From Trichoderma breve (lineage: Eukaryota; Ascomycota; Sordariomycetes; Hypocreales; Hypocreaceae): a DNA stretch of 64,000 bases. The notes under the pieces were generated by a model that worked only from the letters and a program-made list of their open reading frames with translations, was not told the DNA's origin and did no database searches. Numbering within the stretch: the stretch's first letter is position 1; each line of letters begins with the position of its first letter. The stretch is taken from positions 4,216,001-4,280,000 of the forward strand of contig NC_079233.1 in the NCBI RefSeq assembly GCF_028502605.1, in the 5' to 3' direction. This document shows, piece by piece, positions 1 to 64,000 of the stretch. The position numbers were made by a program, and so were the translations under genes.

Positions 1-1294
1 GCGAATAGAGCCAGCCGGAGCGTCCGATGGCGCCGCGACTAAAGTCATTGCTGCTCAGATTCCACGTAGAGCCGGGCGACTCGGTGGCGGCGTAGAACTC
101 GGCAATGGTTTCGATGCCGAAGCGGTCCTTGACGCGGTCCCAGATATCCGGACGGAGGCCGTTGCCGAAGGCGGCGCGGACGAGATGCTTCTTGTCCAGG
201 TTCTCGCCGGTGACGGGGTCCAGCTGCGGAGGAGCAGCTAGCAGGTAACGCATCGTCTCACCGACATACTGGATCGATGTGGCCTTGGAAGCGCGGCAGT
301 CGTCCCAGAAGGTCTTGGTGGAAAACTTACGGCCGAGGGCCTGAGTTGAGCCCGACACGAGGGTTGCACAGAAGGAAAGGAGGGCGGCGGATGAGTGATA
401 TAGGGGCATGCACTAAAAGGCTGAGTTAGGTTGATGTTGAAAAGCTGAAGAGAAGACTAAAAGGGCACTTACAGTATACATGATGTCGCCATTACCACGA
501 CCTAGCAGTGTTGAGGCCATGCTTCCGCCATAGATACATTTCCCCCATGATACCACCGCTGGCTTGGGCAAGCCTGTGGTGCCTGAAGTGTAGATGAGCA
601 TCGCCATGTTGGCCATGCTATCATCTGATCTGGCTGAGTTGGGGGCTCTCTCCGGAGCTGTTGATGAGGCCTCAGCCTCAGCCTCTGACGTGAAGATGAC
701 AAAGTTGACGTTGGGTAGAGCCTGTCTCACGCTCTCATCGTCGAATTTGGAAGCAACAGCAGGATCTATGAGACACAGCTTGGTCTTCGCCGCCTCAATA
801 CAGTGCGATAAGGGTTTGCCGGACAGGTTATAGTTGATAAACGCCGGTTTGGCACCTATCGACCACAGAGCGAACCAGATGAAGATGAAGGTGTCTGAGT
901 TTTCAAAGTCCATGGCCACGACATCCTGAGGCTTGACATCGAACCGGGTCCTGATCCAATGGCCATACCGCAGAATCTTGTCGTAGGCCTGGGCGTATGT
1001 GTACGTCCTGCCCTCAAAGATAAGAAGTAGTTGGTTGGCGAGGCGAGGATCTTGAGCAGAGGTTTCTAGGGTGTAGAAGAGGTTGATTGTATCGTGCTTG
1101 AGGCCGTGACGGACACGGAGAGCGGCCTTAGCGATGCTTTTGATGAGCCTTGCGTCGTACCAGATGCTGCTTTTGGCGTTGAGGTAGGCCAGAGAGGCGG
1201 CCGCCGCGGGGAGGAGGATGGGAAGAGGGACTGGCATGGCATTTAACGTTTTGCCTTGATACCCTGAGATGTAATGGGAAAACTTACCTGGCAT
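1..1294 (-). CDS. Very-long-chain acyl-CoA synthetase / fatty acid transporter (FATP/Fat1-like), C-terminal part missing
   Basis: An AMP-binding enzyme that would activate long or very-long-chain fatty acids to acyl-CoA during uptake. The ATP/AMP signature TSGTTGLPKPAVVSWGK is visible, with the typical FATP continuation YTCMPLYHSSAALL after a 60-nt intron at 413..472 (GTAAGT...TTTTAG). Downstream, the segment AAFGNGLRPDIWDRVKDRFGI and FYAATESPGSTWN match FATP family members. A hydrophobic stretch near the N terminus (PVPLPILLPAAAASLAYL) fits a membrane-associated enzyme. The gene leaves the window at the left edge, so the C-terminal third is not seen. The start is uncertain. The outer ATG at 1294 is used here. 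A GTAAGT immediately after ATGCCAG and a CCAG 57 nt later could be an alternative first intron, giving the same MPVPLP start as the inner ATG at 1237. Confidence 0.9.
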
Positions 1295-3568
1295 TTTGTT
1301 TTAGTGAGGGAGTCTGGATAAAGTGAGAGCCGCTGCTGAGGATAAAGTGAAGCAAGTCCGGGTTCAAGCCGTTGTTGGACCTCTCTGGCTCAAGTTGTAG
1401 TCAACTTCCCCTCAGTTTCGTATTCAGTCTCCTTAAGGGCCTATTGTTTCTCTGTGCTTTATTTACTAGGCGAATTAAATGTCATAATGCCCATCCGGAT
1501 AGGGATTACCGCCGATTCGGGGTTGATGAGCCTCGGCATTCAGGGTAAATTGTTTCCTAGATGAGTAGGTTGGAGTATCGAGGCGCATGTATATCAATGT
1601 ACCCCGGATTTGGCGACACACGTACACAATAACAAGACGCAGACACCAGAAAAAGACAAACCAAGCAAAATGCCACGCTGCAAAGGAGAACCGGACAGGT
1701 AAAGACAAACAGACAATGGAGAAAAAAAAGAAGAAGAAAAATCTCTGGGCCAACAATGGAAAGACTGTTGGTTGAGTTCGTCTTCAGAAAAACCCCTGTG
1801 GGATAGTGATTTTTTTGGCCAGGGAGGGCGGGAGGCGGACATGCGGCGGTCGAAACGCGGCGTTATGCATACTGCATGTGTACTGGTAGCATGTGTGCAC
1901 GAGGGAGGGATCGGTGTTGGTTAGGTCCGCCGCGGCCGGGGCTATGGGGACGGTAGGGGGCGAAGGCGTGGTTAGGCTTGCGAGAAGTCGATGGGTGAAT
2001 GATTCAGAGTCGTGGTGATGGTGTAAGTGCCGGTATTGGAGGACAGCAAAGGCATCCAGTCCATCCGACAGTGATGAAGTACCGCTCAACTCGACTAGAC
2101 ACCATCTCATGCTTTGCTCTGAGTGCAGTTCAGATAGACAAACTATCTATACAGACCCAGCAATAGGAGTACCTTCGAGTACATGAATCAAACTCCAGGA
2201 CCTTTGGAATCTCCACACTATCTTCCACGGGATGCCTCCCCCCTTGCCTCGATGAAGACGCGGCCGGCCGGACCAGAGATTCGTACATCACCCCGACCCT
2301 CCGCTCACCAACAAAACCCCCAAATCCGTTTATTCCTTAAAGCGATTAATCGCGGGGAAACACATCATCATCTCATCACTTTCCACGGAACCAGATCCGC
2401 GCTGCGTCTGGTCTGCCCTTGGCGGCTTCGTTGCAAGCGATGCCTCGGCTCCACGGGCTAGCTGGCTTCCTATTCCCTGCGCTGCCGTGCGGGGTTCGTC
2501 CGCAGTGGATCAAGCAAGGGTTCAGCTGCGAAGCAAATTGGCTGCAGAGAGAGCCTAAATCCGGACGAGGGTTGTGCCTTTGTAATCTAGTACGGAGTAG
2601 TTGCCGGACTCTGGGGGTCTCGAGGACGTCTGCTACGCCAATCCAGATCCAGAAAGCGAAGGCGATGGTCGTCAATCCCATCCCGTGTGTGCGTGGCTGT
2701 TGAGAGCTGTGCAGACTAGGTCTAAATAGTATAGCAATTCGGCGCTATAGATGCCTCGGAGACAGTGCATCTTTGGGCCATTTTGCTGCTTGGTGGTCCT
2801 TACCAGATGGAAATGGCATGCTGTGGAGTAGGATTGTCGCGTGGCCGGTTGCTTTGTGTTCAGAAGTTTAGCTTGCTTTGTGTTTCCAATGCCGTTTCCC
2901 CCTTTCGCATCTCTCTTTTTTGGTCCAAGGGTTCATCGCGATAGATGGTATATCTGCGATAAATTCCGTAAAAGCTTGGTATCCCATTCAAGCTCTATTC
3001 CTCATCTTCGGTACAATTCTGCAAGCAGGTTCAAAAGGCGGTCACTGATGCGTGTCTTCGGCCTCCTAAAGACTCTATACGTGCTGTTGAGCTGGTGATC
3101 TAATGGGTCCCCAATAGTAAGATGCTCAAGTGAGAAGGTCCATTATGACACCCAGCTATACACAAACATACATGCGGCTTCATCAAAAGGACTTCTGGCA
3201 CTGAATAACTGCTGCGCAACCGAAAGACTGATAAAGCAGTTTTTCATCATTTGGTGATTATGACCTCTTGGTAGCACCGTAGTACCTATTGATGAACCTC
3301 GGCTGCCGGCCGCACAGTGCTCGGAACTGAGCCGAGTGTATTGAGACACGCTTCGGCAAGGGTAATTGAATTCCGACGTCGTATATTCTGGTTCCTCTGT
3401 GCAATGTGATCTGTCAAGTGTTTGGAGTCCCTGTCTGTGGGATATAAGTGTAATCAAGCAGTCATGGTAGGATGCAAGGTAAGCAGGATTATGAGTAATG
3501 AAGGATTTCATAGTCCAGATATCAATCGTGCTTCGGGCCGCCGATAACCAGAGGAGCGTGCTCATGGC
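1295..3568. other. Intergenic region, no gene recognised
   Basis: About 2.3 kb between the 5' end of the acyl-CoA synthetase gene and the 3' end of the HET gene. Only short overlapping reading frames occur, without recognisable motifs or consistent splice structure. A purine-rich run lies near 1717-1742. It presumably holds the synthetase promoter. Nothing else can be supported. Confidence 0.5.
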
Positions 3569-5449
3569 TCATGTTAACCATATTCCAACTTTCGCACTCT
3601 TGTCCCATTTTTCGCCGCCCATTAGGCCATGGATATATGCGTGGCACACATACAGGAATCGTCCCTGGTCAACCGGTCGTAGAATGACTGGCATGTGTAA
3701 ACCAGAGATGAGCGCAACAATATCTCCCACTTGTACTATATCTGGAATAAGCCTAATCTCTCTATTCTCTGTTGTGATGAAGCGCTTCCTTTGGCAGGTG
3801 ATCATGATCTTTAGTTGAAATCTCGATCCTTCGCCTTTGGTAAGCGTAAAAAATGACTGGAGCGCAGTAGACGATCGTGGAGGTGTGTGCTTTTGCTGCA
3901 TTGTCGTAGATGCATAGGCCTGGATAGCTTCCAACCAAGGCCAGAATGACGACTTGAGATTCACAATCTCTTGTTCAGCCTCTTTGGAGCTGTGATACTC
4001 CAGCAGCGTCTCACACAAGGCGTACCGGCTATTTTCAGCATCCTTCCCATTCGAATGCGATCTTGCAGAAGACGCGAGATCAACCCAACTGGTAAAGACT
4101 TCAAAAGCTGCATGAATGTCTTCGGCAGTGTCATCGAGGTTCCACCCATTATTCGCTTCCATTCTAAGGCCATCCCAAACAAGCCTCTCGTTTATCGCTG
4201 AATGTTGGCGGCTTTTCACAGACAGCGGTTGTCCGACCTGCCGTACGCGGTCGACAATGGATCCCTGTATTTGGATACGAAGCGTGTTCTCTGAGAATTG
4301 CAAGCTCGGACTCGACATTCCACTAGCGGTAAACGGTTTCTTTGTAACGGTCACACGTTGATCGGCTGCTATCCAAGCAGCATCTCCCCAGTCTACCGTC
4401 CACGAGGGTAGCCCTGCTCTCCGATTCTCTGAGGGGACATGGTAGAGGAATTCCATGCAAGAGTCGTTTGTGAAACATGCCACAGTGGCGGCTGCGTAGA
4501 TTCGGCCCAGCGTTTCCGAATAATCTGGAGCCGGAACAATAATATCCAGCTCTTCGAATATTCCAAAAAGGGCAAAGATTCGATCTTTTGGATCTGTGCA
4601 TTTCTTCTCTGTACCGTATAGCAGAATCTCCAACAGACTTCGTTTATTGCTGCTCTGGCTCACGGTTCCGTTACTCTCTCTCTTCTCCGCCAAGAGCCCA
4701 CTCAAATATGCCTGCAGTCGCATAGCAGAATGCCAGTCTCCCCATTTGTAGTCTGATGCTCTCAGCATATCCAGGGCAATAGCCAAATAGAGCCAAGGGA
4801 GAGAAACGCTTCCACAGAGGACTCGTACCAGCTGTTGTGATGGCAAAGCCACTTCCTGGATTGTCCACATGCGAGAAAACCATGATCGCTTAAATAGAGG
4901 GCCAATTGGGTCATCTGAATCCTTCTTCACCTGTAAGCCGAGCAAGATTGGAAGACATCTCTCCATGCGTTCCTTGTCCACGCTCATAAGGGCAATATCT
5001 TCCAAACAGCCAATGGCCCTTTTGCTCGGTTCGTCTTCTTCTCCAAGCCACACGATTACCTCCGCAGCCTGCTTATAAATGTCTCGCATGAGTGCGACCT
5101 GAGCGCTGCGTTCGGCTATGGATGTCTGATCGATACAGATCCCATCGATCCATAAAGTCAGGTCGTCCATGCTCCTCAGTCGCCGGAGGGCAGCCATACA
5201 ATTTTGCGTGATGAGCAGCGTGGCACCATCGCATTCAATGGGATGTGACGGAGTTTGTGCGTCCCAGGAGTAGGAGAGTGCCTTGTAAACCGGGTTTGAG
5301 TCCAGGGCAACTTCTGCTAGAGTGCATCTCAAGTCATCTGTTAGATGAGCCGCAGCTTCGAGATGGATCAACCTTATTGATCTGGTCAACGTGAGGGGGA
5401 TATGCGTGTACGAGACCATATCTTGTGGAATCGTCTTCTGCGTGGCCAA
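3569..5449 (-). CDS. HET-domain (heterokaryon incompatibility) protein
   Basis: A 626-residue intronless protein with a classical HET domain. The start of the domain reads YKALSYSWD near residue 55. It continues with the LTLWIDGICIDQ block and the QVALMRDIYKQAAEVIVWLGEE block by about residue 155. The typical RSWFSRMWTIQEVALPSQ motif follows near residue 190. HET domains in filamentous fungi trigger programmed cell death when genetically different individuals fuse, usually as the effector of a non-self recognition pair. The C-terminal two thirds, including DPKDRIFALFGI around residue 290, is the variable region normally found in such proteins and carries no recognised additional domain. No partner gene lies directly beside it. 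Which allele or NLR it might work with is unknown. Confidence 0.92.
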   Translation of the reverse strand: MATQKTIPQDMVSYTHIPLTLTRSIRLIHLEAAAHLTDDLRCTLAEVALDSNPVYKALSYSWDAQTPSHPIECDGATLLITQNCMAALRRLRSMDDLTLWIDGICIDQTSIAERSAQVALMRDIYKQAAEVIVWLGEEDEPSKRAIGCLEDIALMSVDKERMERCLPILLGLQVKKDSDDPIGPLFKRSWFSRMWTIQEVALPSQQLVRVLCGSVSLPWLYLAIALDMLRASDYKWGDWHSAMRLQAYLSGLLAEKRESNGTVSQSSNKRSLLEILLYGTEKKCTDPKDRIFALFGIFEELDIIVPAPDYSETLGRIYAAATVACFTNDSCMEFLYHVPSENRRAGLPSWTVDWGDAAWIAADQRVTVTKKPFTASGMSSPSLQFSENTLRIQIQGSIVDRVRQVGQPLSVKSRQHSAINERLVWDGLRMEANNGWNLDDTAEDIHAAFEVFTSWVDLASSARSHSNGKDAENSRYALCETLLEYHSSKEAEQEIVNLKSSFWPWLEAIQAYASTTMQQKHTPPRSSTALQSFFTLTKGEGSRFQLKIMITCQRKRFITTENREIRLIPDIVQVGDIVALISGLHMPVILRPVDQGRFLYVCHAYIHGLMGGEKWDKSAKVGIWLT

Positions 5450-6567
5450 GCACCATGGTTATGAAATGGTCAACACAATCTGATATTAGCGGACGATGAC
5501 GATGTCTTCGATGACAGCTCATGTGACTTGTTTCACGTATCCGAGTTCGCACACGTGATGAGAGAACCAATGCGCCATCCCATGCCTTGGTATGCACACA
5601 ACACAAGATGATAGTACAATATTAGCTGGTGTCTTTCCAGCGGATTGGAGAATCAAGGATTTATTGATATGTATATTCCAATGGAAATAGCCAACGAGAG
5701 ATTGCCCTCTTGTTTCTTATGGCGGCCATCACTGTATCTTGTGCGAGTATTGGTCATGCAAAAGCAAGTACTAATGAATCCAGAGAGCTCTTGTTTGAGT
5801 ATGGATGGAATCACATCCACGCTGTTTCTGTTTCTGTTTCTGGAGTAAAAGAAAAGTCTCTCTCGTCTCTATGCGACGGTGTTTCACAAACTCTTACCTG
5901 TTCTGTGGACTATAGCCTTATCTATGGTTATAACTTTGTAATTGAATGCCGATAAAGCCGGTCAAGGGGGCCATCTCGAGGTCTTCGCCACAGTCCGGAG
6001 TCGACATGGTTCGAGATACACTTTATATGACATCGAATCCATCAATGAGAGCAATCCTCGGAAGGCTAGAACATTGTTAGACCGGGACCTAAAATATAGC
6101 TTCTCTCATCGCCATGCTGCTAGGCGTAGAAAGCAGGGGCATCTGTGTTGTTTCTGCGGATTTCAAGGTGTCCAGCTGATAGCCCAATGCACTCTCATTT
6201 CAGCTCCGCCACAACCGATCTCCCGCGCGCGAGAGCTTTTCCAGAATCGCATCAAGTGTCCAATGTCTTAATAAACCAGGTACGAATTAGGCGGCAGCAA
6301 ATTAACATGCCTGGCGATCGTCGCCAATATCGGGCTAGCTGTCTCAATAGTTCGGCCTGCGCCAGCTATTATCGCCACAATATTTGCGCGCTATTGCACC
6401 AGCTGAAAACTAGACAGGCAAGACAGGAAACCGTGAGGCATCCAGCACCAGCAAGCATTGTTATAGGAGTAACACATATTTAAAAGCCACAGACTTGGCA
6501 CTGAAAACGTTTGATGGGAGAGTGAAACCCAAGGCGTTGAAGCAGAAAAACCATTGGTCAAACCACA
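5450..6567. other. Intergenic region, no gene recognised
   Basis: About 1.1 kb between the divergent starts of the HET gene and the cysteine-rich surface protein gene, so it must contain both promoters. Short open frames around 5942-6483 show no family motif. An upstream signal-peptide exon for the next gene was looked for here and not found. Confidence 0.45.
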
Positions 6568-7509
6568 ATGGCGGCTCAAAACAAGTTCACAACCTGTACC
6601 TTTATCCTCAAGAAGTGTGACTTTTCTAGTGCTTCGCTCGCACCAAGTGAGTCGTTCCCCAGTACTTGGGTGTAACTCATATCAAAGCCACATTGCTAAC
6701 CCATCCATCAGCATGTGTTAAGAACTTTTGTCAAGGAGAGCCATACGGCTTTGGCTCTTGCACAGCGGACTTCACTGGCGTACCAGCAGAATGCTGCTCG
6801 CAAAGCACGGTTGGCGATGTAGCACAATGCATGGCCGACTTTCAGCAGCAACAGGGATATGGCATCTTTGGCGATGCTTGTCTCTCCGTTGAGAGATATG
6901 TGACCGAATGCGAAAATGCCAACTCCGGGTTTGACAACGCTTCCTTCAAGCAGCAGGCTGGGTGTCTTTGCTATGACAGCAACGGCAACTATGCTCCAGA
7001 CACATGGGATAACGCGGTGGCCACTTGCGTAAGCACAGGAGAGAGCGCTCACCCGACCATCTGGAGCGCTCTGCAAAAGAACTCCCAAGTGATTGGTCTG
7101 TGTACCAAGTTTGCCGGTGCTGCTGCTCCAACCGGCCCCGCGACAACCGGTCCCATCCCGACAGACACCACGGCGAGTTCCACTGCCACCGGTGAGGCAC
7201 CTCCAGGAACGACAGCGGCCGACACGGCAAGCCAAACTGAGACAGGCTCAACTCCTGCTGGAACCACAGGCTCGAGCAACCAGACTCCAGCACCATCCAG
7301 TGCAACTAGTAGCAGCGCGGCTGCGACAACCACAACGACCAGATCTGCGGCGGCCAGAGTTGGAGAGGTGAGTTGAAGACATTAACTCTTTTTGCTTGTT
7401 CGAATGCATGCTGACTTCTTCGGGATATGTAAAGATGAGCTATTCTCAAATCAAGTGGGCAGCCGTAGGCCTTGGACTGATGTTGCCCGCATTTATGGTG
7501 ACATTGTAA
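6568..7509 (+). CDS. Cysteine-rich cell-surface protein, probably GPI-anchored (function unknown)
   Basis: Three exons (6568..6646, 6712..7367, 7435..7509; introns GTGAGT...CAG and GTGAGT...AAG) give a 269-residue protein. The N-terminal 160 residues hold many cysteines (for example FTTCTFILKKC, ECCSQ, CLCYD). A Ser/Thr/Pro-rich low-complexity linker of about 90 residues follows, rich in TTG, SST and TTT runs and likely O-glycosylated. The last exon encodes WAAVGLGLMLPAFMVTL, a hydrophobic tail ending the protein, as in GPI-anchor signals. That layout is typical of fungal wall or membrane-anchored surface proteins. Oddly, no signal peptide is visible at the chosen start. A TGA lies in frame ten codons upstream, so a signal-peptide exon, if present, must be separated by an unrecognised intron. 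The family is not identified. Confidence 0.7.
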
Positions 7510-8025
7510 TGGGCAAATCATCGGGGATAAACCTGGCCAGACAGATGGGCATAATTGATTCATGATGAAATGCGGCGTTTATGGATACCTTTGTGTTGAT
7601 TTATTTGATTTTGAGGTTGGCATCATGAAGGCTGGATGAATTGTGGCTTTGATCGTTCAAGTACAGAGTAGTAGCGGGCGTTAGTACAGATAGCGCCTAA
7701 TTGGAGATTCGTGGTTATTGTGTGACCTGATAGATCATGGCAATTGTTTGAACAGATTTATCCATTTGAGCGAGAATAAGGACGAAAACAAAGCCCAAAA
7801 TATTAGGCCATGTGATGTGAAGAAGAAGAAGAAGAGTTAATGTGAAGTTGTCATCGTCACATCAGATGCGTAGAAATGCTGCGGCAGCCAGTGACATTCA
7901 CGTGACTGCGCTTGTACCTGAATTAATGCCACTTAGCCTCCAACTTCCATCGCGTCTCAAGCAGCCAGTCAGTTCAGAAGCCAATTCGAGATCCAGCTGC
8001 TTGCATATCTTCCAGGACGGCAATC
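7510..8025. other. Intergenic region, no gene recognised
   Basis: About 0.5 kb containing the 3' end of the surface-protein gene and the promoter/5' leader of the PIG-S gene. A short GAA-type repeat (agaagaagaagaagag) lies near 7820. Nothing else is seen. Confidence 0.5.
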
Positions 8026-9703
8026 ATGGCGCCTGGGGAATCAGGGCAGCCGCAGGCATCCGGCGATTCTGCGCCTGCTGCTCCATCGCCTACCTTGCCC
8101 CCTCCTGAGAAGCCGTCGGCAGTCAGACAACGGTCATATGTCGTGCTGTCCTTCTGGCTGGTTGTCCTACTGCTTGGATTGCCTATCTGGTGGAAGACAA
8201 CGGCGATTTACCGAGCCGAATTACCTCTGGATAGGATGCTGAAGTGGGCTGATGGCAAGGTAAGAGATCAAATTCCAAGTCCTCAAAGCGGCGCTTTGTC
8301 CCCTCCAACTGACGCAATATGCTGCACAGGCTTGTCGACCCGTCTTCCCCCTCCAGATCTCGATACAGGCCGATTCTCTCCAGGAGCAAGAAGCCCAGAA
8401 TCTTATCCGACTGACCCAGCATGCATTGGACGATCTAAACGACTTCTCCGGCCACCACCTGCGCTTGCAGCTTGCGCCACGGAATGCGCCCCTTCCGAGA
8501 GACGACTTCCAAACCGCTTTGACGATTCGCCTCAAACCGGGCACCAGCAGCTCGGCCTCACTCAACCAAGAATCTGCTGTTCTCGACATAACTTACCCAC
8601 CCAACCATGTTCCATCTCTCACTTCGCCATCCTCCCCGCTTGCATCTTACATTACGAACGAGCTCCGAGCCACCTTTGCCGAGGAACAGTCCATTATATC
8701 GTACCTCCTTTCTACATCGTCCATGTCCACCGGCGTACGTCCCCAAGGCCTGAGTGCTGAGGCTGCCGAGGCCCTTTCTAAGCGGACGACTCGATCTCTG
8801 CGATACGCTCCGACGTACCATCTCACCTTTTCTCTATTCACCGATAATGCGCTGCCCAACACCTGGGATATTGAGACTGCATTGGACGAGTACATCAGGC
8901 CAATGCTGGAGGTTCTGCGCCCTATCCACAATTTCACCATCGACACACAAGTTCAGCTGTATGCCATACCCGGTGTACAATCTCAAGTGCTCAGCAAAGA
9001 CCACCTATCCTCATTCATCAATGCCGCTGAATGGCCGCTGTCTCCATCTATTGGCAAAGCGCCGACGGTCAACTTTGTCATATACATTGGAAATCAGACA
9101 GTTGGTCTGGATGCTGAGGCGGAAACATCTCGCTCGTGGATGATTCCCCAATGGGGCACTGTATACTTGCTTTCTCTACCCGATACGGAGAGCCATGTGT
9201 CGACCGCAGCGCTGAAACAGCCCATGCTTACATTTGGTGGTCATTTGCTGACACTAATGGGCACCCCTCAGTCTGGATCTCTACCTTTGAGGCTGTCCAC
9301 TCTTGGCCGTATTCGATCTACCGATCTTTTGCTTCGTGCATCATCTACCCTAGGGTCTCTCGCGAGATTGTCACTCGCATTGCCTTCCATCTCAATTCCT
9401 CGCAGCGTTGCGGATGGTGTTTCAAAGACGATGCATCACTTGGAGCTGGCGTGCGCCGATCTTGGAGGGCCCGAGGGACTGATGCATGCGAGAATTGCTG
9501 AGGAAGAGGCAGAGAGGGCCTTCTTTGAGAAGAGTATGGTGGGACAGTTGTATTTCCCAGATGAGCACAAGATTGCCGTCTATCTCCCACTGCTTGGGCC
9601 GGTGTTTGTGCCGCTTATCATGGGGTTAATTAACGAGGTGAAGAAGCTTATAAAGGAGGCCAAGCAGAAAGCACTGGATGCTAGAACTAAGAAACAGCAG
9701 TAA
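8026..9703 (+). CDS. GPI transamidase subunit PIG-S / Gpi17
   Basis: Two exons (8026..8259 and 8330..9703; intron GTAAGA...CACAG) encode 535 residues. The protein is a subunit of the ER-membrane GPI transamidase that attaches GPI anchors to the C termini of secreted proteins. The architecture matches the PIG-S family: a short proline-rich cytosolic N terminus, a first transmembrane helix (SFWLVVLLLGLPIWW, about residues 41-58), the conserved following segment WWKTTAIYRAELP, a large luminal domain, and a second hydrophobic segment near the C terminus (YLPLLGPVFVPLIMGLINEV) before a lysine-rich tail. Length is normal for the family. The upstream neighbour encodes a probable GPI-anchored substrate-type protein, but there is no reason to infer a functional pair beyond coincidence. 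Confidence 0.93.
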
Positions 9704-10024
9704 TAAATTTTAGATCTTTTTTTGGTTATATGAAATAGAAGATACCCACGAATCCGGTCCCTTTCCCACTGTCTTTTGATGTCCTCTTTTCTGATATTTT
9801 AGTCATATTATGACAGCTTTCTGTGCTGATTGAATGGTTACCTGCAAATCAAAATGACGTCGCAGCCAAGCTAGAGCGAAGCTTCCCGACGAATAATTGG
9901 AGCTCCGGCAGTCCCTTCAGCAACCGAAACTTCATCTCCACCACTAAGACAAATACACACCTTATTGTTATCCTTGGCGATAGCCGCCCTTTGCCGCCCT
10001 GCTCAAAATGCGAAAAAGAAGAAG
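9704..10024. other. Intergenic region, no gene recognised
   Basis: About 320 bases between two genes read in the same direction. It holds the PIG-S terminator region and the promoter of the hydrolase gene. The hydrolase frame stays open upstream to 9965, so a 20-residue N-terminal extension is possible. Confidence 0.45.
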
Positions 10025-11138
10025 ATGCTGCCCGAGCCTTCCTTTACGCTAACAATCCCCAGCATCCACGACGGCACGGCGCTGGATTGTCGAGTCTATC
10101 ACCCAGCCTCATTGTTTGCAGGCGCGCGCAGCTCACAGCACGGAGCGGCGCCTTGGAAACGACATGCGGCTGTTTTTGCACATCCGTATGCTCCGCTGGG
10201 CGGGAGCTTTGACGATGGACTGGTAGACATTGTGGCATCGCAGCTGCTTCGCAAGGGGTATCTGCTGGGGACGTTCAATTTCAGGTGCGTGTCGTGGAGC
10301 TGAACTGAACGAGGCGCTCGCATTTGGGCTAATGAGAGGGAAACTGAGATGTAGAGGTGCTGGGCAATCTGGTGGACGGACATCGTGGACGGCTAAGCCG
10401 GAACGCGACGACTACATCAGCTTCGTTGGCTTCATGGCGCATTACGTTCATCGCCTCGTGTCGTCTGGCGTAACTGAGCAACAGGCAACGTCAGTTAGCC
10501 AGCGTCCTGTCTTGCTTATGGCGGGCTACTCGTATGGAGCCATGATAACGACACAATTGCCGCCTCTTAATGAGCTTCTGGAACGCTTTGCCTCTCCGGA
10601 CAGTGGATCCAACGCTGCTCAGATTCGACTGCGGGCTGAGAGTTGGGCTGAGAAGCAGAGCCAAGCTCTACAGGAAGCTCGCGGTGCCACCACAGGCGGA
10701 CAACAAAAACCCCACGGAACCACGAGCAAGTCAGCTAGTTCACAGGTGCCGGCAAATGGCAAACTTTCGCCGGTAAACGGCTTCACCATACCCCAGCCAG
10801 CCTATCTGCTCGTGTCTCCACTGCAGGGCCTCGTTACGCATCTTGCCACCATGTCCTTGGTGCCGTCGGTATTCGCGAGGCGAAGTCCCCCTCCGGACGA
10901 TGAAGCTGAGACTAAGCTGGTGCGAAATCCCACTCTGGCCGTCTTCGGAGATGGTGACATCTTTGTCCCTGTGGGCAAGCTGCGTTCCTGGGTGGCTCGG
11001 CTGAGTTCGCAGCACGCATCACAGTTTCGTGGACACGAAATTGCGTCGGCTGGGCATTTTTGGGCTGAAGAGGGAGTGTTGTATTCCATGCTAGATTTGG
11101 TTTGTGATTTTGCGGGTAAGCTGTACGACAGCAATTAG
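10025..11138 (+). CDS. Alpha/beta hydrolase-fold protein
   Basis: Two exons (10025..10284 and 10355..11138; intron GTGCGT...TGTAG) give 347 residues. The splice joins FNF to RGAGQSGG, reproducing the conserved FNFRGxGxSxG turn of this hydrolase subfamily. The nucleophile elbow is GYSYGA, a conserved aspartate probably lies in the VFGDGD segment, and the terminal histidine in ASAGHFW. A Ser/Gly/Gln-rich insertion between about residues 190 and 235 looks like a flexible loop. The reaction and substrate cannot be stated; relatives are annotated only as alpha/beta hydrolases. The start at 10025 follows a lysine-rich run; an in-frame ATG at 9965 would add 20 residues. Confidence 0.85.
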
Positions 11139-11395
11139 AGTGATGGGTATACAAATGGGATCAATATTTATATGTTCGATAGACCTGAAGGTAACAAATG
11201 CCTTTATGATAGCAGGCTTAAATTGCTTTTATTAGCGTATTATAATACTGGCTGTCACCTTTTCTAGCCTGTTGTACACATCTACCATCTCCAAGATGCA
11301 TGTGCTATGCTCTTCCTGTATCCTTCAACCAGGTGGTAAACAATCAAAAAAATCAAAACCCCATAAACGCCTCTGTAGATTGCCACGATACTGGC

Positions 11396-13033
11396 CTATT
11401 TTGTGTCCACCGATGTGGCGACCTGAACATTTTGCTCGTCATAGGAGAGTTCACGTACAACTTGGCCGATCAACTCATCATCCATCTGCATAAAGGAAAC
11501 CCGGCCCTTTACAAACCAAAAGCCAACGGCTGCAACAAGCATAACGCCGAAAACGGCAATGGCGTAGTTCATGTCGCTAGGAGCTGGGTTGGGACTGCCA
11601 GGGAACAGGAAGAAGACGGTTGTGATGACGCAGTATACGATGGAGATGATGTTGAGAGGCACACCGAAGCGACCAAGGCGGAATTCTCCTGGAGGTAGCT
11701 TATCACGGCCGACAAGGAGGAGGACGATGATGGGCATGCCGTAAGAGACTGTCAAGGCGATGGTGCTGACACTGAGAATGGCTTCGAGCACTGTGTTTGC
11801 AAAAAGATACAAGACGCCTATCAGGCTGATGAGGAATGCTTGAAGCCATAAAGCACGTCCAGGAACTTGCCATACCGGGTCGACGTGGGAGAAGTAGGCG
11901 GCGTATGGGATTCCGCCATCACGGGCAAAACTCCATGTAAGACGGGAAGAAGAGGTCAAGACACTGACCCCCTGGCCCATTCCATTGAAGATGAAGAGGG
12001 CAACCAAGACGGCGGCACCGTTGAGTCCAACTGTCTCCTGGAGCAACTCGACAAATGGAAGACCAGTGGGAGGGTCCAGAACATTGTCGAGGTTCTGGAT
12101 GGTGAAGAGGCAGATAACCATGAAGATGAAGCCGGAGATGGCACCGCAGATGACGGACAGATACATGGTCTTGGGGCCATTGCGTCGAGGAGCAGGAATC
12201 TCTTCAACCATGTGGATGACAGAGTCAAAGGCAGTCAGACCATACGCGCCCTGGACAAGACCCATGAACCAAGTGACACCATCGGGCCAGCCAGTCTGGT
12301 TGATCCAAGTGCCAAAGACAAACTTGGCTGACTGGTACTGGAGGTCGTGCTTGACGCCGACGGAGATGAGCAGCGCCAGGCCAAGGATGAAGAACAAGCC
12401 GACGTACCAGACGCCGACGAAGTTGTTGAACCATGGAAGGAACTTGTCGTTGCGGCAGCCGACGTGGTTGATGGCAGTGAAGAAGACGGTGATGCCGACG
12501 TAGACAAGGAACTGCACCCAGCCCTTGCTCGCGCCGTCCCAATCCGGATCAAACATGACCTTCATGCCCAGCACGAACTCAGTCATGAAGGCGTTCTGCG
12601 AGGCCGTGAGAGTCCACCAGCCAAACGTGTTGATCCAGGCACACATGTAAGCCGTGAAACGCCCAAGCGGCGTCTGGCTCAGCTGTGAGATCCAGAATGC
12701 CTGGCCTAGAGCGGTGGGCATGCTGCTGCAGAGTTCGCCCATGGACACGGCAACGCAGATGTTGCACAGTGTGACGACGAGGAGGCCCCAGAGCACGGCA
12801 ATAGGCCCGCCGTTTGTGAGGCCGCTAGACATGCCCTGGGCCTCGGTCGAGTAGGTGCCCAGGACGCAGAAGGCGAGGGCCAGCATGCTCCAGATGTCGA
12901 ACTTGCGGGTGAGGGCCTGGGAATGGCCGAGGGCGGCGAGATCGACGGCATCGCGGGTGGCTTGGTCGGCGGTGTCGAGGTCGCTGTCGATGAGCTTGGT
13001 GATGTTGGGGTCTTTCTTACTGCTGCTCGCCAT
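11396..13033 (-). CDS. APC-superfamily amino acid / choline-type permease
   Basis: An intronless 545-residue membrane protein with about twelve hydrophobic segments, opening with the family signature around FCVLGTYSTEAQGMSSGLTNGG and GGPIAVLWGL (about residues 55-85). It is typical of the fungal branch containing choline (Hnm1-like) and GABA-type permeases. The motif VHMVEEIPAPRRNGPKTM appears as HMVEEIPAPRRNGPK near residue 270. Acidic, Ser/Lys-rich cytosolic N and C termini are normal for endocytosis-regulated transporters. It should import a small amine or amino acid across the plasma membrane in symport with protons; the substrate is not deducible. It is convergent with the hydrolase gene, leaving only about 260 bases between their ends. 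Confidence 0.9.
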   Translation of the reverse strand: MASSSKKDPNITKLIDSDLDTADQATRDAVDLAALGHSQALTRKFDIWSMLALAFCVLGTYSTEAQGMSSGLTNGGPIAVLWGLLVVTLCNICVAVSMGELCSSMPTALGQAFWISQLSQTPLGRFTAYMCAWINTFGWWTLTASQNAFMTEFVLGMKVMFDPDWDGASKGWVQFLVYVGITVFFTAINHVGCRNDKFLPWFNNFVGVWYVGLFFILGLALLISVGVKHDLQYQSAKFVFGTWINQTGWPDGVTWFMGLVQGAYGLTAFDSVIHMVEEIPAPRRNGPKTMYLSVICGAISGFIFMVICLFTIQNLDNVLDPPTGLPFVELLQETVGLNGAAVLVALFIFNGMGQGVSVLTSSSRLTWSFARDGGIPYAAYFSHVDPVWQVPGRALWLQAFLISLIGVLYLFANTVLEAILSVSTIALTVSYGMPIIVLLLVGRDKLPPGEFRLGRFGVPLNIISIVYCVITTVFFLFPGSPNPAPSDMNYAIAVFGVMLVAAVGFWFVKGRVSFMQMDDELIGQVVRELSYDEQNVQVATSVDTK

Positions 13034-16000
13034 TGTGGATTGTTGTTGTTATGGGTTGGATTATTTCGTCTCTGTTCCGTTCCTTGTTTCACTTGTTGAG
13101 ATATTTTGCAGTGATGCAAGAGGAGAGCAGCAGATGTGAATGGTCAGACAGCATTCCCTGAAAGCCTTTGTCTTGTGAGATGGAGTTTCGTCCAATGTCT
13201 CAGATTATGTAGATGAAAAGTGATGAGTGGGCGAATTGCAAAGCGGCAAGTCTTCAGTAATTCAAAGGGTCAAGGAGGTTTTATATAACGAGAAGGAGGA
13301 AGGACACAAATTGACATCCCGGCGTGTAGGGCGCGTGATGGCGTTTATGTGACATTCAAGCCGTCTCTCCTCGGTCTTCTCCTCACCTTGGCTTTTAGAT
13401 CCCGACATGTGTGTGTGTACGCGACAACCCGGACATGTGTGCACGTATGCCGTCGTTACGCACACACACTCTGCTTCCTCTTTCTAACCCCCTGTACATA
13501 CCGAGTGCTTATCTCTACAACTTGGAGTCTCCGATCTCAGGCCAAGCGTCAATCTGTGTGCCACACCTCATCCACGCCTCTAGGCGACATGCGGACTAGA
13601 CGATGATAGCGATGGAGGCAAAAAAGACTCAGTTGCCACGACGTAACCTGACCAAGGCCGATAACGACGGGGACCTGATAGGGCGGCCCTGATAACAGCC
13701 GCTTTCCAGCCAACTAACGAGCTTCCAAGATATGCTAAGGGGCGGTGCTAAACCAGGGTTACCCCGGACTTCCCCAGATTTCTTCAAGCCCAGCAACCCA
13801 GCTCCGAGGCTGGCTTCCCAGAGACAATGGATCGGCGCGAGCGAGAGGACTTGGAAACCCCCTCCTTTTGTTCATGGCTTGCTTTAGTGTTGTCGCTTTT
13901 GCTGCTTTATGCCCGTTAGCAGTTTAGTGTCATGTCGTTGACTCCGGCGTTTCTCGTTTTGTGAGAGCTTGGTTCCCGGCATTTTCGCATTCTCTAAGGA
14001 CAAAAGCTGAGAAAGCGGCCTCTCCCGGCCGAGTTCGATGGAGCGCGTGCTAACGAGGCACAATCCCGCCCTTGACGCCGGCACCCTTGTCAGACCCGGC
14101 GAGTTCTCCGCTAGGAAACATATCCAGATGACTTTATCTGCGTATCTCGCATTGTTAGGTCTGATATGTGCCTTGATACCCGTCGATTTCTAATGGGATG
14201 CGAAAGTTTGCTGATTTGCATCACGTACGTGAATGTTTGCTGTTTATCTATCTGGTGTCCATGTTCAGATTGGGAAACTCGGCGAGAAGAGAGGGGTGGT
14301 TGGCTTCGTGCTTATTGAATGCTCGTACTGTACGCCAACGCACGAGTGCTGAAGCAAAGCCTAAACAATACAATGAATGTATCGGCCTGCTCCCGCGACT
14401 AATAGGTTGGCTCCGAAATGCGCATCGTAATGAATTGATGCTTCCGCAACAAATAGAGCAACTATCCAAAGCGTTGAACCTACGGCTTCGCTTAACCTCC
14501 GTATTCCCTTTTCGAGCCCTGTTACAGGTCCACAGATCGTGGGTTCTCCTGTCATCTAATACGCGGGGAAAGGAGAATACCGGGCTCGTGAATTCAATGG
14601 TCACTCAGCTGGATTCGCCGTTATCGTTTGTCCAGCGTCATCGTGGCGATGATCCGTTGTAGCGCCCAAAGTGGCGAAGATCCGGTGAGCGGAGCTGATG
14701 GAGTTTGAGGGGGAGATGCTTCCCGTCTTACCGGTCTTGGCAACGTCTTGACAGGGCATCAAAGCTGGTGCGCGTAAAGCTGTAAAAACGCCCCTTTTCC
14801 ATTGTCAAATAAAAACAACATTACCTTCTTGTTAATTAACTTTCGGGTTGTTAACAAAGTTGTTAGCATATGCACATGTTGTCATTGGATGTCTGCCGAT
14901 GCCAAAATGTTGACCGATAAGACATAGTGGCGATTATAGCGTTGCCTAGCAATAAAACCAAACAACGTCGTTACTAAATTTGGACAAGTAGGGGTGTTGA
15001 ATCGATTATATGTACATAATCCACGGCCATGCGGGCGCGAACAGCGGGAGCTGAAGATAGAAGCTCTGTTGGCAAGCGACTTTGGGTCCTAGGTTGGGCG
15101 TGAATTGCAGGGCAACCGGAATTCGACGGAAATTGGGCACACGCAGTCAGTTATCCATAAGCTCTAATGATGAACAACCAGGGATTGACTTTGTTGAGAA
15201 CAACTGAAGATACGTAATGAAAATATAATCGTTGCATTGAGACTGTAAAGCTCGGACTAGTGGGTGAGTAGATAGGAAAGTGATTGGCCTCAATTTTACA
15301 GAAATACGATGCAATGATACAATTTCTCCTCGAAGTAAAGTGCCACAGATCCAGCAACTTACTACGTGTACATGCATCATAAAAGGCGAACTGCAGTTGT
15401 GTGTGTGAATAAGATGAGTAGCAATGAGAATTTAGGCTGTAAGACACATGTATCTATGATACCAAATCTTATCATGGTATTCAACAGCATTTCCATTGTC
15501 CAATTTGTAAGTGATATAGATGTGCACATGGACTGTCGGTATCAATGATATTCAGCTCTGTTCCCAAGTGGAAGCCTCGCATACGTATTATTATATTAGG
15601 CTTTCATAGATCAAGTATAGTTATCACTTACAATGTATTTGGATTCGGGTGTGGAGTAGCAGTTGATGCCAGCCCAGCCATCCCCATTTTGCTTATCGTT
15701 CATTTCAGAGCACAATGCTTTGTGAAACGGAATTTGCCCCCTTATACTGAATAGGCTAATCAAATTCTTGATAGCTAGCTCCTGTGAGTGTGCAAGGCAC
15801 GTTTAATCCCTCGGGCGAAAGGAGCCTTGCAGGAGCCCGCTTGGAGTCCCATATTCTCTCAGCATAGCTAGAATAGCAAGTATCGAAGACCTGGTAATTG
15901 CCTATAGGTCTCACTCTCGCTGATATCAGCTTTATTGGCTGAAGATGACAGGATTAATGTTTCCCTGCTTAGTCGTGCCCAAAGTCTCAAGCTACAGAGC

Positions 16001-16332
16001 ATTCATAATCACTCTCAAGATTACAGCAGTAACTTGGCGCACACATGCCTTTGACTTAGCCAACTTGCCATTACTGGCAATAGTTGGTAATGTAAATATA
16101 TGATCTCCATTGTAATAGTGACTCACGGGCTATATTGACATTGCCTGACAGTTTGTTCTGACAAGAACTCTGACGATGTTACTCCAGGTAGAAGAGCCGT
16201 GCTGTTTGAAGTTGTATTTTCGTGTCCGTTCCTGAAACGCACATATCGGATATTTGTGAGAAATTAGGTGCAAAGAAACCTGCTAGACATTTATTGCAAC
16301 ACTTTTGGCAGAGCTTACATACATAACTCTGT
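13034..16332. other. Long intergenic region, no gene recognised
   Basis: About 3.3 kb without any convincing gene. The part next to the permease (13034-13300) is its promoter and leader. A short TG/CA-rich patch lies near 13400-13470. From roughly 14800 onward the sequence is AT-rich and full of stops in all frames. No transposon motif or inverted repeat was recognised. Confidence 0.45.
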
Positions 16333-18297
16333 TCAGTCTGTTAATCTAGCCAAAGGGAAGCTATGCCACTGATTCCTTCGATCACCCGGACTTCCTGGCC
16401 ATATATCCATCCAGACAGCTCTTAGGTCATCGCGCTCAAAGAAGTCATCCTTTAGCACGTCAAGGTCATCGCCAAAAGATTTGATTTTCTGAATGACTAG
16501 ACCTCCGTCACGAGAATTCCTTCTCACAAACCAGCTCTGTCCAACCCATTCCAGAGGGATTTTTGGTTCATTGTCGACCGAGAACCTCCCAAAGTTGCCA
16601 GCGCCATAGATCTTTAGTTTTAGATCGACAAGAGAATTGCCGCCAGTGTACGCTCTCGTAGTAGCGATTGTCTCAAAGATGGATTTGGCAAGGGCTGAAT
16701 CCATTGCGTTATTGATGAGCGCTGCGCGGAAAGCATCAACGGGTAGCTCCCAGCCACCCATTTCAATAAAAGATTCTCCATGCCTTACTTCGGGAGGATC
16801 GACGACAGAGCAGTCAAGAATCAGAGAGATATGTTTCAATCGTGGAAGCTGGCCAAGAATTTGATAGATGCCAACTTCGTCTCTATCACCACGGGTTCGA
16901 GGAATACGCAGCTCCAGCTTCTCTAGGTTCAAACATATGCCTGAAAGTAGCCTTATCCTACCACAGGAGAGCACGAGAGCTTCGATATCATCATAGTACT
17001 CCGAGGCTGGGGCAAAACGAAGCTCTCGAAGAGAATTGCCATGTTGATCAATCACTGCTCGCCAGGCGCTGTCTCCTACTTCACCTTCCAATTCGAGGCT
17101 CTGCAGTGGCTTCATAGCTCGCAATAGCCGACATACGGACTCATCGGCAGCTATTGCTTGCTCCCGATTTTGTGCTTTAGGCATTAAAGCGAGAGAAGAA
17201 AGAGAAAATAGTCCACCACCCTCTGCAATAATAGCCAGGGCCTGTACTGCATCGATAATAGTAAATCCCAGATGCAGTTTAGTTAGCTTGTTAAAGTCAG
17301 TATAGTCAGACCATTGATGAATGCGTAGCTCTGAAACTCCATTAAGGTACAAGGTGTGCAAACTCCCCTTGCCCTGCATTTTATCGCGTACTTGGTCGTC
17401 GTTGATGAAGAAACCCTTCCATTTCGGCTTACCAGACTGCCTGTGTAGCTGGATGGCATGGGCTAACTCAATGGTACCACCTACCGGTTGGCCAGCTATG
17501 CCAACATATGAGAGCCTTGGCGCTAAACCTCTAATCATCTGGATTACGGCTTCTTCATTGTATCCAATGTTACCATCTCCATCGTAAGAGCAATATTTCA
17601 TGTAAAGCCCATAGAGATTCAGCGATGTAGCAAGGGCATACTCCTCTGGCGAGATGTCGTGAGATTCGTTCCTTGGCTGATAGAGACTTCGAAGGCTGAA
17701 GGTATAAACATGTAGTCTGGCATCTGGGCAATTGTTGCGCAGCGCTGAGAGTAAGCACGACGGGACCTGAGTCATGCAATCATATACAAGATCAGATAAA
17801 CAGCTCAGTCGGCTGATGAATTTCGCTATTCCGACCCAGGTTTCTTGATACTTGATCTTCATCCGTAGTATCTCCTCTGGCGCTTGTGGTGGTTCCTTTG
17901 ACTCATAAAGAGGGGATCTCAATCTTGAGGGACAGAGAGGACTAGGCTTCGCAAAAAAGCTTTCCTCTTCAATCTCTTCACGTCCAATTTCGTTTTGTTC
18001 CGAGTCCTTTTCATAGGCCTGAGAACCACTAATCCTGAGATTACGAACAAAGCTAAGGCGGATGTTTATGTCGGGTATCTCATCCATGAAAATGAAACTT
18101 TCGTCTGGATTCAGTTGATCGATCTTGAGATGGATACGCCGGAGACGGAACCTCATGGCCGCAGAAGCGCACTGTCTATTCGCCAACGAAAATGCGAGTA
18201 GGCCGCCGTCTTTTGACGAATTCAGCCAGGAACATATACCCTCCAAAAGATGAAAAGGCAGCCTCTCTAATGGCGCTGAGAGGGTCTCGATTGGCAT
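16333..18297 (-). CDS. F-box-like protein with leucine-rich C-terminal region
   Basis: An intronless 654-residue protein. Its N terminus (APLERLPFHLLEGICSWL then LLAFSLANRQCASAAM, about residues 7-50) is a fungal F-box, the module that binds Skp1 in SCF ubiquitin ligases. The remainder contains irregularly spaced leucine-rich segments (such as LHTLYLNGVSELRI, LTKLHLGF, SLELEG, LRELRFAP) suggestive of a degenerate leucine-rich-repeat receptor for substrates. An acidic stretch, EIGREEIEEESFF, sits near residue 105. Large families of such F-box proteins occur in ascomycetes with unknown targets. It stands alone between two long non-coding regions, so context says nothing about its substrate. Confidence 0.78.
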   Translation of the reverse strand: MPIETLSAPLERLPFHLLEGICSWLNSSKDGGLLAFSLANRQCASAAMRFRLRRIHLKIDQLNPDESFIFMDEIPDINIRLSFVRNLRISGSQAYEKDSEQNEIGREEIEEESFFAKPSPLCPSRLRSPLYESKEPPQAPEEILRMKIKYQETWVGIAKFISRLSCLSDLVYDCMTQVPSCLLSALRNNCPDARLHVYTFSLRSLYQPRNESHDISPEEYALATSLNLYGLYMKYCSYDGDGNIGYNEEAVIQMIRGLAPRLSYVGIAGQPVGGTIELAHAIQLHRQSGKPKWKGFFINDDQVRDKMQGKGSLHTLYLNGVSELRIHQWSDYTDFNKLTKLHLGFTIIDAVQALAIIAEGGGLFSLSSLALMPKAQNREQAIAADESVCRLLRAMKPLQSLELEGEVGDSAWRAVIDQHGNSLRELRFAPASEYYDDIEALVLSCGRIRLLSGICLNLEKLELRIPRTRGDRDEVGIYQILGQLPRLKHISLILDCSVVDPPEVRHGESFIEMGGWELPVDAFRAALINNAMDSALAKSIFETIATTRAYTGGNSLVDLKLKIYGAGNFGRFSVDNEPKIPLEWVGQSWFVRRNSRDGGLVIQKIKSFGDDLDVLKDDFFERDDLRAVWMDIWPGSPGDRRNQWHSFPLARLTD

Positions 18298-20321
18298 CCT
18301 GGAATTTTTGCTGACTTTGTTTCTCTGTGGCTATGAAGTGAAGACGCGGAAGACTAGAGGACGGCGTCAATATCGGTGGGTAAGCTTTGATGTCGGAGAA
18401 AATTAGAGCACGGCAGGTTGTTCAAGGCCAGTCAGTGTTGCCGCCAGATGTCTGATTCCAACATTGAGCAGGTTGGGCAGATCGGTTATTATCGTGTTGT
18501 CAATTTATTTGTATAAGTAATGACAAGGGAAAGATAACGCAAAAATAAAAGTGGAAGAACAAATCATATATACCCCAAAAATGGTAAATTTCACGTGTTA
18601 TTCCTATTGCGCGGCCCGATTAGGCCGAGTCGTGTAATGAAGGCCCAACACCAACATGTAGCTGCAGTAACGATCACATACACGACTACGTGTACTTAAA
18701 TTTGAAGTGGATATAGGTAAGCATATCAAGTGGTACATCTATCTGGATGTCTCCCTGTCGAGGTCATGTTCATCAACAGCTCGTTCTCATGGTATTTTAT
18801 CTCCTGCGGGACATTTCCATGGACAACGGACCTGATTTTCATGAAAGACTCTGGCTTTAAGAAAGCTAAATAGGTGCTGACGATGACTGAGTTTACACTC
18901 CATGAAGGGACGCCAAGCAGGTCTCCCGTAATTGTCGCTATTCGGACCAAATTGGAAGGATACGTGCCCTCGTTCCGAAATGTCCAGCAGGTCTTCCCCA
19001 TGAACGCATATTACATGAAGAATGCTGATATTTAAAGGAGGGTAAAACTAGTGAAATAATCTTTGGCTAGATACAGATGGAACTTTATTCTCTCTGGTAG
19101 AATTTTCGTAGCTAGTGTATTGAATGAATGAATTATTTTATATCGAGTGCGCCAGAGAGTTCTCATTATATGGATATGTACTTTTTAGATGCAAATGTGT
19201 TATACTGGTGAACTAATGGTTCTTGACTAGAATAGGCCCTTCAATCATTACACTTTCCCCCTACAAGTCGCAGACTACGCCCGTTGTAAAATAGGATACA
19301 CAAAGTTTGCTGGATTGGATATCTATATTTGCTACAGTTCCATCTTCAGAAGGTCTATAACCGCCTAAGAGGGTAGGATTGATGTATCCTATTAGCACGA
19401 GGGTGCCGGGTACAACATCCGTAATCAACACCTATATAAGATAGAGCTATGACCCTAACCTCTTGGCTCTAAGCTGTTGAAATTGTAAAAAGGCCGAAAG
19501 CTAGAGGACTGTTGAGGCTCATGTATCGTTGGTTTCATCATAAGCCTCACGTCGTCTCACATGTCTCACATCCACGACTCAAGACCCATACCGTTAGGCC
19601 ATCAACCGCAACACCTCAGGTGACACTCTGGAACAAGCAGTTGTGTACAGACTTGACAAGTGCCGCGGCTCCCCTAAAAATGAATAGCCTATTGTTATCC
19701 CGAGTTGGAAGTGAATCTAATGCCAGCATAGCCCAACGCTCGGGGATCGCGCATGCCAATTTGCAGGTACAGTAGTAATCATCATCAATAGTGAGATCGA
19801 TTTGCGACTCTTGGCAGATTGCCGATATGAGAGGGTTACATTGTTTACCACATTACCCACGTTGCAGTCATGCAAACGTGCGCATCCGCATCTGCAACTA
19901 CTGTATGTCAGCACGGCCAAGACGAACGAACTCCACATGCACTGTCCACTTCAAGCCAAGTTACAGAATCTGCTTACATAGAAAGACTTGAAAGCTCCAA
20001 AAGCATATAGTTGTATATGGATACTATAACTGGCATATAAGATTTGGTTTTGCTTTAGTTAATCAACAGTTGGTGCCCATATTGAGGAGTGCCACACGTA
20101 GTTGCTAATATTGAACTTTGCGGCTGTGCATTGTGGCGCTCGTCTTCGTCTTGGCTTCTGCACTAAAAGAAGCATAACGTGCAAGCATCAAAACTTTGTT
20201 ATTTGACTGTATTGACGGCGCAATATCTTACAAAGCATTCGCTCTGTTAGAAAATTAATTTTTCTGGAGTAAATTTAAAGCCTGTGCCTTCAATATGTCG
20301 CTGAGTTGAACCGGTCGCTTT
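18298..20321. other. Intergenic region, no gene recognised
   Basis: About 2 kb, AT-rich, between the F-box gene start and the 3' end of the first UstYa-like gene. A 91-codon frame on the minus strand at 18726..19001 shows no recognisable motif and is not called. No structured repeat was seen. Confidence 0.4.
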
Positions 20322-21259
20322 TTATCCCTCAAAGGTCTCGAATCCTTGATTATCGTTGTACCGAAATCGCTCAGCCCAGTTTCTCAGTTTTCCAAAATCG
20401 CGACACTGGTGCGGAGTGCCGTATCCGTCTACACCCTTTCTATCCGCAGCGCTGTCAAATTTTGGTTTAAATGGCTCCAACGTTGAGTCGGATGTGCAGA
20501 GGATACTCTCTCTAAGGTAATCCAAGCAGTGGAGTGTGTGGGAGTGCGGTTCGGTGATGTTTGCTTCTAAAGCTTCGAAAAGGTCGGATTGAAGAAGATA
20601 CTGCATCAGGATCTGTTAGATACAACACACAAGAAAATGATGAAGCAAAGTTAGTAATAGATTGTTCACATACTAGACAGTGCAACTGGTGAAATACTGC
20701 GACAGAGAATCGTCCGGTGCCATCTGTGCTGGTGTCCTGGACATAATCGGGCACTGGACCTGCGGCCTCTATGTTTTTTATTGAGACATATCCCTTTCCC
20801 TCTATATCATCACACGTCAGATGGCTGTGTTATATCGTATGAGAATGTTGAAGGGCGTACTTGGGAACAGGTTCATCCACGCTTTGTGGCCTTGCTCCGT
20901 GCGAGGGTCATCATATACCCTCTCAGGCATAAAGGCTTTATGAATCGGTCCAACTATGATCTCCCGTTAGTTGTAAAAGAAGCAACGAGAACAAAATGAA
21001 AAGAATTTTGCCTACGAGGGGGAATGTCCAGTCCTGGAAGTAATTTTACATTTTCCCTTGGCCCAGCTCCGGGCTGTACACTTTTCCATACAATGAGGCT
21101 CACTGCGACGGAAATCACTGAACTCAGCAAAGCAACGAGAGAAAGCTGTATAATCCCAAGATTGGCTCTTCTTTTCTCCATCATTTGTAGAGAAAGACTC
21201 TCGCTCTTGGAGCCCAACAGCGTGTCTTCATCTTCAGAGCCAGAACTTCGCCGAGACAT
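20322..21259 (-). CDS. UstYa-like (DUF3328) oxidase A of candidate RiPP cluster
   Basis: Four exons (21259..21016, 20953..20861, 20801..20674, 20612..20322) with three canonical 59-62 nt introns give 251 residues. A single transmembrane helix (about residues 35-60, LSLVALLSSVISVAVSLIVW) follows an acidic Ser-rich cytosolic start. The luminal part has the family blocks: FMPERVYDDP and GHKAWMNLFPKGKGYVS, then the two histidine/cysteine motifs FHQLHC and HTLHCLDYLRES. Those HxxHC motifs are the proposed metal-binding residues of UstYa-type enzymes, which oxidatively cyclise ribosomal peptides such as ustiloxin, phomopsin and asperipin. It lies tail-to-head with a second paralogue and about 2 kb from a repeat-bearing precursor gene. 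A role in tyrosine crosslinking or beta-carbon oxidation is inference. Confidence 0.88.
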
Positions 21260-21818
21260 AATGCATTACTTGGAACCAAAAGATCAAAGCAACTCCCAAG
21301 ATAGGGAACCAGTTGTAGTTTGTCTGGAGTTATCCACCAAAACGAAGTCGGGCGACATCATGTAAGCGATTAATTTAGTTGAGCTGTGCTAAGAAAGGAA
21401 GTTGGCTGTGCACAATGAGGGGCATAAGACAAACTACCTCATGTGCTTGGCGGGGACTTGACCCTGCAGATGCAAAAGTCCTGATGGTGATAAACGCCTT
21501 GCAAGTGAGCAATCACCAGAATAAGTGGCGACAATGACGTTTCAAATGGCTCGATCAACGACGTCTTGTGCTGTTCCCAGCTTGCCTTGCATACTGTATG
21601 TCGAATAGATTTAGCCGATGAAGGTTAAGTCGGCACAAACCTAGCAAAAGTGCATCTAAATCACACCCACAATAACCGTGGACGGTTAAGATGTCTGTGT
21701 TCATGCCCACTGAGAATCCACAACCTTGCATAATCTTACAGCCCATCCATGTAGTATAAAAACACTCATTGACTATTGTTTGTGAGCCGTCCTCGTACCA
21801 CACACAATTAGTGTCTTT
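21260..21818. promoter_or_regulatory. Intergenic spacer between the two UstYa-like genes
   Basis: About 560 bases containing the promoter of oxidase A and the 3' end of oxidase B, which are transcribed in the same direction. No conserved operator was recognised. Confidence 0.35.
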
Positions 21819-22781
21819 CTAAGGCGCGATATCTAGGATCTTATCACCCTCTTGCAATTCCACCACCATGTCCTCGAGACTTTGGTGTGCATGAACCCAC
21901 TCTCTTACTGGTTCCCAGTCGATGCACTTGTGGTTCGTGTTGAAATCCACGAAAGAACCATCTATGCCCTGAGCCGGGTCTTTTACCCAATACTGTCCGA
22001 AAACGCCTAAATCCGGCTTACACTGGATGACCTGCCGTAGCATGTCGATGCAGTGTGTGACATGTTTGGCAATTGTCTCCTCATCTTTTCCAAGGTGGTG
22101 CCCGGGGTAGTCGGGGTCTGAGTAGTAATTGTAATTGAAATAGACGGATTTGCGGATCAGATTGAGGCAGTGCAAGTGGTGATTGAACTCGAAGAGAACT
22201 GGGAAGTCCCCCGATGGGGTTTTGAGATGGTCGGAACTGATTCCAGCACGTTCTGCCTGAGATTTGGACAGTATGAGCGGTTTTGAAGTGGTACCAAGAC
22301 CTTCCCATGCTTCGTCCACCTCTGGAGAGGGGGGAAGGCGGAAGGCGGAGGTCGAGTTGGCGAGAAATGTCCCATCATAAAGAACAGAGTGATAATGAAT
22401 TGGGATATCAATGGGAGTAGCTGGAAAAGAGTTAATCGAACCGTGCTCACAAGAATGTTGGAAAAGGACAAACTCAAACTCACGATTTTCTTGCGTATGC
22501 CGTACGCACATTGCGTCGAGGTAGGAAGCCCTGTGGATGTAGAGATATGTCAAGACATGAGAGCCTAGAGATACTCCCAGTAAGCCGATCAAACAGTACA
22601 AGAGTATATTCTGCCGTCGATGACTTCTGGTCTGCCCTTTCCCGAGCATTGAGCCCCCTAAGAAAGGGTCTGACTCTTCAATAGAGCTTTCATCTCTTTC
22701 CCTCTGCATATCCATTTCTGTTGACTTGCAACTGATTACAGTAACAATCTGAGTTGCTTTGTTTTTTCTTGAGTCGTACAT
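21819..22781 (-). CDS. UstYa-like (DUF3328) oxidase B of candidate RiPP cluster
   Basis: A second UstYa family protein, about 299 residues if the probable intron is removed. The reading frame is open throughout. However, 22421..22483 has a perfect GTGAGT donor, a GATTAAC branch-like site and a TTTCCAG acceptor and is exactly 63 nt. Removing it joins TQEN to PTPIDIPIHY, the usual family sequence. A transmembrane helix (ILLYCLIGLLGVSLGSHVL) follows a charged N terminus. The luminal part contains LPPSPEVDEAWEGLG and the paired motifs NHHLHCLNLIRKS and HVTHCIDMLRQ. These HxxHC motifs identify the oxidative cyclase family of fungal RiPP clusters. The start may be at 22781 or at the internal ATG at 22715. 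It is divergent from the precursor gene across 523 bases, suggesting co-regulation. Confidence 0.88.
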   Translation of the reverse strand: MYDSRKNKATQIVTVISCKSTEMDMQRERDESSIEESDPFLGGSMLGKGQTRSHRRQNILLYCLIGLLGVSLGSHVLTYLYIHRASYLDAMCVRHTQENREFEFVLFQHSCEHGSINSFPATPIDIPIHYHSVLYDGTFLANSTSAFRLPPSPEVDEAWEGLGTTSKPLILSKSQAERAGISSDHLKTPSGDFPVLFEFNHHLHCLNLIRKSVYFNYNYYSDPDYPGHHLGKDEETIAKHVTHCIDMLRQVIQCKPDLGVFGQYWVKDPAQGIDGSFVDFNTNHKCIDWEPVREWVHAHQSLEDMVVELQEGDKILDIAP

Positions 22782-23304
22782 TAAAAAGTTTCAAGCTTAC
22801 CTTTCTTTGAAAACAACATAATGTGACTGATACGGGTTAGCTCATTCTCATTGTTGTTCTCGGTTATCGTCGCCTATGTATGTAAACCCCCGTCATGATA
22901 TCAATGACTATTTTAGCTGCATTGTCATACAGGTGTTGGGACCACACTCGTATCTACAAGCATGGAATCCACGACATCTCACCTTCCATTTGCAGAACAT
23001 CAAGACTTTTTTCGGACAAACCTTCGGAATCACGGAATTCTTATGCCTTGGCACGATCAACTACTCGGACAAATTGTAAGCCTGTTAATAGGCATCAGAA
23101 CTAGCTTGTATTCATTCACAAAGCAGGTTCCGTTGGGGACTGCCCCCCACTGACTAATGAGCCCCATTTGTCGCACACGACACTGTGATGGTGGGATTAG
23201 ATATCTTAAAGGAAGAACGATGCCACCAGATCCGATCTCTTTGACTTGTGTTTAATAATTATCCCACCAAAGATATTTGATTCGCTACCAATATCACTAT
23301 CAAA
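22782..23304. promoter_or_regulatory. Divergent promoter between UstYa-like oxidase B and RiPP precursor
   Basis: These 523 bases separate the starts of two divergently transcribed cluster genes and so should carry both promoters. A CCAC-rich AT patch directly precedes the precursor ATG. No specific binding site is claimed. Confidence 0.5.
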
Positions 23305-23832
23305 ATGAAGACATCTCTTTTCCTCAGCTGCATTACACTTGCGGCCACGGTGGCTGCTGCTCCTGTCCCTGTAAACCATTCACTTCTTATCCTCTATCTT
23401 CTCAAAGCTAACTGCTTGCTCTTTTCCTAGGGATCGGACGCTGTTGCTAGCTACGAATGGAAGAAGGACACCCAGAGCACTGATGGTGTTGCCAATTATG
23501 AATGGAAAAAGGATACTCAAAGCACGGACGGTGTTGCCAGTTATGAATGGAAGAGGGGTACTCAGAACACTGATGGTGTTGCCAGCTATGAATGGAAGAA
23601 GGACACCCAGAGTACTGATGGTGTTGCCAGTTATGAATGGAAGAGGGGTTCTCAGAACACTGATGGTGTTGCCAGCTATGAATGGAAGAAGGACACTCAG
23701 AGTACTGATGGTGTTGCTAGCTATGAGTGGAAGAGGGGTTCTCAGAACACTGATGGTGTTGCCAGCTATGAATGGAAGAAGGATACTCAGAGCACGGATG
23801 GCGTTGCCAGCTATGAATGGAAAAAGGAGTAA
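23305..23832 (+). CDS. Secreted repeat-containing RiPP precursor (UstA-like, kexin-processed)
   Basis: Two exons (23305..23370 and 23431..23832; intron GTAAAC...CCTAG) encode 155 residues. Exon 1 is a signal peptide (MKTSLFLSCITLAATVAAAP). Exon 2 is almost wholly repeats: one 12-residue leader unit, eight 15-residue units of the form (D/G)(T/S)Q(S/N)TDGVASYEWK(K/R), and a terminal Glu. This gives nine Tyr-Glu-Trp cores, each directly followed by a dibasic KK or KR. The layout matches ustiloxin-type (dikaritin) precursors: signal peptide, tandem copies, a Tyr-containing core just before a kexin site, and UstYa-like genes alongside. Expected processing is cleavage after the dibasic site, trimming of basic residues, and oxidative cyclisation by the neighbours. 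The exact core length and the product are unknown. A long frame on the opposite strand is a shadow of the repeat. Confidence 0.9.
23443..23829 (+). repeat. 45-bp coding minisatellite, nine copies (first partial)
   Basis: Tandem near-identical 45-nt units, each encoding one core and one dibasic site. Units alternate between two sequence types: those opening GAC/GAT-ACT (Asp-Thr) and those opening GGT-ACT/TCT (Gly-Thr or Gly-Ser). Differences between copies are mostly synonymous or confined to the spacer, whereas the TAT-GAA/GAG-TGG core is invariant. The alternation suggests duplication of a two-unit (90-nt) block after an earlier single-unit duplication. Confidence 0.9.
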
Positions 23833-24389
23833 AAGGGATACTAGCAACATTACCAAAGACAATTAACAGGTTACTATTATAGTGTTCAAATTAAGCTTCT
23901 GTAAACTCAAGTTATCAAGTCCCCGCTAAAGATGGTAAAAACTCGTTCAATCCAGAATTCTTCTCTGTTCTTTTCATATCTTAAGACTGAGTAATTTGAT
24001 TCATTTCAAAACACAATTCGCTGCCGTATGCTCTATTAGGTGCTGAAATGATTGATGAAGCATCACTTGGCTAATTACAGAGCACCGGCAAAATAAATGC
24101 CGGCTTTTCGCAATCTGTTTCCTTGGTTCCGTAACGTGTCTTGGCAAGTCTTTTGGCTGTCAAGTGTTACAGAGGTTCGTATTCAGGTAGCGGCCGTCCC
24201 CTGCTCAATTTTTGTTCTAGTATCTTTCTATATTCAGAACTGATATCAAGGTTGCTAACGAAAGTTCTTTACCTCAACAGGATAAACAGCTCACAACCCC
24301 ACCATTCAGTGACAATGCATCGACCAGGGTGACTCCCGGCCTTGATTAGCCACTGTGGTTATTAAGCCACCAGGTAGCTGTGTTACGGA
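23833..24389. other. Intergenic region, no gene recognised
   Basis: About 560 bases between the convergent ends of the precursor gene and the reductase gene. It contains their 3' untranslated regions. Nothing else is seen. Confidence 0.5.
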
Positions 24390-25536
24390 CTAATTCCCTA
24401 AACCATTGGTATCCGATATCCTCACAACAAGCTTAGTTGCGCTAACTGAACCATTCTTCAAGCGTGTAAGTGCGCCCTCTAGCCCGTGAAGCCCGCCGGG
24501 CACTACTTCATGCGGATGCGCGCTGAACCAGCCTTCATTCAATCCTCTACCGATGAATCTCAGCATGACAGTTGTGAAATGCGTGATTCCTACGCTTTGT
24601 CCCTTGGAGTTAGGCCAGGTAAGCGCGTCATTGCCAAGGTCTACCTGGCTTGTTTCAACTGCTGAGTTGATAAGCGAAATCCCCTCCGGAATTAGATCGG
24701 ATGGAATGTTCAGTACAACAGCAATCTTCCCAATAGTTTTGTTTATCACCCGAGAGATGTTTAGAACCGTTTCCTTTTCGCTTACAGCATCAAGGGCGAA
24801 TTCCGGCTCTTTGTTGCCTAAAGCTGCCTTGATCGCTTCGACCACAGCATCGTCTCCTTGACGATAGTCAACAATGGTGTCGCCACGAGACCTGTCGATA
24901 AGCGTCTCTACAAAATCGATTCCCCTTCCTGCGACTGCGACGATAGGATGAATATTCGAGAGGGCGGCTAGTTTCACAGCGTAGGCACCTACAGCCGATG
25001 CCGCGCCGTAAATGATGAATGGCTGAGGTCTATCGCAAGGATCCCAAGGGTAAGGGAGTGGGAGACGGCGATATAACCCCAGACAAGAGGTAATGGCTGC
25101 CAGTGGAACAGTTGCAGCTTCTGTTCAGCAGAGTTAGCGGTTCGTGTATCTTCTCCGAAAAGTGACTTTGAGACTAACCTTCGAAAGAGACATGGTCGGC
25201 CAGATGAAATGCCATGCTCTCCCAAGCAATAGCATACTCAGCCCAGCCCCCTCCCGGGCTCAATGTTTTATGGAAGACGCCCACTCGGTCGCCGACTTTG
25301 AACTCGGTTATACCCTGGCCAACTGTATGAACAACTCCTGAAAAGTCGTCGCCCTCGTTGGAATAAGTGACTCCGGGTACGGCACCATCTGCTACTTTCC
25401 AGTCCTTGGGGTTCAGTCCAACGCAAGACACCTTGACAATCATCTGAAATGGTCCCACAGTTGGTATAGGGGATTCGACAACATCAACCTTGGGCCCTGG
25501 ATATGCGAGTGCCTCCTTCATTCTGGATATTGGCAC
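24390..25536 (-). CDS. MDR-family zinc-type alcohol dehydrogenase / enoyl reductase-like oxidoreductase
   Basis: Two exons (25536..25179 and 25120..24390; intron GTTAGT...AACAG, 58 nt) give 362 residues. The N-terminal GroES-like part shows GLNPKDWKVADG, the GDDFSGVVHTVG block and FKVGDRVGVF. The splice yields FEEAATVPLAAIT. The Rossmann NAD(P)H-binding motif is IIYGAASAVGAYAVKLA near residue 165. The catalytic zinc ligands of true alcohol dehydrogenases are not evident, so it resembles the quinone-oxidoreductase/TOXD-like trans-enoyl reductase branch. It is convergent with the precursor gene. Asperipin-type RiPP clusters also carry a reductase, which makes membership plausible, but such MDR genes are common anywhere in fungal genomes. 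Confidence 0.85.
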
Positions 25537-27689
25537 AGAAATTGACAGACAGGATATCCCTTATTCGCAGCAGGGAGTTGATACAAATATCGCCAGAGGC
25601 TCTTTCTTGAGTATATGCTCTCAAAAAAAGTATTGCATCATTTATTTTCATGATCATAAAATATTTATATAAAGTCTAAAGCGGACTTTAACAGACAACG
25701 CCATCTGTCTCATGCATCATTGAATCGCGACAGAGCGGACATGGGAATAACTATTATTAATATTTCCGTAATTGGGAATTTTCAAGGGAATATTGGTCGG
25801 GTACCCCTTGAAGCTTAGAAATCGTTAATATCAAGAACCTACCCGTCCTTTCTCTTTCTGGCCGTGAAGTTCCAGTAGTGCCCATATCTATGCTCAAGAA
25901 GGCAACTCATGAGTGGGGCATGGAGTTGCAACAGTTCTCAGAAAGGCATTACATAGAAGCTTCCGCCTCCGCAAGTCCGCATCACAATCCTAAACATACG
26001 CAAGTACATGTATGTATGTAATAAGCTTAAAGCGCATACTCCCCGTGATTCATGAATGAATGGATGACTTGTGGTTCCGCGTCAGTAACTTCAAGTTTTC
26101 ACCAGTGCAATACTACACAGGTACTAGTGGCAACGACAAAGCGGAACTCTGCTCTGGGTCCAAGTACCAGATATAGATATGTATTAGGCAGCAAACGTTT
26201 CAAATCTGCTGCGTCAGAAAAATGAGTGTTTCCACAAGCAAACTAAACCTTTGTGCCAGAGTAACTAGACTTAGCTCACTATTTCTAGCCACGTTTACGT
26301 GTAACACCAGGAATGCCAGAGGAATATTGTCAGGGGACGTGTATCGTAGGTCGGAGGAGATATCACAGCATCACAAGTGAATGTCCCACTCACTTCACAT
26401 TTGCGCGTCAGCCACGTCCCTGGCGGTAACACGTGCGTCTGTGAGATTCACGGAGCCCGCGATGATGTTAAGACTCAAGATGGACAGCCGAAGTCTCCAA
26501 TTGCCAAATTTTCACATGCCACTAGACCCCGGCGAGATTGATATGTCGAATGTGCATAACCTCTAGGATGCGCTCCAGGGTTGGGACGTCCGTTTCTTAG
26601 AAAAGTCACCGCATCGCCGAGAGTCAGCGTGGTGGTAATGCTTAGGCTCCTGATCCAAAGTCACTTATCTGTAGGCTGTAGATATAGTCGCCTTTGTATG
26701 ACAATGGCACCGCCGACAAACAAAATGTAGCCTCGAAATAGGACTGCCTGGCGTCGTTACGCCCCCATCGATATCAAAAATAGTTTAGACGATAAATCGT
26801 ATGTGCTGAGATACCAACGGATTAAAAGGTTCCCTCTGAAGAGATCCTAGCTCGAATGAGTTTCAGGAAGCCGGTGGGAAGATGCTTCTTCCACGTCTCT
26901 AGAGTCGTGCTAGCGTTTGGTAGTGATCAAAGTCTCCATACTGTTCAGTAACTGTGGCTACAGTCTAATGCCAAGGGTGATAATGAAGATGAAGTATTTT
27001 CAGTCATAAGGACCGTTTGTAATCTCTATGAAGAGCCCCCTCCCAACATCTCTTCCATCGATGTGAGAGCTGTACCGGGCTCTGGATGGCAGCCGAATGA
27101 TGTTGTACTCGCCGCAGCATCAATACATACCGTCACAACTAATATCATTGTCCTGTTCTCAGCTCGTAAAGGCGCTAACCCTTGAATGAGTGACTGCGAA
27201 GACGTCATTTCAGGATCCTGCAGCAGAATGGGAACATTGTCAAAGTCAAGATACAGCTTTATAGGGACTTGCAAGTCTGGTCGCGGGTTGATCTTGCACA
27301 CGATATCACTGTATCGATGATTTGCACGTGAATACTGCTTTTGACCAGGCTGATGAATATTACCAACAAAGCCGAGACACAGGACTCAACCATCTCATCT
27401 ACACCTTTAAACATTACAGGCGGCAACATCTCACTGATTAGTCTCAACTTCGTGACAGAAGGGGAGATTATTGTCCATAGCAATGCAACAGCTGAAGCAT
27501 TGTTAGAGGCAATCGTGTTATAACTATTCCTTGTGAGGGGCTTGATAAACTTAGGATGGATAAACAAAGTGGCCTAGTATGCTGAGTACTATCTAAATAA
27601 TAACTACGCCTGCCCCCAAACCAGAGTATTCTACATACATATAAGCTGTGGGCAATTAAACCAAATCGAGGTTAGGAATATAACACAGT
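25537..27689. other. Intergenic region, no supported gene
   Basis: About 2.15 kb. Two moderately long overlapping minus-strand frames lie at 27026-27567, but they have no motifs, no convincing splice linkage and no start context, so they are not called. The remainder is AT-rich and closed in all frames. Confidence 0.4.
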
Positions 27690-28124
27690 TTATCTGCACC
27701 AGAATCTTAATTCTGTGACCCCATTGCCTATCTCCGAGTTAAGGTAGAGAGCGTCGCTGCAGGAAACATCTTTATCCCAAAGATGCTGTCTGACAGTTTT
27801 CCAAGCTCCCGGCACGCTTGAAGAATATCTGCACTTACAACCCCATCCGTCGTTGAAATGGCCTACCTCGGCGGCAGATTTCAAGCCCCATTGACCAGCC
27901 ATTTTGTCCATGCACTCTTGATACCAGCCATCGTGATGTGCACCCGCAATATGGGCGTTGCAACGGACCATTACCACAGGCCCGAAGATCGCTGCGGCTT
28001 TGGAGGGCGTGGTTGCGTTAACATGAGTGGCAGCATCCACGGCAAGACTGTGGGCGCCGCCCCAGGTGCCAAATAAAGCCAGAGCAGGTAGTCCAATAGA
28101 TATACGTATCTTATCCCTAATCAT
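27690..28124 (-). CDS. Small cysteine-containing probable secreted protein (function unknown)
   Basis: A 144-residue intronless frame. A short basic start is followed by a hydrophobic segment (ISIGLPALALFGTWGGAHSLA) consistent with a signal peptide. The mature part has six cysteines in the segments MVRCNAH, YQECMDK, WGCKCRY, VSCSDA and the terminal FWCR, an even number compatible with three disulfides. The size, the cysteine content and the location in a gene-poor AT-rich stretch are reminiscent of small secreted effector-type proteins. No family is recognised and no function is proposed. It could be an expressed orphan gene or a chance frame. The signal-like start and even cysteine count favour a gene. 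Confidence 0.5.
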   Translation of the reverse strand: MIRDKIRISIGLPALALFGTWGGAHSLAVDAATHVNATTPSKAAAIFGPVVMVRCNAHIAGAHHDGWYQECMDKMAGQWGLKSAAEVGHFNDGWGCKCRYSSSVPGAWKTVRQHLWDKDVSCSDALYLNSEIGNGVTELRFWCR

Positions 28125-30357
28125 AAGATCCTGTAGATTAGCTTTCCTGTTTTACTAGATTGTCATTGTTATGGGGGCATCTGCAGGACAACATACCAAT
28201 TAACAGAATTTAAGGGACTGAAAAAACGCAAGATAGCCCTCCTTTAGTTTCTGAGGGGATAAAACCTGAAAAGTAGGATCAGGATGTTCTATATTGGTTA
28301 GAAAAGACAGGCTTGGTGAATGACCTCTTTCATTTTCCGGCCAATTAAGCATCTTATAAAGGATGTGAGGGTTAGCAAAACTATTACAGCTAGGTCAATG
28401 AAAGGCTATGCAGGATCAAAAATTAGGATCAATCCTTAGCTCGTTTCAACCGGTGATGACTGATTGTTTGTTTGTTTGCTTGTTGTCTATGAAGGATCCC
28501 GCTGGCAAAGTAATAAAATCCCCTATGGGCAAAGAGGTTGGCCTGAGCTGGATATGTAAGTATTACCGCTCTCAATCAAGCAAACAGGGGACTATTCTAA
28601 GTCCGTCGTCTGATATAGGAAATAATAAAAAGAAATCTAGGAAAGCCCTTCTGCGCTATGAGAAGGGGGAAAGCCCCCAAGTAATAAATGCCTCTAAAAT
28701 ATTAACATAATCTCTAAAGAATACGAGCCCTTTTCTCTTTCTTTCCGATTATTACTACGGTATAAGGTAAATTAGTTGGTAAGCATATTGCTGTAGCCTA
28801 TCTTCTGGCAGCCGATTTACTCCAGTTAGTGAGCCTGTATTGAGTTATTTGCTAGTGTAATTGTTTGTTTGGAAGCAGCGGGCCGAAAGCCCAAGCTGAA
28901 GCTGTAAATAGCCGCGGTATAGCGTACGCAGCCGGAGCATAAGCGCATAACTACGGGTAGGTTGCATTGTAGCTATACTTATAGCTAGCTAGCACAAAGC
29001 CGGCGAAGGCGTAAGATTCAGGAAGATTGTGAGGTTATGGTTGGAGGAAGCCATAGCCGGAGCCAGGTTTTGGGGAAAGTCAAGTTCCTTGAAGGAGAAT
29101 AGGCTTATAGAAAAGACGATACCCTTTCTTTTAATATGCTCATTAGTATTTAAAAGAAAAAGGATTGAGCGTCTTTTAGTTGAGCGAAGGAGGTACTGTA
29201 ATGAACTCTTCAAATTCCCTCCTTTTGTGTGCTGTTAAAGGTTACCAAGCTTTGCCAGCGATTTTTGGCATAAGAGTCCTAGAATTACCCCACTTCTGCT
29301 ACTGCCGCACCAACAGCTGTAAAAACGGGGAGATGTTCACAGGGAAGAGTTGGTATAACTGATTAAATAGTATGCAAGGCATAGGCATAGCCAAGGGAGT
29401 TCAGGACCGGCCGGAGACATAAAATTCAATGAAACACAACAGAACAGCTGGCTTATAAAATACGATCTATCGTTCAATCACTCAACCAATGTAAAAAGCT
29501 AGTTGATCCATTTGGTTATAAAGGCAGCGACAATCCTACCCAAAGTGGATTGCACATTCCTTTCAAGATCAAACAACTCCACGAAACAAAGCAACAGGCA
29601 CCAAGAACCCCAAACCTACCAAGGCGGCAATGATAGTCATCAAATTGGGCGATAAAGCTAGTTGAAGGCAGCAAAACAAGCTTCCTCCATACTGGTATAT
29701 TCGATTTAATATCACCAGATCTAACTCGCATCATCTTAATAAGTTCTGCTGCTCGTTTCAACTTCTTCCCCTAAATATTCTCACAATTTTGTCATTGTCA
29801 GACTTCATGTATACTTGATGTTAAAACAGACTCTGTTTGTTCTTCGGAAAGCTACTTTCTGTGCACTGCCGTTTGATGCTATCCGTGGGTACATGCGGTA
29901 AGCCAGGAGTGTTGGTTGAAATAAACTGCGGGCGTGTCTCGTTTGCGCCTAGTCTGGCGGATCTATACCTCTCAATGGCGAAAGATTAAGTATTCATGAA
30001 ACATCGGGCGAATGCACGATCCTTTCGGCAACGATACAATATTAATTCCCTCATCAGATGTGGAGAAAATGACTGATTGAAATCTGTTGGCATCGGCAGG
30101 CGACAGGCCGCATTGACCATCCAGTGACACCCTCTCTGATCCTGTGCTCTTATTCTGACTCTTGTTCTCGGCCTCGCCGATGACAACCTTGATAAGCCGT
30201 GCGGTGTCTGTCTAGTGGGTAAAATCATGCCATGCCACCCTTAGTCTCTCATAACTTTAACCTTCTTCTCGTTCTAGTCCTCCCAAGCCCGACCTTTTGA
30301 TGCCATTTCATTCCCATTATCCAAGTCTCAACACAACATCCTCCTCGATTTGTTTCC
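28125..30357. other. Gene-poor AT-rich stretch, possibly decayed repeat
   Basis: About 2.2 kb with no recognisable gene. Between about 28850 and 29450 there are many TAG/CTA-rich words (such as tagctagctagc) mixed with short GC-rich patches. That composition often results from degenerated transposable elements in ascomycetes. No terminal repeats or transposase motifs could be read. The last few hundred bases are the MFS promoter. Confidence 0.3.
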
Positions 30358-32035
30358 ATGGCTTCCAGTCAGGATGGGGAGCAAGCCCCCCTTCTACAAG
30401 CAACTCATCATGTCGACAATGCCAGAGAACCTGCAGTCGGCAATGCTCCCCTATCATGTCTGGCTATCATTGTTAAATGTCTTCTGTTGCTTGCCTTTGT
30501 TGGTATTGGAAAGGCACTCATTATAACACCAATAAACCATATACAAGAAGACATTCTATGTCACAAGCCCAACATGAAGGACACAAATGTTCCAGACAAC
30601 TCCGCTTGTGAACACGACAAATTGTCTCTACTTCGAAGCTGGACAGCTGCTTTCGAAATGATCATGAATTTTTTGACCGCTGCGCCATATGGTATGGCGG
30701 CTGATATATATGGACGTAAACGAATACTCCAATTGTCCATTGCGAGTATCATCTTGGCGCAGGCATTTGACGCGGTTATATGTGCGTAGATATAAATCAC
30801 GACATATTCGAATACGTCTGGACCGATTGGCTGACTGACCTTATCACACTGCAGGTGGTTTCCCAGAAACGTTCCCAATCCACTTAATGGGGTTGAAGGG
30901 ACTTTGGGCTCTAATAGGGGGCGGTAGCACCGTTCTTTCGGCTATGACGTTCACCATAGCAAGTGACATCAGTCTAGATACGCAAAGGTAAGTTGTCAAG
31001 ACTTCCCTCATTTACTTTTCGCGCAAATTGTTAACATCCTTGGCTGGTCAACTACGTTCTTTTATCTTACAGGTGCTGCAATCTTGAGTCAACTGGTCTC
31101 CTACCCGGTATTGCTGGCTCTTGAATATGCAGGCAGCTGGATATCCATATACTCCGGGTTTGGTTGCCTAGCCGCATCGTGCTTTATCACGCTCTCCTTG
31201 CCAGAGACTCGCGTACCAGATCTCAGGAGTTGTGGCCTAATGATGGCAACCGAGACACGAATCCTATCGTTTTACGACTTTCGACTCACGCAGTTCCTAA
31301 CATCAATGGCCGGGTTAACCCATCAAATTTTTGCCGAGAACAAGAAGCTAGGCGTCCTTATAGTTTTCTGTGTGTTCACCACGACGGGCAGCAACTTACC
31401 ACTCCTCGTCACCCAGCAATCTTCACAACGACGAGCCGACTCCGCAGACCTACCAGTTAGTTTAATATATTCTGCGAAAGGCATTCTATGAACCATCTTC
31501 CATCGCTGACCACCTGACATAGATCCTTATATCGATGACTTATTCTAGCTTTTTGAAAGTCATTTTGTTGACCATGATACTACCGCTGACCAGCCGCTTC
31601 CTGATCGAGAAGCTACGCTTTAGCCCACTGAGAAAAGACATGTCTATCTCACGGGCTAGTATTGTAGCTCTTGTGGCCGGATCTTTAGGGATAGCAATTG
31701 CAAAACATGTCCAGTCTACCATAGTGATCGCAGCCATCTACGTCTATGCTCTTGGGTGCGGCTATAGCCCAGCTATGTATAGCCTCCTTGGCCTTTTGTC
31801 CGGGGGCAATCACATTGGCATATTGTATGCAACCATTGGCGCTATGCAAAGCGTAGGTACTTTTATAGCTGTCATAATGTTTGGGGCCTCGGTTGAAATC
31901 GGGCCCTTTATTTTCACATTTTTGTTCCTAGCCGTTGTTGTGGGTACTTTATTTTGTTTACAGTTGGAAGAGACAGAGGAAGGAGAGCCAATTTGGATTG
32001 ATCTGGATTATCTTGAATCGCACAGCAATCAGTAA
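30358..32035 (+). CDS. Major facilitator superfamily transporter with one apparent GT...TG intron
   Basis: Four exons (30358..30781, 30855..30987, 31047..31455, 31523..32035) give 492 residues. About twelve membrane segments are present, with the MFS loop motif GMAADIYGRKRILQLS between helices 2 and 3 near residue 125. A luminal/extracellular loop with cysteines (ILCHKPNM, DNSACEHDK) follows the first helix, as in a fungal MFS subfamily. Introns 1 and 3 are canonical. Intron 2 starts GTAAGT at 30988. The only boundary that restores the expected DTQR to STTFFYLTGAA junction ends ...GGCTG at 31046, 59 nt long with a TTAAC branch-like site but a TG instead of an AG. The next AG (31072) shifts the frame to an early stop. 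A weak GTGACA donor at 30963 with that AG would keep frame but delete conserved residues. The gene may be functional, misread or an incipient pseudogene. The substrate is unknown. Confidence 0.75.
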
Positions 32036-32927
32036 AATAGCTCTTAGTTATGAGGCTAGAATCCGGAATTTTAATGATTCAGTCAGAATCCTATAGCTCT
32101 AGATTTGAAATCTTCGACAACGTCAAATCATGTTATATGAGAGTCTATTCATATAACCTGGTCTCATCCAAGTTTTCATTTTATCTTTCAGTCTCGTCTC
32201 TTCCATGTGTTCTCGCATTCCAAGCCATTCTGGTGCCACTTTATGCAACTCAATTCTCGTTTAGGCTCGGTTTCGCAAAGAAGCTTCTTGCACGACCTTC
32301 TGCCCCATCTCAGACTACGCTGCTACCGATCTTACCTTTCTTACTGTTCACCGGCAGAGAATCTTGGTGCAAAATATACACAGTGTGTCGCTGGCGCTGT
32401 CACATATCTGACTTAGAAACATGTCTGGGGTAGCATCTGTAGCTTTGCACTAATATAGTATCGCCATCAGGGTTGATCAACTCAGTGGACGATACAATGT
32501 TGGCCAACCCCTCCCAACCTCGAAAATATCCCACCAGGGGCGAATAAGATCTAACGAAGCAATCGCATTGTACAGCAAATGCTGCACGGGCCTCATTCTG
32601 TTGTGACCTCATACTTCATACCCCCGCCTCTCTGGACTGACGAAAGGAACCAGCCGTTTCTTCCAAGTCGATTCCCCCATCTTTCCTATCCGTCCGGCCT
32701 GTTGCGGTGTCCCTCCACATCTCATCTCGGAGCTATCACGGTTGCTCTCTTCTCACTCCCTCAGTGACTGCATGAAGTTCTTTCAGTCCCTCTCATTGAT
32801 CTGGAGCTGTGGTCGAGCGACCAGCGTAAAGTTTCAGAAACAACGGCCACCTTACAATCGAAACATTTGCAATTTGCCTCGGCGTTCTTGGACTGGCGGT
32901 CGCATTTCATTGTCACAAGAAGAATCC
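32036..32927. other. Intergenic region, no gene recognised
   Basis: About 0.9 kb between two genes in the same direction, holding the MFS 3' end and the amidase promoter and leader. The open frame continues upstream of the amidase ATG to about 32742 without an in-frame ATG that looks better. Confidence 0.45.
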
Positions 32928-34897
32928 ATGGCGTCAAAACCATTCAACCTCCTCACCTCGACCGCTCACGACATTCAACAACTGTTCGACTGTTCTGAAC
33001 TCAATGCGGAGTCGCTGGTAAAGCAAGTCTTGGATCAGATCAACAAACACAATAGAGATGGACTTAATCTGGGTGCCTTGATCTCTGTTGCTCCAAGACA
33101 GCAGCTTCTAGAGCGAGCGCAGTTTCTTGACCAAGAACGTGCCGCCGGAAAGGCTCGAAGCCTGCTCCATGGTATTCCGTTCATCGTGAAGGTATAAGAT
33201 TCTCTACAGTATCATCTCCATTTGTGCTGATCAATCTCTTAGGATTCAATCGCGACCGATCCTCAATTAGGTATGGGCACGGCTGGGAGCTGGGCTCTTG
33301 TTGGCTCTCGGCCGTCTGGGAATGCCCCTACAGTACAGAAGGTATATAGAACTACTAGCCACCAGTATCGAAAGGGGAATTGCCTAATTTAATCTCATGT
33401 TCGATTTAGCTTCTTGATGCTGGGGGCATCCTCATTGGCAAGGCTAGCTTGACAGTACGTGTATTGTTACCTTTCTCTATGCAAGTGTTCAACTGACAGT
33501 GATACTACAGGAATTCAACAACTTCAAAGGCCAAGGCCTCATTGATGGATGGTCTCCCGTCAACGGCTATACCCGCTCAGCGTATGTCAGAGGACCTCTC
33601 AAGTTGGATGAGGGCGCAATGGGCCACTCAGTAAGCCTCCTTATTCTTACCTGGATGAACCAGTTCATTGACTTCTTCCTTTGACACCTACCGGATCATC
33701 GTCAGGATCTGCCGTCGGTGTCTCTGCTGGGTTCGGCATCGTGTCTCTCGGTGTGGAAACTGACGGATCTATTGTATCCCCAGCTTCCCGTGCCGCGCTC
33801 TATGCTATGAAGCCGACCATTGGGACCGTCTCCATGGATGGAGTAATTCCAGTGTCGAAGAGCTTAGACTCTGTCGGTGCTATGGCTAGGTCCCCAGCTG
33901 ACCTCGCCATGGTCATCGAGATGTTGCAAGCGACAGGACTGAATCATGATGAAAGACTGTCGCAGCTCATGACACAAAAATGGGACGGGCTAAGAATTGG
34001 ATTTGTGGATGAGAAGATTTGGAAGCTACCAGAAAATCTTTGCAAACATAACGATGAGGCGCTCATCCAGATGGTAAATCCACCATTCCTCGATGTCACA
34101 TTGCCCTAATATTCTCACAGAGGGAAGATTACCACACCGTAATGAAAGTTCTATCTGATGCCGGTGTCCACGTCGAGTATCCGGTCCAGCTTCCTCCCGG
34201 TGGCAACGTTTGGCCCAGGATTGGAGACATCCTCTGTAGGTATCTTAGAAAGTCCCGAGTTGCATTGTTTACCAATTCTAACGAGGTTTGAAGCCTACGA
34301 GTTTCAGCAAGTCATCAATCACTATCTTGAAACTCTAAATTCATCTGAAGTCAGAACCCTAAAAGAACTTGTCGACTGGAATCGCCAGCACGCCGACAGA
34401 GAACTCCCCAGAGGTACGCGTATATGGATGAAGTTCACCATTAGTTCTTATGCTGACGCATAGACAGAATATCCATCACAATCAAGCCTCGAAGACTCGT
34501 TACAGTGCAAGATCTCTGCCGCCGAAAATGCCGAAACTCTGGCCTTCCTTCGCAAGCTTGCCGGACCCGATGGAATCGATCGAATACTCAAACTGTTTAA
34601 GCTGGACGCCGTCGCGTCATTAGCCGACAGTCCACTATCGAGTGTTGCTTCTGCAGCTGGTAGGTTTCCCCCAAGTCTGAATGTGTACAACCAAAGCTAA
34701 ACATTCTTTGAGGCTATCCCATCGCCACAATGCCTCTGGGTATTTTGGACATGAATGGGCGACCATTCGGTATCAGTATGACTGCTAGCAAGCATCAAGA
34801 GAAAAAATTGTTCCAGATCATGAGTGCTTGGGAGACTCTGGGAGCTCGGAAGCCACCGCCTACTTTGATGGAGGAAATAAATCAGGCCCAGCCGTAA
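32928..34897 (+). CDS. Amidase-signature family hydrolase with one apparent GT...TG intron
   Basis: Nine exons (32928..33191, 33243..33341, 33410..33454, 33511..33630, 33684..34073, 34121..34239, 34286..34413, 34468..34659, 34713..34897) yield 513 residues. Amidase-signature enzymes hydrolyse amide bonds with a Lys-Ser-Ser triad. The lysine is in GIPFIVKDS, the middle serine in TPTGSSSGSAVGVSAG and the nucleophile in GVETDGSIVSPASRA. The C terminus has the usual GYPIATMPLG and NGRPFGISM blocks. Intron 4 has a GTAAGC donor at 33631. The only frame-preserving end is TTTG at 33683, just before the catalytic TPTGSSSG, so it ends TG rather than AG. The AG at 33663 leads at once to a TGA, and the next AG is out of frame. 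Intron 6 (46 nt) is unusually short. A nitrogen-scavenging or detoxifying role is possible; the substrate is unknown. Confidence 0.82.
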
Positions 34898-35717
34898 TAG
34901 CCTCCACCAGCCCCGTATATTATGTCATCTTAGTACAAGGGGATATAGATGCCTATGAGTACTTTGAAGTACATATACTGAATCAAAGACATATTCTCTG
35001 CAATAGTAGCTACCCTTACCCAGCAAACTAATTACAGCACTGTATCAACAGTTAGTGCGTATCTGTACTGGAAGACCAAAAGTACATATTCACACTTCAA
35101 TGAACATCACCATATTTTATCCTAACGACGCCTCCAGCAATGCGTGATGGCAATAAAACTACGCAGTGATACATGAACAAGGTTGACATCTGTGTAGCTA
35201 GCTAGTCTTAGCCATAGCTTAGGAACGGGCCGTTGTTTTTCGTATGATGGCAGTTGGAGCTGACCTCCATGAGTCTTATGTGCGTTGTATTGGACCTGAT
35301 CATTCAGTAACAGGACCTGAGCTAAAGCGCCGCATCCAATGACATGGATGCTTCTTATAATCACGGCTGCTTCTTACTGGTTTAACGGCTACGCTGCCCC
35401 CAAATCCTTCGGGCAGGGATTGTAGGTGGTTCGACCGCGTTGTTTGCCCAAAACGGTTTGAAAGATCACCACATCCCCCCACGCTATACCCTCTATTGTC
35501 TTGTGTCATCCTAGTTAAGGCGACGGAGCTCGCGAGGCAGAACGTTTAGAGCATATTTACTTTGGCGATGAGCTGATGCCCACGCGCCATCACATAAGAT
35601 AACTATAAATTGCGAAAGCGGCCAACTTTTGATCGCATTTGACTGCGTAAAGGAGATCTAAGGCTTTGTGTTTCACAACCTCAATTAGACCTCGACAATC
35701 ACAATTCGGACTGAGCA
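34898..35717. other. Intergenic region, no gene recognised
   Basis: About 0.8 kb containing the amidase 3' end and the promoter of the Zn2Cys6 regulator gene. No other structure was noted. Confidence 0.5.
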
Positions 35718-37408
35718 ATGCACCGTGGCTCGAGAAGAAGCATTGGGTGCGGGGCTTGTCGGCGGAACAAGATCAAGGTGAGGGATGAAAACGACTGTTT
35801 GCGTTCCGCAACGATATCGCTAACATTGTATTGTGTCGCAGTGCGATGAAGTCCGCCCAATCTGTGGGCGCTGTCTGCGAACAGATCGCGAGTGCGTGTA
35901 TCCGCCTCAATTCCAGTTTGTCGATACGAATACTCGATTCGGGGTGCCTGAGATGGGACAACGACCCGCACTTTGGAAAGCAGGCGCAGAAGATTTAAAG
36001 GCTAAGCTGAGCCTGCTTTATGGAGAAGGCGATGACGATGGAATGATCTATAAATTCCAATTGCTTCGTTACAGATCGACAACGCCTTCGTCATCATCAA
36101 GAGACTCTAGCCCTCCTGTACCCAAAGCTCCCAGTTTATCTCGAGAAGAGAAGCTTGCTTCAGCGTTGACCGCCTCATTCAAAAGCCCTCCCGATGGGTA
36201 CCGGCTACATCACCTTGGCAGATACATGACTGAGATACCGTGTCGCCTTGGTCATAATCCCGCCCTCGATGCTGCGGTAGAGTGTCTCCTACAGTCTCAT
36301 ACCCAATTGCTTGAGGCAAACCAGTTTTCTCACCTCAGTCCTCAACCTAGCTCCGAGTATATGAGAGCGCTCCAAACCCTACAGAATGTAATTGCAGATC
36401 CTGTCTTGGGCACTTCTGCCGAAACAGTCTGTGCCACCATGTTGATGGCCTACTATGAGGTAAAATGGTCAAGTTCTTTTTTTTTCTTTTAACCTAATAT
36501 TAAGACTAATTCATAATTTTGAGTAGATGATTACCCCAGAAAGGCGTCCTCACCAATACATAGCGCATGCTGGGGGCGCGTCGAAGCTAATATCCGTCCG
36601 CGGTCCGTGGTGTGTACGCACAAATTTTGAGTATAATCTTTTTCGCACTCAACGAGGTCGAATTGTGAGCATCATGGCAGACTTACCTTACACTCTTGGT
36701 AATATTGGAGCTTATTCATTTTATTAGGTCCTTGAGGCGTTGCTCCGAGGAGAACATTGCTTCCTACTCACAGGTGGATGGGAAGACATCTGCCCTGAGA
36801 AGCGCGACAGCATCAAGTTTTCAAGCGTTGACTACCTTTTTGAGAGTATCTGCAGTATTCCCACACTCGTAAAATACGTTGTAGATTGGAAAGCTGGAGT
36901 ATCTGACTTAGGTATGGGCGAGATTATAGAGTATGGGAGAAAGCTGCAACAGGAACTGCGAGCCGCTTCGCCTCGGAGCTCAATAGCTGGAAACGTCGAG
37001 GATAATCTTGGATTTGAAGAGCGTCAATCTTCAACGCCAGATGCCGATTTCCCACTCAGTATACATTTCTACTCGTCCGAGGGCGCTATATTTCACACGT
37101 GGCGGTGGATGGCCTTGATAATTACAGACCTTTGTCTAGTCAATCTTGTGGCTGATCCAAGATTGCGACTGAGCATTGTTGACACTGCGCGGCGAATTTG
37201 CATGTGCTATGAATATGCAAGCTTATCAAATCCACTTGGAGCTCAGTTCTTGCAGGTGCCATTAATCATCGCATACATTGTGAGCGACCAGAAAGGCAAG
37301 AATTGGATTATCGACAAGATTAATTTATTGATGGGAGGTCTTTATGTAACATATACTGCGGAGTACTTGGACTGTATATCGACGATGATAATGAAGAGCA
37401 TAAGATGA
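35718..37408 (+). CDS. Zn2Cys6 fungal transcription factor
   Basis: Four exons (35718..35777, 35842..36459, 36527..36664, 36728..37408) with canonical introns give 498 residues. The binuclear zinc cluster lies at residues 11-38. It opens CGACRRNKIKC, where the first intron interrupts just before the third cysteine, and continues CDEVRPICGRCLRTDREC. The spacing is C-X2-C-X6-C-X6-C-X2-C-X6-C. A Ser-rich linker (TTPSSSSRDSSPP) follows, then the long helical region typical of fungal-specific regulators, with HQYIAHAGGASKLISVRGP matching the usual middle homology block. It would bind CGG-type promoter elements in the nucleus. The amidase and MFS transporter upstream are read in the same direction and are candidate targets by proximity only. 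Confidence 0.9.
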
Positions 37409-37715
37409 AGATTGATGTATTACTTCTTCTACTTCTTCGTTGTTCTACTAATTAATCAATGTAATGTGTAAATGTGCATCTTGTGACCATGGTGAAAGCC
37501 TCAGGAATGTGAAGCAGAAAGAGAAGTAACGTCGCGCTCCCCTTGTCCAAAAAAAAAAAAAAAAAAAAAGAGAATTATATTTGAAAGATGAAACTAGTGA
37601 AATAGACTGGATGGCGAGAATAAAAGACAATGCATCAGAGCCGTAGTAACAAACGTTACTGCCTTGTCAACATTGAAGCATCGTCATGTAGTGGTGCCGC
37701 TAACCTGTGTTACTC
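37409..37715. other. Convergent intergenic spacer with long A tract
   Basis: About 300 bases between the convergent ends of the regulator and peptidase genes. It includes an uninterrupted run of 21 A residues at 37549..37569. The run probably serves as a poly(A)-associated element or is a simple homopolymer. Confidence 0.5.
37549..37569 (+). repeat. Homopolymeric A tract (21 nt)
   Basis: Uninterrupted run of A in the convergent spacer between the regulator and peptidase genes. The length may be unreliable in a sequencing assembly. Confidence 0.9.
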
Positions 37716-39366
37716 TCAGTAAAGTCCAAGCCACTCCTTGATCGTCTCCAACTGTACTCGTCTCGCCTAGATGAATCTGTCAGTTGTAGTACCTCTGATC
37801 ATGTTTTGGTGAGCTTACGTGGACAACGCTTGGTTTATCGCCTGAAAAAGACGCAATAGACTCCTCGCCATGCGCAGCCTGGCTAGTGATCATCCATCTG
37901 GAAGCGTTGCGGTCCGGCGAAGGAGGAAATGGATGAATACCAACACCAGTTGTAGGATCGTTCTCTGCATATGCAAATATGATACGAGGCGCTTGGATTA
38001 GGTCTGCTCGTGAGATGTGCCACTTTGCCTCAACTTCCTCTTGAGTTGGGGGAATAAGCTTGTATAGCGTCTCGCAAGTCATAGGATCCGATTCCGTTTG
38101 AACAGATGTTGGGGGGTAGATATTTCCCTCGAGAATCTCATTGCTGCTCAATGGGAAGTAATTGCATACAAGGTAGTTAAAAGGAGCTTTCTGAAGAGAT
38201 GCTTCCGAAGATTCATCTGAATCCCAGGAGATGCAAGGAACTAGATTAGGCGGGTTTCTCAAAGTCAGAGTTGCGTTAACAATGTCGATCGGGTTCTTTG
38301 CACTAAGAGATATGTTGACCATTTTTTCGGGAGTAGCGCCGAAAGGGTTTGCATCTGGGCTGCTGTAACTGAGCAAGGGAATCAGTTCGGCGTTGGTAGT
38401 AATGACTCCCATTACCAACTGAAGGTCTGCTGCTGTCTTTGGGACGTTGCAGAGATTGAGATCTTTCGCAATGTCTTCTACCTCGCCCACTTCAAGGCAT
38501 TAGCCGACATTCAATCTCAGTTCTTGAGGACAATGATAAGACTTGTAAGACGTACAGTTTTGGAAACGTTTTGCCAGCAAAGCGAAAGCATCCCTCATCT
38601 TGGTAGCCGCCGCTGCAGACAAATCCCAGTAGACTTGGTTGACCTAAGAGTTACGTTCACTTAGCAAATTAAATCTCACGCAATAGTTCTAATAGGAACA
38701 TACCCAATTGAACCAGTCGTATCGCCTCGGGTTCTGGTAGTTTGCTCCAATTGATCGGAGGGGCGGAGCGTACGGAACAGCTCCAAAGAACACTTCAGGA
38801 TAATTCATCTTGAGTACGGTAGTCAAGAAGCCACCATATGAGCCTCCAGAAACAATAACCTTGCTATCTTTAGCTCCAGGGATAGTATGCTTTATATGAT
38901 TGACAAAGGTCACGGCATCCAGCATGACATTCTCAAGAGTTAGAGACTTGTACTTTTCGATGGGATCTGTGGCGTTTGACGCATCGCTGAGGCCAAAGAA
39001 ACGGTGCTCGAGACTGATGACCATGCCGCTGACTTCTTGAGCCCATTCTGGATAAATGGTTCTCTCCTATTCAATGTTAGAATCCACACTTGCTTGAGTA
39101 CTTGTTCTTCTATATACCAAACAGGCAAATGTTGCAGTCTCGGCTTGCTGATAGTAAAAGATTGGACCCCCAGGCTTGAAGTGAGGTTTGATGATCTGAT
39201 ACTGTTGTTGAAAAGTCCCATTTGTAGTCGAATTATGGTCAACTAGCTGCGTGAAGAATTGCGTTTTGATTGTACAGTTGGGTGAAGAAGAGCTTTGGCC
39301 ATTAACCACAATAGCTTGGAGTCCAAGCAATGCTGGAAGCCAGCACTCTACTGTGAACAAACGCAT
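37716..39366 (-). CDS. Secreted serine peptidase, S28 family (prolyl-carboxypeptidase-like)
   Basis: Five exons (39366..39118, 39066..38704, 38643..38556, 38489..37819, 37766..37716) with four canonical introns give 473 residues. A signal peptide (LFTVECWLPALLGLQAIVVNG) is followed by the S28 hallmarks: FFTQLVDHN, then GGPIFYYQQAETA, MVISLEHRFFG, and the nucleophile motif VIVSGGSYGGFLTTVLKMNYP. The C-terminal histidine is probably in QAAHGEES. S28 enzymes cleave after or at proline residues in acidic extracellular or vacuolar settings and help fungi digest proline-rich protein. Several N-glycosylation sequons (NST, NGT, NAS) support secretion. An in-frame ATG at 39387 would add seven residues before the signal peptide, making 39366 the better start. 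Length is slightly below typical members. Confidence 0.88.
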
Positions 39367-39539
39367 TATGCCGTTAAATGGGACCAAAATATAATTGTGG
39401 TGGTGAGAGTTGATGATTAAAGTAGAGAGAACTGAAAATTGCTGAAATCATGAAGTGCAACAATCTGCCATGTTTTATATCAATTTGTCGAGCACTGGAC
39501 CAGTCACCTCATAACGAGGACGCCGCAATGATGTCCAAA

Positions 39540-40174
39540 TCAGGAAAACATGATCCTATTCATTTCGACTTCGTGTAGATGTACTATTTCAGTTTGCCGA
39601 CGCACCACTTCACGCATGACGCTGTAGACAGCATCATCATTCAACAATACAATAGTTTGCAGTATGGCATTGAATTCTTTTCGGTTAGGAGAGCCTGAAC
39701 AAGGCTTTGATCTCAAATGAAGCACACGGCCTCCCCGTAAGTAGGCACTGACCCGACATGGCTTATTGGGCACAGATTTAGTTGGCTTCCTCTGACCCGC
39801 TTTCATATCCCTTCGCCGGTTTTGGAGCAGATTCCATCGCGTTGTTGCCCCAATCGGGAAATGGTGATCGTCAGGGCTGTGCCAACCTGAAATGGCTACA
39901 GATCTTAATACAGGTTTTGCTCTACAACTGACGAGGGATCAGGATGTAAATAGCATACGGGCGGCCTACTTGCATCCTTGATTGGTAAAATTCCTTTGCG
40001 GTGCAATTTGTAAATGCTGGTAGAAATTTCGACTGGTTCTATGGTGGGATCCCGAGAAGCAGTTAGTAGGGCGATAGGAATTGTGACGCTGACACCAAGG
40101 GGCGAAGCTTGTAAAGCGCGGAATCCTTCCAGCGCTATTGGATTGCGGTTATCCCTTTGAGTGCCATAAGGCAT
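39540..40174 (-). CDS. Hypothetical protein, doubtful two-exon gene
   Basis: Joining 40174..39970 and 39895..39540 by a GTAGGC...CTGTAG intron of 74 nt gives a continuous 186-residue frame. The protein is basic (segments such as RRRDMKAGQRKPTKSV) and matches no family known to me. Support is only that both halves stay open and that the intron is phase-compatible. It could be a relic or chance. The residues TIEPVEISTSIYKLHRKGILP look protein-like in composition. Confidence 0.28.
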
Positions 40175-40469
40175 CACCTATGTATCGCGTCCACTTTTCT
40201 TCTATATTGAGGGGAGAATACTCAAATTCTCACTCTTTGATTGGCTGCAGCTTTGAAGTGTACATAGGTTTACATACCACGGCAGGAAGTGCCGTCGTAT
40301 GTCTCAAAGGGATACACTGCTTCTTGTAATGAGAACTTATATAATGGAGAGAAATTCTCTGCCACAGGTCAATTTGTAGTGAAACAGTAACGATACCCTG
40401 ATTCTTATAATTGCATTTCGACGCATTCCTGTTCTGCGATTGCTTTTAACCACTATTTGTGCTGAAATT

Positions 40470-42777
40470 ATGGCTCGCAGCGAGGATGCTGAAGTCGCTG
40501 CTTATACTAGTTCCACCCTTCAACTGATAAAAAGCCCACTAGCCGAAAGAAAGAACGTCGAAGAGGCAACGCTTAACAATTCTACAAAGCCTCCATTCAT
40601 TGCTGATGCCGATGTAGACGATGGCCTGGAGTTTGCCAAGGTACAAAGTGTCAGCCATTTCTGATAGACACGTTGCTGATACGAAGATAATAGCATGAAT
40701 CTTCTTCTACTCTTGAGGTAGCGCTGATATCGATATTCTCCGTATCAAAAGTCAACTGACAGTATAAGCTATTCTATGATCTTTGGTTTGTCGCGAACTT
40801 AAACGTTTTTTCAACAGTATTTGCACCCTCTATAACCACTTGATGCACAAACTTATTAATTCTACCATCCAGGTTCATGAAATCAACGATGTTTCAAGTC
40901 TTGGGTCATTCGTGGGATACATACTGTATGCATATGACCCTATGATATAATTGTTGATACCTGATGTTGCTAACCCTGTAATAGACTTCTTTGGACGACT
41001 TGGCTTTTAACAACCCTATATGATGTCCGCTATGTCACAGACAGTGTCTGGGAGCGACTGTGTCGTGCCGTGCACTTAGCTGTCATGGTTGGCTTTGCTG
41101 AACTCGGTCCGACATTCGACTTTTTCAAGGAAGCAAAATCTGTCTTCCGGGCCATGTGTATGGTTAAAGATTCAAGCATTCACGGATCAATTTGAGCTAA
41201 TACGCTAATTGATGATAGGCCTGTTTCTCATGGTGTCTAGATTGATGCTCGCGCTTCAATATTTTACAGTATTGCTTCAAGTTCGCAAGCATAGAGAGAC
41301 CAGAGTACCACTCATGGTTGCAACGGGTATCCATTCGCTATTTGCTGTGTAAGGGAAACCTTTACTTTTGTTGGCAAACTACCATCAAGAGTACTCCACT
41401 TCATCAAGGAACATACTGATTAGAAACTATGCAGAATATATTTAGCAGTATCCTTTTTGTCCGTTCATGAAGCAAGCTCAGTCGTTGCCGTCAGCTGGTA
41501 TATTGGGGCAGTAGCTGAGGTCACCATCCACCTTGGGCTCTCCAGTCTCAAGGCTCTCAGCTTGACTGATACTCATCTAAGCGAGCGCATGAATCTACTG
41601 ACTTTAATAATCCTTGGTGAAGGTGTGTTGAGACGAATTAAGTCGGATCTGTCATCGGCTAACTGGTCACATAGGAGCAATCATCATAGCGAGGAATATC
41701 CAGACTGTCGTGAAAAATACCTTCCTGAAGAACAGCGGCGATATATGGTGTGCGTAATATTTAGTCCATCTCATTATTTTTGCACTCTTATTAACAGCCT
41801 TTGTAGCTGCTGCTCTCATCGGGGTGGTCACATGCGCGGTTGCCCTGATCTACTTCATCTACCAGATGTACTTTGATTGGATGCATTCTGGCAAATTAAG
41901 TCATAAGCGACAAATGTTTTGGGTTTCCTGGCATCTTCCATTCCATATCGCTCTAGTACTTCTTCTAGAAGGCGCAAATCAGTTCATTGCTTGGTCTCAA
42001 GCGCTTCAGTCGATCAAGGCAGCCGCACAGAGCATCGTCAATATTAATTACGAGCTACCTAGTAGCCCAACTACAAAAGAAGTGGTTCGAATATTGAATG
42101 AAACCATCACAGAGCTCCTCGAGTCATACCCTCCCGAAGATGAAGTCGCCGCTCTGGACGATGTCGAAAGAACTTATAAGAGCCTACTTACTCTTCCTGA
42201 CTCCTTTTGGGATGTAAATGGCCAACTAGCCGACAATGACCCAGACATGGTTTGTTGGCTGAATGGCACAAGGGATCTTGCGCAAACTGTCTTCGATGGA
42301 ATATTTGCTTCGTTTAGTCTCGCGGCGCCTGCAGAGGAGACCGAATCTACTGATGTACAGTCTGCCACGGAAGCCGCATATTTGGCCACTGCGAATAAGT
42401 TTGAAACTGTCGTAAGTTCAAAACCCCCCTTCAAAAGTTCTTCAGCTAATCCGTTCTACAAGTTTATCTATGCCTTTATTACAGCTGGCCTAGTATTGAT
42501 CCTGATGACCGCTCTACATGTTGTATGGAAACAACGTGGCTGGTCGATTTTCAACATACTTCGAGCACTGATCACCGTTGGGATGGGTCTCGGGCTTGCA
42601 TTGACGAGTTTGCTCACGTTGAACCAGGGTGCTCTCTCCAACTTTTTACCAACGCCATGGCCACTACCGACCATTACGATCTGTTATTTCGTTGTTCTGG
42701 TTCTTAGCCACATTCCTGAGCCTAAACAACTTTTCCCAAAGAGAAAAGCAATATTATATAGCACCCTGGGGAAATAA
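40470..42777 (+). CDS. LtrA-like (low temperature requirement A) multi-pass membrane protein
   Basis: Nine exons (40470..40640, 40694..40717, 40769..40816, 40873..40925, 40985..41157, 41219..41348, 41435..41622, 41675..41749, 41798..42777) encode 613 residues. Exon 2 is a 24-nt micro-exon giving HESSSTLE, which creates the family motif ELFYDLWFVANLNVF. Further LtrA features are SLGSFVGYILLWTTWL, the histidine-containing RMNLLTLIILGEGAI near the end of the repeat region, and alternating hydrophobic helices. The last exon adds a second membrane region after a soluble acidic stretch (ETESTDVQSATEAA). LtrA was named from a Listeria locus needed for growth in the cold; the fungal proteins have no established role. 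All introns are 51-86 nt with normal GT...AG ends once placed. Confidence 0.87.
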
Positions 42778-43684
42778 AAACGATGCTAAGCTAGGGACTG
42801 TGCAGGAACTCTGGAGGGATGCTTGGTATGACAAGGGTGGATAGCGCTAACGTTGACTGTTTAACACAGGACATCCAGGAATAAAGACAACATCGAAAAC
42901 AAACTGACCTAACCGGAAAGAGCCGTTGTAATGTAGTTATATAGTTATGGATAGTCAATTGTGAAGTATTTATATATATAAATACCTTACATGTTCTGAA
43001 AGCACATGTAGTGTTGTCTATTCGCAAGGCTGCGACAGCTGTTTTGGTCTTGAAGAAACAGCGGCGCATATAGTGTAGGTTGATCAGGTAGTTGTACCAC
43101 GCAAAACGCACCTAAATATGCGGCTATGAAAGCAATCTAGTATAACTCAACGCCCTACAACGAGCCAAATACGAAAACAAGAGCTGTGAAGGTATATATC
43201 GAAGGACTTTTGTGAACAGTGGATATGCATGGAGGCGCTAGTTAAGATGCAAGTGTGAGTTAAGCCATGTCAAGTCGCTTCTATAGCCAGAAGGATTGTT
43301 GACGCATGACTCATCGGCCAGATGATTCCACATACATGTACACATTGAGATATTCGCCATGTAAAAGCGTGCTTATACCGATGGTAATTGGTCACTTAAT
43401 ATGTCCAAATATTGGATATCACGACAAAGAAGTGCAAGACATACACAGAATCACGCTTATGAATCCGTACAAAGGACCAGACGTTGAATTTAATTGAACC
43501 TGGTGACTCGATCATCTTGGAATCTTCTTAGACTCTTCTCCTTCAGCACTTAAGGCTTCCACCATAGATTACAACTTGTTTCGCTATTGAGAGCTCTTGC
43601 ATATTATACCCAAGCTCATCAAGAACTCAAAAAGAGTAGGCTATTTACTGAAGTCTTGAGAGTTTGTAAAATCGTCACTTCAAA
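42778..43684. other. Intergenic region, no gene recognised
   Basis: About 0.9 kb between two co-directional genes, AT-rich, with the hydrolase promoter at its right end. No motif was recognised. Confidence 0.5.
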
Positions 43685-44641
43685 ATGGCCCAATCAACTC
43701 TTCCTTCAAACGGCGCTCTCGTCAACATTGGCACTCACTCTCTAGCCCTCTACATTCATGGCCCAAAACCTAGCAGCTCCAAAGATCCCGTTGTACTTTT
43801 TGTCTCCGGTGTAGCAAGCGATGCTCTCAATTGGCAAGCCGTGGTGCGATTGCTTCCTCACTCGCTGCGAAGCTACACGTACGACCGTTCTGGCTATCGC
43901 AACTCGGAGTCCTCGCCACTCATTCCTTCAGCCGAGAACGTTGCTCTAGAGCTCTCTTGTTTGATCGAAAAGGCTCCCATTCCAAATCCTCTGATCATCG
44001 TGGGGCACTCCTGGGCCGGTGTGATCATACACGAGTTCATCGCACTGAAGGGAACTGACCAGATCGCTGGTCTAGTGCTTGTTGACGCCAATCATGAGAC
44101 AGCGCCAATGGTTATGGATGTGGATGATCCAATCCTCTGGAATGTTATAGCAGCGGGTGTTGAACCGTACGATGCTTGGGGTGTTGAAGCAGAGCACAAG
44201 TTGACGCAGGAAGAATGGGATGCATTCAAAGCTACAGAATCGACCGATAAATACAAGCTGATTGCGCACAAAGAGGATGTAGAGCAGTATTTACCGAGTT
44301 TTGAGACTCTGCGCAAGAAGAATCTGAGCAAAGAACAGCCATTAGTTGGGGATAAGCCGGTCTATATAATTGGCGGCACGCGAAGCAGAGACTGGAATGG
44401 ATTATACAAGGCGGGAATTGCGAAAGGAAATGGAACTGAGCAGCAGAGAAATTACGTTAGAGAGTTGATCAGGACGGTTGATGAGAAGAATGAGCGTCTC
44501 ATGAAGGAATTTCTGACACTCTCTACTAAAAGCGAGCTCGTCTTTGCCACTGAGAGTGGACACTTTGTCCAGATGACCCAACCGGAAATCGTTGTTGATG
44601 GAGTGAAATGGGTCATACACAACTTATCAACATCTTCTTAG
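43685..44641 (+). CDS. Alpha/beta hydrolase
   Basis: An intronless 318-residue protein with a single alpha/beta hydrolase fold. The oxyanion region reads VVLFVSGVASDALNW. The YDRSGYRNSE strand follows. The nucleophile elbow is VGHSWAGVIIHEF (Ser near residue 107), and the terminal catalytic histidine is in ESGHFVQMTQP. No signal peptide or membrane helix is present, so it is probably cytosolic. A cap region of about 120 residues between VDANHE and the final strand is lysine/glutamate-rich. The substrate is not deducible; esterase, lactonase and related activities are all possible. It stands between the LtrA-like and aspartic protease genes without obvious linkage. Confidence 0.85.
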   Translation: MAQSTLPSNGALVNIGTHSLALYIHGPKPSSSKDPVVLFVSGVASDALNWQAVVRLLPHSLRSYTYDRSGYRNSESSPLIPSAENVALELSCLIEKAPIPNPLIIVGHSWAGVIIHEFIALKGTDQIAGLVLVDANHETAPMVMDVDDPILWNVIAAGVEPYDAWGVEAEHKLTQEEWDAFKATESTDKYKLIAHKEDVEQYLPSFETLRKKNLSKEQPLVGDKPVYIIGGTRSRDWNGLYKAGIAKGNGTEQQRNYVRELIRTVDEKNERLMKEFLTLSTKSELVFATESGHFVQMTQPEIVVDGVKWVIHNLSTSS

Positions 44642-45016
44642 CTTGCAAGGGAAAAGATATTTCACACTGATATCCGACCACAGTGAATAAGTGTAAAAGA
44701 GAGAAAAAACTTCAAAGGAACTGGTTGCTCCACTACCAATGGCCGTATGTGACTTCAAATGCGAGATAGCCGCTTATATTATAGCATCACTCACGACTCC
44801 ATTTGGCGGAACCTCTTGCTCCCTCCGTTACGTTGACGTCTTAACATGTATATTCTTAGTTTTTTAGGTATGATATGTAAAGATAGGAAGGCTGTTTCCA
44901 GTTGTTATCACATTTACATGCACCTAGCAATGAGCTGTCTATTATGCGCACGTATTGACCTTAGACTGTCATCTTTTTTTTCTCCCGACGATTTCTATTT
45001 CCATAGATGACGATGC
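44642..45016. other. Convergent intergenic spacer
   Basis: About 375 bases between the convergent ends of the hydrolase and aspartic protease genes. It holds both 3' regions and nothing else recognisable. Confidence 0.5.
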
Positions 45017-46195
45017 CTACTGCAAGTTGGCAAAGCCCATTGTTCCATCGTCGACGTTGTGGTCAATGTATTTGCCCTGGAAGAACGCCTGTCCAACCAA
45101 CCACTGGCTACCAAACTCACTCGTCCCGTGGATACTAGCTGTGCAGTTGTTGCCATTTTGGCTGAATGCCAGGGCCTCGGGCAAGATGTTGAAGTTGTTG
45201 CCGCCGAATGCCAATCCAATGGTGGGCGGCGCATCACAGGCGTAGTAGCCAGTGATGCCATTGCTGTTTGTCACAGCTTGGATGCCCGCCTTCTGGAACA
45301 GCGTCTTGACCTGTGAAGTAGGCCCGAAAATGACAGTCGTGCCGGAGTCTGTGATGATGGAGGCGCTGCGCTGAACCGTCGCGCCGTTCACCGTGACATC
45401 GCCAGTGACGATCCACTCGTCGCTGGCTGAGACTGAAGTCAGGCTGCCGCTGAAGGTGTCCGTCGCAACAGAACCATAGTAGAGCGTGCCGGTCTCGTCC
45501 GCGTTGAGCGCCAGCCCGAAGCGGCAGGATGACAGCGTTCCTTGGTCGCAGAGACTCTGGAAGAATGGCGTCTGGCCGAGAGCACTGCTATCGATGCCTG
45601 CGTAGCCGATGAGGCCGTCGTGAGGGAAAGTCGGCGGTGACTTGGGGCTAGTGATGGCTCCAAGGTACTGCTGGGAGACGGTCAGGTTGGCGCCGTGTTG
45701 AGTGATGACATCTCGGTAAACTTGGCCCGACGCCTGCTGTTGGTCAGTAACCACGACATTTTCGGTAACTGATGTTTATTTTCCACTTGCAGACAAAGTT
45801 CCAGATCCATCAGGATTCGTCGTGGCGTATGAAATTCGGAAGGTCTTCTTGGTGTTGACCGAGCTGGAGCCAGGCTTGTAAATGCCCGGGTTCAAGATGG
45901 CGTCAGCGGAGCCGGTATCAATTAGGATCTCCAGGTTGGAGCTGCCACCGATGGTGAAATTGGAGAACCAGAAGCCCTAAGTATATTAGCATTTCAAACT
46001 GACATAATAGTATCGTAGGGATTCAATTACCTGGTCAGCCCAGAGATCCGCTGTTCCTTGCACCAGCCGTCCCTTTGCTGTGGCAATGCTTTTCGCAGCC
46101 ACGGCATCGACCTTCTTGAAGTGCAGAGGATGCGAGAAGTCGGCCTGGACAGCTTGAATAGCCGCCAACAGCGACAGCACCGTTTTGAATGACAT
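45017..46195 (-). CDS. Secreted pepsin-like aspartic protease (A1 family) with a GC...AG intron
   Basis: Three exons (46195..46031, 45976..45791, 45736..45017) give about 356 residues. The protein has a signal peptide (FKTVLSLLAAIQAVQA), a propeptide with dibasic-poor sequence, then the two catalytic aspartates in ILIDTGSADAIL and SIITDSGTTVIFGP. The C-terminal WLVGQAFFQGKYIDHN block is the usual A1 ending. It would be an extracellular or vacuolar acid protease. Intron 2 is non-canonical but of a well-known kind: donor GCAAGT at 45790 and acceptor CAACAG at 45737, joining GSGTLS to QASGQVYRDV. Moving the acceptor to the next CAG removes one Gln and is equally good. No GT donor before the in-frame TAA restores the frame with a consensus site. 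Confidence 0.87.
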
Positions 46196-48075
46196 GGTGG
46201 ACTAATTCTCAGAGCAACTTGAACCAACACAACAGATGGCAAGTAATTGTCGGTAAGGACAATGCGGGACCATCCTACGTACATATAGTACCCCTTATAG
46301 GATGCATAAATTTTCGTGAATCGTTACACCGTGTATCCTGAGGGGTACTTTCACATGCATTCATGCTGACCTTCTCAATTGAGTGTTTCACGGCCGCTGC
46401 AGCGTCGCATTGTAAACAAAGCGACGATCAACTAGGCTCAGATCAGCGATGGAGCTATCGTGAGTCTTCGGCGATCCATAATAACGTGACCGAAGCTTTC
46501 AAACGTTCCCGGTTTATCCGTTTCCAAAAAGGAAAATAAATAAATTAGAGAGTCGAGATCTTTTGTAGATCAAGATTCTAAGATATTATTGGGTAATTCA
46601 GTCCTATATTCGTAACAAGGGATGGATAGCCGAATGCATCAATGAAGGAGTGTGTGGCTGATGTCAGGATACTAGTGAACACGCCCTATAACTTCTGTTG
46701 ATTCACACCTCATTCGCCCAAATCGTTGAGATGTCTGATTCGCGCTCATTGTCCTCTAGTTGCCTCGAAACCATTTTTGAAGCTTCGTAACAGCATTCTA
46801 GGCCAAGTCACGATAGATTCCGCGCATTGCTGAATTACATGAGCCTATATTCCTAAGGCCCTGATCAGGATTCAAGACGACTTACTTTGACAATCACCAG
46901 TGTTTCCTCTCCAATGACTTACCCTACGTGCAATGGTAATTGCGCCTTGTAACATCGGAGCTTCTGGGTGATTGCGCAATCCAGGATATTCTCCCCGAAG
47001 ATAGAGGCATTTACAACATGGAGATAACATCATGGGAAGTGATACGAAGACGGTTTTACTAGCTACCTACCTAGTATGTTATGGAGCAGGTACACAAGTC
47101 CACAGCGCAGTCGCGGGAATGCACGAGGCTGCTGATACCACAAATGGAATGAAGCTCTTGCCAATCAATTAAAGTAGCGGCTATAGTTCAGTGCAAATGT
47201 GTGTCATCTTTTTTTCTCTGTCACGAGGTTTTTCAGCGGATAGGGAGCTTATTTTATGCTCAGATGGATTTATGATTTTTACTATTTGCTTCCATTCACA
47301 AGCCGGGGTGTAGAAGTGGAATGCAATGGGTAAATTTGTCGAGGGTGAAACCCGAAAATTCTGCGGTTCTTGATCATATATGCTCAGTATGGCTAAAAAT
47401 GGCTTCAAAATGCAAGATAGACCCCTAATGTAGATACTTCATAGACCAATGAGCAAATAACGACATATTTAGACGTAGAATAAGAGTGAACCACACAACG
47501 AAACCTCAGAGTTTCTTCTTACTTCTCATCTTGTGCGCAAAGCTATTATTTTACTTGAGTGCCAAGAATAGACAACCTAGACTAACTCATTTATATTTCT
47601 AATCTTGTCATCTCAGTAAGTTCGACACTTGAGTTCAACGATAATTCCTGTAATGGATGAATGTGCAATTTTCTCCTTGTGTCAAAGCTGATACTGATGC
47701 GACACAATATTGGGACTAGGCATCGGTCCGCCAATCACCAATCAGGCTTCCATAATCCTTGACGTTGAGCCTCACCGTAACCGCCCGCAAATAGGTCATT
47801 TTCTCTAGCATTACTTTCTCCTCTCTCAAATCTTGTTGCGACTGAAGGATATTCGAGATATGACCACAATTTTTGGCCACAGACTCGATCGCACCTAGGT
47901 CAACGTGATGCAAATCGCTTCAACTGGTTGCGAGGACCGCGGTTGCTCAGTTTTCTCGTTCCGCCAGTTAACCACAGCTTCCTACAGCTACAAGGCCCCA
48001 ATGAGTACAATAAATCACTCGGAATGCGACATTAGCTTTAGCTGTTATCCACGCCACATCTAGCATCAGCCAAAT
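46196..48075. other. Intergenic region, no supported gene
   Basis: About 1.9 kb between the divergent starts of the protease and the NLR-like gene, so both promoters lie here. A 65-codon minus-strand frame at 47716..47913 has a helical, charged composition (QQDLREEKVMLEKM) and could be a terminal exon of a small gene. No upstream exon could be connected. Confidence 0.4.
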
Positions 48076-51000
48076 ATGTCGGTTTCTTCGGGCCCTCCCT
48101 CATCAAGCGGCTCTGAATACACCTACCATCGCCCATCTCATCGGAGGGACTTTCAGATAGCTATTATTTGTGCCTTACCACTCGAATACGATGCCGCCAC
48201 GCTTATCGTTGACGAATTCTGGGACCAGGATGGTAAACAATATGGGCGAACATCTGGGGATACCAACATATATAGAAATGGGAGGATTGGCATGCACAAC
48301 GTGGTGCTCATGCTTCTGCCAAATATGGGCAAGGCCGCAGTCGCTGGTTCAGCAGCCAGCCTACGGACAAGCTATTCGAATTTGAGGATTGCGTTCCTCG
48401 TGGGAGTCTGTGGCGGGGTTCCTATCCTTGGTGCACATGAGGCACTCCTTGGCGATGTGGCTATTGGCGAGGCTATAATTCAGTATGATTTCGGCAGACA
48501 GTATCCAGGAGAATTCATCCCTAAGAATACAGCCGTGGCTACCCAGAGTCTACCGAACAAAGACATTCGCACCCTCCTCGCTTACTTTAAATCCGATACT
48601 GGGAAATTCGAGCTGCGACAGAATACCGCAAGGCATTTGAAAGCTTTGCAAGGTGCAGCTATTCTAAAGGAGTACCAGTACAGCTACCATTATCCTGGTT
48701 TTGCCGAAGATAAGCTCTTCGTCGCGACGTACCAACACAGGCACCGCGGAGGACCGTGGGGAGATTCATGTTGCGAAACTGAGAGCTATTGCGACAATGC
48801 CGCACAGTCATCCTGCTCTGAACTCGGGTGCGACGAGAAGAAACTAGTCGAGAGATACCGTTTGGAAAGAAAACGACACTTGTCATGGGAAGAGGCGCAA
48901 TGCCCAGATATTTTCATCGGGCGCGTTGCATCAGCGGATACGGTGATGAAGTCTGGCGATCATCGTGACCAAATCGCTAAACAATACGACATTATAGCCT
49001 TCGAAATGGAAGGGGCTGGCCTTTGGGACGAGTGCCCCTGTATCGTCGTTAAAGGCATTTGCGACTATGCCGATAGCCATAAAAACAAGATTTGGCAACC
49101 ATTTGCTGCAGCAACCGCAGCAGCTGCCGTCAAAGCTATGTTAGTACGATACACCATAGAAGATCATGCTCAACTATCTTTATCTAGTGCTGGTGAGATT
49201 GAAAATACCGTTTACTGGAATAACCATGTTAACATGGCGTTAGGTTCTACTCAGCATGGCCAGATCGTTCCCGCACGATATGAGATAACCCATTATGATG
49301 CGCAAAAAGCATCATCTGCCTCTATACCCGACACCACAAAGTCGAATGCGATTCAAACACTGCGGGATAGCATTTTTGAATTTCAGAGGGTACTTACTGA
49401 TGACCAACAACGCGAATTACAAGGCATCAAGGTGGTGCCAGATGCAATTGCCGTCCTGGTATTTACTGCTGAGCTCGACTCGCTGAATAGGAACAGAAAG
49501 GGGCGTAGCATTGCCAGCAGACTCCATTCAATCTTACAGTCCGTTCGGGATTTTTCCGCGGCCATCGAAGCAGTTGATTCGACACACCTAGGAATCGCTT
49601 CCATCCTGTGGGGGAGTGTGAAACTGACAATGCTAGTAAGCCTATCCCTGAGATTGAAGTAGCTATTACCACATGGATACTTATGCCCTTAGGTGACTGT
49701 CAAATCCGTAACATATGACGAGGCTCTCTCGAAATTTTTCATGGACCTTGGCGGGTTATGCCCAAGGTGGACAGATTATCAAATATTCTATTCATCTTCA
49801 CCGCGCCTTCAAGATACCCTTTATGACTTCTATGCGTCGCTAATTCGCTGTTGCAAGCGCGCAGTAGAAACTGCTCAAAATTCTTGTAAGTTACCATGCT
49901 GCAAGCTGTCTCATCTTGTTAACAAGAGAAGGGCCGGGATACCTCTTCAGTTCCCCCCGAGAATCACTTGATCGGGAGTTTCAGCAGGATGCGGACGACA
50001 TTGAAAGACGTAGCAAATATGTCAAAGATGCGCTATCACTTGCCAAAACAGACGCACATTATCAAAACCAACAGCTTCAGAGCTTAAGAGGGGGGCTAGG
50101 TTCAAAGAAAATGAAGCGACCAAGAGCTTTTCGTCGAAAGGGAGAACGGCATGATAATATGGAGTCATGGCAGGCACAAAGTGACGAAAGACAAGCAAAG
50201 GAAAGAAAGCAGCGGCTACTCGACTCCTTGTCGACCCATGACTACTTGACTCCATTTAAACAAAGCTGTCGGAAGCGGTATAGCGGCACATTAGAGTGGT
50301 TTTTTCATACAGACGAGTTTAATATGTGGAACAAAGGCCGAGAGTTTCCTTTGCTGTGGTGCTCCGGAAAGAGTGAGTTTAAATTTTCTCGTTATACCGC
50401 GGTTGAAAGTCAAGTATGTTAACTATTTATAGTTGGTTCAGGTAAAACAACTCTTACGTGGGTACATCAAAACAATAACTTGCCAAGTATGTTGTCTAAC
50501 GAAAATCTATAGAGCGAGCGTCATCGAAAAACTCTTGACGGAGAAGCGCAGTCCGGATGTCTTCATCGGCTTCTTCTTCATACGATTTGATGATCGACAG
50601 TCATTAAACGCTGAGGTCATACTCAAGTCCATCGTTCGACAGATGCTAAATGTATCCAACGTTTATGAGAAGGTTGAAACACAATTGAATAATATGCAGC
50701 TCGACTTGGCGTCAGGGCTGAACGAAATTGCGAAATTACTGCGAAGTATAGCTGCACAATTCCAAAAGCTCTATATCGTGATTGATGGGCTGGACGAATG
50801 CACAAAATCGGAGCGCCACGATCTTCTTGAAATTCTCCACTCAGTTTTGAAAGTCAGATCGAACACAAAGCTCTTCCTCGCTGGTCGCGATAGTGTCTCC
50901 AGAGAGGTACAGATAGAATTTCCGACCCTGAAACAGATCCCCATGGACTGCTCGTCGGCTCTATCTGACATCGCGACGTACGTTGAAGGCATAGTGCAGG

Positions 51001-53995
51001 AAAAACTGAAAACCGAAGAGCTTATAGTTGGGGATCCCGACCTCATTGAAGATATTAAAGCAGCACTCTTAGACGGAGCAAATGGCATGTGAGTTGTTGC
51101 AGCTCAACAGATATTCATTCACTTTCTGACCTTTCCAGGTTTCTCTGGGTTGTCTTCCAAGTAAATGAGCTTTGTTTACAACATTGCGATGAGGACATCC
51201 GAACAGCTATTCAGAATTTCCCCAAGGACTTGGAGGAAACATTCAATCGGGCCATCGACCGAATTGTTTCCCGGGGGAACCAAGATATCGCAAAGCGTAT
51301 TCTCCGATGGGTTGCTGCTGCAAAAGAGCCCCTGTCCCTCGGCCAGCTAGAGGAAATCATCTTTGTTGAAGTCGGACAGGAATACTCAAAGACAGAGCGA
51401 CAATTTAATGGCATTGCACATATCAGCTCATGGTGTGAAAATCTCGTTCATATCGATGAGGAGCTGAAAACAGTTCAGTTTGTGCATCAAACTGTCCAGC
51501 AATTTTTCATTGAGAGGTCGTCTGATTCTCGACATAATCAGTTCTACATAAATCTCGAGGACGTCGATCACTATCTTGGCGAAATATGCGTAACTTATCT
51601 CAATTTTAATGATTTCAAAACAACTCTAGCCAGACGACAGCAACCATTGCCACCTATGCCGCCTATAGCTATGGCAGGGACAGCTTTGAGACCACAATGG
51701 AAGGCAGCCTTATCTATCCCTGCGCTCTTGAAGCTCAATTTAGACACCAGAGGAGGCTCAACAGCCTCCAATGCTATCGAGGCTTTGGCCACCTTTCAAC
51801 GAGAGGATACAGAGAGTGCAAGGGAGGGACTTCATGTTGGGCACCCTTTCCTACGATATGCGTCAATTCATTGGATTTCTCATACGACAATGTTTCAAAA
51901 AGAAAAGTCGAAGACCTGGAATTTGTGGGAAAGAATGATTGTTCAGGGACATGAACTCGTGAAGAAGCCATGGATCGAAAGGCCTTTCGATAAAAGCATC
52001 GGAGCTATACTGGACTGGAGCCAAAATTTTCACCACTATGCACTCATACGCCTTATTCTCCTCAGAGGCATGCTTTCACTCTCAGACCGAGGGCAAGTCA
52101 TGCAGAACGCAGCGGATCGTGAAGATATTATGTTGCTTGATATCTTTCTAGAGCGTGAAGAATCGGGCAGTATAATAATAGATCATGCTTGCGAAGTAGC
52201 AGCTAGGTGTGGCCGTCTCAATGCTCTGAAGAGACTCTTGGCTGCTGGAGCAGATGGCCAACCTGCTCTAGACGCCGCCGCTAGAATTGGCCACCAAACC
52301 ATCATTATGCACCTGTTATCTGTTGGTACAGATGGTCGTACTGCACTTAATACTGCTGCTCGGTATAAACACGCCCCTGCAGTCAAGTCCTTGTTAGATG
52401 CTGGTGTAGATGGTCTTCAATTATTACAGGACCTCATTGACGAGGCTCTTTTCAATGTGATTGATCAGGAGGGGGCTCGGGCCGTGATAGACAATCCTAA
52501 TAGTGATCATTACGCTATTAAGATCTTGATACAAGCTGGTGTAGACGGCCAACCTGTACTACAGACTGCTATCCAAGGAAGCTCTAGACTCACCATCACA
52601 CTCCTCCTGGCCGCTGGTGTAGATGGTCAGCCAGCACTACTTGCAGCTTCTAAATCTGGAGATCCAATTAACATAAGGCTGCTGTTAGCTGCCGGTGTGG
52701 ATGGTCAAGCTGTACTACAGACTGCTGCTAGAAAAGGGCATCAGGATATCGTCAAGTCTTTATTAGCTGCTGGTGCAAGTGGCCGGGCTGCCCTACTTAG
52801 TGCTTCTAACAACGGCGATCTAGATGCGATCAAGGGCCTCTTAGCAGCTGGTGTAGATGGTCAAGAGGCATTGCGGACTGCAATCAAAGGAGGCGATTTG
52901 CATATTATCAAGTCTTTGTTAACCGCTGGTGTGGACGGTCAGATCCCTCTACAGACCGCTGTTAAAAGTGGCAATGGAGATGTCATCAAGTGCCTCTTGG
53001 CTACCGGCGTAGATGGTCAGCCTATACTACAGGCCGCTGCCGAGAATGACGATCTACACATCATAAAGCTACTCCTAGCAAATGGTGTAGATGTTCAAGC
53101 AGCACTGTTCGCTGCGGCTAAAGATGGTTGTTTAGTCGTCATTGGGAAATTTTTGGCCGCTGGTGTTCAGATGAGCGCACTCACCTCACGTTCACCGACG
53201 GGCCAATCTCTCCTACAGGTTGCTGCTCAATGGGGCCATATCAATATTGTTGACAGCCTGTTGGCCTCTGGATCTGAATCATATGTAGGCTCTACATGGC
53301 ATATCCAATCCGGTCTATACGCCGCTTCTCGCTGGGGACATCTTGATATTGTTGAGAGGCTTTTGGGTGCTGGAGCTTCTGTAGATGATCAATCTATATG
53401 GGGTAATCAATCTGCGTTGCATGCCGCTTCCGAAGGAGGTCATCTCGATGTCATAGAGAGACTCTTAGCTGCCGGATCTCAAGTAAATTCATACCATACA
53501 TGGGGTGGTCAGTCCGCTTTAGAAGCTGCTTCTGGTAGAGGCCATCTTGGTGTTGTGGAAAGGCTCTTGGCTGCCGGAGCTAAAGTAAATACTAATGACA
53601 CACCAGAAAACCCAACCGCCTTACAAGCCGCTTGTCAAAGTGGCCATCTTGATGTCGTTAAGAGGCTGTTAGCTGCTGGAGCTGAGGTAGACGAGAATGG
53701 AATGTCGGGAAATGCTTTAGAAGCTGCTTCTGAAGGCGGCCATCTTGACGTTGTTGAGACGCTTCTGGCTGCTGGATTTGAGGTAAACACACCCAAAAAC
53801 AGATGGAGGGGCCGGATTGCCTTGCAAGCTGCTTCTCGAGGGGGTCATCTCAAAGTTGTCGAAAGACTCTTAGCTGCTGGGGCCGATGTAAATGCGGCTG
53901 CTGGATCAAAAGCTCAAACTGCTTTGCAAATTGCTGCTAAGGGTGGACATACGAGAATTGTTTCACGATTGAAGCAAGCAGGCGCGAAAGAGTAG
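48076..53995 (+). CDS. NLR-like protein: nucleoside-phosphorylase domain, NACHT ATPase, ankyrin repeats
   Basis: Six exons (48076..49635, 49693..49885, 49932..50372, 50433..50457, 50513..51088, 51139..53995) encode 1,883 residues. Residues about 25-360 are a PNP/UDP-phosphorylase-like domain (FQIAIICALPLEYDAA; FLVGVCGGVP; IIAFEMEGAGLWDE; VVKGICDYADSHKN). A helical STAND N-terminal region follows to about 700. The NACHT domain has Walker A GSGKTTL near 733 and Walker B LYIVIDGLDEC near 830. From about 1280 to the end there are some twenty ankyrin-type repeats, the first dozen of only about 26 residues and the last eight of about 34. The arrangement matches fungal NOD-like receptors of non-self recognition. 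Intron 2 (46 nt, GTAAGT...GAAG) is the least certain junction. The repeat array is the presumed ligand sensor. Confidence 0.9.
52186..53992 (+). repeat. Coding ankyrin repeat array, two period classes
   Basis: About twenty tandem units within the NLR-like gene. Units in 52260-53160 have a 78-nt period (26 residues) with the recurring phrase LLAAGVDGQ. Units in 53180-53990 have a period near 102 nt (34 residues) with GHLDVVERLLAAGA. Nucleotide similarity between adjacent units is high (for example the recurring gctggtgtagatggtca), indicating recent duplication or conversion. Confidence 0.85.
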
Positions 53996-54435
53996 AATAT
54001 CACGTACTTAGCATCAAAATACTAAGAATGTACTAGATAGATTATTGACGTTAGCAGCCAAATACGATGCTTGTTGCAAGCTACCCTAGTGGTCGAAGGT
54101 GGTTGTAGTATGTGAATGATATGATTAGCTGCTAGTGTTGTCACACACATTTATTCTCCTAGACTGTTATCGGGATATTGCTGTCTCTGCGGAGTACATG
54201 ACGCAGTCTTTGGTTCAGTTTCTCATCTCAACTGGTTACTTGATTTGCAATATTATAAGAATACATGTACTTTGTAATCCCACTTCGTTTCCCGGAACCC
54301 GTATCTATTATTATCGACCGATATACCAAATTATAACTCGTTAAATACTCCTGATAATACAGAAAATTTTCCTCCTTGCGGAATTGAACCATATACACAC
54401 ATGTTTTTTTTGTCCGTCAATTTATTTTTTCCCCT
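53996..54435. other. Convergent intergenic spacer
   Basis: About 440 bases between the convergent ends of the NLR-like and methyltransferase genes. AT-rich, no gene seen. Confidence 0.5.
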
Positions 54436-56010
54436 CTAGGTCATCATGGTATTTGATTGCTCTCCCACAAACGGCTTTCTCCCCCACACCACGAACACGG
54501 GCATGTAAGCATGCACCCGCGGGTCCGCCAGTTCCTCTCGGATCTTGACCAGAGAGAGCTAAAAATGAGAGTAAAATGAAGTCAGCGAATGGCCTGACGT
54601 CAAGTTCACCACGGCAGGGTTCACCTGCAAGTACATGCATGGCGCAGCGGCGGTTGGTAAGACGATGAAGAAAAATATTGGAGCCCTGGTACTGACCTCA
54701 ATCTCAGCCGGGGTCCGGCCAAACACTTTGTTCATGAGCTGGACGGAGAAGCCATTGAGTCCCTGCGAAAAGTTCTCTCCCCACATGCGTCCAATCTCCT
54801 TGAGGCGCTCGTCCTTGGGCCACGGGTTCATGGGCATCTTGAAGATGAGCTGTTGCACGTCAACGAAGCCGACGCTCTCGAATACCTCCTTGAGGGTGGA
54901 GCCCAGGATGGCAGGGCGCTGGAAGTCCTCGGCGGCGACTCGCATCTCGTGGAGCCAAGTGCACATTGGCCCGGCTGGGTCCAGCGTGCCGTCGTCACAT
55001 GCGAAGACGGCCTCGACCTCCTGGGACTCCAACCAACCGCCGGGCTCGAGGGTTTGGAAGGCCTGCTCGGCGACTTCTTTCTGGAAATTGCCCCAGCTGC
55101 CCGCAGTGAGCCGGGTATGTATGTAGCCAAACTTGTCCGTGTAGTCCCATGTCTCTCTTCTGCAAAGGCGCGCGGGAAAAACGAGTTAGTGTGGGTTTTG
55201 CTGACTAGAGCTCTCTTGTCTCTCTCACTCGCGAAATTCTGTTTTGGTCATGACCTACGCGTCGTCGACATAAAACTTGACGTTTGGAGGCACCATGTCG
55301 GGCTGGATCGGCGAGAGGTCTATGCCGACAACCTCGGACGAGGGGAATAGGTCGCCCATCTCGATGGCCCAATCGCCAACACCCGTGGCGACATCGAGGA
55401 TGAACTGCGGAGGCTTCGCCGGCGAGAGCGGGGCAAAGTACAGCCTGCCCTCGAAGAGGTTCTTGATAATGGGGCCCTGGAACGCAAGTCGTTCCTGTTC
55501 AGGAATATCGTTGGGGTAGGCATATGCTGCGGGCACTGCGGTCAGCTTTGGCTTGATGCAGATGCAGACAAAAGATAACGGGACATGTAAACGAGGGGAC
55601 GAGGGGGAGGGGTTGGAGCATAGCCTACATCCTGCTCGGTATGCGTGATAGGTGCGGCCAAACTCGTGTGGATAGTCTCTCACGCTCTCGGACAGCGACA
55701 TGGAGCCGTCGTCTCTAATGCAAGCACGGGTTAGAGGTCTGCGGGCACGGCGAAGATGTCACAATCCGCGTACACTAGTCCCGACGGTGACTGCACGATG
55801 TCGCGTAAGTATCGCATCCAACAACATGATATGTGTGAGGATGGAGCAGGGCCGCAGCCAATAGCTAGCAGCCACGGATCCAGCAGAGATGCGGCAACCT
55901 ACATCGGGCTCAATAAAATTGGAGACGTCAAAGGTGAACTGAAAGTTCTTGAGGTCGAGCAGAGAGTTTCGATTGGGGTTATCACCCCCATTGTTTCCGG
56001 AGGTTCCCAT
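54436..56010 (-). CDS. LaeA-like SAM-dependent methyltransferase
   Basis: Five exons (56010..55899, 55712..55629, 55526..55259, 55159..54697, 54558..54436) give 349 residues. Motif I reads ILDVATGVGDWAIEMGD, followed by VVGIDLSPIQPDMVPPNVKF and YVDDA, and later FGYIHTR and LEPGGWLESQE, as in the fungal LaeA/UMTA-type methyltransferases. Some members are global regulators of secondary metabolism; most are unassigned and many sit in biosynthetic clusters and act as tailoring enzymes. Introns 1-4 (186, 102, 99 and 138 nt) are all longer than those elsewhere in the window. An in-frame ATG at 56028 would add six residues. It is co-directional with the P450 gene 756 bases upstream, so it may tailor the same product; that is inference. 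Confidence 0.87.
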
Positions 56011-56766
56011 TGCGCAGGTACTGTACAATCTGTGTCAAGTTGATTTCACGGCAGTGGTTTGATGGAGATGGTGATGGGACTGGCAACTGAAACGAAACCA
56101 CCACAAGGGGCACCATTTTAAACAAGCTGAGAATCCGCTAGCCAGGGGGGCTTTTTCTCAGCTGCAAAGAGGCCAGTCAACAGTGGGGCAGCGACGGGCA
56201 AATCCGTACAGTCCGACAGGCCGCAAGCACGAGACGAAGGGCAGAGCGAGAAATGAATCCGGGGTTTATACAGTGGCTTTCAGCCCGAGAGAAGGGCTAT
56301 CCGTTTCTGGTTACCAGCACTAAAGTAGAACAAAATTTCACACCGCCAGACACTGCGGGACAGGGTTTGGAGAGCCCTTAAGCCTGGTAACCAATGGGAG
56401 GCAATCGTAGGATTTGAGGCGGCACATGTCTTACTTGCGAGCTCAAAATATCACTGGCTGCCAAGCTCTTGGAATCAGCACGGGTTGTCGAATCCGGGAT
56501 ACTGGGAATGATTAGCTAATGGCCAGTGACAGACTCTCCCCGCAATAAAATTAGAAGCCGCTTTTCACAAGCAGGCAAAAGTTAGTTGGGTCCATGGATG
56601 TTTGAGAATTTGGCAGCTAACATAGTAGCTACTTCGTACAAGCTGCCCGCGGATCTTCTCTCGAGTTGCGCGAAATTGCGCTCTATTTTGTCACGGCGGG
56701 CGCGGCGGCCCCTAGCAAAGAATCCAAGTCAGGGGAATCATCATCATATCATAGTATCATAGCTAC
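56011..56766. promoter_or_regulatory. Spacer between P450 and methyltransferase genes
   Basis: About 750 bases containing the methyltransferase promoter and the P450 3' end. No gene or clear operator was recognised. Confidence 0.35.
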
Positions 56767-58554
56767 TCATTCAACCGGCAACAGTCTGGCGTAGACCTTG
56801 ATGCCTCCTCGCCTGGTCAGGCCCATGGTCATGTCCCGGACAATGCGCAAGTCCTCCTGCACCGTATCGTGCAACTCCAGGTTGAACCGACGGGCGAAAT
56901 GGGCAACTGTGAGGAACAATTCGAGGTAGGCAAGACTAGACAGATGGAGTCAGTTAGTCAGCGCGGAATATGCAACCAGGGTTTGTGAATTTAGTGTAAG
57001 GTATTGCATACTTGATGCCAATGCAACCTCTGGTCCCTCGGTTAAATGTAACCAGATATCTCTTGAGGTTGTCTCCTCTTTCCGCTGCCTCGATCCATCT
57101 CTCGGGGCGGAACGTGGCCGGTTCTGGAAAGACGGACGCGTTGCCGTGGATAAAGTATGTGGAACTGCTGACGGGGGTCTTTTTTCGGATTGTAGGTTAG
57201 ACGGTGAAGCCAAGAAACGAGGGAAAAAAGAGGGGAATTGTGCTAGGGACTCGTCACTCACTCCCGGGGGAATTGTGTATTCCTTGTACTGCAGAGCTTC
57301 TGTCGGCGCGACCCGTGGAAGGCGTGCAGTTATTCCATAAGCCAACCGCAAGCATTCGTTGATAAAGGCACTCTGGCGGTAAGTAGTCAGCCCCATGTCA
57401 TGTCATCCATTTGAAGTTGTTGGAGATATGTTGTGTTACGTACCAAATAGGGCAACTGTTCAAGCTCAGCCCATGTCGGCCTGCTGTCCAGCGTGGGCAT
57501 CGCCTGCTTGAGCTCTGCCTGCAGTGTCTCGCGCACTCTAGGGTCGTTGGCCAGGTAAAAGGAAGCGGCAGTGAGCACTCGCGCGGTGGTTTCTGTGCCA
57601 GCAGCGAGGAGGCCAAATGTCTCGTCTCTCAGCCGATAGTAGTCTCTCTCTTTTTCCGGAATACTTGGGTCCGCCAAAGTGGCTACCATTGTCTTTCTCT
57701 TTCCCACGTATGCCTCATTCTTTCCATACTCCAAGAAGGCCTCGAGAAACTCGAAAAGCTTTGCCTTACCCGGCATAACCTTTGCCATCATTTGTGGAGA
57801 GAGGGCACTCATTGCGTACACCAGCCAGGGAACAAAGCGGGAGATGTGTGTAAACTCAATGGCATTCTCAGCAGCATTGCGGACGTCACTGCGGAAGTTT
57901 TCATCCTCAATGAAGTCCCAATCTTTACCGCAGCAGTATGCTGTGACGATGTCGGATGTCAGCGCTGAGAAGGCATCATCAAGAGATATAATGGTCTGGT
58001 TATTTCGGGCCACCTCCAGACGAGTCATGAGCTTCTGCACCCGCTCATTGACAGAGTCGGACAGTTCCGCGACAGATCGTCGAGAAAAGAAGTCCTTGAG
58101 AATGCCCCGTCGGAAGCGATGCTGCTCGTGGCTCACGGCCGCCACCATGCATCCGGGCAAGGCATATGTAGGGACGTATTTTGGATCCTTGTCTCGCCTG
58201 CGACTGCTCGAGGCATAGATTTCGTCGTAAAAGTCCGGATCACAAACATGAACTTCCCTTGGGTTGATGCGCACTATGGGACCTGTTTCATCCCAAGACT
58301 TGTCAGTGTGCTTGGTCGCTCAAGGGAATTGCCCACGGCGTCTGACCATATTGTTTGTGCATCTCCTCAATCTTAAACAAAAACTGGCCTGGACGAATGA
58401 CATTGTAATAAAATTCGTATACGTGCGAGCATGCTGTCAGCTTAGGGCCAGGGATATGAGCCAACGGATGGAAATAGAGGCGATATACAGTCCTAAGACT
58501 GAGATACACGCCGAGGCCCGCGAGGGCGACCCAGAGGCGAAGCAAGTCCTCCAT
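56767..58554 (-). CDS. Cytochrome P450 monooxygenase (trichodiene-oxygenase-like type)
   Basis: Five exons (58554..58347, 58282..57444, 57372..57262, 57178..57012, 56935..56767) with canonical introns give 497 residues. An N-terminal membrane anchor (LWVALAGLGVYLSL) precedes YRLYFHPLAHIPGPK. The I-helix oxygen motif is LLAAGTETTAR, the K-helix ExxR is in NECLRLAYG, the PERF region reads FRPERW, and the heme-binding loop is FNRGTRGCIGIN, with the cysteine ligand present. Length is normal. The RLAYGITARLPRVAP segment resembles the fungal group containing trichodiene oxygenase-like P450s. It should hydroxylate a small lipophilic substrate at the ER membrane. It is divergent from the unrecognised 662-residue gene across 726 bases, the strongest hint that the two work together. 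Confidence 0.92.
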
Positions 58555-59280
58555 GACGATGATGTTGTTGGTAATGCCAGGTTAGAGCAAAACATCAACC
58601 GGGACTAGGCCATTGATAATGGCAAATCAGGCTGGCAAATCAGGCTGGCTGATGAGGCAAATAAATACAAGTCAATTACAGACATGTGGCTAGAGGCCAA
58701 TAATATGCACCTAAAGCAGTAGCTCACAACACGAGAGGAAGAGACCCTCCGCAATGACGCTCGTAATTATGACAGAAAGCACAAAAGCAGCACTAAGCTG
58801 CGGTGACAGCGGCCTGCAAGGAAACCGGGATAAACAGAAAGATATTGCGTACGCAGAAGCCAATCATGGTGTTCCGCGTGGAAGTGATATCCAGTCCGCC
58901 CGACATTAGACCCCCACGAACAGCAACCAACAGCATATATCACGTAAAACCGACATTAAATCAGGATTGAAGCAAAAGCATACATGGGACGATGTTCTGG
59001 ATTGGCCAATGGAACAATGGAGAAGAGCCAACTCGCTTCTGCAACCCCGGCGTCGGTGAGCTGATAACCGTGGGTCCTTCACGGAAGCACCATCCCAATT
59101 ATAACTGGGAACCGTCCCGCTTGCCAAGATAGCGGTGATCAAAAAGAAGAGGTATATAAGTGGCAGTATTTACTTCCAATCAGACGATAGAAGAGAGATC
59201 AAGCACAAGCAGGCACACATTTCTTTCACGTTGGTTCCTTACTGTTGGTGAGGCCGTACCTGAAAATAAATTAAGCAAAG
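58555..59280. promoter_or_regulatory. Divergent promoter between P450 and unknown-protein genes
   Basis: These 726 bases lie between two divergently transcribed starts and hold both promoters. A directly repeated phrase (ggcaaatcaggctggc) occurs twice in tandem at about 58620-58650. No regulator site can be assigned, although a Zn2Cys6 regulator gene lies about 4 kb away. Confidence 0.5.
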
Positions 59281-61269
59281 ATGCCTAAGCTGGAAGATGG
59301 TGGCCACCCTTCTTGGCCTGCTGCAGAAGGCGACTCATATGGGGCTGCTGTTGGGCAGGGTGACATTGACATCACCAATATCACCTTGTGCCAGGTCTGT
59401 AGGATGAGCGTCTGCTGGAACGACATGAAGATGTGCGTCGGGTGTGCCGCTGGAGTGCAGAGACCCCTCCCCATCAAGTTTCTGAAGCAGCTGCGAGAAG
59501 AGCTCGCAAAAAGCGACTCAACGGTCGTTTTGCGGTGGCTTGACGGGAGGGGAAGTGTTGTGCACCACGGAAAGGTGGAGCGCCCACCATCTTGCGGTGA
59601 CAAATCACACATGGCGGATATGTGTGAGATGCTCTCTTTGTATGTGCTGAAGAATGGTTGGGCCGATTGGGCGTTGGATCTCGCAATCAAAGAGCTGCGC
59701 GGGAAGCCGGTGGAGAAGGGACTAGCAAGCGGGTATAAGCGCAGCCGGCCGATCGAGGATGACCGTGGTCCCATAGCTCATTGGTGCTCTTGCGGCAATC
59801 AGAAGCTAGAGACGTCTGGACAGTCACAATCCCTGTCCATCGAGGTCGCCATTGGGGCCTTGACGAAACGACCCAAGTCAGCGAAACAACACAAGCCCAG
59901 CACACTGACTCGACAAGCCGGCATCAAGAAACAGTCAAAGCCAGTAAAGAAACAACCCATTGTATCGACTAGACAGCTCAGATCATCGACAAAGCTGCTT
60001 GAAGCATCCGCAGCCCAAGCCCAAACCGTCGCAGCAGCAGATGCCCCTTCCAAGGAAAAGGCGGTCCGCTCGCGCGCTCCCACCGGAGCGGAGATTGAGT
60101 TGGCATACGAACGCACTCTGTGGACTGGCGCGACGCCTCAGATCTTCGCCGACGCAATGTGGCTGGCTGGACCTGGTCTTCGCCATATCGAAAAGGAGAG
60201 CGGCCAAGCCAGTAAAGAGGTGCCAAAGGGTGCGCGTGGCTCCGTCGAAACCATGATGCTGCATTACTTCTTCATGAATAACCACATCTATACGCTGATC
60301 GAAGGGCTGGAGTTGGCGGCACTCGGAGCCTACCTCACCGCATTAGATCATGGAAACGTTCGAGACAGTGATTTTACGCCATTTGCTGCGGACATTGCAC
60401 GCCATGGAAGCCTGGGCCGGTGGGCAGTTGCCATCACCGAGCTCGTGATCCGATGGCCAACGATCCTGGACTGGCACGCCGGGTGTGTGTCGAGTCTGGG
60501 GTTGGTCCGGGGCCTGACGCTTCGTGCTTGGGCTTTTGCGGCGCATTGGGACGTCCTGATGCACTACGAACTGGCCAGTGGCCCCGATTGGGAGGAGAAA
60601 CTGCCATCGTGGCTTTACGTTGCAGCTGCGCTTGGGCATGACGCAGGCGATCTGTGTGGCGATACGCGGATGGGATGTGCAGACAATGCCTACTTTGCCG
60701 TGGGGGCCACGTCTGGATATGAGGGTGTAGCCGCCTGCATGGACATTGTGTGCGACGCCCTCGAGGCGGTTGTGCTCCGAGACACGCGCGGCGCCATCGA
60801 CGTCGGTTGCGTTGCCGGCGCCGCTTGTGCAACGTTTGAGCGGACCGGCGGTGATCTGTGTGCGTGCTCCAATGAGGCTTCGTCGAACTCGTGCGAGGCC
60901 CATGCCGTGCTGGCCTCCATCTGCGGAGACCGACGAATCACTGCCGACGACGCCGCGGCTCTCATCAGCATCCGGGACGGCATCAGATCGCGCTGCCAGG
61001 AGCTGCCCCGATACCGCGGCCGAGACATGGCGCACCTCAACCACGCGGATCGTGAGAAGGTGTACGGACAGTGTTTTGCGGCCATGGCAACGGGCGGCAG
61101 CGGTGCGAAACAGGCTCACGCACGCCTGCAAGTTGCTTATTCCAGCGCTGCGCAGTCATTGTGCGGCCAGTTGCGACGAACAGCAGCGAATCTTCGACAG
61201 CTGGTTGGCGCCGGTGGGTTGGATCTGAGCGGCGACTGTATGTGTGGGGGAGAATGCAGTATGTGGTGA
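59281..61269 (+). CDS. Unrecognised 662-residue protein with Cys-rich N terminus and helical C-terminal domain
   Basis: An intronless, GC-rich frame in good start context (aaagATGCC). I do not recognise the family. The N terminus has a C-X2-C-X4-C-X6-C-X2-C cluster at residues 37-55 (LCQVCRMSVCWNDMKMCVGC), zinc-ribbon-like. A second pair (HWCSCG) lies near 168. A basic, Lys/Ser/Thr-rich linker spans about 190-250. The C-terminal 390 residues are predominantly helical with Ala- and Trp-rich segments. An aspartate-rich stretch, GHDAGDLCGDTRMGCADN, lies near residue 455, and another run, CATFERTGGDLCACSN, near 525. The divergent pairing with a P450, plus a methyltransferase, hydrolase and regulator nearby, suggests a biosynthetic role. 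The aspartate-rich helix invites comparison with class I terpene cyclases, but the canonical motifs are absent. A nucleic-acid- or protein-binding role is equally open. Confidence 0.8.
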   Translation: MPKLEDGGHPSWPAAEGDSYGAAVGQGDIDITNITLCQVCRMSVCWNDMKMCVGCAAGVQRPLPIKFLKQLREELAKSDSTVVLRWLDGRGSVVHHGKVERPPSCGDKSHMADMCEMLSLYVLKNGWADWALDLAIKELRGKPVEKGLASGYKRSRPIEDDRGPIAHWCSCGNQKLETSGQSQSLSIEVAIGALTKRPKSAKQHKPSTLTRQAGIKKQSKPVKKQPIVSTRQLRSSTKLLEASAAQAQTVAAADAPSKEKAVRSRAPTGAEIELAYERTLWTGATPQIFADAMWLAGPGLRHIEKESGQASKEVPKGARGSVETMMLHYFFMNNHIYTLIEGLELAALGAYLTALDHGNVRDSDFTPFAADIARHGSLGRWAVAITELVIRWPTILDWHAGCVSSLGLVRGLTLRAWAFAAHWDVLMHYELASGPDWEEKLPSWLYVAAALGHDAGDLCGDTRMGCADNAYFAVGATSGYEGVAACMDIVCDALEAVVLRDTRGAIDVGCVAGAACATFERTGGDLCACSNEASSNSCEAHAVLASICGDRRITADDAAALISIRDGIRSRCQELPRYRGRDMAHLNHADREKVYGQCFAAMATGGSGAKQAHARLQVAYSSAAQSLCGQLRRTAANLRQLVGAGGLDLSGDCMCGGECSMW

Positions 61270-62002
61270 AGTTGAAGTTTCATGTTGTTTTGGAGAAGTT
61301 CAAAGTTCAAGGTTGTCAGATGCAAGTTGTTTATCTCAGGGCCTGCAGGCGGGAGCTTGCACGTTTACAGCTAGGGCAGGCGGCTGATCGACGCCACCAA
61401 GGCGTACTTAGGATAGTGTCACGATTAACGATTTTCCTTGTATAAATGAGTGCCTGTACATAGCATACACGTAGTATTGGTTTCAATTTTTGTTCCAAAA
61501 AATCATCTCTGGTAATCCTAGCTGTAAGAACACCGGGAGCCATCTTGATAGTCATAGCCTTTGGCGCCAATGCCTCGTCTGCACACACAAAAGATGTGGG
61601 ACGGTCATGGGGTACATACGTCCAGGTCGCTAATGGCTAAACCAAAGAGTCTGTAGGTGATGACAATGACTGCATAAGCTGCCAATTCACCTGTATATAT
61701 TGCTAGGGACTATATAGGAGAGGTGCATGGTCAAAATATTGTTTTTACTTCTTTAAAACCAATAGAAGCCTCCAACTGACACTTCGGATTCTACTACTGG
61801 CTGCATTCTCGGTTCCGAAGGCTGCATACAGTACCTAGTGCCCGGATCTTGCTGGCACCGGCTCTAAATGCATACCCAACATGAATGATTTCTTGAACTC
61901 ATTTATTTTCTAGATTATACATGTCTATAAGCAGATTTATAAATAAAATGCACTTCTCAGAAATTCTTACGGCTGAGAAGCGTTACTCATCAACGCAGAA
62001 TA
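61270..62002. other. Convergent intergenic region
   Basis: About 730 bases between the ends of the unknown gene and the epoxide-hydrolase-like gene. No gene recognised. Confidence 0.5.
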
Positions 62003-63094
62003 TCAGATCATCGTGAGTTGATCATCCAAGTAGCTCAGATCGACGACGGAGGGCTTAATACCAGCGTTAGCAGCATTTTTATCGATGAAAGCTGCCAACC
62101 ACTTTGGGTTTTCGTCCGCTGTCGAATTGTCAGTGACGCATCTTCGACACGAGGGCTTATTCAGTCAAAACTCACCTAACCAATGTCCGGCCTTTGGCAC
62201 ATAGACCGTCTTGACAGAAACTGCTGTCGGTCCCCATAGGCTCTGGTTAATCTCATCAGAAACCCCACTGGCTTCTCCCCAAAGCACATTCACGGGAACC
62301 TGAATAGGAGTTTCTCTGAGCGGCTTGAAATACTCCATCTCGCGCCAGATATTTCCGTTGAGGAACTCGGTCATAGCACGCAAATATCCTGGCTTTCCCA
62401 AGGATGCAGCGTAACGCTCGACATGATCAGGAGATATGAGAGCGCCAGCCGCATAGGCGCTATGCCAGAAATACCAATTGAGGAATTCCTTTTCGCGTCC
62501 GCGGATGAGGAACTCGGCTGCTTCAGGGACGGTAAAGAGGGCCAGGTGCCAGTGTCCGTATAGGTTTCTCGAAGGGTCTGGATTTTGGAAAACTTCGTGT
62601 CCGTAGGCTGGGAGGGCGTATTCTCCCACGCTCAGGGATGCCACGCGGTCCGCGTACTTCCATGCGAGAACAGATCCCACAGAAGCACCTTTGTCGTAAC
62701 CGAATACGGCCACTTTCTCGATACGCAAGAAATCCAACAGTGCAATAATAGCTTCTGCGGCCGACGCCGAAGTATAGTTGCCCGATTCACTCAGCGTTGA
62801 CTGGCCCATGCCAGGCAGGTCGGGGGCGATGACGGTATATTTGGACGAAAGTAGTGGGCCTACTTTGTGCCACATGAGCTGTACCATATTAGTTTAGTCG
62901 TTTGTTCAAATTAATAGGAAGCAAGTGTGAAGGGGAAAAAAGTATGTTGGACGTACGGAATGTTGTGGACATCCGTGTAAGAGCAGAACGGCCGGGCCTG
63001 TGCCATCATAGCGGGCGAAAAGGCTTGTGTCCGCCGTCTTGACTCGAATTGAACGCCATTCGTCAAACGGCAGAGATACGTTTTGCGCAGACAT
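62003..63094 (-). CDS. Alpha/beta hydrolase, epoxide hydrolase / haloacetate dehalogenase type
   Basis: Three exons (63094..62957, 62878..62176, 62118..62003) with canonical introns encode 318 residues. The oxyanion motif is LLLHGCPQ; the first intron joins QHS to LMWHKVGPLL. The strand VIAPDLPGMGQS follows, and the nucleophile elbow is FGYDKGASVG with aspartate, not serine, as nucleophile. That is diagnostic of epoxide hydrolases and haloalkane/haloacetate dehalogenases. The acid is likely near NVLWGEASG and the catalytic histidine is in KAGHWLADENP. The short C-terminal exon supplies the last helix. It is probably a soluble enzyme opening an epoxide, which would fit downstream of a P450, but the substrate is unknown. 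Confidence 0.87.
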
Positions 63095-63420
63095 TGTGAG
63101 AATTGTTAATTGTTTATCTTGAATAGAATAGATGTTACTTATAGAATAAAGATATATCCACCAAGCAAGGGCTTTTGCATCTTATATACATGTTTTTTTG
63201 TGATGATTCAATTGACAGTATTTGCTATTCTATGGCAGTAGACCGGAATATTGGGCGCTACAGCTGAATTGGTGGTGGCGTGGAACTTTGGCTAGCCTGG
63301 GATGGAATGATGTTGCGCAGTTCGGATCCGAGATTCAAGTCTCGCTTTTTTTTCCCGCGCCATTATTCGTAGAATGCTGCTTAGCAATCCAATGACCCAA
63401 GCATCTACACAACTTCCACC
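63095..63420. promoter_or_regulatory. Divergent promoter between hydrolase and Zn2Cys6 regulator
   Basis: About 326 bases between divergent starts, with both promoters. A T run (cttttttttcccg) lies near 63345. No operator is claimed. Confidence 0.45.
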
Positions 63421-64000
63421 ATGGTCCCAGGCAGACTCGGAACCGAGACTGCACGCAGGCGACAGTTCTCCAGCTGCGACTACTGTCGTAAATCGCGTAT
63501 TGCATGCGATGCATCTCAATTACAAAGGAACCAAGAAATATCTTCCGGTAGTCCCGACGCGGGTTCGTCGTCATCGCGCGTTCAGTGCACAAACTGTTCG
63601 AAGCGCTCTCTGACGTGCACCTACGAGGTAAGTCTAGACAATCTTTTGGTTGCTAATCACAGAGTTGCCATTCTAATGATGATGATTCATCTTAGTGGAT
63701 TCGGGACCGTGGAACAAGGGATGTAGCTGCTGTAGGAGATGCCAATAGGCCAAGAACTCGTCAGCTCTCTCGTCGTTCGGCAACTGGTCGTTCCAGAAGA
63801 GCGCCCACTAGGACACATGTAACCAATAGCCCAGAGCCTTCTGAAGAGACACAACATGACGAAGCAGAGCCAGCTGCAACTGCAGAGACTAATGACCATA
63901 CCCAGTACGTCCAGATTCTTAACTCTCTACTGCTGATTATTCAGTTCCTTATCCTCGGCTTAATAGGATCATACCCAGTTCTGAATTATCCCAGCAAACT
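63421..64000 (+). CDS. Zn2Cys6 transcription factor, N-terminal part (runs off right edge)
   Basis: Three exons are visible (63421..63627, 63696..63904, 63967..64000 and onward). The zinc cluster starts SSCDYCRKSRIACDAS and ends CTNCSKRSLTCTYEW. The loop between the third and fourth cysteines is long, with a Ser/Gly-rich insert (SSGSPDAGSSSSR). An Arg/Ser-rich basic segment (RQLSRRSATGRSSRRAPTRT) follows, then an acidic Glu/Ala run. The regulatory domain is beyond the window. It is the most likely pathway-specific regulator of the P450/methyltransferase/hydrolase locus because it is divergent from the hydrolase. The start at 63421 has a good ACCATGG context; an upstream ATG in another frame is not used. 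Confidence 0.85.

Follow-up and report, generated by a model that had tools for sequence, protein, structure and literature searches.

Do a short secreted repeat protein and the oxidase genes beside it, in the genome of Trichoderma breve, constitute a ribosomal peptide pathway? Dikaritin clusters combine UstYa-family oxidases with a secreted precursor whose repeats carry Kex2-type sites (PMC7329392, PMC12048977), and an earlier note on this DNA had proposed a candidate dikaritin-type RiPP cluster. Analysis of the window (the whole stretch of 64,000 nucleotides) and of the remaining genome indicates that this is probably what the cluster is, with a UstYa pair that would oxidise a released repeat peptide. 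The anatomy fits the proposal, but the YEW macrocycle and four-gene pathway that formed part of it are to be read as suggestions. The cluster type has already been described, and the present member appears to be undescribed: neither a YEW dikaritin nor the present cluster turned up in the titles, abstracts and passages searched. The main text of the survey of KEX2-processed repeat proteins (KEPs) by Umemura (2020, PMC7329392) does not mention the YEW repeat, which may be in the supplementary lists. Features of the distinguished genes are collected in the table.

Table. Coordinates of the cluster genes and of further genes in the window.
Feature	Position	Strand	Details
KEP precursor gene	23305-23832	+	one intron, 155 aa
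Precursor exon 1	23305-23370	+	signal-like leader
Precursor intron	23371-23430	+	
Precursor exon 2	23431-23832	+	nine YEWK(K/R) repeats
45-bp tandem array	23442-23828	+	8.6 copies; Tandem Repeats Finder
UstYa-family gene A	exons 22715-22484, 22420-21819	-	277 aa, one intron
UstYa-family gene B	exons 21259-21016, 20953-20861, 20801-20674, 20600-20322	-	247 aa, three introns
MDR/LovC-like reductase	24390-25521; exons 25521-25179, 25120-24390	-	ADH_N domain
MFS match, weak	31535-32035		21.2 bits, below cut-off 33.4
Amino-acid permease	11396-13033		
Aspartyl protease	45017-45754		

The precursor begins with a hydrophobic, signal-like segment (judged by hydropathy and by eye) and continues with nine units of 15 aa, each with KK or KR. 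All nine YEW motifs reported previously were confirmed, and each is followed by K(K/R), with KK in six cases and KR in three. Its repeats agree with the KEP definition, which asks for three or more in tandem, each 8 aa or longer, between KR, KK, RK or RR; the definition also calls for an ER signal peptide, for which the hydrophobic segment is a candidate. Its array is the only one found by Tandem Repeats Finder in positions 15000-32000. A comparison of the eight full units gave pN/pS values of 0.13 overall, 0.02 in TDGVASYEWK and 0 in YEW, and this purifying selection between units indicates that the array is maintained as protein. Since the most conserved segment is TDGVA(S/N)YEWK, YEW can be regarded only as a minimum core; the motif stands nine times, as the earlier note had it, and would be a putative core. 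Degenerate DNA for YEWK(K/R) matches the 38.5-Mb genome exactly at 14 sites, of which nine are in the precursor and five are scattered singles, and a search of the same genome with the whole precursor returned only its own two exons. A weak Pfam match to DUF4850 (27.6 bits, cut-off 22.5), with no single stretch that passes alone, was taken as a repeat artefact.

Genes A and B encode proteins with one hydrophobic helix each and matches to Pfam PF11807 (DUF3328) of 142 bits and, for the first gene model of B, 93 bits (cut-off 25). The pairs of HxxHC motifs (HHLHC/HVTHC in A and HQLHC/HTLHC in B) contain six His and Cys residues that are invariant in a 15-row alignment of A and in that of B. Both genes, described before as adjacent, single-helix and with paired HxxHC, are intact; the gene models offered for both needed splicing, which was set to agree with orthologues, and the listed gene A was an unspliced ORF. 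Orthologues of both are present in many Trichoderma species in the protein database. In all five genomes for which an A and a B orthologue are both named among the matches listed, the longest contig given is equally long for the two, and those of T. asperelloides have consecutive locus tags (005107/005108). In predicted single-chain models of the orthologues P0028 and P0002 (mean pLDDT 68.5 and 70.0; pTM 0.54 and 0.58, respectively) paired helices carry the HxxHC motifs, an arrangement also described for the binuclear copper DUF3328 enzyme CctR. A search by sequence for relatives of gene A with solved structures gave three matches (E 0.66-1.6), which were taken as chance.

The precursor and gene A are divergent, with starts 589 bp apart. 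The reductase, placed beside these genes by the earlier note, is convergent with the precursor and lies 557 bp downstream of it. Its better start is the ATG at 25521, not 25536, and its intron is one of four GT-AG options keeping the frame open. The best full-length PDB match of this protein is LovC, and no relatives (E ≤ 0.01) were found in the DNA fetched at the 17 other UstYa loci; for these reasons its membership of the cluster is doubtful. The candidate pathway would consist of the adjacent precursor, A and B, with or without the reductase. No tyrosinase gene lies near the cluster, as had been stated, the genome's only matches to that family being at C4:756433-757316, on another contig. 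Among 30 scanned proteins of the window (the four cluster proteins and 26 selected from 161 listed ORFs) we found no methyltransferase or flavin monooxygenase, and no transporter or peptidase adjoining the cluster.

Co-regulation of the genes is unsupported, because no word is common to all three promoter regions. Words occurring in two regions number 12 (9-mers), 5 (10-mers) and 2 (11-mers), against 9.3, 2.5 and 0.6, respectively, expected in simple shuffles, and were set aside as evidence. CGG...CCG sites in these regions are few.

Repeat arrays were identified within about 3 kb of UstYa matches at 12 of the 18 UstYa loci of the genome, and six of these arrays contain Trp. A strict dibasic-repeat test was passed at nine of the 18 loci, by none of six control stretches and nowhere in the remaining 63 kb of the window. 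The arrays failing it are L053 and L055, where dibasic sites are mostly or wholly missing, and L043, with variable residues ahead of KR. The count includes L041, whose signal-peptide exon was unseen, and leaves out the low-complexity arrays L042 (at the L043 locus) and L058, as well as short 15-bp arrays in L005, L021, L027 and L029; an array with dibasic rows in a further reading frame (the window, L041 and L065) was counted once. The nearest relative of gene B within the genome is at C6:4045.6 kb (46-59% in pieces). The surrounding locus (C6:4040-4055 kb) has a similar order, with a UstYb-like gene, a UstYa gene on the minus strand and a KEP gene on the plus strand, but its repeat is of 21 aa and of other sequence, and an extra UstYa fragment lies between.

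We infer the fate of the precursor, and any role of its product, from the genes. The precursor would enter the secretory pathway, where Kex2 would cut it more readily after KR than after KK, and basic residues would be trimmed from the released repeat peptide. Two membrane-anchored, copper-type UstYa enzymes would oxidise this peptide, most likely on Tyr of the conserved TDGVASYEW segment, and the modification could be a cross-link, hydroxylation or dehydrogenation. Calculated [M+H]+ values are 497.2031 for YEW (495.1874 minus 2H, 493.1718 minus 4H), 655.2722 for ASYEW, 926.3890 for DGVASYEW, 1458.6019 for DTQSTDGVASYEW and 3123.3814 for the two-unit GTQNTDGVASYEWKKDTQSTDGVASYEW, and any of these could be shifted by minus 2H, minus 4H or plus O. 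Points against the dikaritin reading, besides the promoter comparison, are the following. Only three of the nine dibasic sites are KR, and no precursor homologue was found in the protein database at E ≤ 10 (four candidates shared words with it), despite the A and B orthologues in many Trichoderma species. Such a homologue may be unannotated or fast-evolving, or the precursor may not be the conserved substrate of the enzyme pair.

This absence would suit a repeat protein that yields linear, unmodified secreted peptides with signal or antimicrobial function, the UstYa pair acting elsewhere. Most KEPs have no UstYa neighbour (6120 of 7878, against 1758 with one), and W is similarly frequent in both groups, occurring in 20.5% of the repeated sequences of UstYa-neighboured KEPs vs 24.5% of those of the others (PMC7329392); moreover, Coprinopsis cinerea was shown to contain linear KEP peptides with a terminal SW (PMC9769878). 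We nevertheless consider this unlikely, as the precursor starts beside and divergently from gene A, arrays recur next to UstYa genes at most of the loci described above, and each repeat contains Tyr, on which the modification falls in known members. A pheromone, or a repetitive protein of the cell wall or surface, that undergoes no oxidative tailoring is very improbable: the precursor repeat does not have the pheromone-like core motif WC...CW. Both kinds of repeat secreted protein do occur in fungi (PMC6339444), but a UstYa neighbour was reported for just three of 216 annotated fungal pheromones (PMC7329392).

Cutting at KR only would change the product to two-repeat peptides of about 30 residues, in which an uncut KK joins two YEW units. 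Within units 3-8 the KR and KK junctions alternate, with G after KR and D after KK; units two apart are more alike (identity 0.90) than adjacent ones (0.835), and Kex2 prefers KR or RR to KK (PMC6339444). However, the alternation is broken in the initial units and at the final junction, duplication of a two-unit block alone could yield it, and KEP surveys list KK as a Kex2 site (PMC7329392, PMC9769878), so that we rate this outcome as slightly less likely still than linear peptides. Within the dikaritin reading, we put forward tentatively, and with considerable doubt, that the Trp of YEW is cross-linked or oxidised to Tyr by the copper UstYa pair in the absence of a tyrosinase, possibly across two YEW units of a KR-released 30-residue peptide, which might belong to a family of UstYa peptides with Trp that this genome encodes.

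Only five dikaritins were listed as reported in a 2022 review (PMC10512285), common though KEP-UstYa gene pairs are. If the cluster works as proposed, a young family of copper enzymes would gain Tyr-Glu-Trp as a substrate, and the dozen or so candidate pairs of precursor and enzyme in one Trichoderma genome, which differ in their repeats, would offer a test of UstYa substrate range. Trichoderma is a genus used in biocontrol.

Membership of the UstYa family alone is no proof of a peptide substrate, because such genes also occur in polyketide clusters, as reported for T. virens (PMC7303927). CctR, the cyclochlorotine hydroxylase, resembles the A and B proteins in its single membrane helix and in HxxHC...HxxHC on a helical lumenal domain, but it hydroxylates a non-ribosomal peptide, while the substrate presumed here is ribosomal (PMC12435403). 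The cluster shares with ustiloxin B a KEP precursor, a repeated core just before a dibasic site and paired UstYa and UstYb; it differs in its core and in the enzymes missing from its surroundings (tyrosinase nearby; methyltransferase and flavin monooxygenase among the scanned proteins). The original five-gene definition of dikaritins includes the tyrosinase and methyltransferase, as well as a transporter or peptidase. Asperipin-2a provides a precedent for a small cluster without a tyrosinase (PMC6514808). Its four genes likewise comprise a precursor, a UstYa homologue and a reductase, but it has a single UstYa homologue, a transporter (AprT) and an isoflavone-reductase type enzyme (AprR) (PMC6514808), in place of which the present cluster has two UstYa genes and an MDR/LovC-like reductase, with no adjacent transporter found. 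With the UstYa-neighboured KEPs described in PMC7329392 it has in common a signal-like leader, tandem repeats between dibasic sites and an adjoining UstYa gene. According to a newer definition, the class-defining enzyme of dikaritins is a DUF3328 protein with two HxxHC motifs (PMC12048977), and two genes of this kind adjoin the repeat precursor here.

A candidate dikaritin-type RiPP cluster had been proposed in the earlier note, with a secreted precursor carrying nine Tyr-Glu-Trp (YEW) motifs, each followed by KK or KR. This precursor is real: it is a predicted KEX2-processed repeat protein (KEP) with 15-aa repeat units, in which the nine copies of YEW precede KK (six times) or KR (three times). 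Tandem Repeats Finder detected a single array in it, with a 45-bp unit in 8.6 copies. A degenerate DNA search of the 38.5-Mb genome for YEWK(K/R) gave 14 occurrences (nine inside the array and five lone and scattered), and the whole precursor had no match in its own genome besides itself. Among the eight full units synonymous differences are common and amino acid differences rare, which argues from the sequence that the array is under selection as a protein. The overall pN/pS ratio of these units is 0.13, based on uncorrected proportions and with concerted evolution of the repeats as another possible cause of low values; by part, TDGVASYEWK has 0.02, YEW zero, and the linker together with the last basic residue 0.27. 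The conserved segment of the unit, as judged from these ratios, is longer than the three residues of YEW.

Features of the window and UstYa loci with repeat arrays
Feature	Position (nt) or locus	Strand	Remarks
HET-domain protein	3569-5449	minus	heterokaryon incompatibility
Gene B, Pfam UstYa match	21259-20322	minus	247 aa, orthologue-guided model
Gene A, Pfam UstYa match	22715-21819	minus	277 aa, orthologue-guided model
Precursor gene	23305-23832	+	60-bp intron right behind signal-like leader; product 155 aa
Reductase gene	24390-25521	minus	convergent with precursor gene
ORF without Pfam match	27690-28124		144 aa, hydrophobic N-terminus, several Cys
PNP_UDP_1 ORF, then ORF with GPIID winged-helix match	48076-53995		many ankyrin repeats in the second ORF
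11 other UstYa loci with arrays	L033, L035, L036, L041, L043, L049, L051, L053, L055 (with L017), L063, L065		most with dibasic sites

On the model of the known family, as presented in PMC9769878, PMC7329392 and PMC12048977, the precursor would enter the ER and be cut by Kex2 in the Golgi after its dibasic residues; Kex1 would then trim the released peptides, and the UstYa enzymes would oxidize them. The KR-G and KK-D junctions alternate in the array, a pattern that would also suit cleavage at the KR sites alone, with two-unit peptides as the real substrate. We consider this improbable and prefer cleavage after KR and, less readily, after KK. Since Tyr is the residue altered in ustiloxin, phomopsin and asperipin, it would, by analogy, be the likeliest target of modification.

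The two oxidase genes predicted beside the precursor, with paired HxxHC motifs and one membrane helix, were confirmed. Comparison with orthologues revealed an intron in gene A, through which the plain ORF runs, and served to place the last splice acceptor of gene B. Close to its N-terminus each protein has a single hydrophobic helix. The His and Cys residues of its two HxxHC motifs do not vary in either 15-row alignment; when the alignments are widened to 21 rows, most of these residues remain invariant and the others are at least 90% conserved. In AlphaFold models of moderate overall confidence, made not from the window proteins themselves but from orthologues of B (P0028, pLDDT 68.5) and A (P0002, pLDDT 70.0), the motifs lie on helices. 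This predicted arrangement matches the description of CctR, in which a binuclear copper site is formed on paired HxxHC helices in a dimer (PMC12435403).

The best named database matches of the oxidases are from Trichoderma. Gene B shares 96% identity over its full length with a protein of Trichoderma sp. SZMC 28013 and 97% with a T. harzianum fragment (65% covered), a result that points to the Harzianum clade. Gene A orthologues are present in several species of Trichoderma as well as in Xylogone (65%) and Mariannaea (60%). Both orthologues are named in five genomes (SZMC 28014, T. chlorosporum, T. ceciliae, T. asperelloides and Xylogone). In each of these the longest contig listed is equally long for the two, and in T. 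asperelloides the locus tags are consecutive; we read these protein records as pointing to a conserved pair. The chief result against a conserved three-gene unit is that a search of the same protein database found no homologue of the precursor.

The MDR reductase noted beside the pair has an ADH_N domain (Pfam). Among its PDB matches, the lowest E-value belongs to a partial match with a plant homologue of chloroplast quinone oxidoreductase, and the enoyl reductase LovC matched across nearly the full length. No relatives at E ≤ 0.01 were found in the DNA fetched for the 17 other UstYa loci; the protein may act in tailoring or may simply be a neighbour of the cluster.

Neither tyrosinase nor flavin oxygenase had been seen nearby, and the Pfam scan of the four cluster proteins and 26 ORFs, selected from 161 stop-to-stop window ORFs of at least 90 aa, agreed: tyrosinases, flavin monooxygenases and methyltransferases were all absent from this set. 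Across the whole genome, the hits to tyrosinase (PF00264) are two pieces close together at 756 kb of contig C4, with no UstYa locus nearby. On the far side of the reductase, at distances of approximately 6 to 32 kb, are an aspartyl protease, a P450, two alpha/beta hydrolases and a weak MFS piece. The window also contains a HET-domain protein, an ankyrin-repeat region that looks like a fungal NLR-type protein, and a Cys-containing ORF that is possibly a small secreted protein.

At least 46 matches to PF11807 were found in the genome, grouped by position into 18 loci; at the 17 other loci, roughly 3.5 to 5.5 kb of DNA was scanned on each side. Under the strict rule, an array was a stop-free stretch of at least 50 aa in which three or more dibasic sites are preceded by the same three residues. 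Nine of the 18 loci contain such an array, and 12, window included, when Tandem Repeats Finder arrays are added. The strict rule detected none in the controls (six 6-kb stretches and the 63 kb remainder of the window), a small sample in which Tandem Repeats Finder covered the window only. The nearest UstYa match is within about 3 kb of the arrays, which include AGWG-KR/RR (10 copies), DKQHYD-KR/RR (13), TNDYPKYGKFGEFEAVNNE-KR (7), GGGCGYYG-KR and DKLQNLFYVPAGAEGE(S/T)PE-KR (8). By reading, Trp is present in six and Tyr in seven of the 12. Within this genome, gene B has its nearest relative at 4044-4055 kb of contig C6 (L020, L010, L035), near a contig end, together with a UstYa gene and a KEP in a gene order similar to that of the window cluster.

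Two secreted-looking repeat proteins beside UstYa genes mostly or wholly lack dibasic sites: in L053, 8 of the 11 HNRLW units continue with KD and two with KK, and in L055/L017, GVDTAEIFAR carries a single Arg. These may therefore be processed by another protease. Many UstYa loci are close to contig ends (for example C5, 4085 kb of 4199; C6, 4045 kb of 4070; C2, 7097 kb of 7139), unlike the window cluster, which is internal. For comparison, the paper on T. harzianum PAR3 gives 38 and 37 UstYa-like proteins for two assemblies, and its abstract is not about RiPPs (PMC10416523).

An earlier Trichoderma RiPP survey mined antiSMASH clusters of four species with RiPPMiner, and its results text contains no description of the present precursor (PMC7099791). 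Our literature search found no report of a YEW dikaritin, although the supplementary lists of Umemura, outside this search, may contain it. Overall, the original observation is real and its broad reading sound, and the product chemistry put forward with it is a reasonable guess. Perhaps more useful is the wider result that about two thirds of the UstYa loci of this genome have a repeat precursor paired with the UstYa genes. The window cluster belongs to the class of KEPs with a DUF3328 neighbour, which accounts for 1758 of 7878 KEPs in the account of Umemura (PMC7329392). It falls outside the older five-gene definition of a dikaritin cluster but within the newer one, as these are given in PMC12048977.
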